A stretch of DNA of 64,000 nt from Fragilaria crotonensis (taxonomy: Eukaryota > Bacillariophyta > Fragilariophyceae > Fragilariales > Fragilariaceae), in assembly GCA_022925895.1 (NCBI GenBank), contig JAKSYS010000237.1, positions 17,200 to 81,199 of the forward strand. Direction: 5' to 3'. Position 1 is the first letter of the stretch; every line of letters begins with the position of its first letter. This document shows, in pieces, positions 1 to 64,000 of this stretch. The translations under genes were made by a program, and so were the position numbers. Under the pieces are notes generated by a model that saw nothing but the letters and a program-made list of their open reading frames with translations, searched no databases and was not told the origin of the DNA.

Positions 1-483
1 TTCTTGCTCCCAACACAGACCTGCAACAGTATTTGAAGTAATAGCCGAACTTTAGAATAGTTCTCAATTCAATCCAATTGCTCCAGCCTCTGATTGCCAC
101 TTTGACTTCGTGACTGCAATTGATTTCCACTAGCTAGTATTACATTCTACTACCGTGAGGGACGAGGTGTTGGTCTGGTGACACCAGTATCAGCAACAAA
201 GGAGTGCAGGCGATCGCGTGGCTGGAAGTGCAATTCCCGCCGTGTCACTGATGTAGTTGTACATCAGAAAGCGCTATATGGTGAGGCAACAATTAAATGT
301 TGAGAAGACACACAATACTGTTCATTAGTTCTTGGAAGTCACATGTACATGTCAGTGAATCACGGCAGTCTACTTCCAATGTGACTGTACAGTACCGCGA
401 TACTACTATCCATCCGTATCTACTGTACACTGTCTACTGCCACATGGACTACTTTAGTCTAGTCTAAGAACTGGAGTGCTTCA
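1..483. other. Flank left of Copia-3, no gene seen
   Basis: No convincing ORF, RNA gene or repeat was recognised here. It borders the end of a reverse-oriented copia LTR at 484. The five bases before it, CTTCA (479-483), would be the target duplication of that element, but the partner copy lies outside what can be paired in this window. Confidence 0.4.
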
Positions 484-898
484 TGTGAGACCCTCCCTAG
501 TACGACGGCTCCACATACATTGACTCGCTTGGGAGTCGAGTTAGTGCGAGGCCGTCAGAAAACAGAAGGGGGGGAACACGACAGCACAATGAATAAGAGC
601 GCGGCGGTATCCGACGAAGTACGTAGTCGCGAAGGTATCGGCGATGGTGGTGTCGTGAGTTGTAGATGTGGACGAAGCAGCAACTGTACCTCTTCACCCT
701 TACGATCGTAGACCGGCAAGAATGCAGTGGAGGTAATAGTTTTAGGCTAAGTTAAAGTTGTGAGCAATGTCAAAAGACACTGAGTAGTCGACTCGGCACT
801 GCGAAGTAAGTCGGTAAAGCAGTAAACCCGAGTAGATGTAGTAACTGTGCGCAGTGGATGGTAGCACAGTGACGACAATGATGAGATATGCACTGACA
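484..898 (-). repeat. 3' LTR of Copia-3
   Basis: Read on the minus strand this 415-bp segment starts TGTCAGTGCAT and ends GGGTCTCACA. It is preceded by the purine-rich tract CAATGGGGGAGTG, the same tract that precedes the Copia-1 3' LTR. A central block around 690-720 matches the Copia-1 LTR (CTTGCCGGTC...CGTAAGGGT). It is therefore the 3' LTR of a minus-strand copia whose pol end lies at 26997-27860, the two parts being separated by element A. Small ORFs inside it (for example 497-697) are not genes. Confidence 0.75.
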
Positions 899-918
899 CA
901 CTCCCCCATTGTGAGCAT
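899..918 (-). other. Copia-3 polypurine tract and element A target site
   Basis: On the minus strand the sequence reads ATGCTCACAATGGGGGAGTG directly before the LTR, a normal polypurine tract. Bases 917-918 (AT) are repeated at 26997-26998 after the right end of element A, so they are its 2-bp target duplication. Confidence 0.7.
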
Positions 919-945
919 CATCAGAAGGCCGCTTTTGTTAACTAT
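919..945 (+). repeat. Left TIR of element A
   Basis: The 27-bp terminal repeat begins CATCAGAAGGCCGC and ends TTGTTAACTAT. It pairs with 26970-26996 with one mismatch. The first ten bases are shared with the left end of element B, and the first eight (CATCAGGG in C) largely with element C. Confidence 0.85.
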
Positions 946-1421
946 GTCAAAAAATGGTTACTTTTTGGTCGTAAGTCATTAATATATTGCCTAATGTTAA
1001 CATATAATAATCAAAAGTAAGTATAGTCTTATGATAACTGAATATTATAATTTATGTTTCTACAATGTTTGTTTCTTTCCATTGACGGTAAATAATAAGC
1101 AGTGAACATCTTCAATTTCCGATGAACATCGTTTTTTTTGTCATGGTAACTTAGACCATACTTCAAACAGATATAGTAACATATCTCAAGGCGTCAAACC
1201 ATACATAACATATTTCAATAAAATATATTGATATTCAAACATTTCTTTTACCATTCCATTATGTACGACTGGCCATGCTGATTGTTGGTATGTCGCTTGA
1301 CAAGGGAATTATATTCTCACCACCATATCTGGCAGTTCTTAAAATATTACATTCGTCTGATCAAAGAATTGTGCTCGTATTGCAACACTCTTCACTCGTT
1401 GTCTATCTTTAATCTACTACT
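946..1421 (+). promoter_or_regulatory. AT-rich subterminal region of A, upstream of the transposase
   Basis: No credible coding frame is present. The segment is AT-rich and lies between the left TIR and the first transposase ATG at 1422, so the transposase promoter and subterminal transposase-binding repeats would be here. No defined TATA box or repeat was singled out. Confidence 0.4.
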
Positions 1422-2378
1422 ATGTCGACATCACTTTCTGAGGATTGTGCTGTTTGTGGGAAAAGTTTCAAGAGGTTTGTGCGCACCTTGTGCGTAGTTT
1501 GGCATGTGGTTCTTATTACATGCCACGCCGCGCTGACACAGATGAGTGTCGTGAAAGTGAAGGCGCTGATCATGGCACCCGTCCGAATTTGAGATCCTCT
1601 TCGTATAGCACTCTCTTCGTGCACAACGTGCAACTGTAAGAGGAGAGGCGGATGACGAGCCGCCAATCATCAATGTGAATGGAGTTGACGACGAAGACTT
1701 TTGTGATGGATGACGATGATGGTTTTCCGAATGACAATGTTGATGAGGAGGATGTCCCCAGTGATGCAAGTGAAGGCGAGGAAGGTCCGGATGCCGTGTT
1801 TTGGACTTGTATCTGAAACTTTTTCCAGCTGCGAGATAACCCGCTAGGTCTTGCGCGTTTTTCTCGGAAGAGGAGGTCTTAATTGAGTTATTGCAGCTCC
1901 TAAAGGAGCTCCATTGTCCACTCAAAGCGTTTGAGATCATACTCAAGTGGGCTGCAAAATCAAATGGTAGTGGTCATACTTTCCGCGAGGGTTGTCAACC
2001 CAGTCGCAGCAAGGTAATCGCTAACTTGTACGAAAGGTACAACATGAACGGATTGATCCCGGCGAGAAGAAATTGTACCTGCCTTACACCCAGAGAACAG
2101 TGTCCATGATTTACTTTGATGCCCGCGAAGTGTTTGCGTCACTTCTCTCATGTCCCACACTTAATCAAGACGAAAATTATTTTTTTGACGACGCAAAGGA
2201 TCCATTCATCGCACCACAAGCATCGTCTGATGTTGGCGACATCCACACTGGTCGTTGCTACAGAAAGACATACGAGGCTCTAATAAAGAAGTTTGGCGTT
2301 GATATGCTGTTACCTTGCGTCATAGCAATGGATAAGACACATATCGATATGGCAGGACGGCTCCAAATGGAGCCCATA
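1422..2378 (+). pseudogene. Transposase of element A, 5' part (Plavaka/CMC-like)
   Basis: The ATG at 1422 opens a cysteine-rich start (C-x2-C-G-K-S-F, then H-L and C after a frame change) comparable to the N-terminal zinc finger of the element C transposase. About 1880-2000 encodes a Leu-rich stretch with the C-P-x...E-W motif region of element C (here L-K-E-L-H-C-P, I-L-K-W-A). The frame from about 2108 reaches the motif L-P-C-V-I-A-M-D-K-T-H, equivalent to the first catalytic aspartate block (Y-L-D-G-T in C). The LINE enters right after it, at 2379. Several frameshifts and a stop are present between 1500 and 1880. Function: cut-and-paste transposition of element A; now disrupted. Confidence 0.75.
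2362..2378 (+). repeat. Target-site duplication of LINE-1, left copy
   Basis: The 17-base sequence TCCAAATGGAGCCCATA occurs here and again at 11323-11339 on the other side of the LINE. A long, exact duplication of this kind is the product of target-primed reverse transcription. Confidence 0.9.
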
Positions 2379-2514
2379 TATGTAACCTAATTATAAGGTT
2401 GTCACCGTGTACTGGCCGGTAGGCCAGTACCGTGTACCCACACCCGGCGGCGAACCGCGGGATGATTTAACTAAACTATGAACTGTACATAAACCTCATA
2501 CAATCATGCGTCAA
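2379..2514 (-). other. LINE-1 3' UTR with two hairpins
   Basis: Two stems are visible. GTACTGGCC (2409-2417) pairs perfectly with GGCCAGTAC (2422-2430) across the loop GGTA. CCCGGCGG (2443-2450) pairs with CCGCGGG (2455-2461) across CGAA, with one bulge. The second stem is kept in LINE-2 (near 58360) with a different loop, suggesting a structural signal for the reverse transcriptase. The stop of the RNase H frame is at 2515. Confidence 0.55.
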
Positions 2515-4134
2515 TCATGACAACTTACTTGGAAAGAAAGATGTCAGTAGAGATTGTCGGGATCCGTCCCGCGAATATGCCTCCGTAGATTGCTTCACTA
2601 TTCGTAGCCATCGTCGACGATTCGAAGCGGATCCAGACAGTAGTTTTTCAAGCGAGCCGGAACAGTAGTGCTGGTCGTGATGGGGAAGAAGATGTGGCTT
2701 ACTGTGGTAATATTTGATCTCCGCAATATCACTGTCACGAATTGCCCGGACGTTGTCATCGTCCTTGTTGTGGAGAGCGGAATTCCTCGAAAGCCAAACG
2801 CTTCTGGTAAATACGTGTGTCGCGTGTATGATGGATCTCATGCGAAAGTCTCCTCTAGCGGTATCCAATTTCGTCGGTTGGTATAAATCATGAGCAGCAG
2901 CCTCGCGCCATGAGGTACTGAAGAAACCTCGAAGAGCGTTACCCCACCCAATACCGGCTTGATCGCGAATTGCATCTTGGAGAGAGGATTGAAACACAGG
3001 GTCATATTCCGTAAGGCGAGGGGCAAATGGGACAGAGTCTTCGTGTTCAAGCCAGTGGAGGAGACCTGCTGCAATGACATACCTTACAGGATGAATGTCC
3101 TTAGAGCAAATATCGGCCTTCAGTGTCTTGACATGCAGAGAACGTTGTGGACAAGATGGACATTTCAGCAGATGATCCGTTGTCTCCTCAGAAACTTTAC
3201 AGCATGGACACAAACTCAGCAGCGGATCTTTGACGGTTGCTTGCTTGAAGCGTCGCGTGCCGACCGGTAATTGCTCATGGACGAACTTCGTGCGAGTTAT
3301 TTGTTGGCGTATTTGAAGACGACGATAATGTGCCAAACGCCTGACGTCGATTGTGTTCCACACTGCGTCAGACCACTTCTTCTTTTCCTGCAAGTATTGT
3401 CGGAGATGGTAGCCGTTGACATGATACCGTATGGTGTCGTCAAACTGACCTGTAAGACGCTGATTGTTGATGGATATGGAGCATTGTTGAGTATGGACGT
3501 GATCGCAAAAAGGGCGAGATTTCAGGGAACCACTTGTGCGATACCCTGTCGCGAGGGAATCAGCTGCTATGTTCAATGATACTGGCACTGAGAAGGTCCT
3601 GGTGCTCCGGGAGTCTTGATGGCCTTTTATCCAGCGATACTTAAAGTTGCTTTTGATAGATGCGAGATGTATCCGAATGACGGAGATAAGGTCTGCGTCG
3701 TTAGGCATACGCCGCGAGGGGTGACGCGTCGCGTAACGTCGGACTCTCGAAATGGCCGCTTTGCTGTCGCAAAGCCAAGTAAATCTGCATTTATGTCGAA
3801 TGCCCCAGAACTTAGATAAATGGTCAAGAAAAAGCAACGCGGATGCGTAACCAGAAAGTTCACATCGCGTAGAGGAAGCTGTCTCAAATGGACCATCGAC
3901 TGGTCCTGCGCACCGAAATAAGACAGTTGGGCCATCGGAAATAACCCAGCCATAAGTCCCCTGCGTTTTCAACAAGCCACCATCGGTTGCGACGTAGAGT
4001 CGTCTTTTGGACCGAAATGATTTCCACACTCGAAGGTCAGTGGATGTCTGCTCGATACCATCCAACATTCTGCGACTATGTTGTGATAGACTCGACAGGT
4101 AATCCATGAGGTCGGCAAAAGCGATTGGTGGCAA
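2515..4134 (-). CDS. LINE-1 ORF2 C-terminal segment: RNase H and zinc finger
   Basis: This frame carries an RNase H fold: Y-V-A-T-D-G-G (first Asp, near 3985), S-T-R-C-E-L-S (Glu, near 3860), W-L-C-D-S-K-A (Asp, near 3770) and a last acidic block in N-I-A-A-D-S-L. It is followed by C-P-C-C-x7-T-D-H-L-L-K-C-P, a C-C-H-C finger common at the end of LINE ORF2 proteins. It would degrade the RNA strand during target-primed reverse transcription. It joins the RT frame through a frameshift in the CCCC run near 4158-4161. The first in-frame Met is not a true start. Confidence 0.8.
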   Translation of the reverse strand: MPPIAFADLMDYLSSLSQHSRRMLDGIEQTSTDLRVWKSFRSKRRLYVATDGGLLKTQGTYGWVISDGPTVLFRCAGPVDGPFETASSTRCELSGYASALLFLDHLSKFWGIRHKCRFTWLCDSKAAISRVRRYATRHPSRRMPNDADLISVIRIHLASIKSNFKYRWIKGHQDSRSTRTFSVPVSLNIAADSLATGYRTSGSLKSRPFCDHVHTQQCSISINNQRLTGQFDDTIRYHVNGYHLRQYLQEKKKWSDAVWNTIDVRRLAHYRRLQIRQQITRTKFVHEQLPVGTRRFKQATVKDPLLSLCPCCKVSEETTDHLLKCPSCPQRSLHVKTLKADICSKDIHPVRYVIAAGLLHWLEHEDSVPFAPRLTEYDPVFQSSLQDAIRDQAGIGWGNALRGFFSTSWREAAAHDLYQPTKLDTARGDFRMRSIIHATHVFTRSVWLSRNSALHNKDDDNVRAIRDSDIAEIKYYHSKPHLLPHHDQHYCSGSLEKLLSGSASNRRRWLRIVKQSTEAYSRDGSRQSLLTSFFPSKLS

Positions 4135-6662
4135 TCGATCTGCAGGTGGAGCACGTGGGGATCCTTGTAGGAGCGGTCTTCCAGTAGGGAACGTATCGAA
4201 GGTATGATGACTTGATGTACCGTTTCCATAATCGAATTTGATGTTTGGAAGGTGACTGTTGCCGTGGCCATAAAGACTCGCAGTGAATCCCCAGGTCGTT
4301 GGCCATCCAGTAGCAATAGGTTGACAGCCTTTGGATTCGATCGGTCGGTTATGTCCGCAAGGGTCGTGACTTGGAGAAAAAGCCTGACAAGGTTGATATC
4401 TTTTTGTTGTGCAGGAGAGTACCGTCGGAGATGAATGTCTTGCATAATATATTCGTCATTAGCGCCGCGAAGTTGAATCGTATGTACGTCGCTCACAACG
4501 ACCGACATGTTGTGTAGCGATAGAAATTGACGCAGGGATAGGATCCAAGTCGGAGTCAGATACGAAATATGGATGTTTGGGAACTGGAGCAGGTCCTGAC
4601 CAATGCCGGCTTCGATTTGTAGATATTGAAGATTGAGCCTGAGGAGCTTTCCCGTTTCAGAGTTGCTATATATAGCGTCTCGAAAGAATTTCAGCGATTC
4701 GATTCCCACTTCCGTGCGCAAGTCGTAGAGATCAAGGCCACCCAGTTCGCGAGGACCATGCCTGATAGATGTTGGGATGGTACTTTGGACGTTGAGCTTT
4801 TTTAGGATGGCGGGAATGATGCGAGATTGAACGATGCCAAGCTCCTCTTCATCGACTGCCACTGCTGCCAATCCATATCGCATGGACGGCACATACATGG
4901 TCCGATGGAAGATGCTTACGTCTGATGCCGATAACCGCGGTGACAGAATACGAGTCGCAAAGGCATCAGCTTTCTGCTTCAAGTATTTAATGTGGGGTCC
5001 GAAGTCGCCAAGAGGATTCATCAAAACACCGAGCATTCGTGTAGATTCGTCCAGTGCGGTTCTCCTGATGATAGATGCATCCTGCTCTTTATTCCCCTGA
5101 TAAACGCGAACGTCTCGATCTGTAGATCTGATGGGGCTAATGACTGGACGACCATTTGTCCATTCCCACCTGACTATAAACCAGGAACACTTTGCCAGAT
5201 TGAGTTTGCCGCCTGAGAGAAATAATAAATGTTCCCACGTTTGTGCAACTTTCTCTAGGCGAGCAATAAGGTCGTTTAGGTCAGTATCGTCTGACGACGA
5301 AGTGAAGCTGAGTGACGTGTCGTCAACGAAAGCATCCGAAAGTCTCTGGTGGGCAATGTCTCCCGATAGCGATGAGAAATTCACGCGATCCGGTATCAAG
5401 CGATCCAACGTTTGAAGCAAAATTACGACGAGAGAGAGCCAAACTGCGGGTGAAGCGCCACTCCCTTGACCCGTCCCAAACAGTGGAGCGAATGCTGTCC
5501 CTTGATAGTTGTCCTTGGATATACCGTGGACCGTTTTGACAGTGTATTGCATGAACTGTAACGAATCTGCGTGCGTTCGAATGGCGTTACGTGGCATGCC
5601 ACATTTCCGTGCCGCAAGCATCCCAAGGCCGACAATTATGCGATCGTAACAAGCGGACGCATCATTATCAAATCGAGCGTAGTCATGCTTCAAAACCCGA
5701 CAGAGATCGCTGGATAACTGGGTGAGCATGATGGGATCTATTGCCATACGACCCGGAATAGAGCCATGTTGCCCGTCGTGTAGAAGATTCATCGAAAGTG
5801 CTCGTCTAACCAACCGGTGTCCCCACTGAAGCTTCAGAAAAAAGTTGAAATCTGCTTCAAATAAATGTATTATTCGAAGCCGATTAATGCGGGGCCGACC
5901 GAAGTCCTTTTCAATAAGGACATTTACCGCCTGACTCCAGCGAGGAATGGAGATTCCACTGCCAATCGAGATGTTTAGGAATTTTACAAAACAGTCCAGT
6001 AGAATTGGATGTTGAATTTCAGATTTGTAGAGTCCTAAGTGTCGTCCCGATGGTGACGTTGATGTAGCTTCCCTCCATGACTTGAATCCACGTAGGACAT
6101 CATCATGACTGATGTCAGTCGGAATATAGCCTTTATCACGAATCGATGATGGGATGGTAAATGATGCCAGGAACTCCCGAAGAGCTGGGTCATCGTTAGA
6201 CCATTCGCATGGAGACATACCCTCAAGGATCCGATCAGACGACAGCGATAGACCAGAGAATGTTATGGCGTCGTACAAAAGACCGTTGCCCAGTGGTGAT
6301 TCGCTCGCAGCTCGAAAAGATTCTCGGTTGTACTTGAGAAGATGCTTTTCCATTTGATCTCTATCGATTACCGTCTCCCAAAGAATATCTGATGGGTCGC
6401 GGTTTTGAAGAAGATGATATGCGTGAGAGTCATCAACATCATGGTCTGATGTGGATGATCCAGCAGGAACCAGAATTTTGGATAGACTGGACACGACAGT
6501 TGGTTTCACCGTACGCCGGATGTCGCTGAATTTGTTACGGATGGTTTCACCATCAATAGTCTTCCTCACGATGGCCGCTTTTCTTTTGGACTCTGTCATT
6601 GTGTCCGGATCGCAGTCGTCTTCATAATTAGCAAGCAGTTCTTCGTAACATTTGAGACGCAT
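3969..6662 (-). CDS. LINE-1 ORF2 central segment: reverse transcriptase
   Basis: The 897-residue frame contains non-LTR RT motifs in order: N-V-L-I-E-K and R-L-R-I-I-H-L-F-E-A-D-F-N (fingers), H-G-S-I-P-G-R, Y-A-R-F-D-N-D-A-S-A-C-Y-D-R-I (motif A), G-T-G-Q-G-S-G-A-S-P-A-V-W (motif B) and F-V-D-D-T-S-L (motif C, 5319-5330), with Phe instead of the usual Tyr/Phe-A before the D-D pair. It copies LINE RNA at the nicked target. It continues upstream into the endonuclease frame and downstream into RNase H by frameshifts, so it is part of one ORF2 polyprotein. Confidence 0.88.
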   Translation of the reverse strand: MRLKCYEELLANYEDDCDPDTMTESKRKAAIVRKTIDGETIRNKFSDIRRTVKPTVVSSLSKILVPAGSSTSDHDVDDSHAYHLLQNRDPSDILWETVIDRDQMEKHLLKYNRESFRAASESPLGNGLLYDAITFSGLSLSSDRILEGMSPCEWSNDDPALREFLASFTIPSSIRDKGYIPTDISHDDVLRGFKSWREATSTSPSGRHLGLYKSEIQHPILLDCFVKFLNISIGSGISIPRWSQAVNVLIEKDFGRPRINRLRIIHLFEADFNFFLKLQWGHRLVRRALSMNLLHDGQHGSIPGRMAIDPIMLTQLSSDLCRVLKHDYARFDNDASACYDRIIVGLGMLAARKCGMPRNAIRTHADSLQFMQYTVKTVHGISKDNYQGTAFAPLFGTGQGSGASPAVWLSLVVILLQTLDRLIPDRVNFSSLSGDIAHQRLSDAFVDDTSLSFTSSSDDTDLNDLIARLEKVAQTWEHLLFLSGGKLNLAKCSWFIVRWEWTNGRPVISPIRSTDRDVRVYQGNKEQDASIIRRTALDESTRMLGVLMNPLGDFGPHIKYLKQKADAFATRILSPRLSASDVSIFHRTMYVPSMRYGLAAVAVDEEELGIVQSRIIPAILKKLNVQSTIPTSIRHGPRELGGLDLYDLRTEVGIESLKFFRDAIYSNSETGKLLRLNLQYLQIEAGIGQDLLQFPNIHISYLTPTWILSLRQFLSLHNMSVVVSDVHTIQLRGANDEYIMQDIHLRRYSPAQQKDINLVRLFLQVTTLADITDRSNPKAVNLLLLDGQRPGDSLRVFMATATVTFQTSNSIMETVHQVIIPSIRSLLEDRSYKDPHVLHLQIDCHQSLLPTSWITCRVYHNIVAECWMVSSRHPLTFECGNHFGPKDDSTSQPMVAC

Positions 6663-7423
6663 CGGAGTTGCGGCAGATTGGCATTTATAGAATTCAGACG
6701 AGGCTTTGTTAAAATGTGCGCGAACCTCTTGTATTGATAGTTCCTCATTGAGGAATGGAAACCGAAAACGCTATCATGAACTCGAATTTGCTGTTGCCAT
6801 CGACTGAACGTCGCAGAGTAGTCCTTGTTCTCTGTGACTTCACGTAGTCGAAGTTTCCAGTAGATACGAATAAATGCTCTGTTTCGAAGAATGGGGGACC
6901 ACCGGCATTTTTTGGGTGGTTTGCTTAACGCATTCTCAGCCGCCTTCATTGCTCGTCCTTTGTCGTTATCCCACGCAATTAGTTGAGAGCGAATATCGTC
7001 CCGGGACATAGAATGAAAATTGTTATACAGGGTGGTAATTCGATCGACCATTTTGTGTGCCGTATAATATTCCATGACTTTATTGTTGTATTTTGTTACC
7101 AGTTCAGGATTTCCTGTATGAACAGTCCGCAACTTGTGAGGCATGATTGGCTGGGAACGATGGAAAAACCCAATTGTGAGATCGACGTAAAGACCGCGAT
7201 GGTCAGACTGTGGACCCTCATTGTAAGCTAAGGTTCCTGATCGTTCCAGGAATTGACGTGCACTCTTACAGCCAAGGATGAAGTCAATCCGTCGAGATGC
7301 TGCTCCAATGTATGTTGATTCCGCTGGATCGTCGGCGTGAAAGTCGAAAAGCGCGCAATGGTCCATGAATGCTGCAAAATGTGGATCCGAAGACATCGTC
7401 GCGTTGGCGTCCATCATAACCAC
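6596..7423 (-). CDS. LINE-1 ORF2 segment: end of endonuclease domain and linker
   Basis: The frame opens with V-V-M-M-D-A-N-A-T (catalytic D-x-N near 7410), then R-R-I-D-F-I-L-G-C and Q-S-D-H-R-G-L (the terminal S-D-H motif near 7205). These are the last three motifs of an APE-type LINE endonuclease. A basic linker follows up to the RT. The endonuclease start is in another frame (7284-8252), so the nuclease domain is split by a frameshift around 7420-7470. Confidence 0.82.
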   Translation of the reverse strand: MVMMDANATMSSDPHFAAFMDHCALFDFHADDPAESTYIGAASRRIDFILGCKSARQFLERSGTLAYNEGPQSDHRGLYVDLTIGFFHRSQPIMPHKLRTVHTGNPELVTKYNNKVMEYYTAHKMVDRITTLYNNFHSMSRDDIRSQLIAWDNDKGRAMKAAENALSKPPKKCRWSPILRNRAFIRIYWKLRLREVTENKDYSATFSRWQQQIRVHDSVFGFHSSMRNYQYKRFAHILTKPRLNSINANLPQLRCVSNVTKNCLLIMKTTAIRTQ

Positions 7424-8252
7424 GATAGCGTGTCCAGACTCTTGAAGACGTACTATTTGGTGTTGAGATCGCGGAGGAATAGGCGCCTTGATTGGGAGAC
7501 TGTTTCGTTAGTGAACGAAAGTAGTTGTATTCTCGTGCGAATGCGCTTCCAAGTGGTACCGACCGAATAGACCCTGAGCAGATGCGGTATGCTGTTATCA
7601 CAGAGAGTTTTTGTTCCTCAGAACCCGACAATGTTACTCCTGACCATCGGCCAAGTCCAGTGGGGTCGATTATACTTTCACCATGTACTCGGGATACCAG
7701 GCTTCCAGCCACCACCGTGACAGTTCCTCCCGCTTGAAAATTCTCCGATGTCGGAATGGGGTCAATTGCGTTCGTGGGAAATCCGAACACTGTTTTGTGC
7801 TGCCGATGGAACCTGCGTACCACATTGTTGAACTCGTCACGTAGATGATGATGTTGCCAGCAGGTATTGGTTTCTGCAAGTCCAGCAAGATCCACATGAA
7901 GAGCTTGGAGTGCGTTCATGAAGTACCTGTAATCCTCGCCACTTCGGGAGACGCTTAGACCATGCACGTTTTGAAAGAATAACCGCACTGTTTTCTCTGA
8001 TTTTTGTATAATGGCGTCGCCATAAGACTTTGTCAAAGCAGGATCTAAGGGATGATGACGAGGTTTCCGTCCGGGGCGATGGGGAATCGACATAAAATGT
8101 CCGATAGGAAGTAGGGGAATGGATGGATCGATGGGCAGGTTGCGATATCTGCGACTTTGATAAGGCCTGCCATTTTGGGTTGCTGCGACGGAAGATATCC
8201 GGTGGCTCTCTGCAAGGACTACATGTGATTGGGAGTCTTCAGACGAACTCAT
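7284..8252 (-). CDS. LINE-1 ORF2 start: N-terminal half of APE-type endonuclease
   Basis: ORF2 starts at the ATG 8252-8250, which overlaps the ORF1 stop in ATGA. After about 95 residues of linker come F-F-Q-N-V-H-G-L (first Asn of the nuclease, near 7970), L-A-G-L-A-E-T-N (catalytic Glu, near 7880), G-G-T-V-T-V-V, G-R-W-S-G-V-T-L and V-I-T-A-Y-R. These are the first blocks of the endonuclease that nicks the target strand. The natural frame is lost shortly before the D-x-N motif, which continues in the 6596-7423 frame. Confidence 0.82.
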   Translation of the reverse strand: MSSSEDSQSHVVLAESHRISSVAATQNGRPYQSRRYRNLPIDPSIPLLPIGHFMSIPHRPGRKPRHHPLDPALTKSYGDAIIQKSEKTVRLFFQNVHGLSVSRSGEDYRYFMNALQALHVDLAGLAETNTCWQHHHLRDEFNNVVRRFHRQHKTVFGFPTNAIDPIPTSENFQAGGTVTVVAGSLVSRVHGESIIDPTGLGRWSGVTLSGSEEQKLSVITAYRICSGSIRSVPLGSAFAREYNYFRSLTKQSPNQGAYSSAISTPNSTSSRVWTRYRGYDGRQRDDVFGSTFCSIHGPLRAFRLSRRRSSGINIHWSSISTD

Positions 8253-8640
8253 GATGCTGACCCGCCGCCTTGAGAGAGTTTTTCCTTGTATCGACTCTCA
8301 AGGTCGGTGGTGATGTCGTCCAGCTTTGTTGTGGCCTGTAAGAGTGGATCCATGTTGTTATCGTCAGGGAGTGGTGTTTGAGCCGCCTGAGATAAAAGAG
8401 CCGGACTCTCCATATCGCAATCGAGTGCCTCTGATGTCTGTGTTTCAATGATAGATGATCTGTGGCTTTGACTGTTGCCAGAATTATCATGCTGATCATG
8501 AACTTGCTGCCGCGCGCCAGCGTCGCCAGTGTCAGTTTCTGTGCAACCCGGCCGATACTTCTTTGATTGGTGACGAAAATGAGACCCGATCCAGCTGACG
8601 ATTTGAATATTCAGAAGAAGGAGTGCTGTGTGTTGTCTTC
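8249..8640 (-). CDS. LINE-1 ORF1 C-terminal segment
   Basis: An open frame without its own convincing start runs from about 8640 to a TGA at 8251-8249. It is Gln/Asp/Ser-rich and ends with a short helical stretch (T-T-K-L-D-D-I-T-T-D-L-E-S-R-Y). It follows the 8611-9480 segment with a one-base frame change, so it is read here as the end of ORF1. Its stop shares the bases ATGA with the ORF2 start, an arrangement used for termination-reinitiation in some LINEs. Confidence 0.55.
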
Positions 8641-9480
8641 CTCTACTGCACGGTGTGTTGCAATGGTCATGGTCTGGCCACCAGTCGCCTGACTACCAGT
8701 CTGAATATGTGTCTGAGCGATCATATCCATAAGTGCTGATATCTTATCGCTGAGTGTATTCATTGTTCCCCCAACTCCGGCTTGTTTCTCCATAACATTC
8801 ATCAGATTGCCCTCCATCATGTCAAAACGGTGATCCAGGTCATCGAATCGTGTGAATTGTCGTTCCATGCGTTCCAGTCTCTCAGTGTTGATACGATCCT
8901 TCCGATCGAATTCCTTTTGCTGACGTTGTATCCGAGCATCAATTTCTTGAAAGCGGGCCGTGGACGTCGACATTGATGACAGGCGGGAACTAATTGAGTG
9001 ATTTGAGTCCGTAGACGCCTCCGTAAGAACCGTTGACCGCAGCCCATATTGATCTCGAATTGATTCCAGTGGGGTAGGGGGCATCCTTGGCTTCGACGTT
9101 TTGTCCTTGTCCACGGATGAGCGCGTCTCGGCCTGTGGTGGAGGCGAAGAATTTGGTGTTGATTTGCTTTCTACGGATCCTCCAGATACGCGAGATGACT
9201 CGGCTCTTGAGTCTGATTCTTGTGATGCTGAATCGACGCTTTGAGCTGTTGTTTGTTTCCACGATTCCGTAGACGAAAATAGTTTGTCGATGAAAGACAA
9301 ATTTGCGTTTACTTTGGAGACCACGTGGATGACTGTTGGAGGGGGTCCGATAGCGTCCCTAAATCGTTCCTCTCTGATTGAGAAGGGGAATACTCGACGG
9401 CGGTACTCTTCAAAAGCCTTGCGAACCGTGTCTTCATGCTGAGGAGCCATGAGTAAAAAGATTTTGATCGTATCCGCCAT
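8611..9480 (-). CDS. LINE-1 ORF1 middle segment with coiled coil
   Basis: Ser-rich for the first part, then from about 9000 to 8780 a strongly charged heptad-like region (R-F-Q-E-I-D-A-R-I-Q-R-Q-Q-K-E-F, L-E-R-M-E-R-Q) typical of the trimerisation coiled coil of LINE ORF1 proteins. The frame enters from the N-terminal ORF1 frame near 9450-9465, at a T-rich run. ORF1 proteins coat LINE RNA. Confidence 0.65.
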   Translation of the reverse strand: MADTIKIFLLMAPQHEDTVRKAFEEYRRRVFPFSIREERFRDAIGPPPTVIHVVSKVNANLSFIDKLFSSTESWKQTTAQSVDSASQESDSRAESSRVSGGSVESKSTPNSSPPPQAETRSSVDKDKTSKPRMPPTPLESIRDQYGLRSTVLTEASTDSNHSISSRLSSMSTSTARFQEIDARIQRQQKEFDRKDRINTERLERMERQFTRFDDLDHRFDMMEGNLMNVMEKQAGVGGTMNTLSDKISALMDMIAQTHIQTGSQATGGQTMTIATHRAVEEDNTQHSFF

Positions 9481-11230
9481 TGACGACGTCGACATGTGCT
9501 GATTCGTTTTCTGCTGATACAATGGATGCCGCCCAGTCCCTTGTGGTCCTCTCCATCTGTGTGCCATCCGGAAAGAACTCAGTCCTCACAGTATCGAGAT
9601 TGTTAATCATTGGGGACAATTGAATAAAACGAAGCGACTTGATATAGGAATCGTGCTTCTCAAACAAGGTCATGGCTTCTGTCGTTGTCATCTTCGCAAA
9701 CGCAAACCGTGGAATATATACTCCCGCCCCAGATCCGTCCAAAGTAGAAAGCAAAGTCTGGCTCAGAGAATGGACATGGTTTTTCCCACATTGTACCACA
9801 AGGTGATTGATATCTTGGTCAAATGGCGTGCGACGATGGAGAAAGATGTTAAAAAATGGGGTCGTGTCGGGAAGCTTGCTCCTGAGACTTTGTAGAAACC
9901 GGGTACGATGAGTAGTACGAGGAGCTTTGAGAAGGATGTAGCCAGCAGTAACATCATCTCCGCTTGTACTTTTGGAATTGGAAAAAGACGCCGTTACTTT
10001 GTTCCTTGTAAATGCTTCCTGCACGCGTGGCAGATTCCTCCAGGAAAAAGAAGGTTTGTCAGTAAAACCGAAGCGAAGAGGCACAATGATTTGCGATTGG
10101 GAAGGTAAAACGGAAAGAGAGGGCGCAATATACGATCGCACTTCCTCTGGTGTCATTTTGGAAATGGAATTGCAGTGTTCCGTTCCTTCGTCTGTCCATC
10201 GGTATAAAAGACCATCTTCGTCTCGAAAAACATCATTGAGAAGCGAATGAATCTCAGCGGACAAAGCGTTCGATTTCTGAGATAGCGCAAGAGAGACCAC
10301 TTCTGAATTCGTTTTCCAGCGAAGCGAGATCCGGATTGTGCCATCGTTGATTGGAACGTTCGAGTTAGGAATCAGAGCTGACATCTTTCCATCAGTGGAC
10401 GATGAGAATGAATTCGAATCTTCCTTTCTTTCATGCTCGTGTTTACGACTTGTTGGGAGCGGATTGTTTGTCTGCAAGTTTGGCTTGTTCTGCGGGGGTT
10501 TGTTCGGCTGCAACGTGATCAGAGGATTGACCGTGGGGACTATCTTTACTGGAAGTGGAGGATCAACTTCCATTGGTTCATCGTCTTGTTCTTCTGGGAT
10601 TGGAGGTGTGGTGAATGCCAGTTGCTGTTTGAAGAGGTCTGTTGTCTTGAGAACAATCGACGTCTTTTTCGAAGCCAAGGATGCTTTCCTAGCAGTCTGA
10701 GTTCGACGTTTAGCTTTTGCGGATCCAATGACCTTGTTCCATGAGTAGATGTTAGACGCGCGCTTTGACCATTCTGCAAAACCGATGTTAACCGTGTCCA
10801 CCGGAAGAACTTTGTCGGTGTGAGTGGATAGATAAGGTAGCGAAAAGGTATTTGCCCAATCGTGAAGCTTCTTTGGAACATCAAGTTTGCGATCAATGTG
10901 ATACATATATCGGTACCAGACAACTAGGTGAAGTTGAAGTTGGTCGGTGTCAAAATTGTTCCAGAGTGCTTCGAAATCGGTGAAAGACACAATGTCCCGC
11001 CCGAGGGTGGTGAACCTATGCCAGGCAGTTGGGGTGGTGTCGTTGCGTTGAACTGTTTCCTCATAGATTCGTTTGACTCGTTCGTTCTGAGTTTCAGACA
11101 AATGTTCTGGGGGAATGTCGATGTCGGGGAATTCTTTCCAATCTTTCAACAGAAAACCAAAGGAGTCATCAGTGTCAGGTGGAAGAGACGTAAGAAGGGT
11201 GGAGAACGGAGGATCCGCTGTTTCGGTCAT
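9434..11230 (-). CDS. LINE-1 ORF1 N-terminal segment
   Basis: The ATG at 11230 (M-T-E-T-A-D-P-P) is preferred. An upstream in-frame ATG at 11338 lies in the duplicated target, outside the element. The roughly 600-residue frame has a helical N-terminal third, a Pro/Asn-rich linker and a second folded part, without a CCHC knuckle. It continues in the 8611-9480 frame. I do not recognise a named domain; position and the following coiled coil make it ORF1, the RNA-binding particle protein. Confidence 0.7.
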   Translation of the reverse strand: MTETADPPFSTLLTSLPPDTDDSFGFLLKDWKEFPDIDIPPEHLSETQNERVKRIYEETVQRNDTTPTAWHRFTTLGRDIVSFTDFEALWNNFDTDQLQLHLVVWYRYMYHIDRKLDVPKKLHDWANTFSLPYLSTHTDKVLPVDTVNIGFAEWSKRASNIYSWNKVIGSAKAKRRTQTARKASLASKKTSIVLKTTDLFKQQLAFTTPPIPEEQDDEPMEVDPPLPVKIVPTVNPLITLQPNKPPQNKPNLQTNNPLPTSRKHEHERKEDSNSFSSSTDGKMSALIPNSNVPINDGTIRISLRWKTNSEVVSLALSQKSNALSAEIHSLLNDVFRDEDGLLYRWTDEGTEHCNSISKMTPEEVRSYIAPSLSVLPSQSQIIVPLRFGFTDKPSFSWRNLPRVQEAFTRNKVTASFSNSKSTSGDDVTAGYILLKAPRTTHRTRFLQSLRSKLPDTTPFFNIFLHRRTPFDQDINHLVVQCGKNHVHSLSQTLLSTLDGSGAGVYIPRFAFAKMTTTEAMTLFEKHDSYIKSLRFIQLSPMINNLDTVRTEFFPDGTQMERTTRDWAASIVSAENESAHVDVVNGGYDQNLFTHGSSA

Positions 11231-11322
11231 GGTGGTGACGTGCACGACGGCCTCGTTGAGTTTACTACTGTAAATCGGTTGACGGACGGACTGGTGTTGC
11301 AAATTCTTAATACTAGAAATTG

Positions 11323-11339
11323 TCCAAATGGAGCCCATA
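11323..11339 (+). repeat. Target-site duplication of LINE-1, right copy
   Basis: Exact 17-base copy of 2362-2378, immediately after the LINE 5' end at 11322. The transposase reading frame resumes here. Confidence 0.9.
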
Positions 11340-13674
11340 ACAATCTCACACGGTCTATTGAATCACACTATGCGCCGCCTCCCAAGTGCCATGCGCATCC
11401 TTGGATACATCAATCACAGCACCCCCCCGCACCTCCCAACTAGCGCAGATGTTGATTCCGATTTCAATTCTCCAGAAGATCTGGCGGATGATGTTGTGCG
11501 AATCAAGAACCCAATTCATCCGCCCGCCAACGGTGATCTTAGTTGGGCAACGTTACTCCTCAATGAAACACACATGCAGATTCAGTTTATACTGAAGAGT
11601 CTGGATTTTTGATTCTACAGAACAGTGGCTTCAAATGGAATTTGCATTACAACAACACCATTCACAAAGTGGTGTTCCACCCTATGTACCTTTCATCGTC
11701 GGCGATACAGAGGGTCACGACCGTCTCTGTGGTCATTACACAGCAAGATTCATGGAGGTCAAACAGCTTTGCCGAATCTGTGAATGCCCCAGTTACTTGA
11801 CGGGGTATTCGAAGTCAAAGTTCCCACCGTCTCCCAAAAAGTTGATTCCTTAGTGCAGAGGGGCTTGACTGCTGAGCTCCAATCAATGTCTCAGAACTAT
11901 CTCAAGAACGGGTTTGAAGGCGTCCGACGGCATGCACAATAAGCGCGGAATTTTGGTGCGTGCCCAGGCGAAATGCTGCACTTGATCTCGCTTGGTTGGT
12001 TTAAGTACTGCCTCAGGCTTTCGGCTCAGGCCGGTCCCAAGTCCCAGGCATTGAAGGATTACGATGCACTGTGCGCCAAGTTGGGCTGCACCCTATCAAG
12101 GCAGAGTGACCGTGATGTTCCACGAACAAATTTCTCTCGAGGTTTTTCCTCTGGCCCAATCTCATGGGACACGAGATGGCGGGATGCCTTTGGTGAAACT
12201 ATTCGCATTGCACTCGACGTGTTTCCGCTCCATCTTCAATGTTGGCAAGAAGGTCACCCCAAAGAAGGGGTCAACGATCAAAGGTTATGTTACAGCAATC
12301 ACATCGAAGATTGATAGTTGTCGTATCCTCCTCCTGGTCTGGCACCAATGGATGAAGCAGCCAACAATCCCGAAAAAATGGTGAGGCGCTCCCATGTTGC
12401 TGTGCAGTGGTTGATGCGGTTTGTCGCTGAAGTAGCACCTCGTCCTTCAGGCATGGGAAATAACACCATCAAAACGCACTTGGTCCTGCATCTGTGCGAG
12501 GACATTCTGGACCATGGGGTTCCAGAGAACGTGAACAGTTCGTACGCTGAATCAGCCCACATTCCCTTGCGAAGATAACAACAAGAAACTCGCAGAAACG
12601 AGCTGTTTCTTTCACAAAACAAGCAGCCCATCGGTACGTTGAGAATCTCGCTGTATCACTTGCTTGGGCAGATGTTGAGAGCGACAAAGGCAGTGCCATA
12701 CCAACATCAGGGAAGAAGAACCAGAGAGAGGAACCAGCAACCATCAATTCGACCCTGGACGTGAATTCCACCTTGTGTGGAAAACTGGTGATGAATTTCG
12801 TGTCGTTGGACACATGTGCGTAGCGGTCAGAACGCAGAGCCAGTCGTGAAACTTCCACCTTTGGTGTCAAAGTTTCTTGAAACTTCTGCCTGCCCCAAAT
12901 GCCACAACAGTCTCTTCGGTGCTTTACCTCGCACACAGATGAAAGGGTAACATGTACCGAGCACATCCATGTTATGACGGTAAACCTTGGAATGATTGCG
13001 CAATGATCGACTGGAAAGGGAGAAGCATGACCTTCCAGCATTCATCCATACATTCGTTGATCTGCGCCAGCTTCCGAGCTCAATCAGAAGAATTGAAGTG
13101 AATGGGCAGACAAGTGTGCAACCTGGATTGTACGCCGTTGCCCACACCTTTGACCCAGTTAACCCCACTGACTTCAACACGCCCAATGTCCTCATAGGGC
13201 GTTACAAACCCATTTTTATTCTCCGACCACAGACAACCAACATTGTTCCTGTGGATGTCAAGGCGATATCCTCGCCGCTACTTGGCAGAAGACATCCCAC
13301 CATTTGGAGAAAAGAAAGCGTCAAGGTGGGATCGGCATTACCTTTCCTCATCAGAAGGAAAGTGGAATGGTCCCTTGCATGGGACGCAATAATTGAGCGG
13401 GAGCATAGTGATCTGGAAAACAATGTTGAAGATGACACCTGGTTCAAGAGGATTACGAGACAAAGATGTTGACCACCATGTCTTGCCCGGTAGAGTCGTC
13501 TTCGGCGTGAAGACACCCGAAGACAACGCCAAGGAGGTGGCAGCAAAGAAAGCAGAAAAGCTTGCCACCAAAAAGAAGAAGGAAGACGGCAGCGGCCAAG
13601 AAACGCAAACGAGCTGCGGAAGGAGAACGTTCGCAAGTAGTAGACTTATTTTTCACGTTCTTCGTTTTCAATAG
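11340..13674 (+). pseudogene. Transposase of element A, 3' part
   Basis: The frame broken at 2378 continues across the LINE (I-T-I-S-H-G-L-L-N...M-R-I-L-G-Y-I), matching the element C stretch after its catalytic Asp (...F-T-T-S-L-F...L-M-G-Y-V). Further on come P-F-I-V-G-D-T-E-G-H-D-R-L-C-G (11680-11780; second acidic block with Cys), P-G-E-M-L-H-L-I-S-L-G (about 11962-12000; third acidic block, D/E-x-M-H-x4-G), P-R-T-N-F-S-R-G (12120) and a C-terminal part related to 36529-37368 of element B. At least five frame changes. The 3' end is Lys-rich and overlaps the convergent gene ending at 13646. Confidence 0.75.
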
Positions 13675-13973
13675 TAACGTGCAGGTCTTCTTGCCCCGTA
13701 CTTTGTCCTCCTGGTAACAACGAAGCGGTTAAGTCAACCGCCGCAGTAGCCCCCTGCACATCACCAGCTCTTTTTTTTCTTGGTACCGTGTATGCGCCAC
13801 CAATTGCCAGGTCAGCTGCTGTAGGCTGTCTAGGTACGGCCTTTCGTTCGCCATCAACACCACCCCCATTCGCAGAGGTCCCCATTCCTGGCTCCACTTG
13901 CGGTTTCCTCTTTCTCCCAACAAGGGAAAGCTGTCGAGACACCGCGACAACGTGCTTCGGCAAGCGCACACTG
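13646..13973 (-). pseudogene. Accessory oxygenase-like gene of A, C-terminal tail
   Basis: Minus-strand frame ending with TAA at 13648-13646. It is the direct continuation of the frame ending at the other side of Copia-1: with one copy of the CACTG target kept, the reading frame passes from 21323 to 13968 without a break. The tail is basic with two nuclear-localisation-like clusters (G-R-K-R-K-P and P-R-K-K-R). Element C lacks this tail. The 3' end overlaps the convergent transposase end. Confidence 0.7.
13969..13973 (+). repeat. Copia-1 target duplication, left copy
   Basis: CACTG before the LTR; repeated at 21323-21327. Five bases is the usual copia duplication. Confidence 0.9.
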
Positions 13974-14442
13974 TGTTACTGCATGTTTGTCACGACTTAC
14001 AATATGTCCATGGTACGTGTATAGCACCGTGCTGTTTGGTACCGTATTCACAATACGGTACTGCCCGGTGCGTATGCACTCCGACATACCTGTTACTAAG
14101 TCAGGTATGTAGATAGTCTAATTAGTGGAGTACCTCTCATGTACTCCACTCACAACTTCTACTTTAATCCTTTTTATTACTTCAATTGCACTCTTGCCGG
14201 TCATCGATCGTAAGGGTATAGAGGTACAAGGTTTATCGTTACACAAGCACCTCCACGACATTGTCCATCTCACACATCGAACTACACGCCGCATACTACA
14301 AACGCCGAACCGCCATTGCCAAGAGGATTGCTTACCGTTCTCCGGTACTCGTGTGTGTGCTTCTGTGTGGACGATCGTGGACCCTCCATTCTCCTTTCTA
14401 CACCCCCGAGCGTGAGCGCTCGATACTTGGAAGGAGATCACA
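13974..14442 (+). repeat. Copia-1 5' LTR
   Basis: 469 bp; compared line by line with 20854-21322 at a constant offset of 6880 without a difference. The LTR would contain the promoter and polyadenylation signals of the element. Minor ORFs here (e.g. 14125-14415) recur in both LTRs and are not genes. Confidence 0.95.
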
Positions 14443-14456
14443 GGTTATGAGCCCAA
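14443..14456 (+). other. Copia-1 primer binding site
   Basis: GGTTATGAGCCCAA follows the LTR with no gap. Its complement, GGGCTCATAACC, is the anticodon arm of initiator tRNA-Met rather than a tRNA 3' end. Drosophila copia is primed by a half-molecule of this tRNA cut in the anticodon loop region, so the same mechanism is inferred here. Confidence 0.75.
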
Positions 14457-14504
14457 ATACCTTCGGTATTATTTCTAGTGGCTAACAAGTTTCAACGCAC
14501 CAAG

Positions 14505-17500
14505 ATGACCGATTTGACGGCGCCAGGGAGATTATATCACCCTGATGACCATGTCGTTATGGAAGTTGATATTGAAGACTGTCCGGTGGCAGATGTGCCA
14601 CTCACAGAGATATTCGATACAGTCAATTCGGTACTGATCGATGACTATCTTGTTGTACTCAGGACATACATCTCTCAACAACTTGAAGACACTATTTGGT
14701 TGGACGATCAATCAACCACTCCACTGTTTGACGCCGGTTTTGCTACATTCCATCGGAAAGCGGACGGTACCGTTCAGTCCCTGCGAAAGCCGGCTTTGCA
14801 ACGTTTAATTGAACGAACAATTCGAGATCGCCCAAACGTCACAAATCCCATTGGCGTCAAGATTTTGATACGCTTCCAGATCCCGATCTCCAAGCTCCCT
14901 CAACAATCTCGCTCTCCACCCACGGTCCCCTCCGTCATTGGAGGATTGAACGAAGAGGACGAACGAAGCGATCGGCGAGAATCCCAGACTGGTTTATCGG
15001 GGACACCCCGATCATCCGTGGCCCCACAAGGGAGCTCAGCTTCATCGGCGGAACGAGACGAGATCAATGCCGCTCTCCGTTTCACTGGGCCACCTTTGCT
15101 AGACAACGTCGAGGAGCGCACTCCAGCGACCCCTCTCGTCGAACGCAACTCGCCGACTGCTGGTATACAAGGCGGTGCTAGCTTCCGAGGTTTACCTGTC
15201 GATGTGCCCGAACACACGACCAGAGCTCAAGCCGACGAAAACAACCGTGCCTCCTATCTGGCGTCTACTGAACCCCGCGGACCTCGAGGTCGCCTTGTCT
15301 TCCAAGACAACGAACATGGCACTCCACGCACCCAGTACACGCAGGCATCGGGGCGTACCATGAACTCGCATGCGCCGATCACTTCGGGTGCGGAATCTTT
15401 CGAAGACTACATGCGACAGTTCATGTCTTCCGAAGTCAGATACAAAGACTTCAGAAAGACGATTGTCCCAAAGTTTGACTCGGCACGCCAGGACTCTTTC
15501 ATCCACTGGTACAAGTTGTTCTGTGCAACCTGTTTACAGTGGGGGCTGTGGTGCCCGCCATACGAATCCGTGGAACAGGACAATATCCACGGCAGCTGGT
15601 GGTTGATGCTCCCTGCATCCGTCCGAGCTCAAGATACGTTCATGTCGTCTTTGCTTTACGGCGTCCTTTCGCAAGAGACCGTATTCCCCGCCGGTAGCAG
15701 AGAACACAGTGCAGTCCAAGGTTGCGCAGCCAACGCAGGGTATGATGCGATCTATTCTTTGCTCCGACTCCACCATCCACGTCTCCAGGCAGCCCTGCAT
15801 ACAGTCAACGAGATCCCTCGGCAGCGTCGTGCAGAACTCTTCAGCTCCTATTTGCGCCGCCTTCAGGATTTCATGGCTCGTGAGAGAATCGCTGGTCGCA
15901 ACTACTCTGAGTATGAAGCTCTCGATCTCAGTGTTCGTAATCTCGCCACTGAGTGGCGATCTGAGTTCCGTCGCCTAGTGGAACGCGACCGCCGCACGGG
16001 TCGCACCTCGGATACACTCCCATTCCACCTCACGATGTCACAACTTGCCACGACTTTCGTCCAATACTCCATTGAGATCGGACGTGACGTCACAGCTCCA
16101 CCGCCCACCAGCACAAGGGATCGGTACTCTCCGTCGAACCAAGTCGTGCGACGCATCGAAACTGCCCCTCTGTCCCCCGATGCTCTCTTCGGAACGACAG
16201 ACTGCTTGGGTGAACACGAAGTAGATCTTCTGGTTCGGGCGATGTCGCATAACCAGGCTAATTCGGCCACGTGCCTTGGATGCCACCAAACCGGTCACAC
16301 CTTGACCGATTGCAATCGTTTTGTGGACTACATCGTCGCGGAGAGTCTCGCGCAACGTCATCCACAGCTAAAGAGTCAAGTCGCCGCTGCGCACTCCCAC
16401 TTCCGCAGCCGCATCAACATTCGAAATGCCGATGGGCGTCCATCCCCCGGGGTTCGCACGGTTCGCAGCATCCTTTCGAAACCAACCTCCGAAGATTCGG
16501 ATGTCACCGAGGTACAACCTCGATCCCATAGTAACGACGCCACTCCTGCCACTGAAGACGACGACGTCTCACCCGACGGTTATCAATTGAATGCTTTGCG
16601 TGGATCCTTCCCGGAATCATCGGACGACTTTGATCTTTGTTTCGAACCCATTGACCTTCAGTCTTGTGCTAACATCGACACAACCGTCCCATTCTTCGAA
16701 TCCATTTGTGACGAAGGCACTCTACTTGAGGTTTCATCGGAAATTCCAGCGGTTGACTCCGAGAGTTTCCTATTCCGTCGGTTATCCGAAACGTATGACA
16801 CCAACTCGCGCGCGATCTATGCACATGCCGACAACGGTTCTATGGCGTGTACAACGAGCGACGCTTCCCTCCTCTTCTCGTATCGTGCCCTTGCAAAGTC
16901 GAACACCAAGGTTCGCCTCTTTGATGCCGGTAGCCACTCGCATCACCCCGATGGCGTTGGGTTCCTGTGTCTTCCTGCCTTCCGTGTTCCGTCGTTTGCT
17001 GTCGTGACTTCGTTGAACGCATCCAGTTTCACGCAGTGCTGTGTTTTCGTCCGAACATATCACACCGCGTCTATCCCCGGTGTCATCATCAGCCACTGCG
17101 CGATTGCAAAGCAACTTGCAAGCGATGGCTACAGCATGAACAGTTCCGAAGATCGCATCGGTCTGATCCGCTTCCCTGGCAACGCATCCACGCAGACCAC
17201 CGAAGATATCTGTATCAGTCTACAACCTACTCGTCTCCGAGGCGGTCTCACCTTCACCGATTCCCTCTTCGTCCCGTCGACAGATGCTCACATCGCCCCA
17301 TTGCCATGCGGACCCCAGCGTTTTGTGGTTGACCCTCTGACCATCGCTGTTGCGCCTCCCTCCGCACACTGTCCATCGTCGTTTGCCACCCATCCGGTCT
17401 CGGTGCCCCAAATTCGTCCCACCTCTCCGGAGTTTCAGGACGGCTCTGGATCCGCTATCGACGAGTTTTTCACTGTGCATGCCCTTGGACGCTCCGCCCT

Positions 17501-20250
17501 CCGTATGCTGTGGCACCAACGTCTCGGTCATTTGAACTTTCGCCGGCTCTCCGAACTCCACAAGCATACTCGTGGCATGCCGGCGCTTAGCCTCCCTGAC
17601 ACCATCGACGAGTGCGCGGTTTGTATGGCTTCCAAGCTCCGCAAGACACCGCGCGGCCATGCCAACACCATGACCGCCACCGCATGCCTTCAAGGCCTTG
17701 GCATCGACTTCGCTTTCATGGTCCAGAAGAGCTCCGATTCCAAGCGTTTTGATAATTTGGTTGGCCACAACGGCGAAACTTGCTACGTTTTGATCACCGA
17801 TCATTTCAGTGGTCGGTTGATTGGCCGCGCCTTTGCGACCAAAGCCCCGCCGGTGGATTGGTTGAACCAATGGCTCGCAAACAACGCGCCCACCTGCGCC
17901 GGTAAATATGTTCGAATGGATGGTGGAGGGGAACTTGGACGTTGTCGGGAAATCCTTGATACATTCGCCAATTTTGGTTATCAGACCCAACTCACTGGCC
18001 CTGACTCGTCTCACCAAAATGGCCCTGGCGAACGCCCTCACCAAACTATCGGTGATGCTTTGCGCGCCATGTTGACTGGCGCCAATCTCCGTCCCGCTTT
18101 CTGGCCGTATGCGTTCTATCATTTCGTGCGCTTATACAATTTTATCCCCCACGGCGCCCGTTTGTCCAGTCCTCATGAATTATGTGGTGGCGAACTCCCG
18201 GATTTGTCCAAGCTACGAACCTTCGGTTGCCGCGTCCACGTGCGTCCCACTACGACACGCTACGGACGTGTTGTTCCCAACTCGCGACTTGGCGTGTTCC
18301 TCGGCTATTCTCGCTCACTCAAAATCTTGTACTATTTTGATCTGGCCAGTTCCCTCGTCAAAACTGCAACACACGCTCGTTTCGACGAAGGTATGAATGA
18401 TCTCGCCGACGCTCCGCCCAACGTGCAAGCCCTCCGTCTCCTGTCCCCTGACGGCGTCGTCCCCGCTGAACGTCCTTCGCTCTCCCCCCTCAACCTTGAG
18501 GTGTCCGACGACCCGTTCCACCGCCTCGACTCCATCACGCAAGCAATCAAATGCGACCACCCAACCCTCGGTTTTGAAATCTCCGCGTGTCACATACGCA
18601 AGCGGGGCTACCTCTCTGGCGTCGCCCCCAGCTCCTCGGCCGCTCGCATCCGAAATGTGCGTCGCAAATACATCGGCGCCTACATCGTATCCATCGATGG
18701 CATCTCCGTTTTCTCGTGCGAGTCGATCATCCTCGCTTTGACCGGTGTCGCTGCGTCAGACGCCGCTTCGTTCACGATCGTTTTCGCGCCTGACCGCTAT
18801 ATCCCGGTCAGCGCTCGCCCGAACGACAGCCCGCTTCACTTGTCCGTTGATCAGCTACGTCTCATCGATCTCCTTCGTGGCCCCGCCCCCTCGGCGCCTT
18901 CGTCTCTCCCTGTCCCAAACGCAACAGCACCGGAGCCCCGTATCGCAATCACGATGCATGAGCCTCTCCCACACGACCAGCTCCTGCTCATGATGCGCAG
19001 CCTGAATACTACTGCTTTTGGGACGGAAGAAGAACAGGCTCTTGGTAGTTTTACGCGTCGCAAGCTACAGCGTTTATCAAACTGGAAAGATTGGCAACTG
19101 GCTGAAGCAAAGCAACTCGACTCCATGGCCAAACAGGAGATGTACGGACCCGCCGTCTACCCACCTGCCGGCGCCATTATTCTCCGCCAGCATTGGAATT
19201 ACTCCATCAAGGCCGATGGAACTCGAAAGGCACGCAATTGTTGTGATGGATCCCCTCGCGCCGCCCCCGCCTTGAAACTTGCAAACACATACTCTTCATG
19301 CATCGAGCAACCCTGCATGCGGATGTTCATTGCCCTGTGTGCGAACGAGGGATACATTTGCATCAAGGTCGACGCGACAAACGCCTACGCCAACTCGCCA
19401 CCTCCCGACCAGCCTACGTTCGTATACATCGACCAACCGTACGCCGACTGGTTCCTCCTTCGCAACGGTTTTAACGTGCCTCGTGATCATGTGCTCCCAG
19501 TCCAACACGCGTTGCAAGGTCATCCAGAATCCGGTGCCTTATGGGAGCGTTTCATAAACAAGGTCCTGCATCGGCATGGCTTCAAATCGACCACGCACGA
19601 ACGCAGCTTGTACCACGGAACGTACGATGGATGGAAGATGCTTATCTCTCGACAAGTGGATGATCTAGCCATCGGATGCCGCAACGTTGAATCAATTCGG
19701 AAATTGGTCGCAGTTATCTGTGCGGAGGACAAGATTGATCTACGCGATGAAGGGGTCCTCAACTCATTCAATGGTGTTGACATCATTCAATCTCGCCACT
19801 ATATCCAAGTGACCTGCGAATCGTATATCGACCGGTTCCTCGAACACTACGGATGGTCCTCACCAGGCAACCGCGAATCCAGCGAGCGCCCAATCGAACC
19901 CATCGCCATGTCGACGATCCCGCAACTATTCCTTGACTATGATAACGCTGCCACCGCAACCGCTACCGCACTCATGGAATACGAGGACAATGCCGGATTC
20001 TCTTATCGCAGCATTCTCGGTTGTGTGATCTACGTTTACGTTGTGGCCCGCATCGACATTGGTTTCGCCGTCACGCTCCTTGCTCGTTTTTCGGATCACC
20101 CTGTCAAGATTCATTTTGATTCTTTGCGTCGCCTTGCACGATACCTGCGCATGACAAAGGACTGGGGACTGATTTTTTGGCGTCCTGCTCCGATCGATAC
20201 CTTCCCAGTTGGAGACTTCATCGTCCTGGTGTCCGACACTTCGTTGCCCG
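14505..20250 (+). CDS. Copia-1 gag-pol: gag, protease, integrase, RT
   Basis: Start ATG 14505 (M-T-D-L-T-A-P-G). Gag ends in a CCHC knuckle, C-L-G-C-H-Q-T-G-H-T-L-T-D-C (16272-16313). The protease site looks like A-D-N-G-S (Asp at 16830), atypical of D-S/T-G. Integrase has the H-H-C-C part (W-H-Q-R-L-G-H-L-N near 17510; C-A-V-C at 17613) and catalytic D 17706, D 17919, E 18030 in G-P-G-E-R-P-H-Q. A PDZ-like or linker region follows. RT shows I-K-V-D-A-T-N-A-Y and R-Q-V-D-D-L-A (19656-19664), with Gln-Val instead of Tyr-Val before D-D. The frame leaves the RNase H frame near 20250 (CCC where four C would keep it open). Confidence 0.92.
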
Positions 20251-20767
20251 ACTTCCCTCAGCCGCAATCGCCCACCTCCTCGCCGGTTACGTTGACGCTG
20301 CTCATGCCACGGATCTCAGCACACGACGCTCGATCACCGGTCTCGCTTTCATGCTCTGCGGTGGACCGATTGCGTACAAGTCGAAAGTCCAGTCCACTGT
20401 CTCCACGAGCTCAACCGAAGCCGAGTTTATCGCCGCCGTCCAAGCCGCCAAGATCGCCAAGTACCTGCGGTCCATCCTCCATGAGTTGGATTACGAACAA
20501 CCCGGGCCGACGATCTTGTATGAGGACAATCAAGCTGCGATTCTGATGATCAATTCGAGCCGACCAACTCCACGCTCGCGACACATTGATATTCAACACT
20601 TCGCGATTCAAGAATGGAAAGCCAACGGCGATATCATTCTTTGTCACATCCCGGGTATCATCAACCCAGCGGACGCTCTCACCAAAGCGCTCGGCACCAC
20701 GCTGCACTTCCGACACGTTCGTCGTTTGATGGGACACTATGGCGCGCCTTGGATGACACGCGACTAA
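20250..20767 (+). CDS. Copia-1 RNase H, in the -1 frame
   Basis: Reads L-A-G-Y-V-D-A-A-H-A-T-D (Asp), S-T-S-S-T-E-A-E-F (Glu), L-Y-E-D-N-Q-A-A-I-L (Asp) and R-H-I-D-I-Q-H-F, the copia RNase H signature, and stops at 20765-20767. The Copia-3 fragment at 26997-27860 reads through the same junction in one frame, so the break here is a single-base loss, not an organisation of the family. Confidence 0.88.
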
Positions 20768-20841
20768 ATGTCAATTGTTGCCGTTCTCCCGAATGCATTC
20801 CTATATACTCATTGTTTTGCTTTTGTCTTCATGACGCATAC

Positions 20842-20853
20842 AATGGGGGAGTG
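20842..20853 (+). other. Copia-1 polypurine tract
   Basis: AATGGGGGAGTG ends directly at the 3' LTR. The same tract is next to the Copia-3 and Copia-R 3' LTRs. It primes plus-strand DNA synthesis. Confidence 0.8.
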
Positions 20854-21322
20854 TGTTACTGCATGTTTGTCACGACTTACAATATGTCCATGGTACGTGT
20901 ATAGCACCGTGCTGTTTGGTACCGTATTCACAATACGGTACTGCCCGGTGCGTATGCACTCCGACATACCTGTTACTAAGTCAGGTATGTAGATAGTCTA
21001 ATTAGTGGAGTACCTCTCATGTACTCCACTCACAACTTCTACTTTAATCCTTTTTATTACTTCAATTGCACTCTTGCCGGTCATCGATCGTAAGGGTATA
21101 GAGGTACAAGGTTTATCGTTACACAAGCACCTCCACGACATTGTCCATCTCACACATCGAACTACACGCCGCATACTACAAACGCCGAACCGCCATTGCC
21201 AAGAGGATTGCTTACCGTTCTCCGGTACTCGTGTGTGTGCTTCTGTGTGGACGATCGTGGACCCTCCATTCTCCTTTCTACACCCCCGAGCGTGAGCGCT
21301 CGATACTTGGAAGGAGATCACA
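20854..21322 (+). repeat. Copia-1 3' LTR
   Basis: 469 bp, identical to 13974-14442, followed by CACTG at 21323-21327. Confidence 0.95.
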
Positions 21323-23436
21323 CACTGATGGGCTCGACAGCAGCTGCTTCAAGGGTGGCTGCCGTTGCGATCACCTCGTCTTCAATTGGGTTTTGGGCAA
21401 CCGTCAATTCATCCCGGTGTTTCCGGCGGCGCCAACGTTTTCGGTTCAAGCGCTTCTTACTGGGCACCCTTTCCCTCCAAGGATCGGGTCGGAGAACAGG
21501 CCGATAATTCGCAGCACACCCAGCACGTCCAGCCTGAACGATCTTTTCCTTGGCGCAGGTGAACACCCCGTAGAGGGTGTTCACGAAGGATGTAGAATCC
21601 TTTGCAACACCAACGTAACCGCTGTCCAAGCCATCAGGACATGAAACAGACGTGCAGTGCCTTACAATCCTGCCATCCCAGCTGATCGCGATTCCGTGGC
21701 CAAGTTTTATGGCCAAACCAGTGAACTTGGTTCCATTCGGTCGCTTGCCTTCAACATTGGGCATGATGAAGTACCAGTTCTCCCCCCAGCCAAGCATCTC
21801 CTCTGTCCAACAACTGTACCCCTGCGAGGCATCGTTAACGTCAAAGTGAGACGAGTTACCCAGGTTATAACTCAGGTCGATAGTGTACGCAACCCGTCGC
21901 CGACGCTCCAACACCGCAAGCAGCCCCCTGATTTTCCTGCTTAGGAAATCCAGGCGGCGGGCGTTGGCGGTATTGGCCTGCGTCTTCTTGGCCTGGGCAT
22001 CGGCCAACAAACGAGCAGTGATGAAGAGATCATCATCAACAACGCCACAGTTGTAGTTGCCGCCGTCATCCCCATCATCGTCATCGTCATCGTCGTCGTC
22101 GTCGTCGTCATCGCTGTCGGAGTCGTCCCAACCAAAGGCAACGCCATCCATTGGTGCCACCGGGCTCAAGCCAGAATTCACCTCCGTGTCTCTTATCACA
22201 GAGTACACCTGGGGGAAGCAACAGCTCCCGACATCCGCCAAGTCCACCACAAGCCCGCGGACGACATCCTCCCCAACAATCGAGTTTGCAGCGTACGGAA
22301 CCTTGTCGTGGACAGCGGGACAATCGACAGAATCGCCCTTCTTCACAGTGATCCTGGTCCCAATTGCAATCATCCCCCCAACATCAGAAGACTTCGCCCT
22401 CGCAGTGCCCTTCCCACCGGCAAGTTTAATTGCACTGCACCTCTCCGTAAGCTCATCCAATAACTGCTGTCGATCATCACGGGGGTCCATTTTCCCAACG
22501 TTCCTCACCATGACAACCGACACCCGATCCGGGATCTCGTCGATGGCGATGTGCACGTCAACGAAATGATGCACGTTGGGGTCAATAATCCAGCAAGACT
22601 CCGGAAGGTCAGTGTGACGGGCCCCGTCCACGTAGTGCCGACAACCCTCCCTTGCACTGGAGGAAGCCTTCAGCCGGTCAAGGTATTCGTGGGCGCGGTA
22701 GTCGGAAGGAACATCCCGATAGTCCATGCCGCCGATGAAGTCTGGGGGCAGGGCAACTCTCCATCCCCTCCTGGCTTGCCCGGTATACCAACCGTACCTG
22801 CTGACCTGGGAGCACTCGCCCAGTCGAGAGCCTCCACGCTGACACTTGACGGGTACCACAAGGCAATGTGGTATCAGAATAAAACCGCTGCACATAGCTG
22901 TCATCACCAAAGGTGTACGATGGCAAACAGTGCTCCGATTCAGTCCTGACCAAGCGAAGCCAGCTCATGTCGTAAGCCCTCAATGTGCCCTGCAGTCCAG
23001 CATCACCAGCGTGGCGATCACGACTGCAGTAGAAGACCCCACACTGGGGTAGGAAGAGGATCACCGCCCTGAACTGGTAATCCCCATCCGGTGCCCCATC
23101 GTCAGGGATGTACGACTGGGCGTGACAAACCGCATGGCCGCCGCCCGATGCAGCAGTCAAAGGAGCCGACCGGCGGTTCACGATAACGTCCATAACGTAG
23201 AATTCGTTCAAAAAATTGGACTGCATCCCCGATTCGGGGAACATGTCCGCAATTGAACGCAGTCGGAACGGCTCCCACCCAAATGCAGTTGCAACCACAC
23301 GGATCGGCGTCCGACCACCCAAGAACCCACCGACCAGCCCGCACTCCCCCGGCGCACTCGCCTTCTTCGCACGTCGGAACCGTCGCCGGAACGCACGCCT
23401 TTCTTCCGGTACGACAGCCATGGACAACAGCGACAT
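21323..23436 (-). pseudogene. Accessory oxygenase-like gene of A, main part
   Basis: Two overlapping minus frames (23436-22678 and 22910-21323) form one gene with a frameshift near 22770. The start at 23436 is tentative. The N-terminal half has W-L-R-L-V-R and G-D-D-S-Y-V-Q-R-F, matching element C (W-L-R-L-R-R; G-N-G-S-Y-V-S-R-L). An Asp-only tract lies at about 22065-22120. Near the C-terminus: G-N-S-S-H-F-D-V-N-D-A-S-Q-G (His 21848, Asp 21842), W-Y-F-I-M-P-N, I-S-W-D-G-R-I-V-R-H-C-T-S (His 21659). H-x-D followed about 60 residues later by H fits 2OG/Fe(II) oxygenases; I infer such a fold, with the co-substrate Arg not assigned. It is cut by Copia-1 and continues at 13973-13646. Confidence 0.65.
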
Positions 23437-24961
23437 AACCGACGAGGGAGTCGGAAGACTCTCTCTTGTCCCACGCCTGGAGGAGGCGATTCCGCCCCGT
23501 CCACGATTGCCTGCGACCCCAAAACACGGGGCGACTGCCCTAGATTCCGAACGGACATCGCAGTCGGCATCGTCCGGTTCCCCGCGGCACCCTTCTCTTC
23601 GACAACGTCGAATCTACCCTTCCGCGACCGCCAACCCCGTCGACTGGATGACATTGTTCGGCCTTCTCCTGCTGCCTGGCAGGTAAGGTCCGCGCGACGC
23701 CACTTCGTTCGACAAGAATGGGATGGTGATCACGCACCACGACGAGGAGACAACCCAACACCAGACCAATGGCAACAGTCGCGAGCGCGTCCTCCTCCCG
23801 TACTCTTCGTCCACAAAAACGACAATCAACCCGCTGCCTGGCGAGGACTGTGCAGTTGTTGCAGAAGAAACGCACGCGGCAAGAAAGGATCGACAACAAC
23901 GCAAGACCACTGACAACAATTGCGAGCGCGTCCTCCTCCCGTACTCTTCGTCCACAAAAACGACAATCAACCCGCTGCCTGGCGAGGACTGTGCAGTTGT
24001 TGCAGAAGAAACGCACGCAGCAAGAAAGGATCAACAACAACGCAATGATCGGGCGAGAGGCTTCATTGAATGTTCTGATTCAATGGAGGTAATGGTGCAA
24101 TTCTGGTGTCAGAAATTGCATACCAGGCGCATACGACATGGTACACACAACTCTAAGGGACTCCACACCTGGGACTTTATTGCAAGCCCTCTAAATAAAT
24201 TCGATTTTTATCTAACAAATAGACGCTATATTTATTTATGATACGATATGTGGATTCGATATTAAGTCAATAGTACTTCAATGCAAATACACCAAAACCA
24301 TTGAACAACACAGAACACCAATATTTCAATAAGTGCGTTGACTTTATTATGCATGTATAATATATTACTTTCCCAGGACCGTAGTATGCACTGTAACAGC
24401 GCTACAATACTACACTGTACATTGTGTAAAATTGCACATTTAGGAATCTTGTATCCAAAGTCATCATGTCATGTATCATGCTGCCCTAAGTACAACAAGT
24501 CACATGTATAGAATTTTTTGGCTATGTATAGCATTTATAAAAAGTATATGAATGGAATGTATTTTTAGTCGCCAATAACAAGATTTATTGACGTGATTGA
24601 AACGCAGGACACTGCAACTTATACCATTACGTGTACAACGATGTACACAGTACCTAGTATGATGCATGACACCGAGCGAGTACAGTCCATGTGTACCATA
24701 TATGTATTTGAAAAGCAATACATATCCATATAAGATCATAGAGTAAAAAACGGTGGATTATGTATTAAATGTGTATGTACATTCAAACAAAATAAAAGCA
24801 TACAGTGTTGTAGTAAATTGACATGTTTGGAATAAAAAAGATACGATATAGTCGTGTAAAGTGAACTTCAAGCAAACATAATATTGCAATAATTGATCCA
24901 TCTCTCATTTTCAATTGATGCGATCTAAAATACAACTTGTTGCTTTCGCTAACACTTCGTC
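23437..24961. promoter_or_regulatory. Region between the accessory gene and third gene of A
   Basis: Upstream of both divergently read genes. Basic ORFs at 23202-23654 (-) may contain an extended start of the accessory gene, since the frame M-S-S-S-R-R-G-W starts at 23654, but this is not supported by element C. 24200-24960 is AT-rich with no gene and should hold the promoter of the gene starting at 24992. Confidence 0.4.
23781..24043. repeat. Tandem direct repeat, 141-bp period
   Basis: GCGAGCGCGTCCTCCTCC starts at 23781 and at 23922. The second copy is near-identical for about 122 bp (two visible G/A differences). Both strands are open through the repeat because 141 is a multiple of three. 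It occupies the same place, 5' of the accessory gene, as the 175-bp repeats of C and the 92-100-bp repeats of B. Confidence 0.8.
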
Positions 24962-24991
24962 TTGTTGCTTGCTCTATTCCCTTTTGTCAGC

Positions 24992-26651
24992 ATGTCAAAT
25001 CCACAGAATCCTGCTCTAGCATCGCCATCTCAGAACCTTCGGAGTTCTTCGCGACGCATTCGCGAACCACCAGCTGACCAAACACCCGTTCGCGAAACAC
25101 CGTTGGAGCGTGCCGCAAGGAGAGAGGCAGAGACGAAGAAGGCTGAAAGACGTGCAGCTAAAGCAGCTAAGGCAGCTAAGGCAGCTAAGGCAGCTGAGGC
25201 TGCTGAGGCAGCTAAGGCAGCTAAAGCAGCGGAAGCTGCTGCAGCAGCAGAGGCAGCGGAAGCTGCTGCAGCAGCGTCGCAACGGAAACGAGTTGTTGGC
25301 GCGGGAACAAGAGGAAATATAGACAGAAAAAACAAAGGAGTCCAAAAAAACGAAAACAACAAAAGTGCATAACACCTCGTCAGATTCTGGCGACATTGAG
25401 TCGGCGGATGATGATTCTTGTTTTGAACCCACCGATGGCGCTGAAGACGAGGCTGATGATGACGACGACGACGACCAGGCTGATGACGACGACAATAATG
25501 ATGACGGGGCAGAAATTGATTCTTACGTTTCAGCAAACTCATACCTTGACGACGACCCATTGGCATCGCCGGAGGAAGGTAGGCGCGGTGCCCGCGAAGC
25601 TACTGAAGAGTCGAGACGCAGTGCCCAGGCAGGCGCAGTGAATCCTCTGAGGACAAGCAACAGCGAGGAACACGGTACGCCACCTCCACCACCGGCGAGA
25701 GCTGATTCCAGGAAATTGTTAGCAGGATGCCGTTGGAAGCTCCAACAGCACAGAAGAATGTTGTACGGAGGATTGTTTTGTTTGTTAAAACACACTCTTC
25801 CGTCAGATCAAATTCGTTACCAGTACCAAGTCATTTAACGAAGCTTTTCAAAAGGTGCTGGCGGAGGAAAGGCCACGGAATCCATACATATTTCAGTTGA
25901 CGTACCAGAATTCGTTCAAGACGGCCTTGAATCAGAAGCGAAGTACGTGTGAGTTGTCTGGCAAAAGATTGTGGTCAAAGCTATCAATACAGTGTTCAAG
26001 AATCGTGAAGAGGAATTCTTCACTTTTGATGAATTCTGCAAGCTAAGACGAGCGACTACCGAAAGAGAGAGGAAAGCGTTTCTCTGGTTCTTCGACAGTT
26101 TTTGGAGTGTGTTTGCGGGGCTACCGCATGGAATAATGCGAAAACAAAGCAGCTCGTTTCGGAGGCGAGACCCCAGTGGATCAAAAATTGTCAGTGTGAG
26201 TGATGAAGCATTTGCGTTGTTGTTAATTGACAATTACTTGGAAAAGTGGAAAACCAGGGCTGGTGAAGAAGTCGCAGCCCGCATCGACTCGGTAGCAGGT
26301 GGCGCAGCTGCAATTGCGACTGAAGGTGAGGAGATCACGAGAAGGAAACAAACAAAGACAGCCGGTAAATACACTGGAAAAGCTCAAGGACAGTGTAAGT
26401 GGGGTGGCTGGAGTCCCGAAGGCATCAAACAGTTCAATTTTCTTCGCAAGTTAGTGAAAGCAGACAGGGAGGCTGACAAGAATTGTGACGACGAGCCGAA
26501 ACGGATGGAAAAGTTGCTGATGGATTTCTGCCGGACAAAGGCCGGAATAAAGGACCCACAGGATAACGCAAACCTAGACGGTGCTCACAACAATGCAGCG
26601 GCACGGGCAATGGAGAATGTTGAGGCAGAATGGGACTCTGATGACGACTAG
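24992..26651 (+). CDS. Third gene of element A (DEAF/WT-motif family), frameshifted
   Basis: ATG 24992 (M-S-N-P-Q-N-P). Segments: an Ala-Lys-Glu-rich helix (25130-25280), then after a frame change in an A6 run near 25325 an acidic region (25380-25560), a conserved block around 25790-25990 ending V-V-K-A-I-N-T-V-F, and the frame 25971-26651 with V-S-D-E-A-F-A-L-L-L-I-D-N-Y-L-E-K-W (26199), G-G-W-S-P-E-G (near 26400) and a terminal A-E-W-D-S-D. Homologues occur in B (28291-28760 and 39830-41146) and C (42708-44228). Function unknown; helix-rich with a W-S/T-x-E-G box, perhaps a DNA-binding cofactor of the transposase. Confidence 0.65.
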
Positions 26652-26969
26652 GAGTTTGTTTTACTGCCATCCACTTTAAAATGCAATAGAATGACTTTCG
26701 TATGAACAATATCTGTTGTATTAAGATGAATAACCTAATCAATTAATCAACATAAAATGTAACTTTGACTTAACATGAATTGCATAATTACAATATATAT
26801 CGTTGACTTGAGTAAAAATAAATGGTAACTAAAGCGTGCTTTATTTTGAGATAAATTATCCAAACTTACAATATATAATAGAAGTAGTATTTTATTGTTC
26901 AAGTTACCATTTCTGTTAATAAGTAAAATCTAACTGATAAAAAAATGGTAACACTTAACACCAAAGAAA
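26652..26969. other. AT-rich right subterminal region of A
   Basis: No gene. It includes several copies of ATGGTAAC/ACAATATAT-like words, which also occur near the left end (AATGGTTAC at about 953), so transposase-binding repeats are possible. The 3' end of the third gene would be processed here. Confidence 0.4.
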
Positions 26970-26996
26970 ATAGTTAACAAAAACGGCCTTCTGATG
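26970..26996 (-). repeat. Right TIR of element A
   Basis: Reverse complement of 919-945 with one mismatch, ending CGGCCTTCTGATG. Followed by AT (26997-26998), the target duplication. Confidence 0.85.
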
Positions 26997-27860
26997 ATAG
27001 TAAGCTTGCAATGAGCAACAGAAGTGTATCTTGAAGAGTATGGGACACCAGGGGGCCGAAGGCGTCCATGGGGCGCCATAGTGACCCATCAAGCGGCGGA
27101 CATGGCGGTGATGGAGTGTGGAACCGAGGGATTTGGTCAACGAATCTGCGGAGTTCACGACGCCAGGGATATGGGAGAGTACAATCTCGTTGGCAGCTTT
27201 CCATTCTTGGAGGGCAAAGTGTTGAATGTCGATATGGCGAGCACGCGGCGTTGGACGACTCGCGTTTACCATCAGGATGGCCGCAGCATTATCCTCGAAC
27301 AACGTAGTCGGACCAATCTGAGGGTACCCAAGTTCCGAAAGGATCGACCGAAGGTACTTGGCAATCTTGGCGGCGTGGACAGCAGCGAGGAATTCGGCTT
27401 CGGTGGAGCTGGTGGAAACTGTTGACTGAATCTTGGACTTGTAAGCCAAAGGTCCGCCGCAGAACATAAACACAAGCCCAGTGATCGAGCGGCGCGTGAC
27501 AAGGTCCGTTGCATGCGCGGCGTCGACATATCCAGCTAGCTCGACCGAGGAATGTGGTTGCGGGAAGTCAGGAAGAGTCGGATCGGGAGTGAGAATCTGA
27601 AAATCACCATGGGGAAGCGTCGATAAAAGCACGGATCGCCAGTAGAGTAAACCCCAATTTTTCGTCATGCGTAGGTACCGAGCGACACGACGTAACGCGT
27701 CGTAATGCACTTTTGCCGGATGATCGGAGAATTTCGCGAGCGTCGTGACCGCGTACCCGATGTCCTGGCGAGCAACCACATAGGCATAAATTAATGCGCC
27801 CAAGACACTTCAATACGAAAACCCAGCAGCCGTTTCCAGATCACAATATTCCGGAGTTCC
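26997..27860 (-). pseudogene. Copia-3 pol fragment: end of RT and RNase H
   Basis: Minus frame starting at the B junction with E-Y-C-D-L-E-T-A-A-G-F-S-Y, then a TGA where copia has Arg, then L-I-Y-A-Y-V-V-A-R-Q-D-I-G-Y-A-V. RNase H blocks follow (A-G-Y-V-D-A-A-H, S-T-E-A-E-F, F-E-D-N-A-A-A-I-L, R-H-I-D-I-Q-H-F) to G-H-Y-G-A-P-W. It is clearly related to, but distinct from, Copia-1. Element A cuts it on the left and element B on the right; the 3' LTR is at 484-898. Confidence 0.85.
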
Positions 27861-27889
27861 CATCAGAAGGTGGGATATGTTAACTATTT
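27861..27889 (+). repeat. Left TIR of element B
   Basis: Starts CATCAGAAGGTGGGATATG and continues into TTAACTATTT, aligned with the A terminus. The partner repeat was not found. Copia-3 pol reads up to the base before it, which fixes the boundary. Confidence 0.7.
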
Positions 27890-28290
27890 TTTAAGCTTTG
27901 AATTGTTACCGGATAATGACATCCCTATCGCAAGTTCTGCACATGTATGTTAAGTGGCTAACATATGTTGTCTCAAACATATATTGTATCTTTTCACAAT
28001 ATAGATGCAATATTACATTTACAATTCGACACATATTGTTACATATCAAATAGTGTGTCAACATATTTGTTTAAATTAAATACTTATAAAAAATCACATT
28101 TGGCGATATCATGCTATATCTTGGACATATCTTTTGCCAAGTCACCATATATATTTGCTCTTTACGCATTGCGGTGTTCTCATTTCAGCATACATTGTAT
28201 CAACCTAGCCATTTGTTTTCATAAAATTCACCATCTTAATGCGTTTAATGAACTATGGCTGCCAGCAGCAGCTGTCGCAATCACAAGCAA
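27890..28290. other. Left subterminal region of B
   Basis: AT-rich, with repeated ACATAT/ATATTGT words (for example around 27962-28060). No gene is supported; one open frame (27965-28807, +) is the shadow of the minus-strand gene and AT-rich sequence. Confidence 0.4.
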
Positions 28291-28760
28291 CTACGACTCA
28301 TTTTCGCCATCCGAGTCCCATGCTGCCTCCACAGGTACGTCTGCTACCGCTGTCTCCAATGCATTGTTGTCAGCACCAGTACCGTCGTGCTGTTCTTGCC
28401 GCTCATCGCCACGGGCATTCTTCAATCCTGCCCGTGTCCTGCAGAATGCCAGCAACTCATGTTCCATGTCTTTTGACTGCGGGCATGCCCTGTTCTCTTT
28501 AATCATTATGCGCAGTGCATTGAACTGTCTTATTCCGTCATCACTCCACCCACCATACTTGCAGGTTCCCTTTTTTCAGTGTACTTTCCCGCTTGTCTCT
28601 TTGTTTTCTTCGTCGTCATATTCTGCCCATCATCTGCTTCCGTTGGGTTGTCTTTGTCAACCAACTCCGTGCCCGCTGGTGATGCCGAGGTTTTCCATTT
28701 TTCCAAATAGTTGTCAATCAGCAACAATGCAAACGCTTCATCACTTGTTGTCACCATTTT
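28291..28760 (-). pseudogene. Third-gene homologue B1, C-terminal part
   Basis: Minus frames give T-S-D-E-A-F-A-L-L-L-I-D-N-Y-L-E-K-W (near 28740), a Lys-rich G-K-Y-T box, E-N-R-A...A-F-C-R-T-R-A-G-L and the terminal A-A-W-D-S-D before TAG at 28293. These match the A gene (26199-26651) nearly word for word. One frame change near 28520. The conserved N-terminal half of the family (K-x-V-F, W-W blocks) is absent upstream, where an unrelated transposase-like segment is found, so it looks truncated or fused. Confidence 0.6.
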
Positions 28761-29264
28761 CGAATTGTTGCTGTGTCTCGTCTTGTCCCACTATCATGAG
28801 ATGTTAGTCTTGGTAAAATCAAGGTGATGATGAAGTCATGAACACTCTCTATTGTTAGTGTTCCTAAATTCTTGACGCCAAAGGATACAATCTGATCCTT
28901 GGCATCAGGGTACAGTTCGAGCAACTTCGGGAGAGGACGCTTCCCGCACTGGACGTAAGGATTTGGATGCGGGAAGCATTCAAATTTCCTGAAGACCCTA
29001 TTCCAATTTGCGATGGTCTTGAAGAAGGTTGCTTGTCTAATGCCAAGACTGTTTAACAAATGGCATGCTCGCTTGCAACAATCATGCCACGTGACTTTGT
29101 TCATGTTGGACAGCGCCAACTGGTATGCACAACACAAAAATGTCGATCTCTGCCGAATCTGAAGAATCTCGAGCTTCGTACAGTAGTTGTCGACATCTCT
29201 CCCCAGAACAACATTTCTCCAGCCATCTTCGCTCTCGTTGGCTGATTGTAACAGTCGGATTCAT
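28751..29264 (-). pseudogene. Transposase-like N-terminal fragment (unrelated family)
   Basis: The frame 29137-28751 reads W-H-D-C-C-K-R-A-C, W-N-R-V-F-R-K-F-E-C-F-P-H-P-N-P, C-G-K-R-P-L-P-K-L-L-E and N-L-G-T-L-T-I-E-S-V-H-D. From memory this resembles the N-terminal part of an algal/stramenopile DDE transposase family; I cannot confirm it here. No DDE core follows, since third-gene sequence begins at 28760. It could be a fragment captured by B or an older insertion. Confidence 0.35.
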
Positions 29265-29959
29265 CGCTCAAGCGCTTCTTTTGCAGTTTCATACTCTGGT
29301 GTTGTATCAGCATCGCCAACAGGAGCTGCCGGTGAGATTTCTCTGCTCCTCCTGGTACTAGCACCTCTCTCAATACTTGTCGGAAGAAAAACCTGGCGGG
29401 CCTCAGGGCTGTCAGGCCAATACATGACTGCTGTATTTGTTGGTTGTTGATGGTGATTATCCTCCTCCGGTTTTTCTTCTTCCTCTATCCTTGGGCGTTT
29501 GTTTGGGGACGGATTTTCATTAGTGCTGTCAGCAGTCGCGCTTTCAGTGAGAGGACAAGGTCGCAATCTGGTGGAAGGAATAACTAACACATTTGCCGCT
29601 GCTTCAAGCACTCTTGCCTTCCAAGCTTGGTTAAGAGGACTTGGATATGGTACCTGCCTTTTTTCTTGCGTAAAGTAGTAGTATTGGCGATGCTGGAACC
29701 GCACATGGAACACGCCAGTATTGTTTGATCCATCAAATCTCGACATCACAGTTCCAAATGAACTTGATTTTGCGAAGGCTGCATTGAATTTTCGGGCATC
29801 AATAGTCAGAGAAGCATCAATGTGTCCCGTTCTCTTGTGTACTTCCACCAAAGTTTCCGCTGGGAGCCAACAATTCATCAATCTGGGTCCGTACGTTGGA
29901 TCGAAACGACTCAACATTGCAGCCTTCGTCAAAACGGTGTAAATTCCTTGCTCAGCCAT
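29261..29959 (-). CDS. Unknown protein, 232 residues, in B
   Basis: ATG at 29959 (M-A-E-Q-G-I-Y-T-V-L-T-K-A), with a folded-looking first 130 residues (F-H-V-R-F-Q-H-R-Q-Y-Y-Y-F-T-Q-E) and a Pro/Glu-rich tail containing a basic cluster N-K-R-P-R. No family recognised. It precedes the fragment at 28751-29264 on the same strand and may be the same gene, in which case the whole 28291-29959 is one chimeric third gene. Confidence 0.4.
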   Translation of the reverse strand: MAEQGIYTVLTKAAMLSRFDPTYGPRLMNCWLPAETLVEVHKRTGHIDASLTIDARKFNAAFAKSSSFGTVMSRFDGSNNTGVFHVRFQHRQYYYFTQEKRQVPYPSPLNQAWKARVLEAAANVLVIPSTRLRPCPLTESATADSTNENPSPNKRPRIEEEEKPEEDNHHQQPTNTAVMYWPDSPEARQVFLPTSIERGASTRRSREISPAAPVGDADTTPEYETAKEALER

Positions 29960-31105
29960 CGTGACAAGCTACCCAACCCATTCAGTTTGATAGTTGGCAG
30001 TATGCAAGAGGTGACTATTGGGGCTGCATCTAAGGGTGCCAAAACTAAGTACCATAGTTGATACAAGAATTTTTTATCATATTTATTGGAAAAATTTCAG
30101 GATTCCCATATTTAGTTCAGGATTCCTGAAGTTTTTTTCAGGTTTATTTATTTAGTTCAGGATTCCGACATTTGCTGTTTCCTCATTTTTATGAAGAATT
30201 TTTTTTGCTCCTGAACTACTGCAGTATTATTCCTGAGCTTTTTTCTTCATTATTTCGATGCACATAAAACACCGAGTACTGTACGTGTTTTGTACAAAAT
30301 ACTGGAGTAGCATGGTGTATCGTGGGTGGACTATTGGTTGTGCCGTACAGTGTACAGTATACAGCGGTTTTTACAGTGCTGTCAGCTGGGATACTACCGT
30401 CGTACTAGCGCAATGGTTCGTTGTTGGTTATACGCTGTACATTGTACGTTGTACAAGTAGCTATGGGCGTGTCTGGTGCATGGTGCATGGTGTTCGGTGC
30501 CTGCTACAGTACGTTTAGTATGGTGCGGTGGTGTACAGTATGGTAGCTACGGCGTGGTCTGTGTGTATGGTAGTGTGGTACTGTGTACGGTACTTTCATT
30601 ACTATAGCGCTGTGTTTTGTGTACTACGGTATGGTGGTAGCGTATAATTTTAGTACAGTATTGTATCATGCGAGTACTCCTATGACACTATGCTACGTAC
30701 TACGTGATCTTGTGTTTTCAACAACAAACCGTAGAATTGTAGGCGATAGTATGTACTGATTAATTCTTTGGCACCAATACCAGTGCATGCTGTATATTTC
30801 TACAAGGAATTAATTCTTTTTCAGCCACAGTATTGTCTTTAGTAGAATCGTACGTGATTTTTTTTGCGGGAAGTGTCACATCTCACACTTCGTTCGTTGA
30901 GCACTCCACCACTTGGTGTCATGCCCGACACCACATTGATGCTCCATTATTTGGCATCTTCGCTCCTTCTTCGTCCTTTCCCACCCACAAGACATTGCAG
31001 TCTTAAGTGGTAAGACTGCAAATGTGCTTTTTTTTGTGTTGATTGTTGTGTTGATTGATTGTTTCCATCATGGTGATGGTCGAATGAGTTTTGAGGTACT
31101 CCCGT
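29960..31105. other. Non-coding spacer of B, GTAC-rich
   Basis: No gene. 30090-30240 has four TTCAGGATTCC-like words. From about 30270 the tetramer GTAC is very frequent (for example 30274-30300 and 30350-30450). It lies between the divergent B1 gene and the accessory gene. Confidence 0.5.
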
Positions 31106-31860
31106 TGTGCCAGTACCGTTGTCTACGTACGGTGCTCAGGGTGCAGTCAAGTACTGGGACGAGTTCGCACGACAGTACCTTGGAGGTTACGGTGATACAC
31201 TACGTCGCGCCTGTACAGTCGTCTACCTACCGTACTTAGGGTGCTGCCAAGTACTGGGAGTACGACAGTACCTTGGAGGCTACGGTAATACACTACGTCG
31301 CGCCTGTACCGTGGTCTACGTACCGTACTTATGGTACTGCCAAGTACTGGGAATACGACAGTACCTTGAGGCTACGGTACAACACTACCTTGTGCATGTA
31401 CTGTTGTCTACGTACTGTACTCATGTTGCTATCAAGTACTGGGAGTATGACAGTACCTTGGTGGACGCTACGGTTTATTACAATACTACCTTGTGCCTGC
31501 TGTACGGTTGTCGATGTCACAACTTGGTGTCATGCCCAACACCGCATTGAATGTTTCATTCTGTGCTTGTCCCCTTGCCCTTTGCTTCTTCTTCCTTTCC
31601 ACTAACAAGGGCACTTAACTGTCGTTCTTGTTCGTGAGTTTTTGATTGTTTTGTCCTATCAACACAAGAATGTTGTGTTGAATCGTCGTTTCCATCATTG
31701 TGAGCAACTGATTGATTTGTTGAGGTACTCCTGTTGTGCCTGTACCATTGTCTACGTACTGTACTCATGGTACTGTCAAGTACTGGGACGAGTTCGCACC
31801 ACGACAGTACCTTGGAGGCTTCCGTACAACATTGTGCTGGTACTGTACTCCAGTCTTTCT
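31106..31860. repeat. Tandem repeats of 92-100 bp upstream of the B accessory gene
   Basis: Units contain CCGTTGTCTACGTAC, CAAGTACTGGGA, CGACAGTACCTTGGAGG and ACACTAC. Starts of the GTCTACG word are at 31121, 31221, 31314 and 31406, a degenerate copy near 31509, and a separate copy at 31750. ORFs within them (31107-31605) are by-products. Confidence 0.75.
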
Positions 31861-32211
31861 TGTTGACGTTGTGTCATTGCACATGATTGTATTTTCCAGC
31901 TTTCAATCTCACATCCTCCTCTTCTTCTCCTTTCATAATTAGGATCCTTGTCGACAAGTGTTGTGCTTCTCATTTTGTTGTTAATTGAGGGAATAAGTAC
32001 TTCGTCTTGTGTGCGTGCTTCGATTGAGTTTGTAAGGCAATCTGTCATCTAGAATCCAATATTCGGTCATCTGCGAGATTCTCATTGATTTGAGTGAATC
32101 AAACCAGATTGATCTACCGGTATTGGTTCTTTTGTCAGTTGTCTGTTCGCATGCTCAAGAGTTGTATACACGCACACCAGTTGGAGGATTATTCATATTT
32201 CAACCAACAAA

Positions 32212-33154
32212 ATGGCAGAGGTTCCATCACTGTCCCCTGTCTCTCGTCAGCAAGGAGGAGTCCCTATGGATAAGGCGTACCTGTTCCGTGATGGTATGGA
32301 TGAATTCACACCACCTCCAGGAACAAAGGTCAATAAACAATTCAGATCGCAAGTTCGAGTCTTTTATCATCACCCGCTCGTGCTGTTTCAGAGTTTCCAC
32401 TACACATGTTCAGCTCTTGGTTTCAAGACCTCCCGTTGTCCAAGATTATGACTCAGAACGAAAGAGAGGACTCCAATGAAATTTGGCAATTCAAGGTAGT
32501 TACGTTGTACCCACACGTGTCCAAACAAACAAAGCTGAGGCGACAAGGTTTAAGTGGGCGACAGAAGCTGCAAGGCAATTCTACAGCACATCATTCAATT
32601 CTACAGAAGCTGATTTGAGCTCTATCGATCGTGCTGTGAATTCTGATCCATCAATAATGATTGTGGGACGTCCTCTTGGAAAAGAAGATGACCCCTTCAA
32701 GAAATCTGTCATAGGGTGCCAAGACTCTGTTGTTATTGCATGCATTACATTTCGAAGTGGAATTGGAGATGAAGTTGGTGCGTCGTTGGTGCTTTGGCTG
32801 TTGATTGCAGAATCTGAATCACGGAAGCCATCCGGTCTTACATCCTGGAGACGGCAAGGGTTTGGACGTCTGATGTTAGTAATGCTCATCAAGCATTCAA
32901 CTTTTTTATTATTGTCTCACCGTGAGCTGTCACAATGTCAGGAGAGCCTACATGGTGTGGACATCTACTTGCAGTGTCCCCATGACGAGCCAAAGGAATT
33001 CTACCAAGCCTGTGGGTTCCGTCAAATCAATCTCCAAGACACAACTGGCATTGAGTTTCTTCCCAAGACAATTGCCGACACCTTAATGGACGAGACCACA
33101 GGTGGATTTGCATGGATTGTACCAGAGTCTGAGGAGCACTGCATTATCCTCTGA
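32212..33154 (+). CDS. B accessory gene, GNAT-like N-terminal segment
   Basis: ATG 32212 (M-A-E-V-P-S-L-S-P), with a frame change or intron near 32450, then the frame 32483-33154. It contains W-R-R-Q-G-F-G-R-L-M-L-V-M-L-I (acetyl-CoA-binding R/Q-x-x-G-x-G/A, about 32850-32900) and, 40 residues on, E-F-Y-Q-A-C-G-F (near 33000), the two most typical words of GNAT acetyltransferases. Role in transposition is unknown. The downstream frames suggest that it is the start of a larger protein, but the frame ends at 33154 (TGA), so it could be a separate gene. Confidence 0.5.
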
Positions 33155-33315
33155 TGAAACTTTCTTCCGGTTCCCTTTTGAACAGTGCTGCTAACAGTGC
33201 TGCTGTCGAGGTTGTTGAAAGCAACAGTGATGTGATCAGTGCAACAAATGATGGTTCCCGCGTGCTGTTGTTGAGTCAGAGGAAGAAAGCAAGATCAATA
33301 TAGTCGCAAAATCGA

Positions 33316-33648
33316 GTGGTGGTTCCCTTCCTCGTGAGCAGTGATGTTTTGGAGATTGTGCAGAGCAACAATGAGACAGTCAGTGCACGGAATGATGGTA
33401 GCAACACCAGAAAAACATTTGTATGGTGCCAATACCCTTCATCAACAATCGATCTCCAAGATGATGTTGCAAGTGGAGCATTGCTGACAAATGCAGATCT
33501 GGAAGAGGCATTTACCGGTCTGGACTATTTGAACAACCTTCTTCCACCACCATTTGGTGACCTGGTTCTGCCTGACCAGTTGCGTGGTTTTGGAGAAATG
33601 GGATCACAGGAAAGGCTTGATCATAGCAAAAGTGGTGGGAAAACTTGA
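33316..33648 (+). CDS. B accessory gene, unassigned segment
   Basis: Open frame of 110 residues between the GNAT-like and peptidase-like parts, acidic, without known motifs. Probably a linker of the same accessory gene or decayed sequence. Confidence 0.3.
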   Translation: MVVPFLVSSDVLEIVQSNNETVSARNDGSNTRKTFVWCQYPSSTIDLQDDVASGALLTNADLEEAFTGLDYLNNLLPPPFGDLVLPDQLRGFGEMGSQERLDHSKSGGKT

Positions 33649-33699
33649 TGGCCACCCGTGAGCTGCAAATGATGACTTCACTCCTCATGAGGGATGGCA

Positions 33700-34650
33700 G
33701 GTATCACACATCAGTTGCAATCCTGTCTTTGACGACATGCAGGTAATTCAAGGTTGCTTTGGACGTCTTCAACGTCATCTATCTGCAAAGAAGTACGAAC
33801 GACTTGATGGTAGCCAATGGAGCCGATCATGCAGAATGTCTTGCCCTTGTGAAAAAGGTATGGAAGTTCTAAGGAAGAACTTTACCAGAAGTATGATGAC
33901 CAAATGAATCGTGTTGTGAAGGAAGTCCTGTTGTTCTATCCAGGGCTTCTGCAGAAAAGGTTGATTGTGTTTCCTACGAATCTCAGCGACGATCATTGGG
34001 GGCAACATTTGTTTTCAATGCTGGAGACGTTGTGGCTGCCACGGATGATGTATCATGCCTCCGGACATGTTTTTTCGCTATTGCAGTCTTCATCCCTCCG
34101 GCACGAAAAATTCCAAACAATGTCGGTGTTGTCTGGTTCCTGAACCTTGCCTTCAGTTACCAGGAGCAAAGGAAAACAGTGCAAATGATAGCAGCACTCC
34201 AAACAAGATGAAGTGGCTCAGTCCGTTCGGACGAACCTTTTGGGCAAATGAAGGGCACCAATACATTCCCTGCATTGAGGGTGTTGGATAATGATGTTCT
34301 TCCCTGCAAGAAGATGGCCATAGCTGTGGGATTGGGATTATAGCTGCAATTGCAATAATTCTCCGAGATATCATTGGGACTCAAGATGGAGTTGCAGCGT
34401 ACGAAATGTTTAGACGCGATCGCATGGAAATCCAGATGTCAACTGATGTGAAATCGAAGGAGCACATTTGCTGTTTTCCACAGGGAATATTCACAAAACT
34501 GTTTAAAAGGGTTGATTCGGCTTCCATTTCCTACTTGCATGCGATGAAAGCACAGTGGTTTTTGCTGTTTGATCGCATTGCAGAATTTCAACACGTCACA
34601 GTGCCAAAACGTCAGAATTCAAATCATTTGATGGATCCTGTTACGGAAGT
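33700..34650 (+). pseudogene. B accessory gene, Ulp1/C48 peptidase-like domain
   Basis: Frames read Y-P-G-L-L-Q-K-R-L-I-V-F-P-T-N-L-S-D-D-H-W (His 33994-33996), then after a frame change G-A-T-F-V-F-N-A-G, and later S-L-Q-E-D-G-H-S-C-G-I-G (Gln 34307, Cys 34325-34327). H-W ... Q-x-x-G-x-x-C-G is the catalytic arrangement of Ulp1/SENP cysteine proteases, which remove SUMO-like modifiers; several plant DNA transposons carry such domains. The frame break falls exactly on a G run (five G, six needed). Target unknown. Confidence 0.65.
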
Positions 34651-34656
34651 CTGAAG

Positions 34657-36532
34657 TTGGAACTTCAGACTTTCACGTGGCCCTGGATGCCAGTACCATC
34701 CAATGCCGCAGAGGAAGACTGTGTGACCTCACAGGACGACAGTGTTACGTTGGAGGATGTTTCTTCCAGGGAGGATGTTTTGCCAAATGCCAATGAACGG
34801 AGTTTGCCATCAGAGGAGGATGTTGCCGATTTCAAACCATCTGGATCTGCTGATGGACCTGAACAACAGGAAGAAGATATTGATCTCAACGAAGCCTGGT
34901 GGAATGATCCTGCTAAGCTTCCCGAGCAAGCAGGGTATGGAAAGGTGGGCCTCCTCGTACGTATGGTTATGGAGACATTCATGTACCTGATGAATGCCCG
35001 AAATTACCTTTTGGAGAAAGTAGGTACAAAACATTGGTATCAGACAATGAAGTTGAGAAATTTAGAAAAAAGTGGCGAAAGAAAGGAGATGAGAAAGATC
35101 GATCAGTGCTTCTGAGGGATGAGGAGGCAATGAACAAATTCGTGGAGGACAGATTTTTGTACTGGGGTTGGAGCTCTACCAAAGATCACCTGAAGAATGT
35201 GGAAAAGAAGCGGGCCGAGATGCAAAGAAAAATTGATGGATGTAAGAAGAAAAAGACGAAGGATGATTACAGAGAGCAGTACACGAAAGAAATAAAGTTT
35301 ATGAAGAAGGAAAGGAAGAAATTCAAAAGGGCATTTGAATTGAATGGACATTTGGCACTGAGGCCATGGTGCATGGCCTCAAGTACAACCCACGTGAAGA
35401 TACCTTTGTTGCACTTTTGGTTTACAATGTTAAGACAAAAGAAGGAAAGTTGGAAATGAAGGAAGAAAAAATTGCTGTTTCCAAAGACTGGATCAAGGAT
35501 GCCGATTATGCAAAAGGGGTAATCCAACATGTCATTAACCTTGGAAACACGGATGGATTTGTACCTGTTCCTGAAGGGGAAACCATCCTCATTCATACTA
35601 AAAAGGTACATAAGCTGCAATACGTTCACCCACAGACACAATGGGTGTTTGATCCTCAGTCGAAAAGGTCCTTAAGGAGCAACAGTGACTCACCAGGGGG
35701 TAAACATATGAAGCAGATACAGGCCCCTGGTTACTGGGAGGTCATCTTTCATGGAGAAACACAGCCCATTCGAACTGATGAAGACTTTGTGAAACAATTT
35801 AAGACAGGATTCTTGGAGGAGGTCAAGCGTATGAGGTGTGGATTTGTTGACATACCAGTGGGCGATTTCAAAGAATCACATTTGCATGAATATCCCAAGC
35901 TGCAGGTTCCTGAAGCACCCCAGGTGCACTTTGTACAATCCGAAGGTGAAGATCTTTGTGTTTCAAAGTCATTGGCCAGTGCTTTATATGCAATTGGCTT
36001 TGATAATGCTGCCAAATCCATTAACCATTTTGGTGAAAGTCACCTAAGAGGAGGTACTGTTGATGCCATTCGAAAGGTGGGACAGTTTGCTGAAACTCAG
36101 CTGCCTACATGGATCACCCGAAAAGTTCTGAAGAGACCACACATGTTTGATTGGCAACTCCTTCAAGAACAAATGAAGGACACAATGGTATTGGCTGTGC
36201 TCAATGAATCCGATGGAAATGGTTCACATGCAGTTACCATTCACAGTGGGTATGTGTATGATGCAAATGAAGTGGTTGCAATTCCTCTCTGCAAGGAGGC
36301 CTTGGATTATTGCTGCTCAACCTCAACTGTGAAGAATGAGTTTGTGAGCTTTCGGAAGGCAACTCTCTTTTTTTATGATGGCCCAGACATCAACAGGAAA
36401 GCAAGTTTTACTCTTTGGGTAGATTCAAACAAGCGAAAGCGAGCCGATGGTGATGGTCCAAAGATTGTGAGGGCTCGAACAGACGATGGCAACATGTTTC
36501 CTTTAGGTACTTTGATGCAACAAGCTAGCTAA
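34657..36532 (+). CDS. B accessory gene, C-terminal module with Cys/His protease-like motifs
   Basis: Frames 34657-35115, about 35034-35380 and 35366-36532 join with frame changes. A Lys/Glu-rich helical part (35030-35330) is followed by a 388-residue frame with G-E-D-L-C-V-S-K-S-L-A-S-A-L (Cys near 35955) and, 90 residues on, G-S-H-A-V-T-I-H-S-G-Y-V-Y-D-A-N-E (His near 36230), a spacing and context seen in papain-fold peptidases. Its TAA (36530-36532) overlaps the stop of the convergent transposase. Confidence 0.55.
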
Positions 36533-39470
36533 GCGAATTTGGATGCCCACTCTGTATATGGTTTTGTCTCAAGAACTGTGGAACTGTTGTGTGAGATGGA
36601 TATAACAAAACAAGGGGCCACCACAGTGTTTCCAGAGACAAGGTGGTATGTTGGAGACCACTTCCACTCTCTCAACAGGGTTGACTCGTGTTCTTTAATT
36701 TCTTCTGTTGTGGATTGAACAACCAGTTGGTATCTCTCGTCCGGATCCTTGGGTGAGTCAACAACAACTACAGAGCCAAACGACAGGAAACTTCCCATGT
36801 TCCCAAAGTCAATTATCATCCAGTCATGTATGGGACCATCGGACTGATAGCAGGGATGACATCGAAAGGTGTGGACATCTCGTTTGTATTCAGTACAAAA
36901 GGTTATTGAGTCGGATTCCTTAAAGGAATCAAAAAGAAACTCAATCAACTCCAGGGGAAGAGCAAGTAAATCACGGTGAGTTCTGGTGTCCCATTCAATT
37001 TTGTACTGAATTTGTTTACTCGATTTGAATCGATAAACACAGCCAAATGTTGCTTGTCCGGTGCTCTGAAAGATTCCATTCCTTGTTGTTTCATCATCAT
37101 GGTGGCTGTCGGGTACATCAGCATCACCATCTGGTTGCTCCCATATGCGCGTGTGTATGGTGTCGATCATGAAGGAGTACATTAAACGTTGGGCTGCCTG
37201 AAGTTCATATGCAGAACCCTCAATTCGCTTCTGTGCCCGTCTCCCAGGGTGCTTTGCAGCAGGAATTAGAAGTGATTCTGGACGCTGTGCACAAAAGTTC
37301 ACTGGAGAGCCAAACCGAGACATATCATCCACAATGTGTAACAACTCATGGAATTTCGAAACTTCCATGCATCCTCGGCATTGCTTTTCTGTCCTTCCTT
37401 CCTTATGATGGTTCCCTTTTTCTTACCCTTTTTCTTGTCATCCTCCTTTCCCTCAACTTTCAAGGGAATGGACTGTTTGCACATATCCATGAAATTGCGA
37501 ATGGAATCCTGATGTTTCTTCATTTCATTTGCAACATGTGCTGGATTTGTAGTCTCCCAGTAATGACTCTGGTTTAGCCAAGCATCGAAACAAAGGAGAG
37601 ATTCAAGTACTTCAAGGACCTCAGGAACCTTCTTAGTTGTTCTTTTCTCAAGACATGTTTGGATCATTTGCCATCCTGCTTCATATTGGAAGAGGATGAC
37701 AAACAAAAAAGAGGCCAACGCGTTCTGATGCAGTTATCTTTGTCAAATTTGTTACCCCATTGCTGAAATCTGTTGATGGATACTCCTTTCGGTAGGTTTG
37801 GCGATGAGACTTGTGAAATGCTATTGCAAGGTCATCAAAGGCAGCCTTCTTGGATGCTGGAAGACTGTCCAATATAAGTTTTGTTACTTTCTCGATGACA
37901 CCTTTCCGAAATGCATGCATTGTCTCCACAGGAGTGGCCCCAAAGATTCCACGCTCAGGGTCAGCAAAGGCAATGTGTTCAAATGCATTTTCAAGTTTAT
38001 GTTGAGACCATCGCTTCCTGAGATCATCATCATTACTCCTGGCAATGAAACCCATATCCGAGGCTACCAGGTATTTGCAATGGACATCACAGTTCTTCAG
38101 ATCATCATAATTGACATCACAGCACCGATGAGGGCGTTGGATTCCACTGGTGTGAACACCATACCGACCACACAGCATATCTCCTTCTTGCATATCTTGA
38201 ATGATGAACAACACACATGTGACAATGTCGACACAGATTCTACCCTTTGGACCAATTGGCAAATGAACACCACACAGTTGTGGTGAACATTTCGAAAGGT
38301 CTCCAATACAGCATCCAGCTCCTTATGATAGATACGAATGGCATCGCCCATACGAAGTGTCTGCTTCTGAGCTGATGAGGACTTCCTCTTTGGGAGAAAG
38401 CCATGATAGCCCCATGCCTTGATACTCCTTCTGAATTTTTCTGTAAAATGGCTGGAACATGTAGGGTTTAAGTGAAAAGCGATCATTCCCTGTTACAGAG
38501 GTACGATCAATCCATTGGATGATTGGAACAAACAATTGCTTCTGAGGATCTGTGATTAATCGATCATACGCCTTGCGATAGACACTCCCGGACAGTGCCT
38601 CACCCAAAACATTGCTGCCTTTCAATTTGTGGTAGGGCTTCAGGGGATCATTGATATCGATGGCAAGGTTTTCTGCAGTCATAATGCTTGGATTTTGCAG
38701 CAAACTTAGCAACTGTGAAGCGAAGTCAAAACAAATCACATCTGATGGAGAGCCATGATGTACATCCACTCTTCGTACAAAGGGAAGCAGTCTTTTCCCA
38801 TTACGAACTGAGTTGATCAGGGCATCAACATTTTGGCACGCGAGTCCACCCACTGGGTTGTAAGAATAATTATCAGCAGATGCAGAGCGTGCCCACTCAG
38901 GACTTGACCAAAAGTGTAGTCGGGTGCATTGGCATGGTCCAGGATTTTGAGGAGAGAAACAGTCCACTTCTGATCGGTAGTATACATGAAGTTTGAACGA
39001 AATGATGGGGCTTCCACATCTTCATCAAGTGCAGAATTCGTACAGGTAAGAATGTTTGGGTCATCACTTAACACGGACAAATCATCACTTTTGTTGCAGT
39101 CCTCGATGTCCTCACAAGAAGTGCTTTCAACTTCCACACCATTGCCAGCCGGAAACTGCAGAAGGTTGTCTGTGCCATCAAAATCCATGTGGGGATCATT
39201 CACCATATGTCGCCTTAAAAGGGCAGGCCTCTTGTTACTTGTGCATGTGATATTCCCATCCTCATGAAGACGGCGACGGTGTGAAGCAGAAGCCCCATGT
39301 GTTGCTGCATGGTGTGATTTCTTCACAATGAAATTATAACACCCGATGTTTCTATCAATATGCTGTGTATATGCTGCTTGATTGGAAAAGGGTTTCTTGT
39401 TGAAATTCAGGCAGAAGGGGTTTTGACAGAAGAGCAGGGGTGCCTTTGAGGAAGCAGACGAGGACAACAT
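36529..39470 (-). pseudogene. Transposase of element B (Plavaka/CMC-like)
   Basis: Start ATG 39470; N-terminal finger L-F-C-Q-N-P-F-C...H-I-D-R-N-I-G-C. Further motifs: V-I-C-F-D-F-A-S-Q-L-L-S-L-L-Q (near 38720), V-P-I-I-Q-W-I-D-R-T-S-V-T-G (first Asp, near 38520), I-I-Q-D-M-Q-E-G-D-M-L-C-G (38185), P-V-E-T-M-H-A-F-R-K-G (third acidic residue, near 37925), Y-P-S-T-D-F-S-N-G-V-T-N-L-T (37760) and the C-terminal frame 37368-36529 with K-F-H-E-L-L-H-I and H-P-G-R-R-A-Q-K. At least four frame changes split it. It should move B by DDE chemistry; inactive as sequenced. Confidence 0.78.
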
Positions 39471-39829
39471 TTTGAAGAGAAGGTTTTGAAGAAAGGGTTT
39501 TGAAGAGGACGAGTGAAGTGAAAATGAGGTGTTGAAAGATGACAGGACACAGATTCACTAAACAGAAGTTCGGGAAAGCATGCATTCAAATTGTACATTT
39601 ACTTTCGGTACATTTTTGGTGTATGTAAAAAATGAAGGGGGGTGTGGTATGAATTCAAAATTTGAAAACCCTGCATGAATGTGTAGAACCTACATACCAA
39701 CTCGGTACTTGGTATGAAATTCAAATGGTGGCAAAAAAGACTATCCCACAAACAGGATTTTCAGTGTTCAAAATTTGGCGCACAATCGGAAAGTTTTTCA
39801 CACAACAAGGAAGCACCACAAATACAACC
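39471..39829. promoter_or_regulatory. Divergent promoter region of B
   Basis: Lies between the start of the B transposase (-) and of gene B2 (+). No TATA box was singled out. Being shared, it would co-regulate both genes. Confidence 0.4.
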
Positions 39830-41146
39830 ATGGCATCAATGGCACAGGAAACAGCAGCAGGCATGACTGCCTTAAAGCCCAGCTCTAGGAAACAAAGGAG
39901 AGACTTCATAAGAGGCGTGAAACGAGTGACCACAGATCCCAATGATCTGATTCAAAGTGACAACGAGGAGGAGGAGGAGGAAGAAGTGCCACGGAAAATG
40001 GATGCAAAACTAGGACAGAAGCATGCATACGGAAATCCACCATCCCTACCTTCAACTATTAAAGTCGGGAAATCAAGTGACAGCCAACTAACATCATCGG
40101 TTCCAGGGCTAAGCAGCATAGTAAATACAGAAGAGAATCAAATCAGTGTGATCAAGACTTGCATCAAAAAACACGTGTTCTCTATTTGGAAGTTCTATCA
40201 AAAAGACTATCATTCTCATTTCAGTGAAGATGAGAAAACACTTTGTGGCTTTATCATGAAGCACACAAACATTCGAGGAACCGAAAACTGGTGGCTTGGG
40301 ATGCGGAGAATAGTTGTAAAAACACACACTGATCTTCGGAACAATGCAATAAAAAACATGCAAACGAAATTCAAAGGTGAGGAATTGAAGTGAGTGTACT
40401 TTGCCAAAGCCCGAGCATACTCACACTCACTTGCATTCAACATCAAACACCTTGCATCCAGAGGGATTCACTTCCAATTTAGGAACGTATGAACACAGCC
40501 TATACAGTGGAAGCGAGGAAGAAACCAGTTACCTCCTCAAGATGAGGGATAATATCTGCTACTATGCCCAAATCATAGACACCTATGCCCCATGCATTGT
40601 CGGCAGCAGCAAGTGGAATAACACTATCAACATGGAGAACCACTGTGCAACAACTGACAGAAAAGTATGGAGCAAGAAAATCCTGTCCATAAGTGATGAA
40701 GCATTCATTTTGCTGTGCCTGATCAACTATGGGAAGAGGTGGTTCGCGGAATTAGTTAAGACAGAGAAAATGGTAAGTTTATCCGAATGGTTTGTCACAG
40801 AACAAACAACAAGAAACTGACTTGTTTTGTTATCACTTGTTGGAAACAGCGAATTGGTACATGGACTGATGAGGACAACAACAACCTACCCGTAAGTTAC
40901 ACTATGATACTAAATGAAATGAAAAACCACATCCTAACTTCTGACCAATCTTTGCAATACCATGTTCGGCAGCCACCACTTTACACATTCTCCAGGAACA
41001 AGGGTGCTCATGATAATGGGGAGGCTGTGGTTAGTCACAGGTGGGAATGAGGAAATACGATGAATTATACATGGCCATCAAGAATGATAGAAAGAAATCA
41101 ACCACCCCAACATTCAACCAGGAACTACTTAAAATGTTTCTGTCCA
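39830..41146 (+). CDS. Third-gene homologue B2, cut by Copia-2
   Basis: ATG 39830 (M-A-S-M-A-Q-E-T). Basic and acidic N-terminus, then C-I-K-K-H-V-F, N-W-W-L-G-M-R-R (40289) and N-N-A-I-K-N-M-Q-T-K-F. GT-AG introns at 40377-40461, 40773-40849 and 40892-41040 keep the frame: exon 2 gives S-D-E-A-F-I-L-L-C-L-I-N-Y-G-K-R-W (40692), exon 3 G-T-W-T-D-E-D, exon 4 G-M-R-K-Y-D-E-L-Y. The first intron is at the same place and phase as in element C. The frame runs into the Copia-2 LTR at 41147. Divergent from the B transposase, sharing the 39471-39829 promoter region. Confidence 0.72.
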
Positions 41147-41435
41147 TGACAAAACCGTACTTGACTACTGGTATGGTTGAGCTGGTATTGCGTACTGTAT
41201 GCTTGAATACTGTACTACTGTCTGTTTCCTGACACGATACTACATTCTACACACATGGTATGTTTTCTACACAGTTTCTACATGCTTCGGATTATGAAAA
41301 TCCTACGATTAAATTATAATTATTGTTGTTGCGAAATCGATAAGTACCATCGGTAGATTGTTCGGATTGATCACCCGTTTCAATCCATCATACCACTGTC
41401 TTCCCCTGTTTTGTACCGTTGTTTGCTCGCTGTTA
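41147..41435 (+). repeat. Copia-2 5' LTR
   Basis: 289 bp aligned without gaps to 57965-58253. Starts TGACAAAACCGTAC; ends TTTGCTCGCTGTTA, an unusual TG...TA end. It is inserted in the coding region of gene B2. Confidence 0.85.
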
Positions 41436-41450
41436 GATTAACAGTCCCGC
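41436..41450 (+). other. Copia-2 primer binding site
   Basis: GATTAACAGTCCCGC begins at the first base after the LTR. Its complement GCGGGACTGTTAATC matches the anticodon arm of tRNA-Asn (anticodon GTT in CTGTTAATC). Priming by a half tRNA is inferred, as for Copia-1 but with another tRNA. Confidence 0.6.
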
Positions 41451-42394
41451 ATTGCTTGTCTTTAACCCGAGAAAGCAAGCGATTTGGTCCATTTGAAGGC
41501 CTCAAGTGGATTTGGTTGAGTTTGTCAAAACGTCGTTCGTCGAATCGACGTGTTAAAGTGCTAAGTAGCACCTGCCGTCCCTGTCGTATTGCGAAGGTTC
41601 GAGGCATTCGTGTGATCTGCATTGAGGCAGATCAGTGTCACCGTCATTGAGACGAATATCGACGGTTTTGTTTAGCAGAAAAGGGACCATTGTCGCTGGC
41701 CCTTCATCGAACGAGTTCGGAAAGCCAGTTGAAACGGGGTTGTTCTGAATCCAACAGGTACTGACGTTCCTGTGTTCTGACGTACGAATCGTATACTTCC
41801 TAAGTAACGAGGAAGATTTGGTCCGAAGTTCCGAAGATTCGGGAAGAAGATTCTTCGGAGATTCGCAATTCGTCACGATTCCCTAAGTAATTTGGACGAG
41901 ATTTGGTCAAAGGTCCGAAGATTCGAGATTCAGATTCGTTGAAGATTCTGAGAGTCACCGAGATCCGAGAGAGAACAAGAATCTTCTGCAACTTCAAGGT
42001 CTGTCGGTCAGCCGGTTTTCCAGATCGAATCTAAGGTCTGTCCTGTGTCCAAAGTTTTTCGACGTCTGTCTGTCCAACGTCATTTGAGTCGAGTCGGATC
42101 GGAAGTCAACGTCCGTCCGTCATCCCATTTTGAGTCGAGTCGGATCGGAAGTCAACGTCCGTCCGTCATCCCATTTTGAGTCGAGTCGGATTGGAACACT
42201 AACCGCCCGTCTGTCATCCGTTTTTTTGGTTACTGAACTTGTTAGTTTTGTGAGTTCGCAATCCGGTGTATTCCGTGGCATTGAGACGCCAAGCTCCTTT
42301 CCTTCAGAAACTTATCACAGTCACCTGCGAGAGGTTCTCAACACAGTTGAGTGAATCGAACCACGTGTCTAACTGTGTAGGTCCTGCTCGATTG
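41451..42394 (+). other. Copia-2 leader, left part, with 46-bp tandem repeats
   Basis: Non-coding leader, continued at 52425-52500. TGAGTCGAGTCGGAT starts at 42085, 42131 and 42177, a 46-bp repeat ending with GTCCGTCATCCCATTT. Degenerate AGATTC repeats lie at 41815-41960. The word CGTCTGTCATCCGTTTTTT occurs at the right end of the left part (about 42208) and again at 52441. No gene is supported. Confidence 0.6.
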
Positions 42395-42429
42395 CATCAG
42401 GGACTCCTGATCTGTAGTATATAAATAAT
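42395..42429 (+). repeat. Left TIR of element C
   Basis: Starts CATCAGGGACTCC and includes ATCTGTAGTATATA. Pairs with 52388-52422 at 31 of 35 positions. Confidence 0.85.
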
Positions 42430-42707
42430 GATTTATAATAATTTATAAAGTTTTCGCTGGCTTTTTTTCAAATAATCTGCGATTCTTACCTATAAATTTC
42501 TGCAGACGGAATTACAAAAATTAACTTTTTTATATAGAACTGTTGTGGATTATTATGTACAACATATTTGGACATATTGGTTATGGCTAATATTTTCAAT
42601 TTATTCCGCGGGTTTCAGGGGGGGGAGGGGGTTCGACGTGTATACTGTATTGCTTTACTGTAAATTTTACACACTGCTGTTTATTGTACACCATCACTTC
42701 TACCATA
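42430..42707. other. Left subterminal region of C
   Basis: AT-rich, no gene, with a G-run (about 42618-42630). It covers the 3' flank of the third gene. Confidence 0.4.
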
Positions 42708-44228
42708 CTACAATGCAACAGCACCAGGCAATTCGTCCCCGGCGGTGCCCACGGCAGCATGTGCCAATAACTGTGCAATGTTGAAATCATTGTACACAAG
42801 TACAACTCGATTCTCAGGTGCAAGTTCCTCATCATTTCCTCCCGGATTCCTTGTGTCTTCCTTGGTGTACTTTCTGATCATTTCATCTTTGAACATGATG
42901 TCAAAATTTTCACCATTTGCTTGTCGGTCCCGTGCCACATCAACCAGAAGAGCATTCATTCGCTCTTTTCCTTCATCTGTCCATCCACGCTTGAGTCCTT
43001 TTGCCTTTCCAGTATACCTTGCATCCTCTTCATCGGCAGCTGTCATATCTTCCTGGCCTTCTTGTTGTTGCCGAACCCATGCCCGGTTCCACTTTGGCAC
43101 ATACGACTCGAGACATAACAAAAGAAATGCCTCATCCGTATACGTAAACCATTCTGACAATGGTTTCGTCATTCGGTTCTCCACATACCTCTTGCGCCCA
43201 ACCACTGCCCTTACAAGGCAGTCTAACAACTCAATATATGCAGCCCTCGAAGCGCTTCTCCTCATCCCCTTGATGCTGTCCAATCTAAATTCCCGGTTTG
43301 TGACTTCTAGTATGTTATCTGTTGTAAAAGTGTGTTAGAAAAATGCAGTGATCACAAGAAGATCCAATCAGCTTCGACTTACCATGAAATCTAGTTTTGA
43401 TTGCCTTGATGACATTGTTTCGATTTGTTTTGAGTTTAGTATGGACTGCCTTCTTTGCGCCCATCCACCAACGTTCAACATTCTCGTCCTGCACCTTCAT
43501 TTTCTCTGCCATGAACCTGCAGATGGATTCCGGATCGTTGCTGAAAGCAAGTTCATGATCAACATTTGCAAACTTAATTTTAGGAAAGACATTCTCCTTC
43601 ACACACTTTTCGAGCAACCAATCCCTTCCCACAGCTGTCAGTCTGTTTGTGCCATACTGCACTGGCTCTTGAACTTGGCCAGCAGCTGCCGCCACCGGAA
43701 CATTCGCAACAGCACCGGGTTCTTCCTCCTCCTCGTGGGTTCTTCATCATCATCGTCGTCGTCACCGCCATCGTCGTTGCCAATTGGATCATCTGTGCCA
43801 GTGTCAGCAGGGTTAGAAAAGAGCCTTCGCATCAGACGAGCAGCATTAGCACCAGAATCACCCGCATGAGAAACACGTGTAGCACCCGCAAGTCGTTGAC
43901 GAGTCCTTGTGGATGGTGAATCATTGTCACCCTCACGTCGACGACGACGACCACTACCACTACCATGATCACGGTTGGAACCCAATTGCATTGCAAGCTG
44001 AATTTGTCGTCGTGTTCTTGTTGCTGGAGAATCGATGAGTCCTGCGGCCACATCATCTGCTGCCGCAGCAGCAGGCGGAGGAGGCGGAGGAGGCGGAGGT
44101 GGAGGTGGAGGTGGAGGAGGAGGAGGAGGAGGAGGAGGAGGACCAACTCTCCCTCCTTGACTGCCTCTGCCCCTCCCTCGGCTACCAGTGCGACCTCGTC
44201 CTCGACCACCTCTCGCTCTGCCGGCCAT
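42708..44228 (-). CDS. Third gene of element C
   Basis: ATG 44228; RGG/RG-rich start (G-R-G-R-G-R-T-G-S), a run of about 23 Pro (44085-44155), basic and acidic stretches, then after a one-base frame change (near 43730) the conserved half: C-V-K-E-N-V-F-P-K-I-K-F, R-W-W-M-G-A-K-K (near 43470), N-N-V-I-K-A-I-K-T-R-F. A 64-bp GT-AG intron (43319-43382) follows, then Y-T-D-E-A-F-L-L-L-C-L-E-S-Y (near 43136), R-G-W-T-D-E-G (near 42990) and TAG at 42710. The RGG box suggests nucleic-acid binding. Homologous to the third genes of A and B. Confidence 0.72.
43319..43382 (-). other. 64-bp intron in the third gene of C
   Basis: On the minus strand it begins GTAAGTCG and ends TTTTACAACAG. Splicing joins ...A-R-F-H and N-I-L-E-V-T-N through a phase-1 codon and keeps the frame; the same position is used in gene B2 (40377). 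Confidence 0.75.
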
Positions 44229-45500
44229 GATCAAGAAGCACCTGTGGTTATGTTTGTGTTGTGCAATTCTCAGCAACTTGTACAATATTCTTGATCGTGA
44301 GTCTTGACGAAGCAAGACATGAAAAATTAAGCACATGCTTTTCAAAAATCTGTATATTACGTAGGGAAAGATGCAGTATACTGAATAGTGAACAGAAAGA
44401 TGCATATCGTGTGTACACGAGCGATGAAGGTGGTCAAATATGTATGACTTCTGGAGTACTTTAACTTGCATGTTATACATTTACGCTATAAAGAATGGAA
44501 TTCATTTACCGAATGATGCTATTTAGAGATATATATGTACATTTTTCAAACATAATATGTGTTTGCATATGATTATTTATGTTCATTATACATTGTATAC
44601 TATGTATGATTTGTGACATGCAAGGCAGTGTATATATGTATGTATACTAGTATACAAGGAGCAGTCATCAACGAAGTGTTGGGGTACTTAGGTGAACTAC
44701 CGGTAGAGCGATCGTTGTAGCCTGTGTGTATCCTGCATGACATTTGGGAGGACTATAAGACATCGTAATTCCAGTGTGTATCCTAGTAGTAGGGTGGATA
44801 AATTGTGTTGATGTGACAAAAAATCAACGCTCATAGTAGTGTCATAGTATTGTTTATGTTCAGTATACGTTTCTATTGTATAGTAAACTTCTCACAGCAT
44901 ACTTAGGCAAAGTAGCCGTTTCACTATGCTTATTCTGTATAACATCATATATTTGCAACAGCATACTAGCTAAGTCCAAGTAGCCGTTTGATCATTCAAT
45001 GTTGAATAAAATAGCTATATATATTCGCAACACTGGTGTACCGACTTAGGCCAAATATGCGTTGGACCAAAGAGCGAGTCATCAAGCACTAGAAACAGTC
45101 GTTCATTGGACAAATGTCTAAATGATAAACAAGACAAAATTGGTCTCCCATTCCACATGTATATCCATGAGCTATATATATCTATTTATGGATATATTGC
45201 ATAGACGATTGTGCTTCGTGATTATGTTCATTGATGTATAAATTCTTGTAATGATTGCGCTTCACAAGCATAGTGGTTGAGTCTCCCCATTGCTGCTTGT
45301 GACATACGTGAGTACGTAGTATGTATTCTACTAGAGTATGGTTTGGGCGATCCTGAAAACTCGTTTTAGTCTATTTTCGCAACAACTGAAACACATTCGC
45401 TCCTCAGTGCGAAAGACATCTCATGTCATCATTCATTGCCTTTCGCAAACCCTCTCTGCCCTTGAGCCCGAGCAACTTTGACAACACCTTGCAGCTGATC
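44229..45500. promoter_or_regulatory. Spacer between the third and accessory genes of C
   Basis: No gene. AT-rich with many ATATAT words between 44500 and 45250. It should contain the promoter of the minus-strand gene starting at 44228; the tandem repeats with TATA boxes follow on its right. Confidence 0.4.
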
Positions 45501-45507
45501 TCGCGAC

Positions 45508-46265
45508 GCTGGAATCTTTTGTGTCGACCCACGTTCGCTGGCCTCCAATCTCCTTCTGGCTTTGTGTTTTACACATATAAAGCTCAGCCGAAGAAGATTT
45601 TGTTGTCGGCGTGTGGTTGGAACAAGACAACCCGGGTTGTGGATTTCTCGTCCGCCGCTGGTTTCTCGACAAGTTTCGCGACGCTGGAATCTTTTGTGTC
45701 GACCCACGTTCGCTGGCCTCCAATCTCCTTCTGGCTTTGTGTTTTACACATATAAAGCTCAGCCGAAGAAGATTTTGTTGTCGGCGTGTGGTTGGAACAA
45801 GACGACCAGGGTTGTGGATTTCTCGTCCGTCGCTGGTTTCTCGACAAGTTTCGCGACGCTGGAAGCTTTTTGTGTCGACCGACATTCGCTGGCCTCTAAT
45901 CTCCTTCTGGCTTTGTGTTTTACACATATAAAGCTCAGCCAAAGAAGACATTGTTGTCGGCGTGTGGTTAGAACAAGACGACCAGGGTTGTGGATTGCTC
46001 GTCAGTCGCTGGTTTCTCGACAAGTTTCGCAACGCTGGGAGCTTTTGTGTCAACCCACATTTGCTGGCCTCCAATCTCCTTCTGGCTTTGTGTTTTACAT
46101 ATATAAAGCTCAGCCAAAGAAGATTTGGTTGTCGGCGTGTGGCTAGAACAAGACGACCCAGGTTGTGAATTTCTTGTCAGTCGCTGGTTTCTTGACAAGT
46201 TTCGCGACGCTGGAAGCTTTTTGTGTCGACCCACGTTTGTTGGCTTGTGGTTAGAACAACATCCA
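45508..46265 (+). promoter_or_regulatory. 175-bp tandem repeats, each with a TATA-like box
   Basis: Four and a half units with period 175-176; the CGCTGGAA/GCTTTT word begins at about 45507, 45682, 45857, 46033 and 46208. Each full unit contains CACATATAAAGCTCAGCC, with TATAAAG at 45576, 45751, 45927 and 46102. The array ends about 40 bp before the accessory gene ATG (46302). It resembles a multiplied core promoter. ORFs through it are open on both strands because the unit lacks stops and is not a multiple of three. Confidence 0.75.
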
Positions 46266-46301
46266 GGTTTTGGATTTCATTCTTACTTGCTGCTGGTGTC
46301 A

Positions 46302-48835
46302 TGACGGAGACTGCAGGTTCAACTGCTTCCTGTTCATCAATGACAATGAGGGAATGGTTTGAGGATTCATCTTCGGAGGGCGAGGCACCAATTCGAGTCA
46401 GGCTAATGAAGAATGGGGGGAAGAAGAAATCAACATCAAGTATGTCGTTGAAGAAGGAGCGGAAGAGGAAGGTTGAGCTGGACAAGGAGAAGAAGATTGA
46501 GCAAATGCGTGAGATTCGGGTTGTTGTGAAGTTAGAATTGAAGAACTTTACGTCATCGAAGGGTACCTTGACGGCTCATGTTGCCTGTGGGTTTAGTAAG
46601 AGCGATGGATTAAGTGCTAGTAGGCGATGCAATAAGAAAGGGAAGCAAAAGGTCAACAATTGGCGTCAACGTCCGGTTCGTTCTGGTGTATTTCAACGGA
46701 CGCTGCCTGGTGAGCTCTCCCGGGTCATCATTGTTGCCACGAAAGTTCGATCTGTGCCTACGGGTGATGCCAAAGTGAAGAAGACAAGAACATTAAAGGC
46801 AGTGAAGGCGACGAAGCAGATCATCAGGGAAACGGAAGGTTTGGATGTTGATTTGCTTCGCGCTGGAAGAAGATCATGGAAGACGGTGAAGGCTGCAAGG
46901 AAAACCTCAAGGAATCGGGAGCTTTGTCAGGTCCTTTACTTCGGCAGCACCCATCGCTTGCTTTGGCAAGCCACAATCAAGTTGCCAATGTGATAGCAAA
47001 ATGTTTGCCTTTGCAGTCCGTGGAAGCTTTTCTTTTGAAGTTCAACTCTTTTCGACCACCTCCTCTCCAAAGCAAAGGAAGCCAAGGAGACGAAAGAAGA
47101 ACAGGACGGCATCTGTTCCAGTGGACCCAATGGCATCTGTGCCAGTACCCTACCGGCACCGGCATCATTGCCGTTTTGCGATGAAACTATTGGCAAGACT
47201 CCTGTTCAATGGGTTGACTCAGGCCTCAAACATGCTTTTGGTGATGACCACGTCATGCTCAAACGTTGCCAACATCCCGATGAAATGTACAGTCTTGAGA
47301 AAGTCATTCTGATCTGGATGTTGTTGTTATGGATTGCATTCTCTCGAGAGGTCGTCCTGTTATTGAGATGTACAACAAGAAGAAAGGCAAAGATGCAACC
47401 AGGGATGCTCCTGTTGCTCCTGTGCAAGCATGTCTGCTCGATGATGTGGATGCCGTGAACTTAGCAATTGCTGTCCGAGATGGAAATGCTTTTAATTATT
47501 GTCCTTCTGCAAACAACAACAGCGACGAGTTCTACCGTGCCTGCATTGTCATCCTTCCCAAGCTGGGGTATTCTATTGTCACAGGGCGCCGCTCTCTATT
47601 GACGGGGCTACTGAATTCACATGTGCCAATGGATATAAACTGGTTGCGACTTCGGCGTGACTCCCCCAACAACTGCTTTGGAAATGGGTCTTATGTTTCA
47701 CGACTTGTAAATGCGAAGAAGTGCTCCATTTGGAAATGGAGTATTCGCCGTTCAGCCACAAATTTGCTGCCATTCCCTCATGCAATCCCGGGGCTGAGAC
47801 CCAGATCACTTGTGAGAGTGGTTCACCGCACAAGGCAACTGGCGGACGAGGAAGGACCTGGACTCCCACCTGACTACATTGTGGGCGAGGGGGACAACTT
47901 GTCAAATGCCGATGAAAAGTCCGGGGCCAAATTATTCCAAGAAGCCTTCTCGCGTTCGATGTCAGCCAGACTGGGAGGTCGCCACTATGCGCCGGGATTT
48001 CTACACATGGGACAGAAAATTGACCCGTCGACAACGTGGGTCATTGATCCGAAAGAATTCAGTGAGCTTGACTTGGAGTGTCATGTGACAATACCGCCCT
48101 CGACCGATGGTCAACTCCCTTTCGAGCGCCTTTCGGTTGTGCAGATTCGCTACCTCCCGCACATTGTTGGATCGGGTTGCGAGGAACTTCTGACCGACAT
48201 CAATAAGCATTGTCGCATGGTGTCACGTGAAGGGGCAGTTCTGGTGCTCGTGCTGGCAATGGTGACTTTGGAGGATGCATCCAATTGGGAGACGCATTGA
48301 CAAGTCTTGGAATAGTGTGCAGTACGTAACATCTTCAAGTGAGGAAGCAATCCCGGTGCTCTCGAAAGCCGTGGACGCCGCGTCTATACTTGCATCTGTT
48401 GCCATCCCGGCGGCCCTCAGGGTGATGCAGGACTTCGAAAATGATTCTGGGATGCAGCACGCTCGGGGTATGGAGGGGGGCCGATGCCGTGTTACCCTGA
48501 GCATGGACTTGTCGATCAATTTGGCAAATTCGTCTCATTTTGACGTAAATGATGCAAGTCAGGGGTTCACCATCTGGACCGAAGACTATCCCGGCAGCAC
48601 CGAAGATTGGTACTTTGTTCTTCCGAACATGAAAGGCAAATTTCCTGGAACGGATCGCGAATACGCCGGAATTGCAATCAAATTGTCTGATGGTGTCCTT
48701 ATTGGATGGGATGGCCGCTTGATCCGACATGGAACATCCATGGTGGGTGAACGTGTCGGAAATATCTATGGTAATTTCTTCGCGGCCAAAACACGGATCA
48801 TCCAGTATGGGATGTCACAGTTACCAAAAGCCTAA
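46302..48835 (+). CDS. Accessory oxygenase-like gene of element C
   Basis: ATG 46302 (M-T-E-T-A-G-S-T). Segments in different frames: 46302-46993 (Lys-rich), about 47000-47460, 47329-48300 and 48275-48835, joined by introns or frameshifts. Shared with A: G-K-T-P...V-M-D-C-I-L-S-R-G-R-P (47180-47360), W-L-R-L-R-R, G-N-G-S-Y-V-S-R-L, L-P-P-D-Y-I. The end has N-S-S-H-F-D-V-N-D-A-S-Q-G (His 48536, Asp 48542), W-Y-F-V-L-P-N and I-G-W-D-G-R-L-I-R-H-G-T-S (His 48728), an H-x-D...H set suggesting a 2OG/Fe(II) oxygenase fold. Possible role: oxidation of nucleic acid bases or proteins; unproven. Stop TAA 48833-48835, 24 bp from the convergent transposase stop. Confidence 0.65.
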
Positions 48836-48858
48836 TGTTATTCCAATTACATTTCTAT

Positions 48859-51835
48859 CTACCAAATTGTCCTTGACACTTGTGCGGTGTAATCAACCTT
48901 CGTCGACTCATAGAACATCGATGGCCACTTGGACTTGTCAGTAACAACGATGACATCAGAGTCCATATCTGGACCTTGAAGAACAAAGCACAAGCCAACA
49001 ACAGATTCAGAAGAAACAACATAAAACTCTTTCTTGAACGTCCACGCTGTGAACAAAAAGGACTTACGCCCCGAAGGTTCACCGCAGCATTGAATAATGA
49101 GGTCAAAGGTGGTGCTCTCAACACCGGCAATGCTGCTGTGGCGTGGTATGCAACTCACAACACGAGATGGGAATTCCGTCTCATTTCCATCATCATCTTC
49201 GTAACGAATGAGAGCCCAATCATACCAGGAATATCCCTTTCCCCGGTAGTTTGGGTGGCAGCGAATGGATACCATCTTCTCGTCCGTTTCATCATTATAC
49301 TTATGATACTCTGTGCAGCACTTGACACTTCCCACTCCGTTGTCATCGAGATCGGAGTCACTGTAAGTCTGCAAGATGAAGAGCTCAAGATTATCTTCCA
49401 GATTGATGGTTCCTTTTGTCTGAGTGTCAAAAACACTGTCTCGGCAGAGTTGATTCTCATGGGAAGGGTCAAGAAATGACCTGACGTAATACGATGTCCC
49501 AGAACCTACTTCCCTTGTCGGAGGATCTGCAGCATCGTCAGCCAAATTGGCAACTCTGCCTTGCGACAATGTATTCAATTGAGGTGTTTTTTCAAACAGA
49601 GAATGCATGGTATCAATCACAAATGCATCTGCAATTCTTCTGCCACACTGCTGGTCTATGGTGTCGACGTTCTTCTGTGCCCGCCGACCAGGACGTTTGG
49701 CATGAGCCTTGTGGTGTTCCTCAGGCCGGGAAGCATTGTAACCTCGCGGTGCACCAAACGTGCAAATAAAACGTACGATGTGCTTGATTTCATGGAATTT
49801 GGACACTTTCCATCCATTGCCTTTTTCTCTTGGAAGATAAGTTGTGATGAGCTTCATCAGAGAACAAATCGCAGCTTCGGCTTCAGTTGCCTCATTGTGT
49901 GGGTCTCCAATCTCCCAAAGGTGTACTGATCCAGCCATGCCTCAAAGCATAAAAGGCTTTCCATCGTCCCCAACACCGCACGCAATTCCAACGCTGGAAA
50001 ATTGTGCTCAAGAAAATCCAAACCTTGCATTCTGATGCGCATAATGAAGGACGAAATGAGGAACAAAGCACCTGACTGCTCTGAACATTCCACCATGGTC
50101 AGGTTTGTTATTCCTCTGGAGAAATCAGTTCTGGGAAACGATGAGCGAATACTCTGACAGCATGTCTTGTCGAATACGTGAGCCATTCTGTCTAGAATTG
50201 CAAGAGACTGTGCATTGAGACCTCTCTTGAAGCAATCGAGAACATACATGATGATGCCATGCTGAACGGTATGCATAACATCAACGACTGCACACATGAA
50301 GATGCCATAGGGATTCTGCCCCATCTGAATGCGGTTGAACGCATTGTCACATTTATAGATTGAAAGCTGACGACGATCCTCTTGTGATCCGAATCGAGAT
50401 ACATGGTTGATTGTATCAGTTGATAAGAATGTGCACAGAACTTCGGGGGAATCAAGATCTTCATACAAACAATCACATGAACGGTGGTGACGCAATGTAC
50501 TGCTGTGATGGCCATTGACTCGGCAACAAAGTTGATCACCTTGCTTGCCATCATTGATGACAAATAAAAGGGGGCACACAACTTCAACAACAAACCACCT
50601 GTCACCAAGTTTCAAAGGTACTCGTTGCAAACGATCATCTAAAGCAGCTTGCCCTTTCACCCAACCTGCCATCATTACATCCATGACCTTATGGAAGTTA
50701 CGCGTTGTACGGCCTTTCTCTTGTGCACTTGCATTTGCGAAACTATTCATTGCTCCGGATCGCCCACGGTTCAGGTCAGGAACATAACCCATCAGACGCC
50801 ATGCCTTGACATCACGACGTGCTTTCTCAGTGAAAAGAGATGTTGTGAACGACACTGGACAAATCTCAATGTGCCCCTTGCTGTCAATGGCAGTGCCATC
50901 AAGATACATTATAATTGGAACAAGAAGCTGATTCTTCCCTTGCGCCAGTTCATTGTATAGCTCTCGGTAACGTGAACCGCTATTTGCCTCTCCAACTTTG
51001 CCATCACTTGGAATGTACATCGACATCGGATAATCCTTGTTGAGGACAAGATTTTCGGTTACCATCAATGACTCATCTTGCAGTAACGACAACAATGCAG
51101 GCACAAAATCAAAACAAATAATATCTTGAGGCTTTTCATGATCTTCCAGATTCACTTGCAATACCTTAGGGAGTCCTTGGTGCGAGTGCTTCAAAGCTTT
51201 GTACATCCATTGGATGTTGGCTTTCCTTGTTGTAGCTCTTGGATTGAAATCAAAGCCTTCTAATTTGGCATTGTACGCCCATTCTAGTACCTTCTGCAAC
51301 ATGTAGTCAGGACATTGTGCATCCTCCAAAAGCTTGAGGAGATTCACAATGTTTCGATGCTCAACATCGTGATGCAAAACCATTATTGCATGGCGCTCCG
51401 TAGCTCCAATGCGTTCCATCATGGCATGAAAAACTGGGCAAGATATCGCCACATCATCTAGCAGTTCCACAGTACAGCTGTTATCATCCCATTCAACCCT
51501 TTCATCGTCCATGAAATCATTGTCAGCGACATCATCAACATTAGCTGAATAGTCAAAACTGCGTACGGTTCGTATGATGGAGGATCTGCACTCATAAAAG
51601 GATTTAAGCGTGACGATTCAACACCATATCCCAGGCGCCGGCACCATGTACTCTCACGAGTTATGTTAACACTATCGGCAACGAGAGGCCTTGGTAACGA
51701 CATGTACTCACGACATGGAGCACTTCGCCATAAATGCTGCCGAAGACCTCGTTCAGTTCTGAATGTTGTATAGCAGTTGATATTGAAGCACACGCAACCA
51801 GCATGGGGAGACGCTGCTTCATTGTTTCCTGACAT
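48859..51835 (-). pseudogene. Transposase of element C (Plavaka/CMC-like)
   Basis: ATG 51835 (M-S-G-N-N-E-A-A-S). Finger C-V-C-F-N-I-N-C...H-L-W-R-S-A-P-C; frame change in a TTTT run near 51560. The main frame 51512-49920 has D-I-I-C-F-D-F-V-P-A-L-L-S-L-L, P-I-I-M-Y-L-D-G-T-A-I-D-S-K-G (first Asp), L-L-F-V-I-N-D-G-K-Q-G-D-Q-L-C-C, A-V-V-D-V-M-H-T-V-Q-H-G (third acid) and P-R-T-D-F-S-R-G-I-T-N-L-T. A second frame change in TTT-GGG near 49918 leads to the C-terminal frame with K-F-H-E-I-K-H-I and R-P-G-R-R-A-Q-K. These blocks resemble fungal Plavaka transposases (D-x-L-H-Q-L-x-K-G). Confidence 0.8.
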
Positions 51836-52387
51836 GATGATCACTAAAGCAGATGGACTGCCACCCTCGTTGTTTTTATCAGTTGACGAAGTGCCGATAC
51901 TATGATGGAAAATATGGCGCGGCAATTGTGACATAGTTGGAGATACGAAGAATGCATGAAATCGATGGAAAATATGGCGCGGCAATTGTGACATAGTTGG
52001 ACATACGAAGAATGCATGAAATCGATGGAAAATATGGCGCGGCAATTGTGACATAGTTGGAGATACGAAGAATGCATGAAATCGACTGAATCTAAGGTCA
52101 AGCATATTTGACAAACGACGCTTTGAGGCAGATGCATATTAGAAAGTCTATACAATATAAAGGAAACGATACAATATCACTAATGAATCCCTCACACTGC
52201 ACTTGCGTTTTGAAATATATCTTTAAAGCACATTCGATGAAGTAGAAAGCAACCTTTGCAAGTAATAGTATGTAAAACATGAAAACACACTGTGAATGGA
52301 CATCAAACACAAAACATTATTTATAAAGTAAATAAAAATGATCAAAACCCTGCAATCAGTAAGGAATACGATAATCATTTCTACGGA
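51836..52387. promoter_or_regulatory. Promoter side and right subterminal region of C
   Basis: Upstream of the transposase start. Contains the 60-bp triple repeat (51904-52085) and AT-rich sequence up to the TIR. Minus-strand ORFs extending the transposase through the repeats (to 52155) are possible but not supported by A or B. Confidence 0.45.
51904..52085. repeat. 60-bp tandem repeat, three copies
   Basis: GATGGAAAATATGGCGCGGC starts at 51904, 51964 and 52024; the copies differ at one base (AGATAC/ACATAC). Because 60 is a multiple of three, a minus frame repeats F-H-A-F-F-V-S-P-T-M-S-Q-L. Its place, near the transposon end and upstream of the transposase, fits a subterminal binding array. 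Confidence 0.85.
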
Positions 52388-52422
52388 ATTGTGTATATAC
52401 TACAGATCTGGGGTCCCTGATG
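52388..52422 (-). repeat. Right TIR of element C
   Basis: Ends GGGGTCCCTGATG; reverse complement of 42395-42429 with four mismatches. Followed by TG. Confidence 0.85.
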
Positions 52423-52500
52423 TGGTGGTTGGTGGTTTGTCCGTCTGTCATCCGTTTTTTGCGAGCTGCATCCCTGACCGGTCTAGCTACCCCTGTTAAG

Positions 52501-55500
52501 ATGGTTTCAACCAGACAAACTGTTGAACCAACTCCCTTTGTTCATTTGATGAACAATGTGTTGACCTCTGCCATGTATGCAACTGCATTTGAGGCATGGG
52601 GTGTGACTTCGGTCACTGATATCCTGTCCCTGACCAAGGAAGATATTGAGTCTGAGTTCCCTGGTGCTGATGGAGCAACAACCAGGCTCCATTTGATGGA
52701 TCGTAAGAAGGTCCTTGAAGTCCAAGATTGGTTCCATGAGGAGTGTGAAGATCCTTCTGCAGATGTGTGGTTTGGTTTGACTGCGGAGGTCCTTGAGGAA
52801 TTCCGCACTGCTCGTACCGCAATGAAGACATCCAAGAGCATTCCAAGTTTGACTTCAGGCAATGTTGCACCTGACCCTGCCCCACCAGCTGCTTCTGTTG
52901 ACCGTGCTGCTCCTGATTTGGCTTATGAGTTTGCCAAGGCCACAAAGAGGAGCTTCTCTGATCTGAAGCAGTTCAAAGATGCGCATCAGTGGACTTGGTG
53001 GCATCGCCATTTGATTTCGACGTCGCGTGCTCAAGGTATTGGGAATGTCTATGATGTCAAGTTTGAGCCAACGACTGATGCTGAGATGAAATTGTTCAAG
53101 CTCCAGAATGAGTTTGCTTTCAGTTGCTTGGAGCAGGCCCTCCATACTGCTGATGGGAAGTTGTTTATCCGTGAGTTTCAAGAGTCTGGAAATGCTCGCG
53201 GTGTGTATCAGCGTTTGGTTGCAACCTACAACACTGGTGAAGCTGGTCGTTTGAAGGCTGAGAAGATTGAGACTGAGTTGCAAGATATGAGACTTGATGT
53301 GAGGCAGTGGAAGAAAGGCTGCCAAGCTTTCTTGACGGCATGGGAGCACAAGATTCGCGACCTTGCTGAGTTGGATCCTGAGGCTGTGACCGAGTCCAAG
53401 AAGTGGCGTTGGCTCCGTCAAGCCGTGTTGCCTCACAAGACCATGGAGGCTGCAATCACCAACTTTGATTCCTTGGATAAGTTTGCGCGCAAGATGACTC
53501 CTGATGGTGATGGATTGGGTTTTCAGGAGATGTTCAATCAGTTGATGGATGCTGCAACTCGACATGACAAGATTACGAAGGATAATGTTGCCAACCAACA
53601 ACGTCGTGTCCAGGAAGGCAAGTTCCAAACTGTCACCAACAAGAAAGGCACTAAGGGTTCCAGTGATGGGAAGAAGGCCGATCCTGCTGTTGTTTGGAAG
53701 TATTATTCGCCTCAAGATTGGGAGAAGTTGTCTGTTGAGAAGAGGAAGCAGATTCTTGAGCAACGCAAGGTTACTCCGCGACCACCACGTTCCCAACGTG
53801 CTAATTCTGCTTCAACCACCACCACGCAATCGTCGTCAACGGAGGCTCCAGCAAGTGCTGCTCCGATTCCTGCCACTGTGATTGCCAACCAAGCCCAAGT
53901 TGATGCTCAGTCAGTTGTGTCCTCCAGTTCTGCGCCATCTGTTTCTGGATCTGCTGTCCCTGGATCTACTATCCGTTCAATGCTTTCCAATGCTGCACAC
54001 TCGCGCCGTGACGATGACAGTGTCATGGTTCAGGAAGGGAAGGTTTACCTCCGCGTCAAGATGGCAAATGTTAAGTATCGTTTCCGTGCCCACTCTGCTG
54101 CTCGAACTGCTTGTGCTGGTTCTCTCATTGATGGGGGAGCCAATGGTGGCTTGTGTGGATCTGATGTTTTGATTCTGTCGGAAACTGGCCAACGCTGCGA
54201 TGTCACCGGTATCACCAACAATGCTGTGACCGATTTGCCGATTGTCCAAGCTGCTGGTCTGATTCAAAGCTCCATTGGTCCGATTATTGGTATCTTCAAC
54301 CAATATGCATCCATTGGTGATGGAAAGTCTGTGCATTCCTGTGCCCAACTGCGAAGTTTTGGCACTTTGATTGATGATGTCCCTATTGCTTGTGGAGGGA
54401 CTCAGCAACTTGTGACCCCTGAAGGTTACATTGTTCCCTTGTCCATTCGTGATGGATTGGCTTACATGGATATGAGTTCCCCTTCTGCTGATGATCTTGA
54501 CCGCTACCCTCATGTGATTTTCACCTCGGACGCTGCTTGGGATCCTTCGGTCCTTGACCATGAACATGCTTTGGCTCCGGATGTCTATCATGTTGACTAC
54601 ACCCATGGTTTTCAGGATCACCGAGTCAATGATTTTGGGGAGGTTATCTTTGATCATCAAGCCCGTGTTGAGTATTGTTCTGTGCATGCCCATGAAGCTT
54701 CTGTGCATCGCCATGACCCTCACTATGAAGCCATGAGACCCTATCTCGGATGGGTCAACCTTGAGCGTGTGAAGAAGACCTTTGAGAATACGACGCAATG
54801 GTTTCGTGCTTCTGTTCGCTTGCCGTTTCGCCATCACTTCAAGAGTCGTTTTCCTGCTGCAAATGTTCCTCGCCTGCATGAAACTGTTGCAACGGATACT
54901 TTCTTCTCGGATGTTCCCGCTCATGATGACGGCGTTCTCGGTCATGGAGGCGCTACGATGGTCCAAGTCTACTGCGGCAAGGACAGCCAGCTTACTCGTG
55001 GCTATCCGATGACTTCGGAACATGACATGTACCACACACTTGAAGATTTCATTCGCCAAGAAGGTGCCCCTGATGCTCTGCTCAGTGACAATGCCAAGGC
55101 TCAGATTGGGAAGAATGTCCAACAGATTTTGCGGATGTACCGTATTGCTGACTTCCAGTGTGAACCTCACTACCAACATCAGAACTATGCTGAGCGCCGG
55201 ATTCAAGAGATCAAGAAGACTGTCAATGCTTTGTTGGATCGCACCGGTACTCCTGCTGCTTACTGGCTTCTTGCCATGCTCTATGTGATCAATTTGATGA
55301 ACCATCTTGCTGTTGCTTCCTTGGATTGGAAGACTCCCTTGGAAGTTGCTCATGGACAGAAGCCTGATATCTCGCCGTTCTTGCAATTTCGTTGGTGGGA
55401 ACCTGTGTATTATGAGGCTCCGGCGACGAGTGGTTTTCCGTCTGAAAGTGTTGAGAAGACTGGTCGCTGGGTTGGTATTGCTGAACACCAAGGTGATGTG

Positions 55501-57480
55501 CTGACTTACTTGGTGCTCACTGACGACACTCTTCAGGTTATTGCTCGCTCCAATGTTCGCTCTGCCCTTTCGCCAACGCATCCCAACTTTCGTGCCTATG
55601 CTCCCTCGCCTTCCGATGGAGGGGAGGATTTGATTCCGTTGAATGTCGATCCAGGTGATTCTCCGCGTCATGTCAAGGATATCATCTACAATTCGAGCGA
55701 CCTTGCTGGTGTTAACGTTGATCCATCGGAACTCAAGCTCCCATACTTCACGCCTGACGAACTTTTGAATCGCACATTTCTTCACGAAGTTGATGGTCAA
55801 CGCATGCGCGCCCGAGTCGTTCGGAAGATTATGGATAACGATGCGCACAATCATCAAAATATCAAGTTTTTGCTCGAGATTGGCGCTGGTGAACATGATG
55901 AAATTATTGCTTACAATGAACTTTCGGATTTGGTTGAGCGACAGGTCAATGAGGAGCGAAGCACTGATGATGTGTCCCCGTGGGTCTATGATGACATTAT
56001 TGCACACCAAGGTCCTTTGAAGCCGACTGATCCATTTTACAAAGGCTCTTCCTACAATGTTCTTGTTCGCTGGATGAATGGTGAAGAAACCTATGAACCC
56101 TTGTATGAAATGATCAAAGACGATCCAATTTCGGTTGCCAAGTATGCCAAGGGACAAGGATTGCTTGATACTCCAGGTTGGAAGAAGCTTCAGAAGTTTG
56201 CGCATGGGTCTCGTGGAATTCGTTTTAAGTTTGGAGTTCAGGTCCCTCGCAATTGGAAGGAAGCCATGGAACTGGATGAGAGAAACAAGTCAACTTTGTG
56301 GCGCGACGCAATCAAGAAGGAGATGGACCAGATTGCAGAGTATGGAACTTTCCGCGATCTTGGAAGGGGAGCTACCGCTCCAGCTGGCTACAAGAAAATC
56401 ACTGTCCGCCTTGTCTTCGATGTCAAGCATGATCTCCGTCACAAGGCGCGTCTTGTTGCAGGTGGCCATCTTACTGATCCGCCGAAGGACTCTGTCTATT
56501 CAGGTGTTGTTTCTTTGCGAAGCCTTCGTCTTGTTGCACTGTTTGCTGAATTGAATGGCTTACAGCTTTGGGCTGCCGATGTTGGAAATGCCTACCTTGA
56601 AGCTTTGACAAAGGAAAAGGTTTATGTTATTGCTGGTCCAGAGTTTGGGGAGCTGGAGGGTCATATCCTCCTGATCCATAAGGCTTTGTATGGTCTTCGT
56701 ACTTCTGGTGCCAGGTGGCATGAACATTTTGCCGACACACTTCGTGATCTTGGATTCACGCCCTGCAAGGCTGATCCTGATGTTTGGATGAAGAATTGTG
56801 GATCGCATTATGAGTATATTTGCGTTTATGTTGATGATCTTGCAATTGCCATGAGAAACCCTCAAGAATTCATCAATGTTTTGGTCAATGATTGTGGTTA
56901 CAAGCTTAAGGGTGTTGGTCCAATGGAGTATCATCTCGGAGCGGATATCTACCGTGATAGCGATGGCACTCTCTGCTTTGGAGCCAAGTCCTACATTTCT
57001 CGTATGCTTCGTACCTACGAATCGATCTTTGGGGAGCAACCAAAGGAATACTCTTCCCCCCTTGATCGCAATGACCACCCAGAGTTGGATACCTCCGATG
57101 AGTTGCCTGAGTCCGATATTAAGCGTTTTCAGTCACTGATTGGCGCACTCCAGTGGGCTATCAGTCTTTGTCGTTTCGATATTCAATGTGCAGTGATGAC
57201 CCTTGGACGTTTTCGTGCCGCACCGCGCATCGGACATATGTTGCGTGTCCAACGCATTTGTGGCTATCTTCGCAAGAAGCCTGATGCTGCCGTTCGTTTC
57301 CGTATTGGTATTCCTGATACGACGATCCATGTTGAACCTCCTCGTCAGAATTGGGAGTACGTCTACGGTGATTTGTCTGAAGAACTTCCGTTTGATATGC
57401 CTGTCCCACTTGGGAAACCTGTTCGGATTTCCACGTTTGAAGACGCAATTTGTTGCATGACCACGTCACTGGACGTTCTG
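52501..57480 (+). CDS. Copia-2 gag-pol: gag, protease, integrase, RT
   Basis: ATG 52501 (M-V-S-T-R-Q-T-V-E). Gag of about 500 residues without a CCHC knuckle. Protease L-I-D-G-G-A-N-G-G (Asp 54130-54132). Integrase catalytic D 54894 (V-A-T-D-T-F-F-S-D), D 55087 (L-L-S-D-N-A-K-A-Q) and E 55192 (N-Y-A-E-R-R-I-Q), so D-34-E. RT with V-R-L-V-F-D-V-K, W-A-A-D-V-G-N-A-Y-L-E-A and Y-V-D-D-L-A (56827). These words match my recollection of diatom CoDi elements. The frame is lost near 57445, where GCAATTTG has one A fewer than needed for the normal D-A-N-L-L-H-D-H-V-T-G-R-S. Confidence 0.9.
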
Positions 57481-57998
57481 CGATGGGTATTTTGCACTTT
57501 GTGAATCAGACTCCGGTGGAATGGTTTTCTAAGCGACAGAATACTGTGGAAACTGCTACGTATGGTTCTGAATTTGTTGTTGCTCGGACTGCAACTGAAC
57601 AGATTATTGATCTTCGTTACACGATTCGCATGCTTGGTGTGCCTTTGGATGGTCCTGCTTGGATGTTTGGTGACAATGAGAGTGTTGTTAAGTCTGCTAC
57701 GATCCCGCATTCTTCTCTCATGAAGCGTCACAATGCTTTGGCATACCACCGTGTCCGCGAAGCGATTGCTGCAAAGATTTTGCACTTCTGCCATATCCCT
57801 GGTAATCAGAATCCTGCTGATGTTCTTACCAAGTTCTTGCCTTGGGCCACGTCTTGGCCATTGATTGAGCCCATTCTGTTTTGGAAAGGGGAGACCGATA
57901 AGCCTGCATCTGATGATGATCCTCAGACATTCTCCTTGAGTATCGCGTCCATCACAGAGGGGAGTGACAAAACCCTACTTGACTACTGGTATGGTTGA
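57450..57998 (+). CDS. Copia-2 RNase H
   Basis: The -1 frame gives L-L-H-D-H-V-T-G-R-S, W-F-S-K-R-Q-N-T-V-E-T-A-T-Y-G-S-E-F (Glu), M-F-G-D-N-E-S-V-V (Asp) and M-K-R-H-N-A-L-A-Y-H-R-V-R. It passes the polypurine tract and ends at 57998, 34 bp inside the 3' LTR, so the LTR supplies the stop codon. Confidence 0.88.
   Translation: MLHDHVTGRSAMGILHFVNQTPVEWFSKRQNTVETATYGSEFVVARTATEQIIDLRYTIRMLGVPLDGPAWMFGDNESVVKSATIPHSSLMKRHNALAYHRVREAIAAKILHFCHIPGNQNPADVLTKFLPWATSWPLIEPILFWKGETDKPASDDDPQTFSLSIASITEGSDKTLLDYWYG
57956..57964 (+). other. Copia-2 polypurine tract
   Basis: AGAGGGGAG directly before the 3' LTR; it is also coding (end of RNase H frame). Confidence 0.75.
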
Positions 57999-58253
57999 GC
58001 TGGTATCGGGTACTGTATGCTTGAATACTGTACTACTGTCTGTTTCCTGACACGATACTGCATTCTACACACATGGTATGTTTTCTACACAGTTTCTACA
58101 TGTTTTGAATTATGGAAATCCTACGATTAAATTATAATTATTGTTGTTGCGAAATCGATAAGTACCATCGGTAGATTGTTCGGATTGATCACCCGTTTCA
58201 ATCTATCATACCACTGTTTTCCCCTGTTTTGTACCGTTGTTTGCTCGCTGTTA
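57965..58253 (+). repeat. Copia-2 3' LTR
   Basis: 289 bp, about ten substitutions from the 5' LTR. Followed by a 50-bp segment and LINE-2, with no matching target duplication. Confidence 0.85.
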
Positions 58254-58303
58254 CGCATATACAATCGCTCCTCGATTATGTGGGTACACAACATATAAAA
58301 AAA
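58254..58303. other. 50-bp segment between Copia-2 and LINE-2
   Basis: CGCATATACAATCGCTCC... ending in a short A run. It should be either old target DNA or the last bases of LINE-2. It could not be matched to the B2 gene expected after Copia-2. Confidence 0.3.
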
Positions 58304-59047
58304 CTAATTATAGGGTTATCACCGTCCATGCCCGGTAGAACATAGTGCGTACCCCAATCCGGCGGTTATCCGCGAGATCTTATTATTTCAACCCCCGTCC
58401 CCGTGGTTATGGTTTTCGTGAGAAAAATGATGTGATGGTTGTCTGAGTAGTCCCCTCGTGTTTCGCTACGCCAGCAGATGTTTTAGCCATCCGAAGCCAT
58501 CGCCGTTGTGTCGCGTCGTTACCGTCCAAGAGTTTGATGAGAGGTCTTTCACATAGGTGTCTATCGTCAAAACGCAGGATATGCGGACGAGAGTGGTAGT
58601 ATTTTATCTCCGCTGCCGTGGTGGATCGAATGGAATTGGCGAGTGCGGTAGAATCTTTGGTATGAAGAAGATCATTGCGGTGTATCCATGTTGCTCGTGT
58701 GTAGTCGTATAGACTAATCATGGCTTTCCGGAGACGGACGTTTGCTTTGTCGGTCTCGTGTATGGTGGGGTTGTACAAATCCAAAGAGGCGAGCACGCGC
58801 CAATCGCGACTAAGGAAACCGCGGAGAACGTTGTCCCATCCGATTTGGTTCTGGGAGGACACAGCAATCGAAATAGCCTCACGCAGGTGCGGTGGATACT
58901 GGGACAGGTCCGGGTGATAGGTGTTGGATGGATTTGCCGTCCATGTTTCAATTCCTTCGGCAAGACAATACCAAAGAGGATGGGGATCTTCCTTTGTGAG
59001 TCGTTCTTTTCTGAACTGACGCCAGCCTTGAAGACGGCCCTGATTGG
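58304..59047 (-). mobile_element. LINE-2: 5'-truncated LINE related to LINE-1
   Basis: Minus-strand 3' end of a LINE. The terminal block CTAATTATAGGGTTATCACCG matches LINE-1 at 2387, the hairpin core GGCGG-TTAT-CCGC matches its second stem, and the frame 59047-58407 encodes G-W-D-N-V-L-R-G-F, A-E-I-K-Y-Y-H-S-R-P-H and R-R-W-L-R-M-A-K...T-S-F-F-S-R-K-P, homologous to the end of LINE-1 ORF2. The rest is cut off by the Copia-R LTR at 59048. Confidence 0.85.
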
Positions 59048-59512
59048 TGTGATCTCCTTCCAAGTATCGAGCGCTCACGCTCGGGGGTGTAGAAAGGAGA
59101 ATGGAGGGTCCACGATCGTCCACACAGAAGCACACACACGAGTACCGGAGAACGGTAAGCAATCCTCTTGGCAATGGCGGTTCGGCGTTTGTAGTATGCG
59201 GCGTGTAGTTCGATGTGTGAGATGGACAATGTCGTGGAGGTGCTTGTGTAACGATAAACCTTGTACCTCTATACCCTTACGATCGATGACCGGCAAGAGT
59301 GCAATTGAAGTAATAAAAGGATTAAAGTAGAAGTTGTGAGTGGAGTACATGAGAGGTACTCCACTAATTGAGACTATCTACATACCTGACTTAGTAACAG
59401 GTATGTCGGGTGCATCGCACCGGGCAGTACCGTATTGTGAATACGGTACCAAACAGCACGGTGCTATACACGCCATGGACATATTGTAAGTCGTGACAAA
59501 CATGCAGTAACA
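59048..59512 (-). repeat. Copia-R 3' LTR
   Basis: 465 bp against 469 in Copia-1. Changes include loss of TA in GGTACGTG, loss of T in GCGTATGC and an extra C in GTCTAATT. The polypurine tract (GGGGAGTG on the minus strand) follows at 59513-59520. Confidence 0.9.
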
Positions 59513-59589
59513 CACTCCCCATTGTATGCGTCATGAAGACAAAAGCAAAACAATGAGTATATAGGAATGCATTCGGGAGAACGGCAACA

Positions 59590-62500
59590 ATTGACATTTA
59601 GTCGCGTGTCATCCAAGGCGCGCCATAGTGTCCCATCAAACGACGAGCGTGTCGGAAGTGCAGCGTGGTGCCGAGCGCTTTGGTGAGGCGTCCGCTGGGT
59701 TGATGATACCCGGGATGTGACAAGAATGATATCGCCGTTGGCTTTCCATTCTTGAATCGCGAAGTGTTGAATATCAATGTCGCGAGCGTGGAGTTGGTCG
59801 GCTCAATTGATCATCAGAATCGCAGCTTGATTGTCCTCATACAAGATCGTCGGCCCGGGTTGTTCGTAATCCAACTCATGGAGGATGGACCGCAGGTACT
59901 TGGCGATCTTGGCGGCTTGGACGGCGATAAACTCGGCTTCGGTTGAGCTCGTGGAGACAGTGGACTGGACTTTCGACTTGTACGCAATCGGTCCACCGCA
60001 GAGCATGAAAGCGAGACCGGTGATCGGCGTCGTGTGCTGAGATCCGTGGCATGAGCAGCGTCAACGTAACCGGCGAGGAGGTGGGCGATTGCGGCTGAGG
60101 AAGTCGGGCAACGAAGTGTCGGACACCAGGACGATGAAGTCTCCAACTGGGAAGGTATCGATCGGAGCAGGGCGCCAAAAAATCAGTCCCCAGTCCTTTG
60201 TCATGCGCAGGTATCGTGCAAGGCGACGCAAAGAATCAAAATGAATCTTGACAGGGTGATCCGAAAAACGAGCAAGAGCGTGACGGCGAAACCAATGTCG
60301 ATGCGGGCCACAACGTAAACGTAGATCACACAACCGAGAATGCTGCGATAAGAGAATCCGGCATTGTCCTCGTATTCCATGAGTGCGGTAGCGGTTGCGG
60401 TGGCAGCGTTATCATAGTCAGGAATAGTTGCGGGATCGTCGACATGGCGATGGGTTCGATTGGGCTCGCTGGATTCGCGGTTGCCTGGTGAGGACCATCC
60501 GTAGTGTTCGAGGAATCTGTCGATGTACGATTCGCAGGTCACTTGGATATAGTGGCGAGATTGAATGATGTCAACACCATTGAATGAGTTGAGGACCCCT
60601 TCATCGCGTAGATCAATCTTGTCCTCCGCACAGATATGCGACCAATTTCCGAATTGATTCAACGTTGCGGCATCCGATGGCTAGATCATCCACTTGTCGA
60701 GAGATAAGCATCTTCCATCCATCGTACGTTCCGTGGTACAAGCTGCGTTCGTGCGTGGTCGATTTGAAGCCATGCCGATGCAGGACCTTGTTTATGAAAC
60801 GCTCCCATAAGGCACCGGATTCTGGATGACCTTGCAACGCGTGTTGGACTGGGAGCACATGATCGCGAGGCACGTTAAAACCGTTGCGAAGGAGGAACCA
60901 GTCGGCGTACGGTTGGTCGATGTATACGAACGTAGGCTGGTCGGGAGGTGGCGAGTTGGCGTAGGCGTTTGTCGCGTCGACCTTGATGCAAATGTATCCT
61001 CGTTCGCACACAGGGCAATGAACATCCGCATGCAGGGTTGCTCGATGCATGAAGAGTATGTGTTTGCAAGTTTCAAGGCGGGGGCGGCGCGGGGATCCAT
61101 CACAACAATTGCGTGCCTTTCGAGTTCCATCGGCCTTGATGGAGTAATTCCAATGCTGGCGGAGAATAATGGCGCGGCAGGTGGGTAGACGGCGGGTCCA
61201 TACATCTCTGTTTGGCCATGGAGTCGAGTTGCTTTGCTTCAGCCAGTTGCCAATCTTTCCAGTTTGATAAACGCTGTAGCTTGCGACGCGTAAAACTACC
61301 AAGAGCCTGTTCTTCTTCCGTCCCAAAAGCAGTAGTATTCAGGCTGCGCATCATGAGCAGGAGCTGGTCGTGTGGGAGAGGCTCATGCATCGTGATTGCG
61401 ATACGGGGCTCCGGTGCTGTTGCGTTTGGGACAGGGAGAGACGAAGGCGCCGAGGCGGGGCCACGAAGGAGATCGATGAGGCGTAGCTGATCAACGGACA
61501 AGTGAAGCGGGCTGTCGTTCAGGCGAGCGCTGACCGGGATATAGCGGTCAGGCGCGAAAACGATCGTGAACGAAGCGGCGTCTGACGCGGCGACCGGTCA
61601 AAGCGAGGATGATCGACTCGCACGAGAAAACGGAGATGCCATCGATGGATACGATGTAGGCGCCGATGTATTTGCGACGCACATTTCGGATGCGGCGGCC
61701 GAGGCTGGGGCGACGCCAGAGAGATAGCCTTTGCGTATGTGACACGCGGAGATTTCAAACCGAGGGTTGGGTGGTCGCATTTGATTGCTTGCGTGATGGA
61801 GTCGAGGCGGTGGAACGGGTCGTCGGACACCTCAAGGTTGAGGGGAGAGAGCGAAGGACGTTCAGCGGGGACGCCGTCAGGGGACAGGAGACGGAGGGCT
61901 TGCACGTTGGGCGGAGCGTCGGCGAGATCATTCATACCTTCGTCGAAACGAGCGTGTGTTGCAGTTTTGACGAGGAACTGGCCAGATCAAAATAGTACAA
62001 GATTTTGAGTGAGCGAGAATAGCCGAGAACACGCCAAGTCGCGAGTTGGGAACAACACGTCCGTAGCGTGTCGTAGTGGGACACGTGGACGCGGCAACCG
62101 AAGGTTCGTAGCTTGACAAATCCGGGAGTTCGCCGCCACATAATTCATGAGGACTGGACAAACGGGCGCCGTGGGGATAAAATTGTATAAGCGCGAAATG
62201 ATAGAACGCATACGGCCAGAAAGCGGGACGGAGATTGGCGCCAGTCAACATGGCGCGCAAAGCATCACCGATAGTTTGGTGAGGGCGTTCGCCGGGCCAT
62301 TTTGGTGAGACGAGTCAGGGCCAGTGAGTTGGGTCTGATAACCAAAATTGGCGAATGTATCAAGGATTTCCGACAACGTCCAAGTTCCCCTCCACCATCC
62401 ATTCGAACATATTTACCGGCGCAGGTGGGTGCGTTGTTTGCGAGCCATTGGTTCAACCAATCCACCGGCGGGGCTTTGGTCGCAAAGGCGCGGCCAATCA

Positions 62501-64000
62501 ACCGACCACTGAAATGATCGGTGATCAAAACGTAGCAAGTTTCGCCGTTGTGGCCAACCAAATTATCAAAACGCTTGGAATCGGAGCTCTTCTGGACCAT
62601 GAAAGCGAAGTCGATGCCAAGGCCTTGAAGGCATGCGGTGGCGGTCATGGTGTTGGCATGGCCGCGCGGTGTCTTGCGGAGCTTGGAAGCCATACAAACC
62701 GCGCACTCGTCGATGGTGTCAGGAGGCTAAGCGCCATGCCACGAGTATGCTTGTGGAGTTCGGAGAGCCGGCGAAAGTTCAAATGACCGAGACGTTGGTG
62801 CCACAGCATACGGAGGGCGGAGCGTCCAAGGGCATGCACAGTGAAAAACTCGTCGATAGCGGATCCAGAGCCGTCCTGAAACTCCGGAGGTGGGGACGAA
62901 TTTGGGGCACCGAGACCAGATGGGTGGCAAACGACGATGGACAGTGTGCGGAGGAGGCGCAACAGCGATGGTCAGAGGGTCAACCACAAAACGCTGGGGT
63001 CCGCATGGCAATGGGGCGATGTGAGCATCTGTCGACAGGACGAAGAGGAATCGGTGAAGGTGAGACCGCCTCGGAGACGAGTAGGTTGTAGACTGATGCA
63101 GATATCTTCGGTGGTGCGTGGATGCGTTGCCAGGAAGCGGATCAGACCGATGCGATCTTCGGAACTGTTCATGCTGTAGCCATCGCTTGCAAGTTGCTTT
63201 GCAATCGCGCAGTGGCTGATGATGACACCAGGGATAGACGCGTGTGATATGTTCGGACGAAAACACAGCACTGCGTGAAACTGGATGCGTTCAACGAAGT
63301 CACGACAGCAAGCGACGGAACACGGAAGGCAGGAAGACACAGGAACCCAACGCCATCGGGGTGATGCGAGTGGCTACCGGCATCAAAGAGGCGAACCTTG
63401 GTGTTCGACTTTGCAAGGGCACGATACGAGAAGAGGAGGAAGCGTCGCTCGTTGTACACGCCATAGAACCGTTGTCGGCATGTGCATAGATCGCGCGCGA
63501 GTTGGTGTCATACGTTTCGGATAACCGACGGAATAGGAAACTCGGAGTCAACCGCTGGAATTTCCGATGAAACCTCAAGTAGAGTGCCTTCGTCACAAAT
63601 GGATTCGAAGAATGGGACGGTTGTGTCGATGTTAGCACAAGACTGAAGGTCAATGGGTTCGAAACAAAGATCAAAGTCGTCCGATGATTCCGGGAAGGAT
63701 CCACGCAAAGCATTCAATTGATAACCGTCGGGTGAGACGTCGTCGTCTTCAGTGGCAGGAGTGGCGTCGTTACTATGGGATCGAGGTTGTACTCGGTGAC
63801 ATCCGAATCTTGGAGGTTGGTTTCGAAAGGATGCTGCGAACCGTGCGAACCCCGGGGATGGACGCCCATCGGCATTTCGAATGTTGATGCGGCTGCGGAG
63901 TGGGAGTGCGCAGCGGCGACTGACTCTTTAGCTGTGGATGACGTTGCGCGAGACTCTCCGCGACGATGTAGTCCACAAAACGATTGCAATCGGTCAAGGT
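59590..64000 (-). pseudogene. Copia-R gag-pol remnant
   Basis: In minus-strand order from the window edge: CCHC knuckle (64000), D-N-G-S protease region (near 63480), integrase (W-H-Q-R-L-G-H-L-N near 62800; I-T-D-H-F-S-G-R near 62520), RT (V-D-A-T-N-A-Y near 60985; R-Q-V-D-D-L-A near 60700) and RNase H (S-T-S-S-T-E-A-E-F near 59945). At least a dozen frame changes; not functional. Confidence 0.88.

Follow-up and report, generated by a model that had tools for sequence, protein, structure and literature searches.

The window, a 64,000-nucleotide stretch of contig JAKSYS010000237.1 from the diatom Fragilaria crotonensis, carries two DNA transposons, elements A and C, each containing a transposase gene, an oxygenase-like gene and a third conserved gene between inverted CATCAG termini (Table 1). 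On re-examination the gene order and direction shared by A and C, the inverted termini and the 2-bp target duplications on both sides of each element (AT for A, TG for C) agree with the preliminary description. The insertion site of C is also found empty: a 210-nt query consisting of both C flanks and one TG matches four other places in the genome end to end at 99–100%. Element C itself sits inside an apparent Copia retrotransposon, as judged by eye.

The transposase of element A is a remnant in two pieces with approximate bounds, while that of element C displays a zinc-finger-like N-terminus, recognised by eye, and two frame shifts relative to copy C30. The transposase and oxygenase frames of C in the window are broken in comparison with copies C518/C30 and C121. 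The N-terminal part of the C third gene is RG- and Pro-rich. A further element in the same window, element B, contains a third-like gene and no match to the oxygenase.

Table 1. Positions of the features of elements A and C in the window
Feature	Position	Strand	Remarks
Element A left TIR, transposase side	919..948	+	flank AT; 27/30 bp match between ends
Element A transposase remnant, N-terminal half	2070..2387	+	PF18759 (Plavaka), E = 0.0017, below cut-off
Element A transposase remnant, C-terminal half	11692..13436	+	11952–13436: 27.5% to L070, E = 1e-33
Element A oxygenase-like gene	21318..23613	-	two frames
Element A third gene	25953..26651	+	29% to C third gene, E = 2.6e-7
Element A right TIR	26967..26996	-	flank AT; 27/30 bp match between ends
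Element C target duplication, left copy TG	42393..42394	.	sequence; single-TG empty site at 4 other places
Element C left TIR, third-gene side	42395..42424	+	27/30 identical to right end
Element C third gene	42708..44480	-	C-terminal part 42708–43334; middle in another frame; N-terminal part 43638–44480
Element C oxygenase-like gene	47299..48835	+	HxD lies in SHFDVND and the distal H in WDGRLIRHGTS; frame broken near 48270
Element C transposase, Plavaka-type (via L071)	48859..52138	-	pieces 48859–49941 and 49857–51617; N-terminus in 51458–52138
Element C right TIR, transposase side	52393..52422	-	CATCAG end at 52422
Element C target duplication, right copy TG	52423..52424	.	sequence; empty site

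Genome-wide copies and the transposase lineage

The CATCAG-ended transposon with a transposase, an oxygenase-like gene and a third gene is a real family in F. crotonensis. When an end is required to begin with CATCAG and to differ from the C ends at no more than 6 of 20 positions, 22 of the 27 transposase loci scanned have one 5' of the transposase. On the third-gene side one is present in 14 of 16 loci, made up of 6 of a first 8 and all 8 of a second set. Identical 2-bp flanks surround 9 of the 12 copies with both ends (binomial p = 2.7e-9 at an expectation of 1/16), and differ in C526, C26 and C30. The four empty sites together with these nine matching flanks rule out that the termini are chance matches, a possibility that the preliminary description had named as a ground for refutation. 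Its other such ground, copies with the same ends that lack the second and third genes, is addressed in part. C26, an internally deleted copy of 6.7 kb, keeps both ends and the third gene, with the oxygenase not among the matches listed. Eight of nine loci compared with copy C17 are 97–99.5% identical to it over 1.5–3.9 kb.

Between transposon copies there are signs, at the level of codon comparisons, of purifying selection on all three genes, with dN/dS of 0.09–0.18 for the transposase (2 pairs), 0.10–0.24 for the oxygenase (3 pairs, none including a C-type copy) and 0.18 for the third gene over 157 codons (one pair, C121 versus C30). Because dS exceeds 1.3 in 4 of these 6 pairs, those ratios are rough; two of the eight pairs considered were left out, as one partner had no open frame with the motif (L041, L005).

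By sequence, the transposase belongs to the Plavaka lineage (CMC/CMCT clade). The Plavaka model PF18759 matches at 91 places in the genome with all candidates scored (76 above cut-off, best E = 2.6e-14), and in 0 of 14 control genomes, those named being prokaryotes. The A-type transposase L071 resembles this model below cut-off (E = 5.6e-4). The C-type transposase gives no direct match to it, and its membership is indirect, since it is homologous to L071 over 798 aligned residues (24% identity; E = 1.6e-38, searched against a small local database). The CMCT clade (CACTA/Mirage/Chapaev/Transib/Plavaka) is characterised by C(2)C and H(3-4)H between the second D and the last E. An alignment of six transposases conserves D, D and E-like positions, one row stopping before the E; at C(2)C the A-type reads CRxC and the C-type HRxC, and HxxxH is seen in C-type members alone. 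The earlier proposal of motifs shared with Plavaka identified a true likeness and understated it: the transposase is a lineage member, and its element has the ends and duplication size reported for fungal PlavakaB. Membership in the fungal KDZ group (Kyakuja/Dileera/Zisupton), a separate transposase group that carries TET/JBP genes and leaves 7–8 bp duplications (Iyer et al. 2014, as related in the available text of PMC12730594), is rejected on duplication size. The diatom elements resemble KDZ elements as described there in being DNA transposons with dioxygenase(-like) cargo, and differ in their 2-bp duplications and in having relatives that match the Plavaka model.

The search with the C transposase yields 59 merged loci among the matches listed (best 75 of 450), 23 of which have a convergent oxygenase; 22 of the other 36 form a class with 33–37% identity to the C transposase, in which no oxygenase appears among the matches listed. 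One of the remaining 14, C103, has an oxygenase that is unlisted, yet present on checking. The strongest PF18759 matches fall in the oxygenase-free 33–37% class, and the oxygenase is therefore not general to the lineage in this genome.

An oxygenase-like gene shared by two transposon superfamilies

The neighbourhoods of 145 merged oxygenase loci, taken from the matches listed (best 150 of 262), reveal a strongly oriented arrangement. The third-gene table was scored in full and two further tables for the best 40 of 560 and the best 58 of 93 candidates, so that neighbour counts are lower bounds. Among the matches listed, a Plavaka transposase lies within 6 kb in convergent orientation at at least 68 of the 145 loci (1.1 expected; 51 before the A-type transposase places were added), in divergent orientation at 0 and in tandem at 3. 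On the same basis the third gene lies upstream and divergent at at least 43 of the 145 loci, with 4 cases in other orientations and 1.0 expected. Its product is probably a Plavaka-associated accessory protein; that it assists DNA binding by the transposase is a guess.

Additionally, a MULE transposase faces the oxygenase convergently at at least 18 of the 145 loci and in no other orientation (0.2 expected, among the matches listed), and no third gene is listed at these MULE-facing loci. MULEs have inverted ends and 8–11 bp target duplications. The one complete copy, at locus C63, spans 8,028 bp. Its inverted ends share exact blocks of 37 and 18 bp, a 9-bp duplication, CCATTTTCG, flanks it, and its stop-to-stop frames are 1114 aa long for the transposase and 1159 aa long for the oxygenase. 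Its transposase has PF10551 (E = 0.005) and the SWIM model PF04434 (E = 0.012) as its two best matches, both below cut-off. The C63 element resembles known MULEs in its inverted ends and 9-bp duplication and, below cut-off, in its MULE/SWIM-like transposase, and is unlike them in its convergent oxygenase.

The oxygenase tree comprises 42 rows (14 MULE-linked, covering 14 of the 18 MULE loci, 15 Plavaka-linked and 9 without label), 8 of 50 loci having been dropped for identical domains. In it MULE- and Plavaka-linked rows are interleaved, with at least three changes forced by well-supported branches, and a single MULE-oxygenase clade is rejected (p = 3e-105). The cargo has therefore moved between superfamilies: the oxygenase gene is exchanged between Plavaka elements and MULEs and is not tied to one transposon. 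A fixed three-gene system is ruled out by the MULE copies, element B and the oxygenase-free class; of the three-gene family first proposed, the gene order does recur genome-wide, and the constancy of the gene set does not hold.

An ordinary host gene family, repeatedly captured by transposons and without a role in transposition, would also scatter oxygenase genes among elements, and MULE capture of host genes is known (Pack-MULEs, in the available text of PMC12477816). This reading could draw on the 59 of 145 oxygenase loci with no recognised transposase nearby among the matches listed. It is nevertheless quite improbable, as a convergent transposase of either kind accompanies 86 of the 145 loci among the matches listed and comparison of transposon copies shows signs of purifying selection on the gene; moreover, 13 of the 59 have the third gene, and some may hide divergent transposases, the tables being lower bounds, as the C103 case illustrates. 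With good confidence, A and C belong to a large cut-and-paste family of the Plavaka lineage that has been mobile recently and whose oxygenase-like cargo is swapped with MULEs.

Nature and possible role of the oxygenase-like protein

The second gene encodes a putative Fe(II)/2-oxoglutarate dioxygenase, an assignment that is probably correct. H74, D76, H138 and K158 are unchanged across all 18 domain members, each of which presents the HxD...H pattern of the iron triad of TET/JBP dioxygenases, and the HxD-to-distal-H spacing fits 2OG-Fe(II) enzymes. The predicted chemistry stays at motif level because the protein has no convincing relative in Pfam, the PDB or PHROGs. The best PDB profile match (E = 0.0033) is a designed helical pore aligned to the helix before the motif and, like a match of 3h9m just after the HxD (E = 0.02), is judged spurious; the five PHROGs families matched by the full-length alignment (best E = 0.037) are judged chance. 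The oxygenase domain has no relatives in the bacterial and archaeal genomes searched, and the viral contigs searched contain no relative of the domain alignment or of single oxygenase, third-gene and A-type transposase proteins, the single-protein scans reaching close relatives alone.

These missing relatives, in Pfam, PDB and PHROGs as in viral and prokaryote contigs, together with about 400 conserved residues upstream of the HxD motif that the oxygenase reading leaves unexplained, fit an accessory protein of another kind, such as a DNA-binding or structural one, in which HxD...H is coincidental. This is unlikely, since just two histidines are invariant among the 18 members, one in the HxD and the other in the distal RHxTS.

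Given a dioxygenase, the question becomes one of kinship. A divergent TET/JBP enzyme akin to that of fungal PlavakaB, inherited or transferred with the transposon, would match the transposon lineage, ends and kind of cargo of fungal TET+ PlavakaB as well as the HxD and distal H, and fungal PE-type TET/JBP proteins are themselves hardly detectable by sequence. However, the Tet_JBP model PF12851 matches nowhere in the genome at E ≤ 1 and none of the 18 domain members at E ≤ 5, and the diatom protein shows HxD, whereas Plavaka elements are reported with the PE type, which has HxE, so that such kinship is rather doubtful. An hhalign comparison with phage TET/JBP proteins (18 Nigel gp2 relatives) and 71 PiuC relatives gave no match; its positive control, TET versus PiuC, failed too, leaving it powerless, and nothing is therefore drawn from it. 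Against PF12851, Nigel gp2 scores E = 4e-6, which is below cut-off. The comparison with TET/JBP oxygenases drawn in the preliminary description is borne out for the motif and not for the model match; nor is the oxygenase confined to a single system, given the 18 MULE-facing loci and the tree.

The closest known system is fungal TET+ PlavakaB, which has a dioxygenase gene inside the element, ends of the form 5'-CATCA..TGATG-3' and duplications of 2 or 3 bp (Kojima 2025, in the available text of PMC12730594). On that description, the two systems share a Plavaka-lineage transposase, CATCA..TGATG ends, short duplications, an internal dioxygenase(-like) gene and the spread of one (di)oxygenase type over several superfamilies of one genome. 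They differ in the diatom host, in an oxygenase that is not detectably TET/JBP and has HxD in place of the HxE of the fungal PE type, and in the conserved third gene. The exchange partner in the diatom is the MULE, which is absent from the fungal TET+ lineages listed in the available text of PMC12730594. That text also mentions another epigenetic cargo, the SET methyltransferase of MuDR, and the available text of PMC12477816 describes ParB-methyltransferase accessory proteins in the algal Sola1 transposons of Ectocarpus, which have a methyltransferase where the diatom Plavaka element has an oxygenase-like protein.

In the literature searched, no such combination is described for a diatom or other stramenopile, as the preliminary description had supposed; since a dioxygenase is already described within fungal PlavakaB (PMC12730594, available text), the combination nevertheless has a precedent. 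Its idea of an analogous, independently assembled system may suit the oxygenase and does not suit the transposase, which is of Plavaka lineage. What is new is that the oxygenase-like cargo also resides on MULEs (18 loci among the matches listed); no MULE with such cargo was found in the literature searched. We know of none with oxygenase cargo. Transposon-borne dioxygenase-like genes are thereby extended from fungi to a diatom, in a protein family unrecognised by the public models searched, and MULE is added as a superfamily outside the fungal list.

The repeated crossing of the oxygenase gene between superfamilies suggests that it brings some general benefit to transposons. In the proposed mechanism, the transposase, with its zinc-finger-like N-terminus and DDE-like core, would act on the CATCAG...CTGATG ends and leave the 2-bp duplication, and the oxygenase-like protein would oxidise a silencing mark such as 5-methylcytosine on the DNA or chromatin of the element, and would thereby help an element carrying the gene to escape silencing. 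This role for the second gene product is tentative, at somewhat below even chances. Slightly more tentative is the broader proposal that a dioxygenase family unrelated in sequence to TET/JBP evolved in diatoms as shared anti-silencing cargo hopping between Plavaka elements and MULEs, in parallel to the fungal TET/JBP transposons. If true, transposons would have taken up mark-oxidising enzymes as a recurrent strategy, from two or more enzyme origins, and the chemistry of the diatom enzyme on DNA or chromatin may be new. With its near-identical recent copies and its host matches to the C5 methyltransferase model PF00145, at 13 places in the assembly, this diatom offers a way to test a counter-silencing role. 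In keeping with a diatom host, the silicon transporter model PF03842 matches at 19 places in the assembly, 18 of them above cut-off (best E = 4e-193).

Termini, target duplications and mobility

In the window (C156 17200-81199, from an assembly of 62.1 Mb in 881 contigs), elements A and C each have inverted ends that agree at 27 of their 30 outermost positions, with AT on both sides of A and TG on both sides of C, in agreement with the termini and 2-bp duplications claimed in the preliminary description. Element C looks by eye to be inserted in a Copia retrotransposon, and a 210-nt query containing both of its flanks and a single TG matches four other places in the genome end to end at 99-100% identity; these places are the empty site. 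A scan of 27 transposase loci found, at 22 of them, an end starting with CATCAG and close to those of C on the 5' side of the transposase (none at L011, L016, L017, L033 and L036), and on the third-gene side such ends occur at 6/8 loci (missing or altered in L003 and L008) and at 8/8 further loci. Among twelve copies having both ends in the sequence obtained, the flanking 2 bp agree in nine (A and C of the window and the copies on contigs C17, C405, C471, C170, C103, C764 and C594) and disagree in three (C526, C26, C30), with a binomial probability of 2.7e-9 at 1/16 and of 4e-4 even at 1/4. With these flanks and the empty site, the proposed repeated CATCAG-ended family is borne out. Moreover, eight of nine loci compared with the C17 copy are 97-99.5% identical to it over aligned pieces of 1.5-3.9 kb (the ninth, 94%), and transposition was therefore recent.

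Complete copies of ~8.84 kb with agreeing 2-bp flanks are present on C17, C405, C471 and C170, the transposase-side sequence of the last three being 97-99% identical to C17. The copy on C121 (loci L002 and L011) matches element C at 99% in its third-gene end and at 100% in its oxygenase domain; its transposase is 90% identical and contains stops, its right end was not found, and the copy is possibly mosaic or decayed.

Coordinates of the features discussed (window positions unless a contig or locus is named)
Feature	Position	Strand	Remarks
Element A	919-26996
Element A transposase	~2070-2387 and 11692-13436		two remnants
Apparently truncated relative of element A	27861-28784		CATCAGAAGG end, then remnants of A-type third gene (28309-28784, -)
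ORF	32480-33154		weak GNAT acetyltransferase match (PF13508, E=0.011, below cut-off)
Element B	34573-41150		Plavaka-like transposase and third-gene relative
Element B 397-aa ORF	35339-36532	+	convergent with transposase; no Pfam match
Element B transposase	36529-39554	-	Plavaka-like, in several frames
Element B third-gene relative	~39.8-41.1 kb	+	head to head with transposase
Element C	42395-52422
Internally repeated block	45433-46176		between element C third gene and oxygenase; repeats visible in ORF translations
Complete MULE	C63 94248-102275		inverted ends, 9-bp duplication CCATTTTCG
ORF	L022 3245-3994		at or just beyond right end of C659 copy; presumably resembles a piggyBac-type transposase

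The transposase and the oxygenase-like protein

The A-type transposase of contig C829 (1166 aa) matches the Pfam Plavaka model PF18759 with E=5.6e-4, which falls short of the curated threshold, and genome-wide the model matches 91 places, 76 of them above cut-off (best E=2.6e-14). It matched 0/14 control genomes, those named being prokaryotes, so this carries little weight against other eukaryotic transposases. The C-type proteins scanned gave no direct match to PF18759; in a small local database, C-type and A-type could be aligned along 798 residues (24% identity, E=1.6e-38), and through this alignment the suggested comparison with Plavaka holds for both. Long open transposase frames occur elsewhere, of 993 aa on C30 and of 1093 aa, stop to stop, on C518. 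When six transposases are aligned, the D, D and E-like positions and a [C/H]RxC region are conserved in both types and HxxxH is confined to the C-type; putative catalytic residues are assigned from this. For fungal PlavakaB, ends of CATCA..TGATG with 2-3 bp duplications are reported, and all TET-bearing Plavaka families are reported to belong to it (Kojima, PMC12730594); compared by these end features, the diatom elements share both end sequence and duplication size.

In the second protein, H74, D76, H138 and K158 are invariant among 18 domain members, down to 39% identity with the C121 domain. 2OG-Fe(II) dioxygenases have HxD and a distal H as their iron triad, and the protein is named oxygenase-like because these residues are present but Pfam, PDB and PHROGs searches returned no convincing match for any member. 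A genome search with the Tet_JBP model was empty at E<=1, and a profile comparison with phage TET/JBP gave no match, but its positive control likewise gave none. Oxygenase dN/dS is 0.24 for C873/C63 (MULE-linked), 0.10 for C829/C273 and 0.14 for C466/C285, none being a C-type pair; two transposase pairs give 0.18 and 0.09, and the third gene 0.18 over 157 codons, all rough ratios because dS exceeds 1.3 in four of six pairs.

Oxygenase neighbours and exchange with MULE transposons

The genome-wide tables hold at least 145 merged oxygenase loci (150 rows), at least 150 merged Plavaka-type transposase loci (from three genome listings), at least 27 MULE transposase loci and 84 third-gene loci, the first three being minimum counts, since only some of the candidates were scored. 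On C103, the oxygenase is absent from the table, yet a frame-shifted one was found on the expected strand (2.4 kb, at the expected place). Among the matches listed, at 68/145 oxygenase loci a Plavaka-type transposase follows on the other strand, no more than 6 kb downstream, against about one convergent locus expected under uniform placing; divergent transposases number 0/145 and tandem ones 3/145. Upstream of the oxygenase, within 10 kb and divergent from it, the third gene occurs at 43/145 loci, and it takes other orientations at 4, among the matches listed. By neighbours, again among the matches listed, 30 loci have Plavaka and the third gene, 38 Plavaka only, 18 MULE, 13 the third gene only and 46 none. 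The third gene thus accompanies 30/68 Plavaka-linked versus 0/18 MULE-linked oxygenases (Fisher p=0.0002, same matches), and the claimed three-gene set stands in part: it recurs at those 30 loci, and at the 18 others the oxygenase faces a MULE and no third gene is listed.

Viewed from the transposase, 68/150 merged Plavaka-type loci have a convergent oxygenase among the matches listed. Among the same matches, 36 of the 59 loci that the C transposase retrieved are without one; 22 of these share only 33-37% identity with it and include the strongest Plavaka-model matches, a class that appears to be without oxygenase.

The MULE transposase is convergent with the oxygenase at 18 or more loci and in other orientations at 0 among the matches listed. 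In the complete C63 element, the transposase and oxygenase frames run stop to stop over 1114 and 1159 aa. The transposase has sub-cut-off matches to PF10551 (E=0.005) and to SWIM (E=0.012), and the MULE assignment rests on these matches and the 9-bp duplication of the C63 copy, the one copy whose ends were inspected. A 42-row oxygenase tree, labelled beforehand by neighbouring transposase and with several long-branched rows, requires five changes for its 14 MULE-labelled rows, at least three of them forced by well-supported branches, and a topology with all MULE rows in one clade is rejected (AU p=3e-105). The oxygenase has been exchanged between superfamilies, in one or both directions.

Host, proposed role and the third gene

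The host is a diatom by its silicon transporters: a profile search of the assembly with PF03842 found 19 places, 18 above cut-off (best E=4e-193), and one of 14 control genomes matched, below cut-off. Matches to C5 DNA methyltransferase (PF00145) occur at 13 places, some of which may not be host genes. Our favoured though tentative reading is that the oxygenase might help the elements avoid silencing, by analogy with what has been proposed for fungal TET/JBP transposons, an idea that according to PMC12730594 lacks experimental validation too. PMC12477816 describes a brown-alga transposon with a methyltransferase accessory gene.

Transposons with a dioxygenase cargo that several superfamilies have in common are already known, in fungi. 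The search listings, drawn from open-licence papers, showed no diatom Plavaka and no MULE with oxygenase; two of the listed papers mention Plavaka once each and also contain the word diatom. As far as these searches show, novelty lies in the diatom host, the protein family, the MULE partner and the third gene.

The best Pfam match of the third gene, in the parts scanned, is N1221 (E=0.045, below cut-off). We infer that the third gene may be an older Plavaka accessory and the oxygenase a later, exchangeable cargo. By similarity, element B is a member of the 33-37% transposase class, and a search of it for the oxygenase found none. Its third-gene relative, recognized by one 22-aa match (E=8.5e-4) with the remainder read by eye, seems to be broken up by introns or frame shifts.
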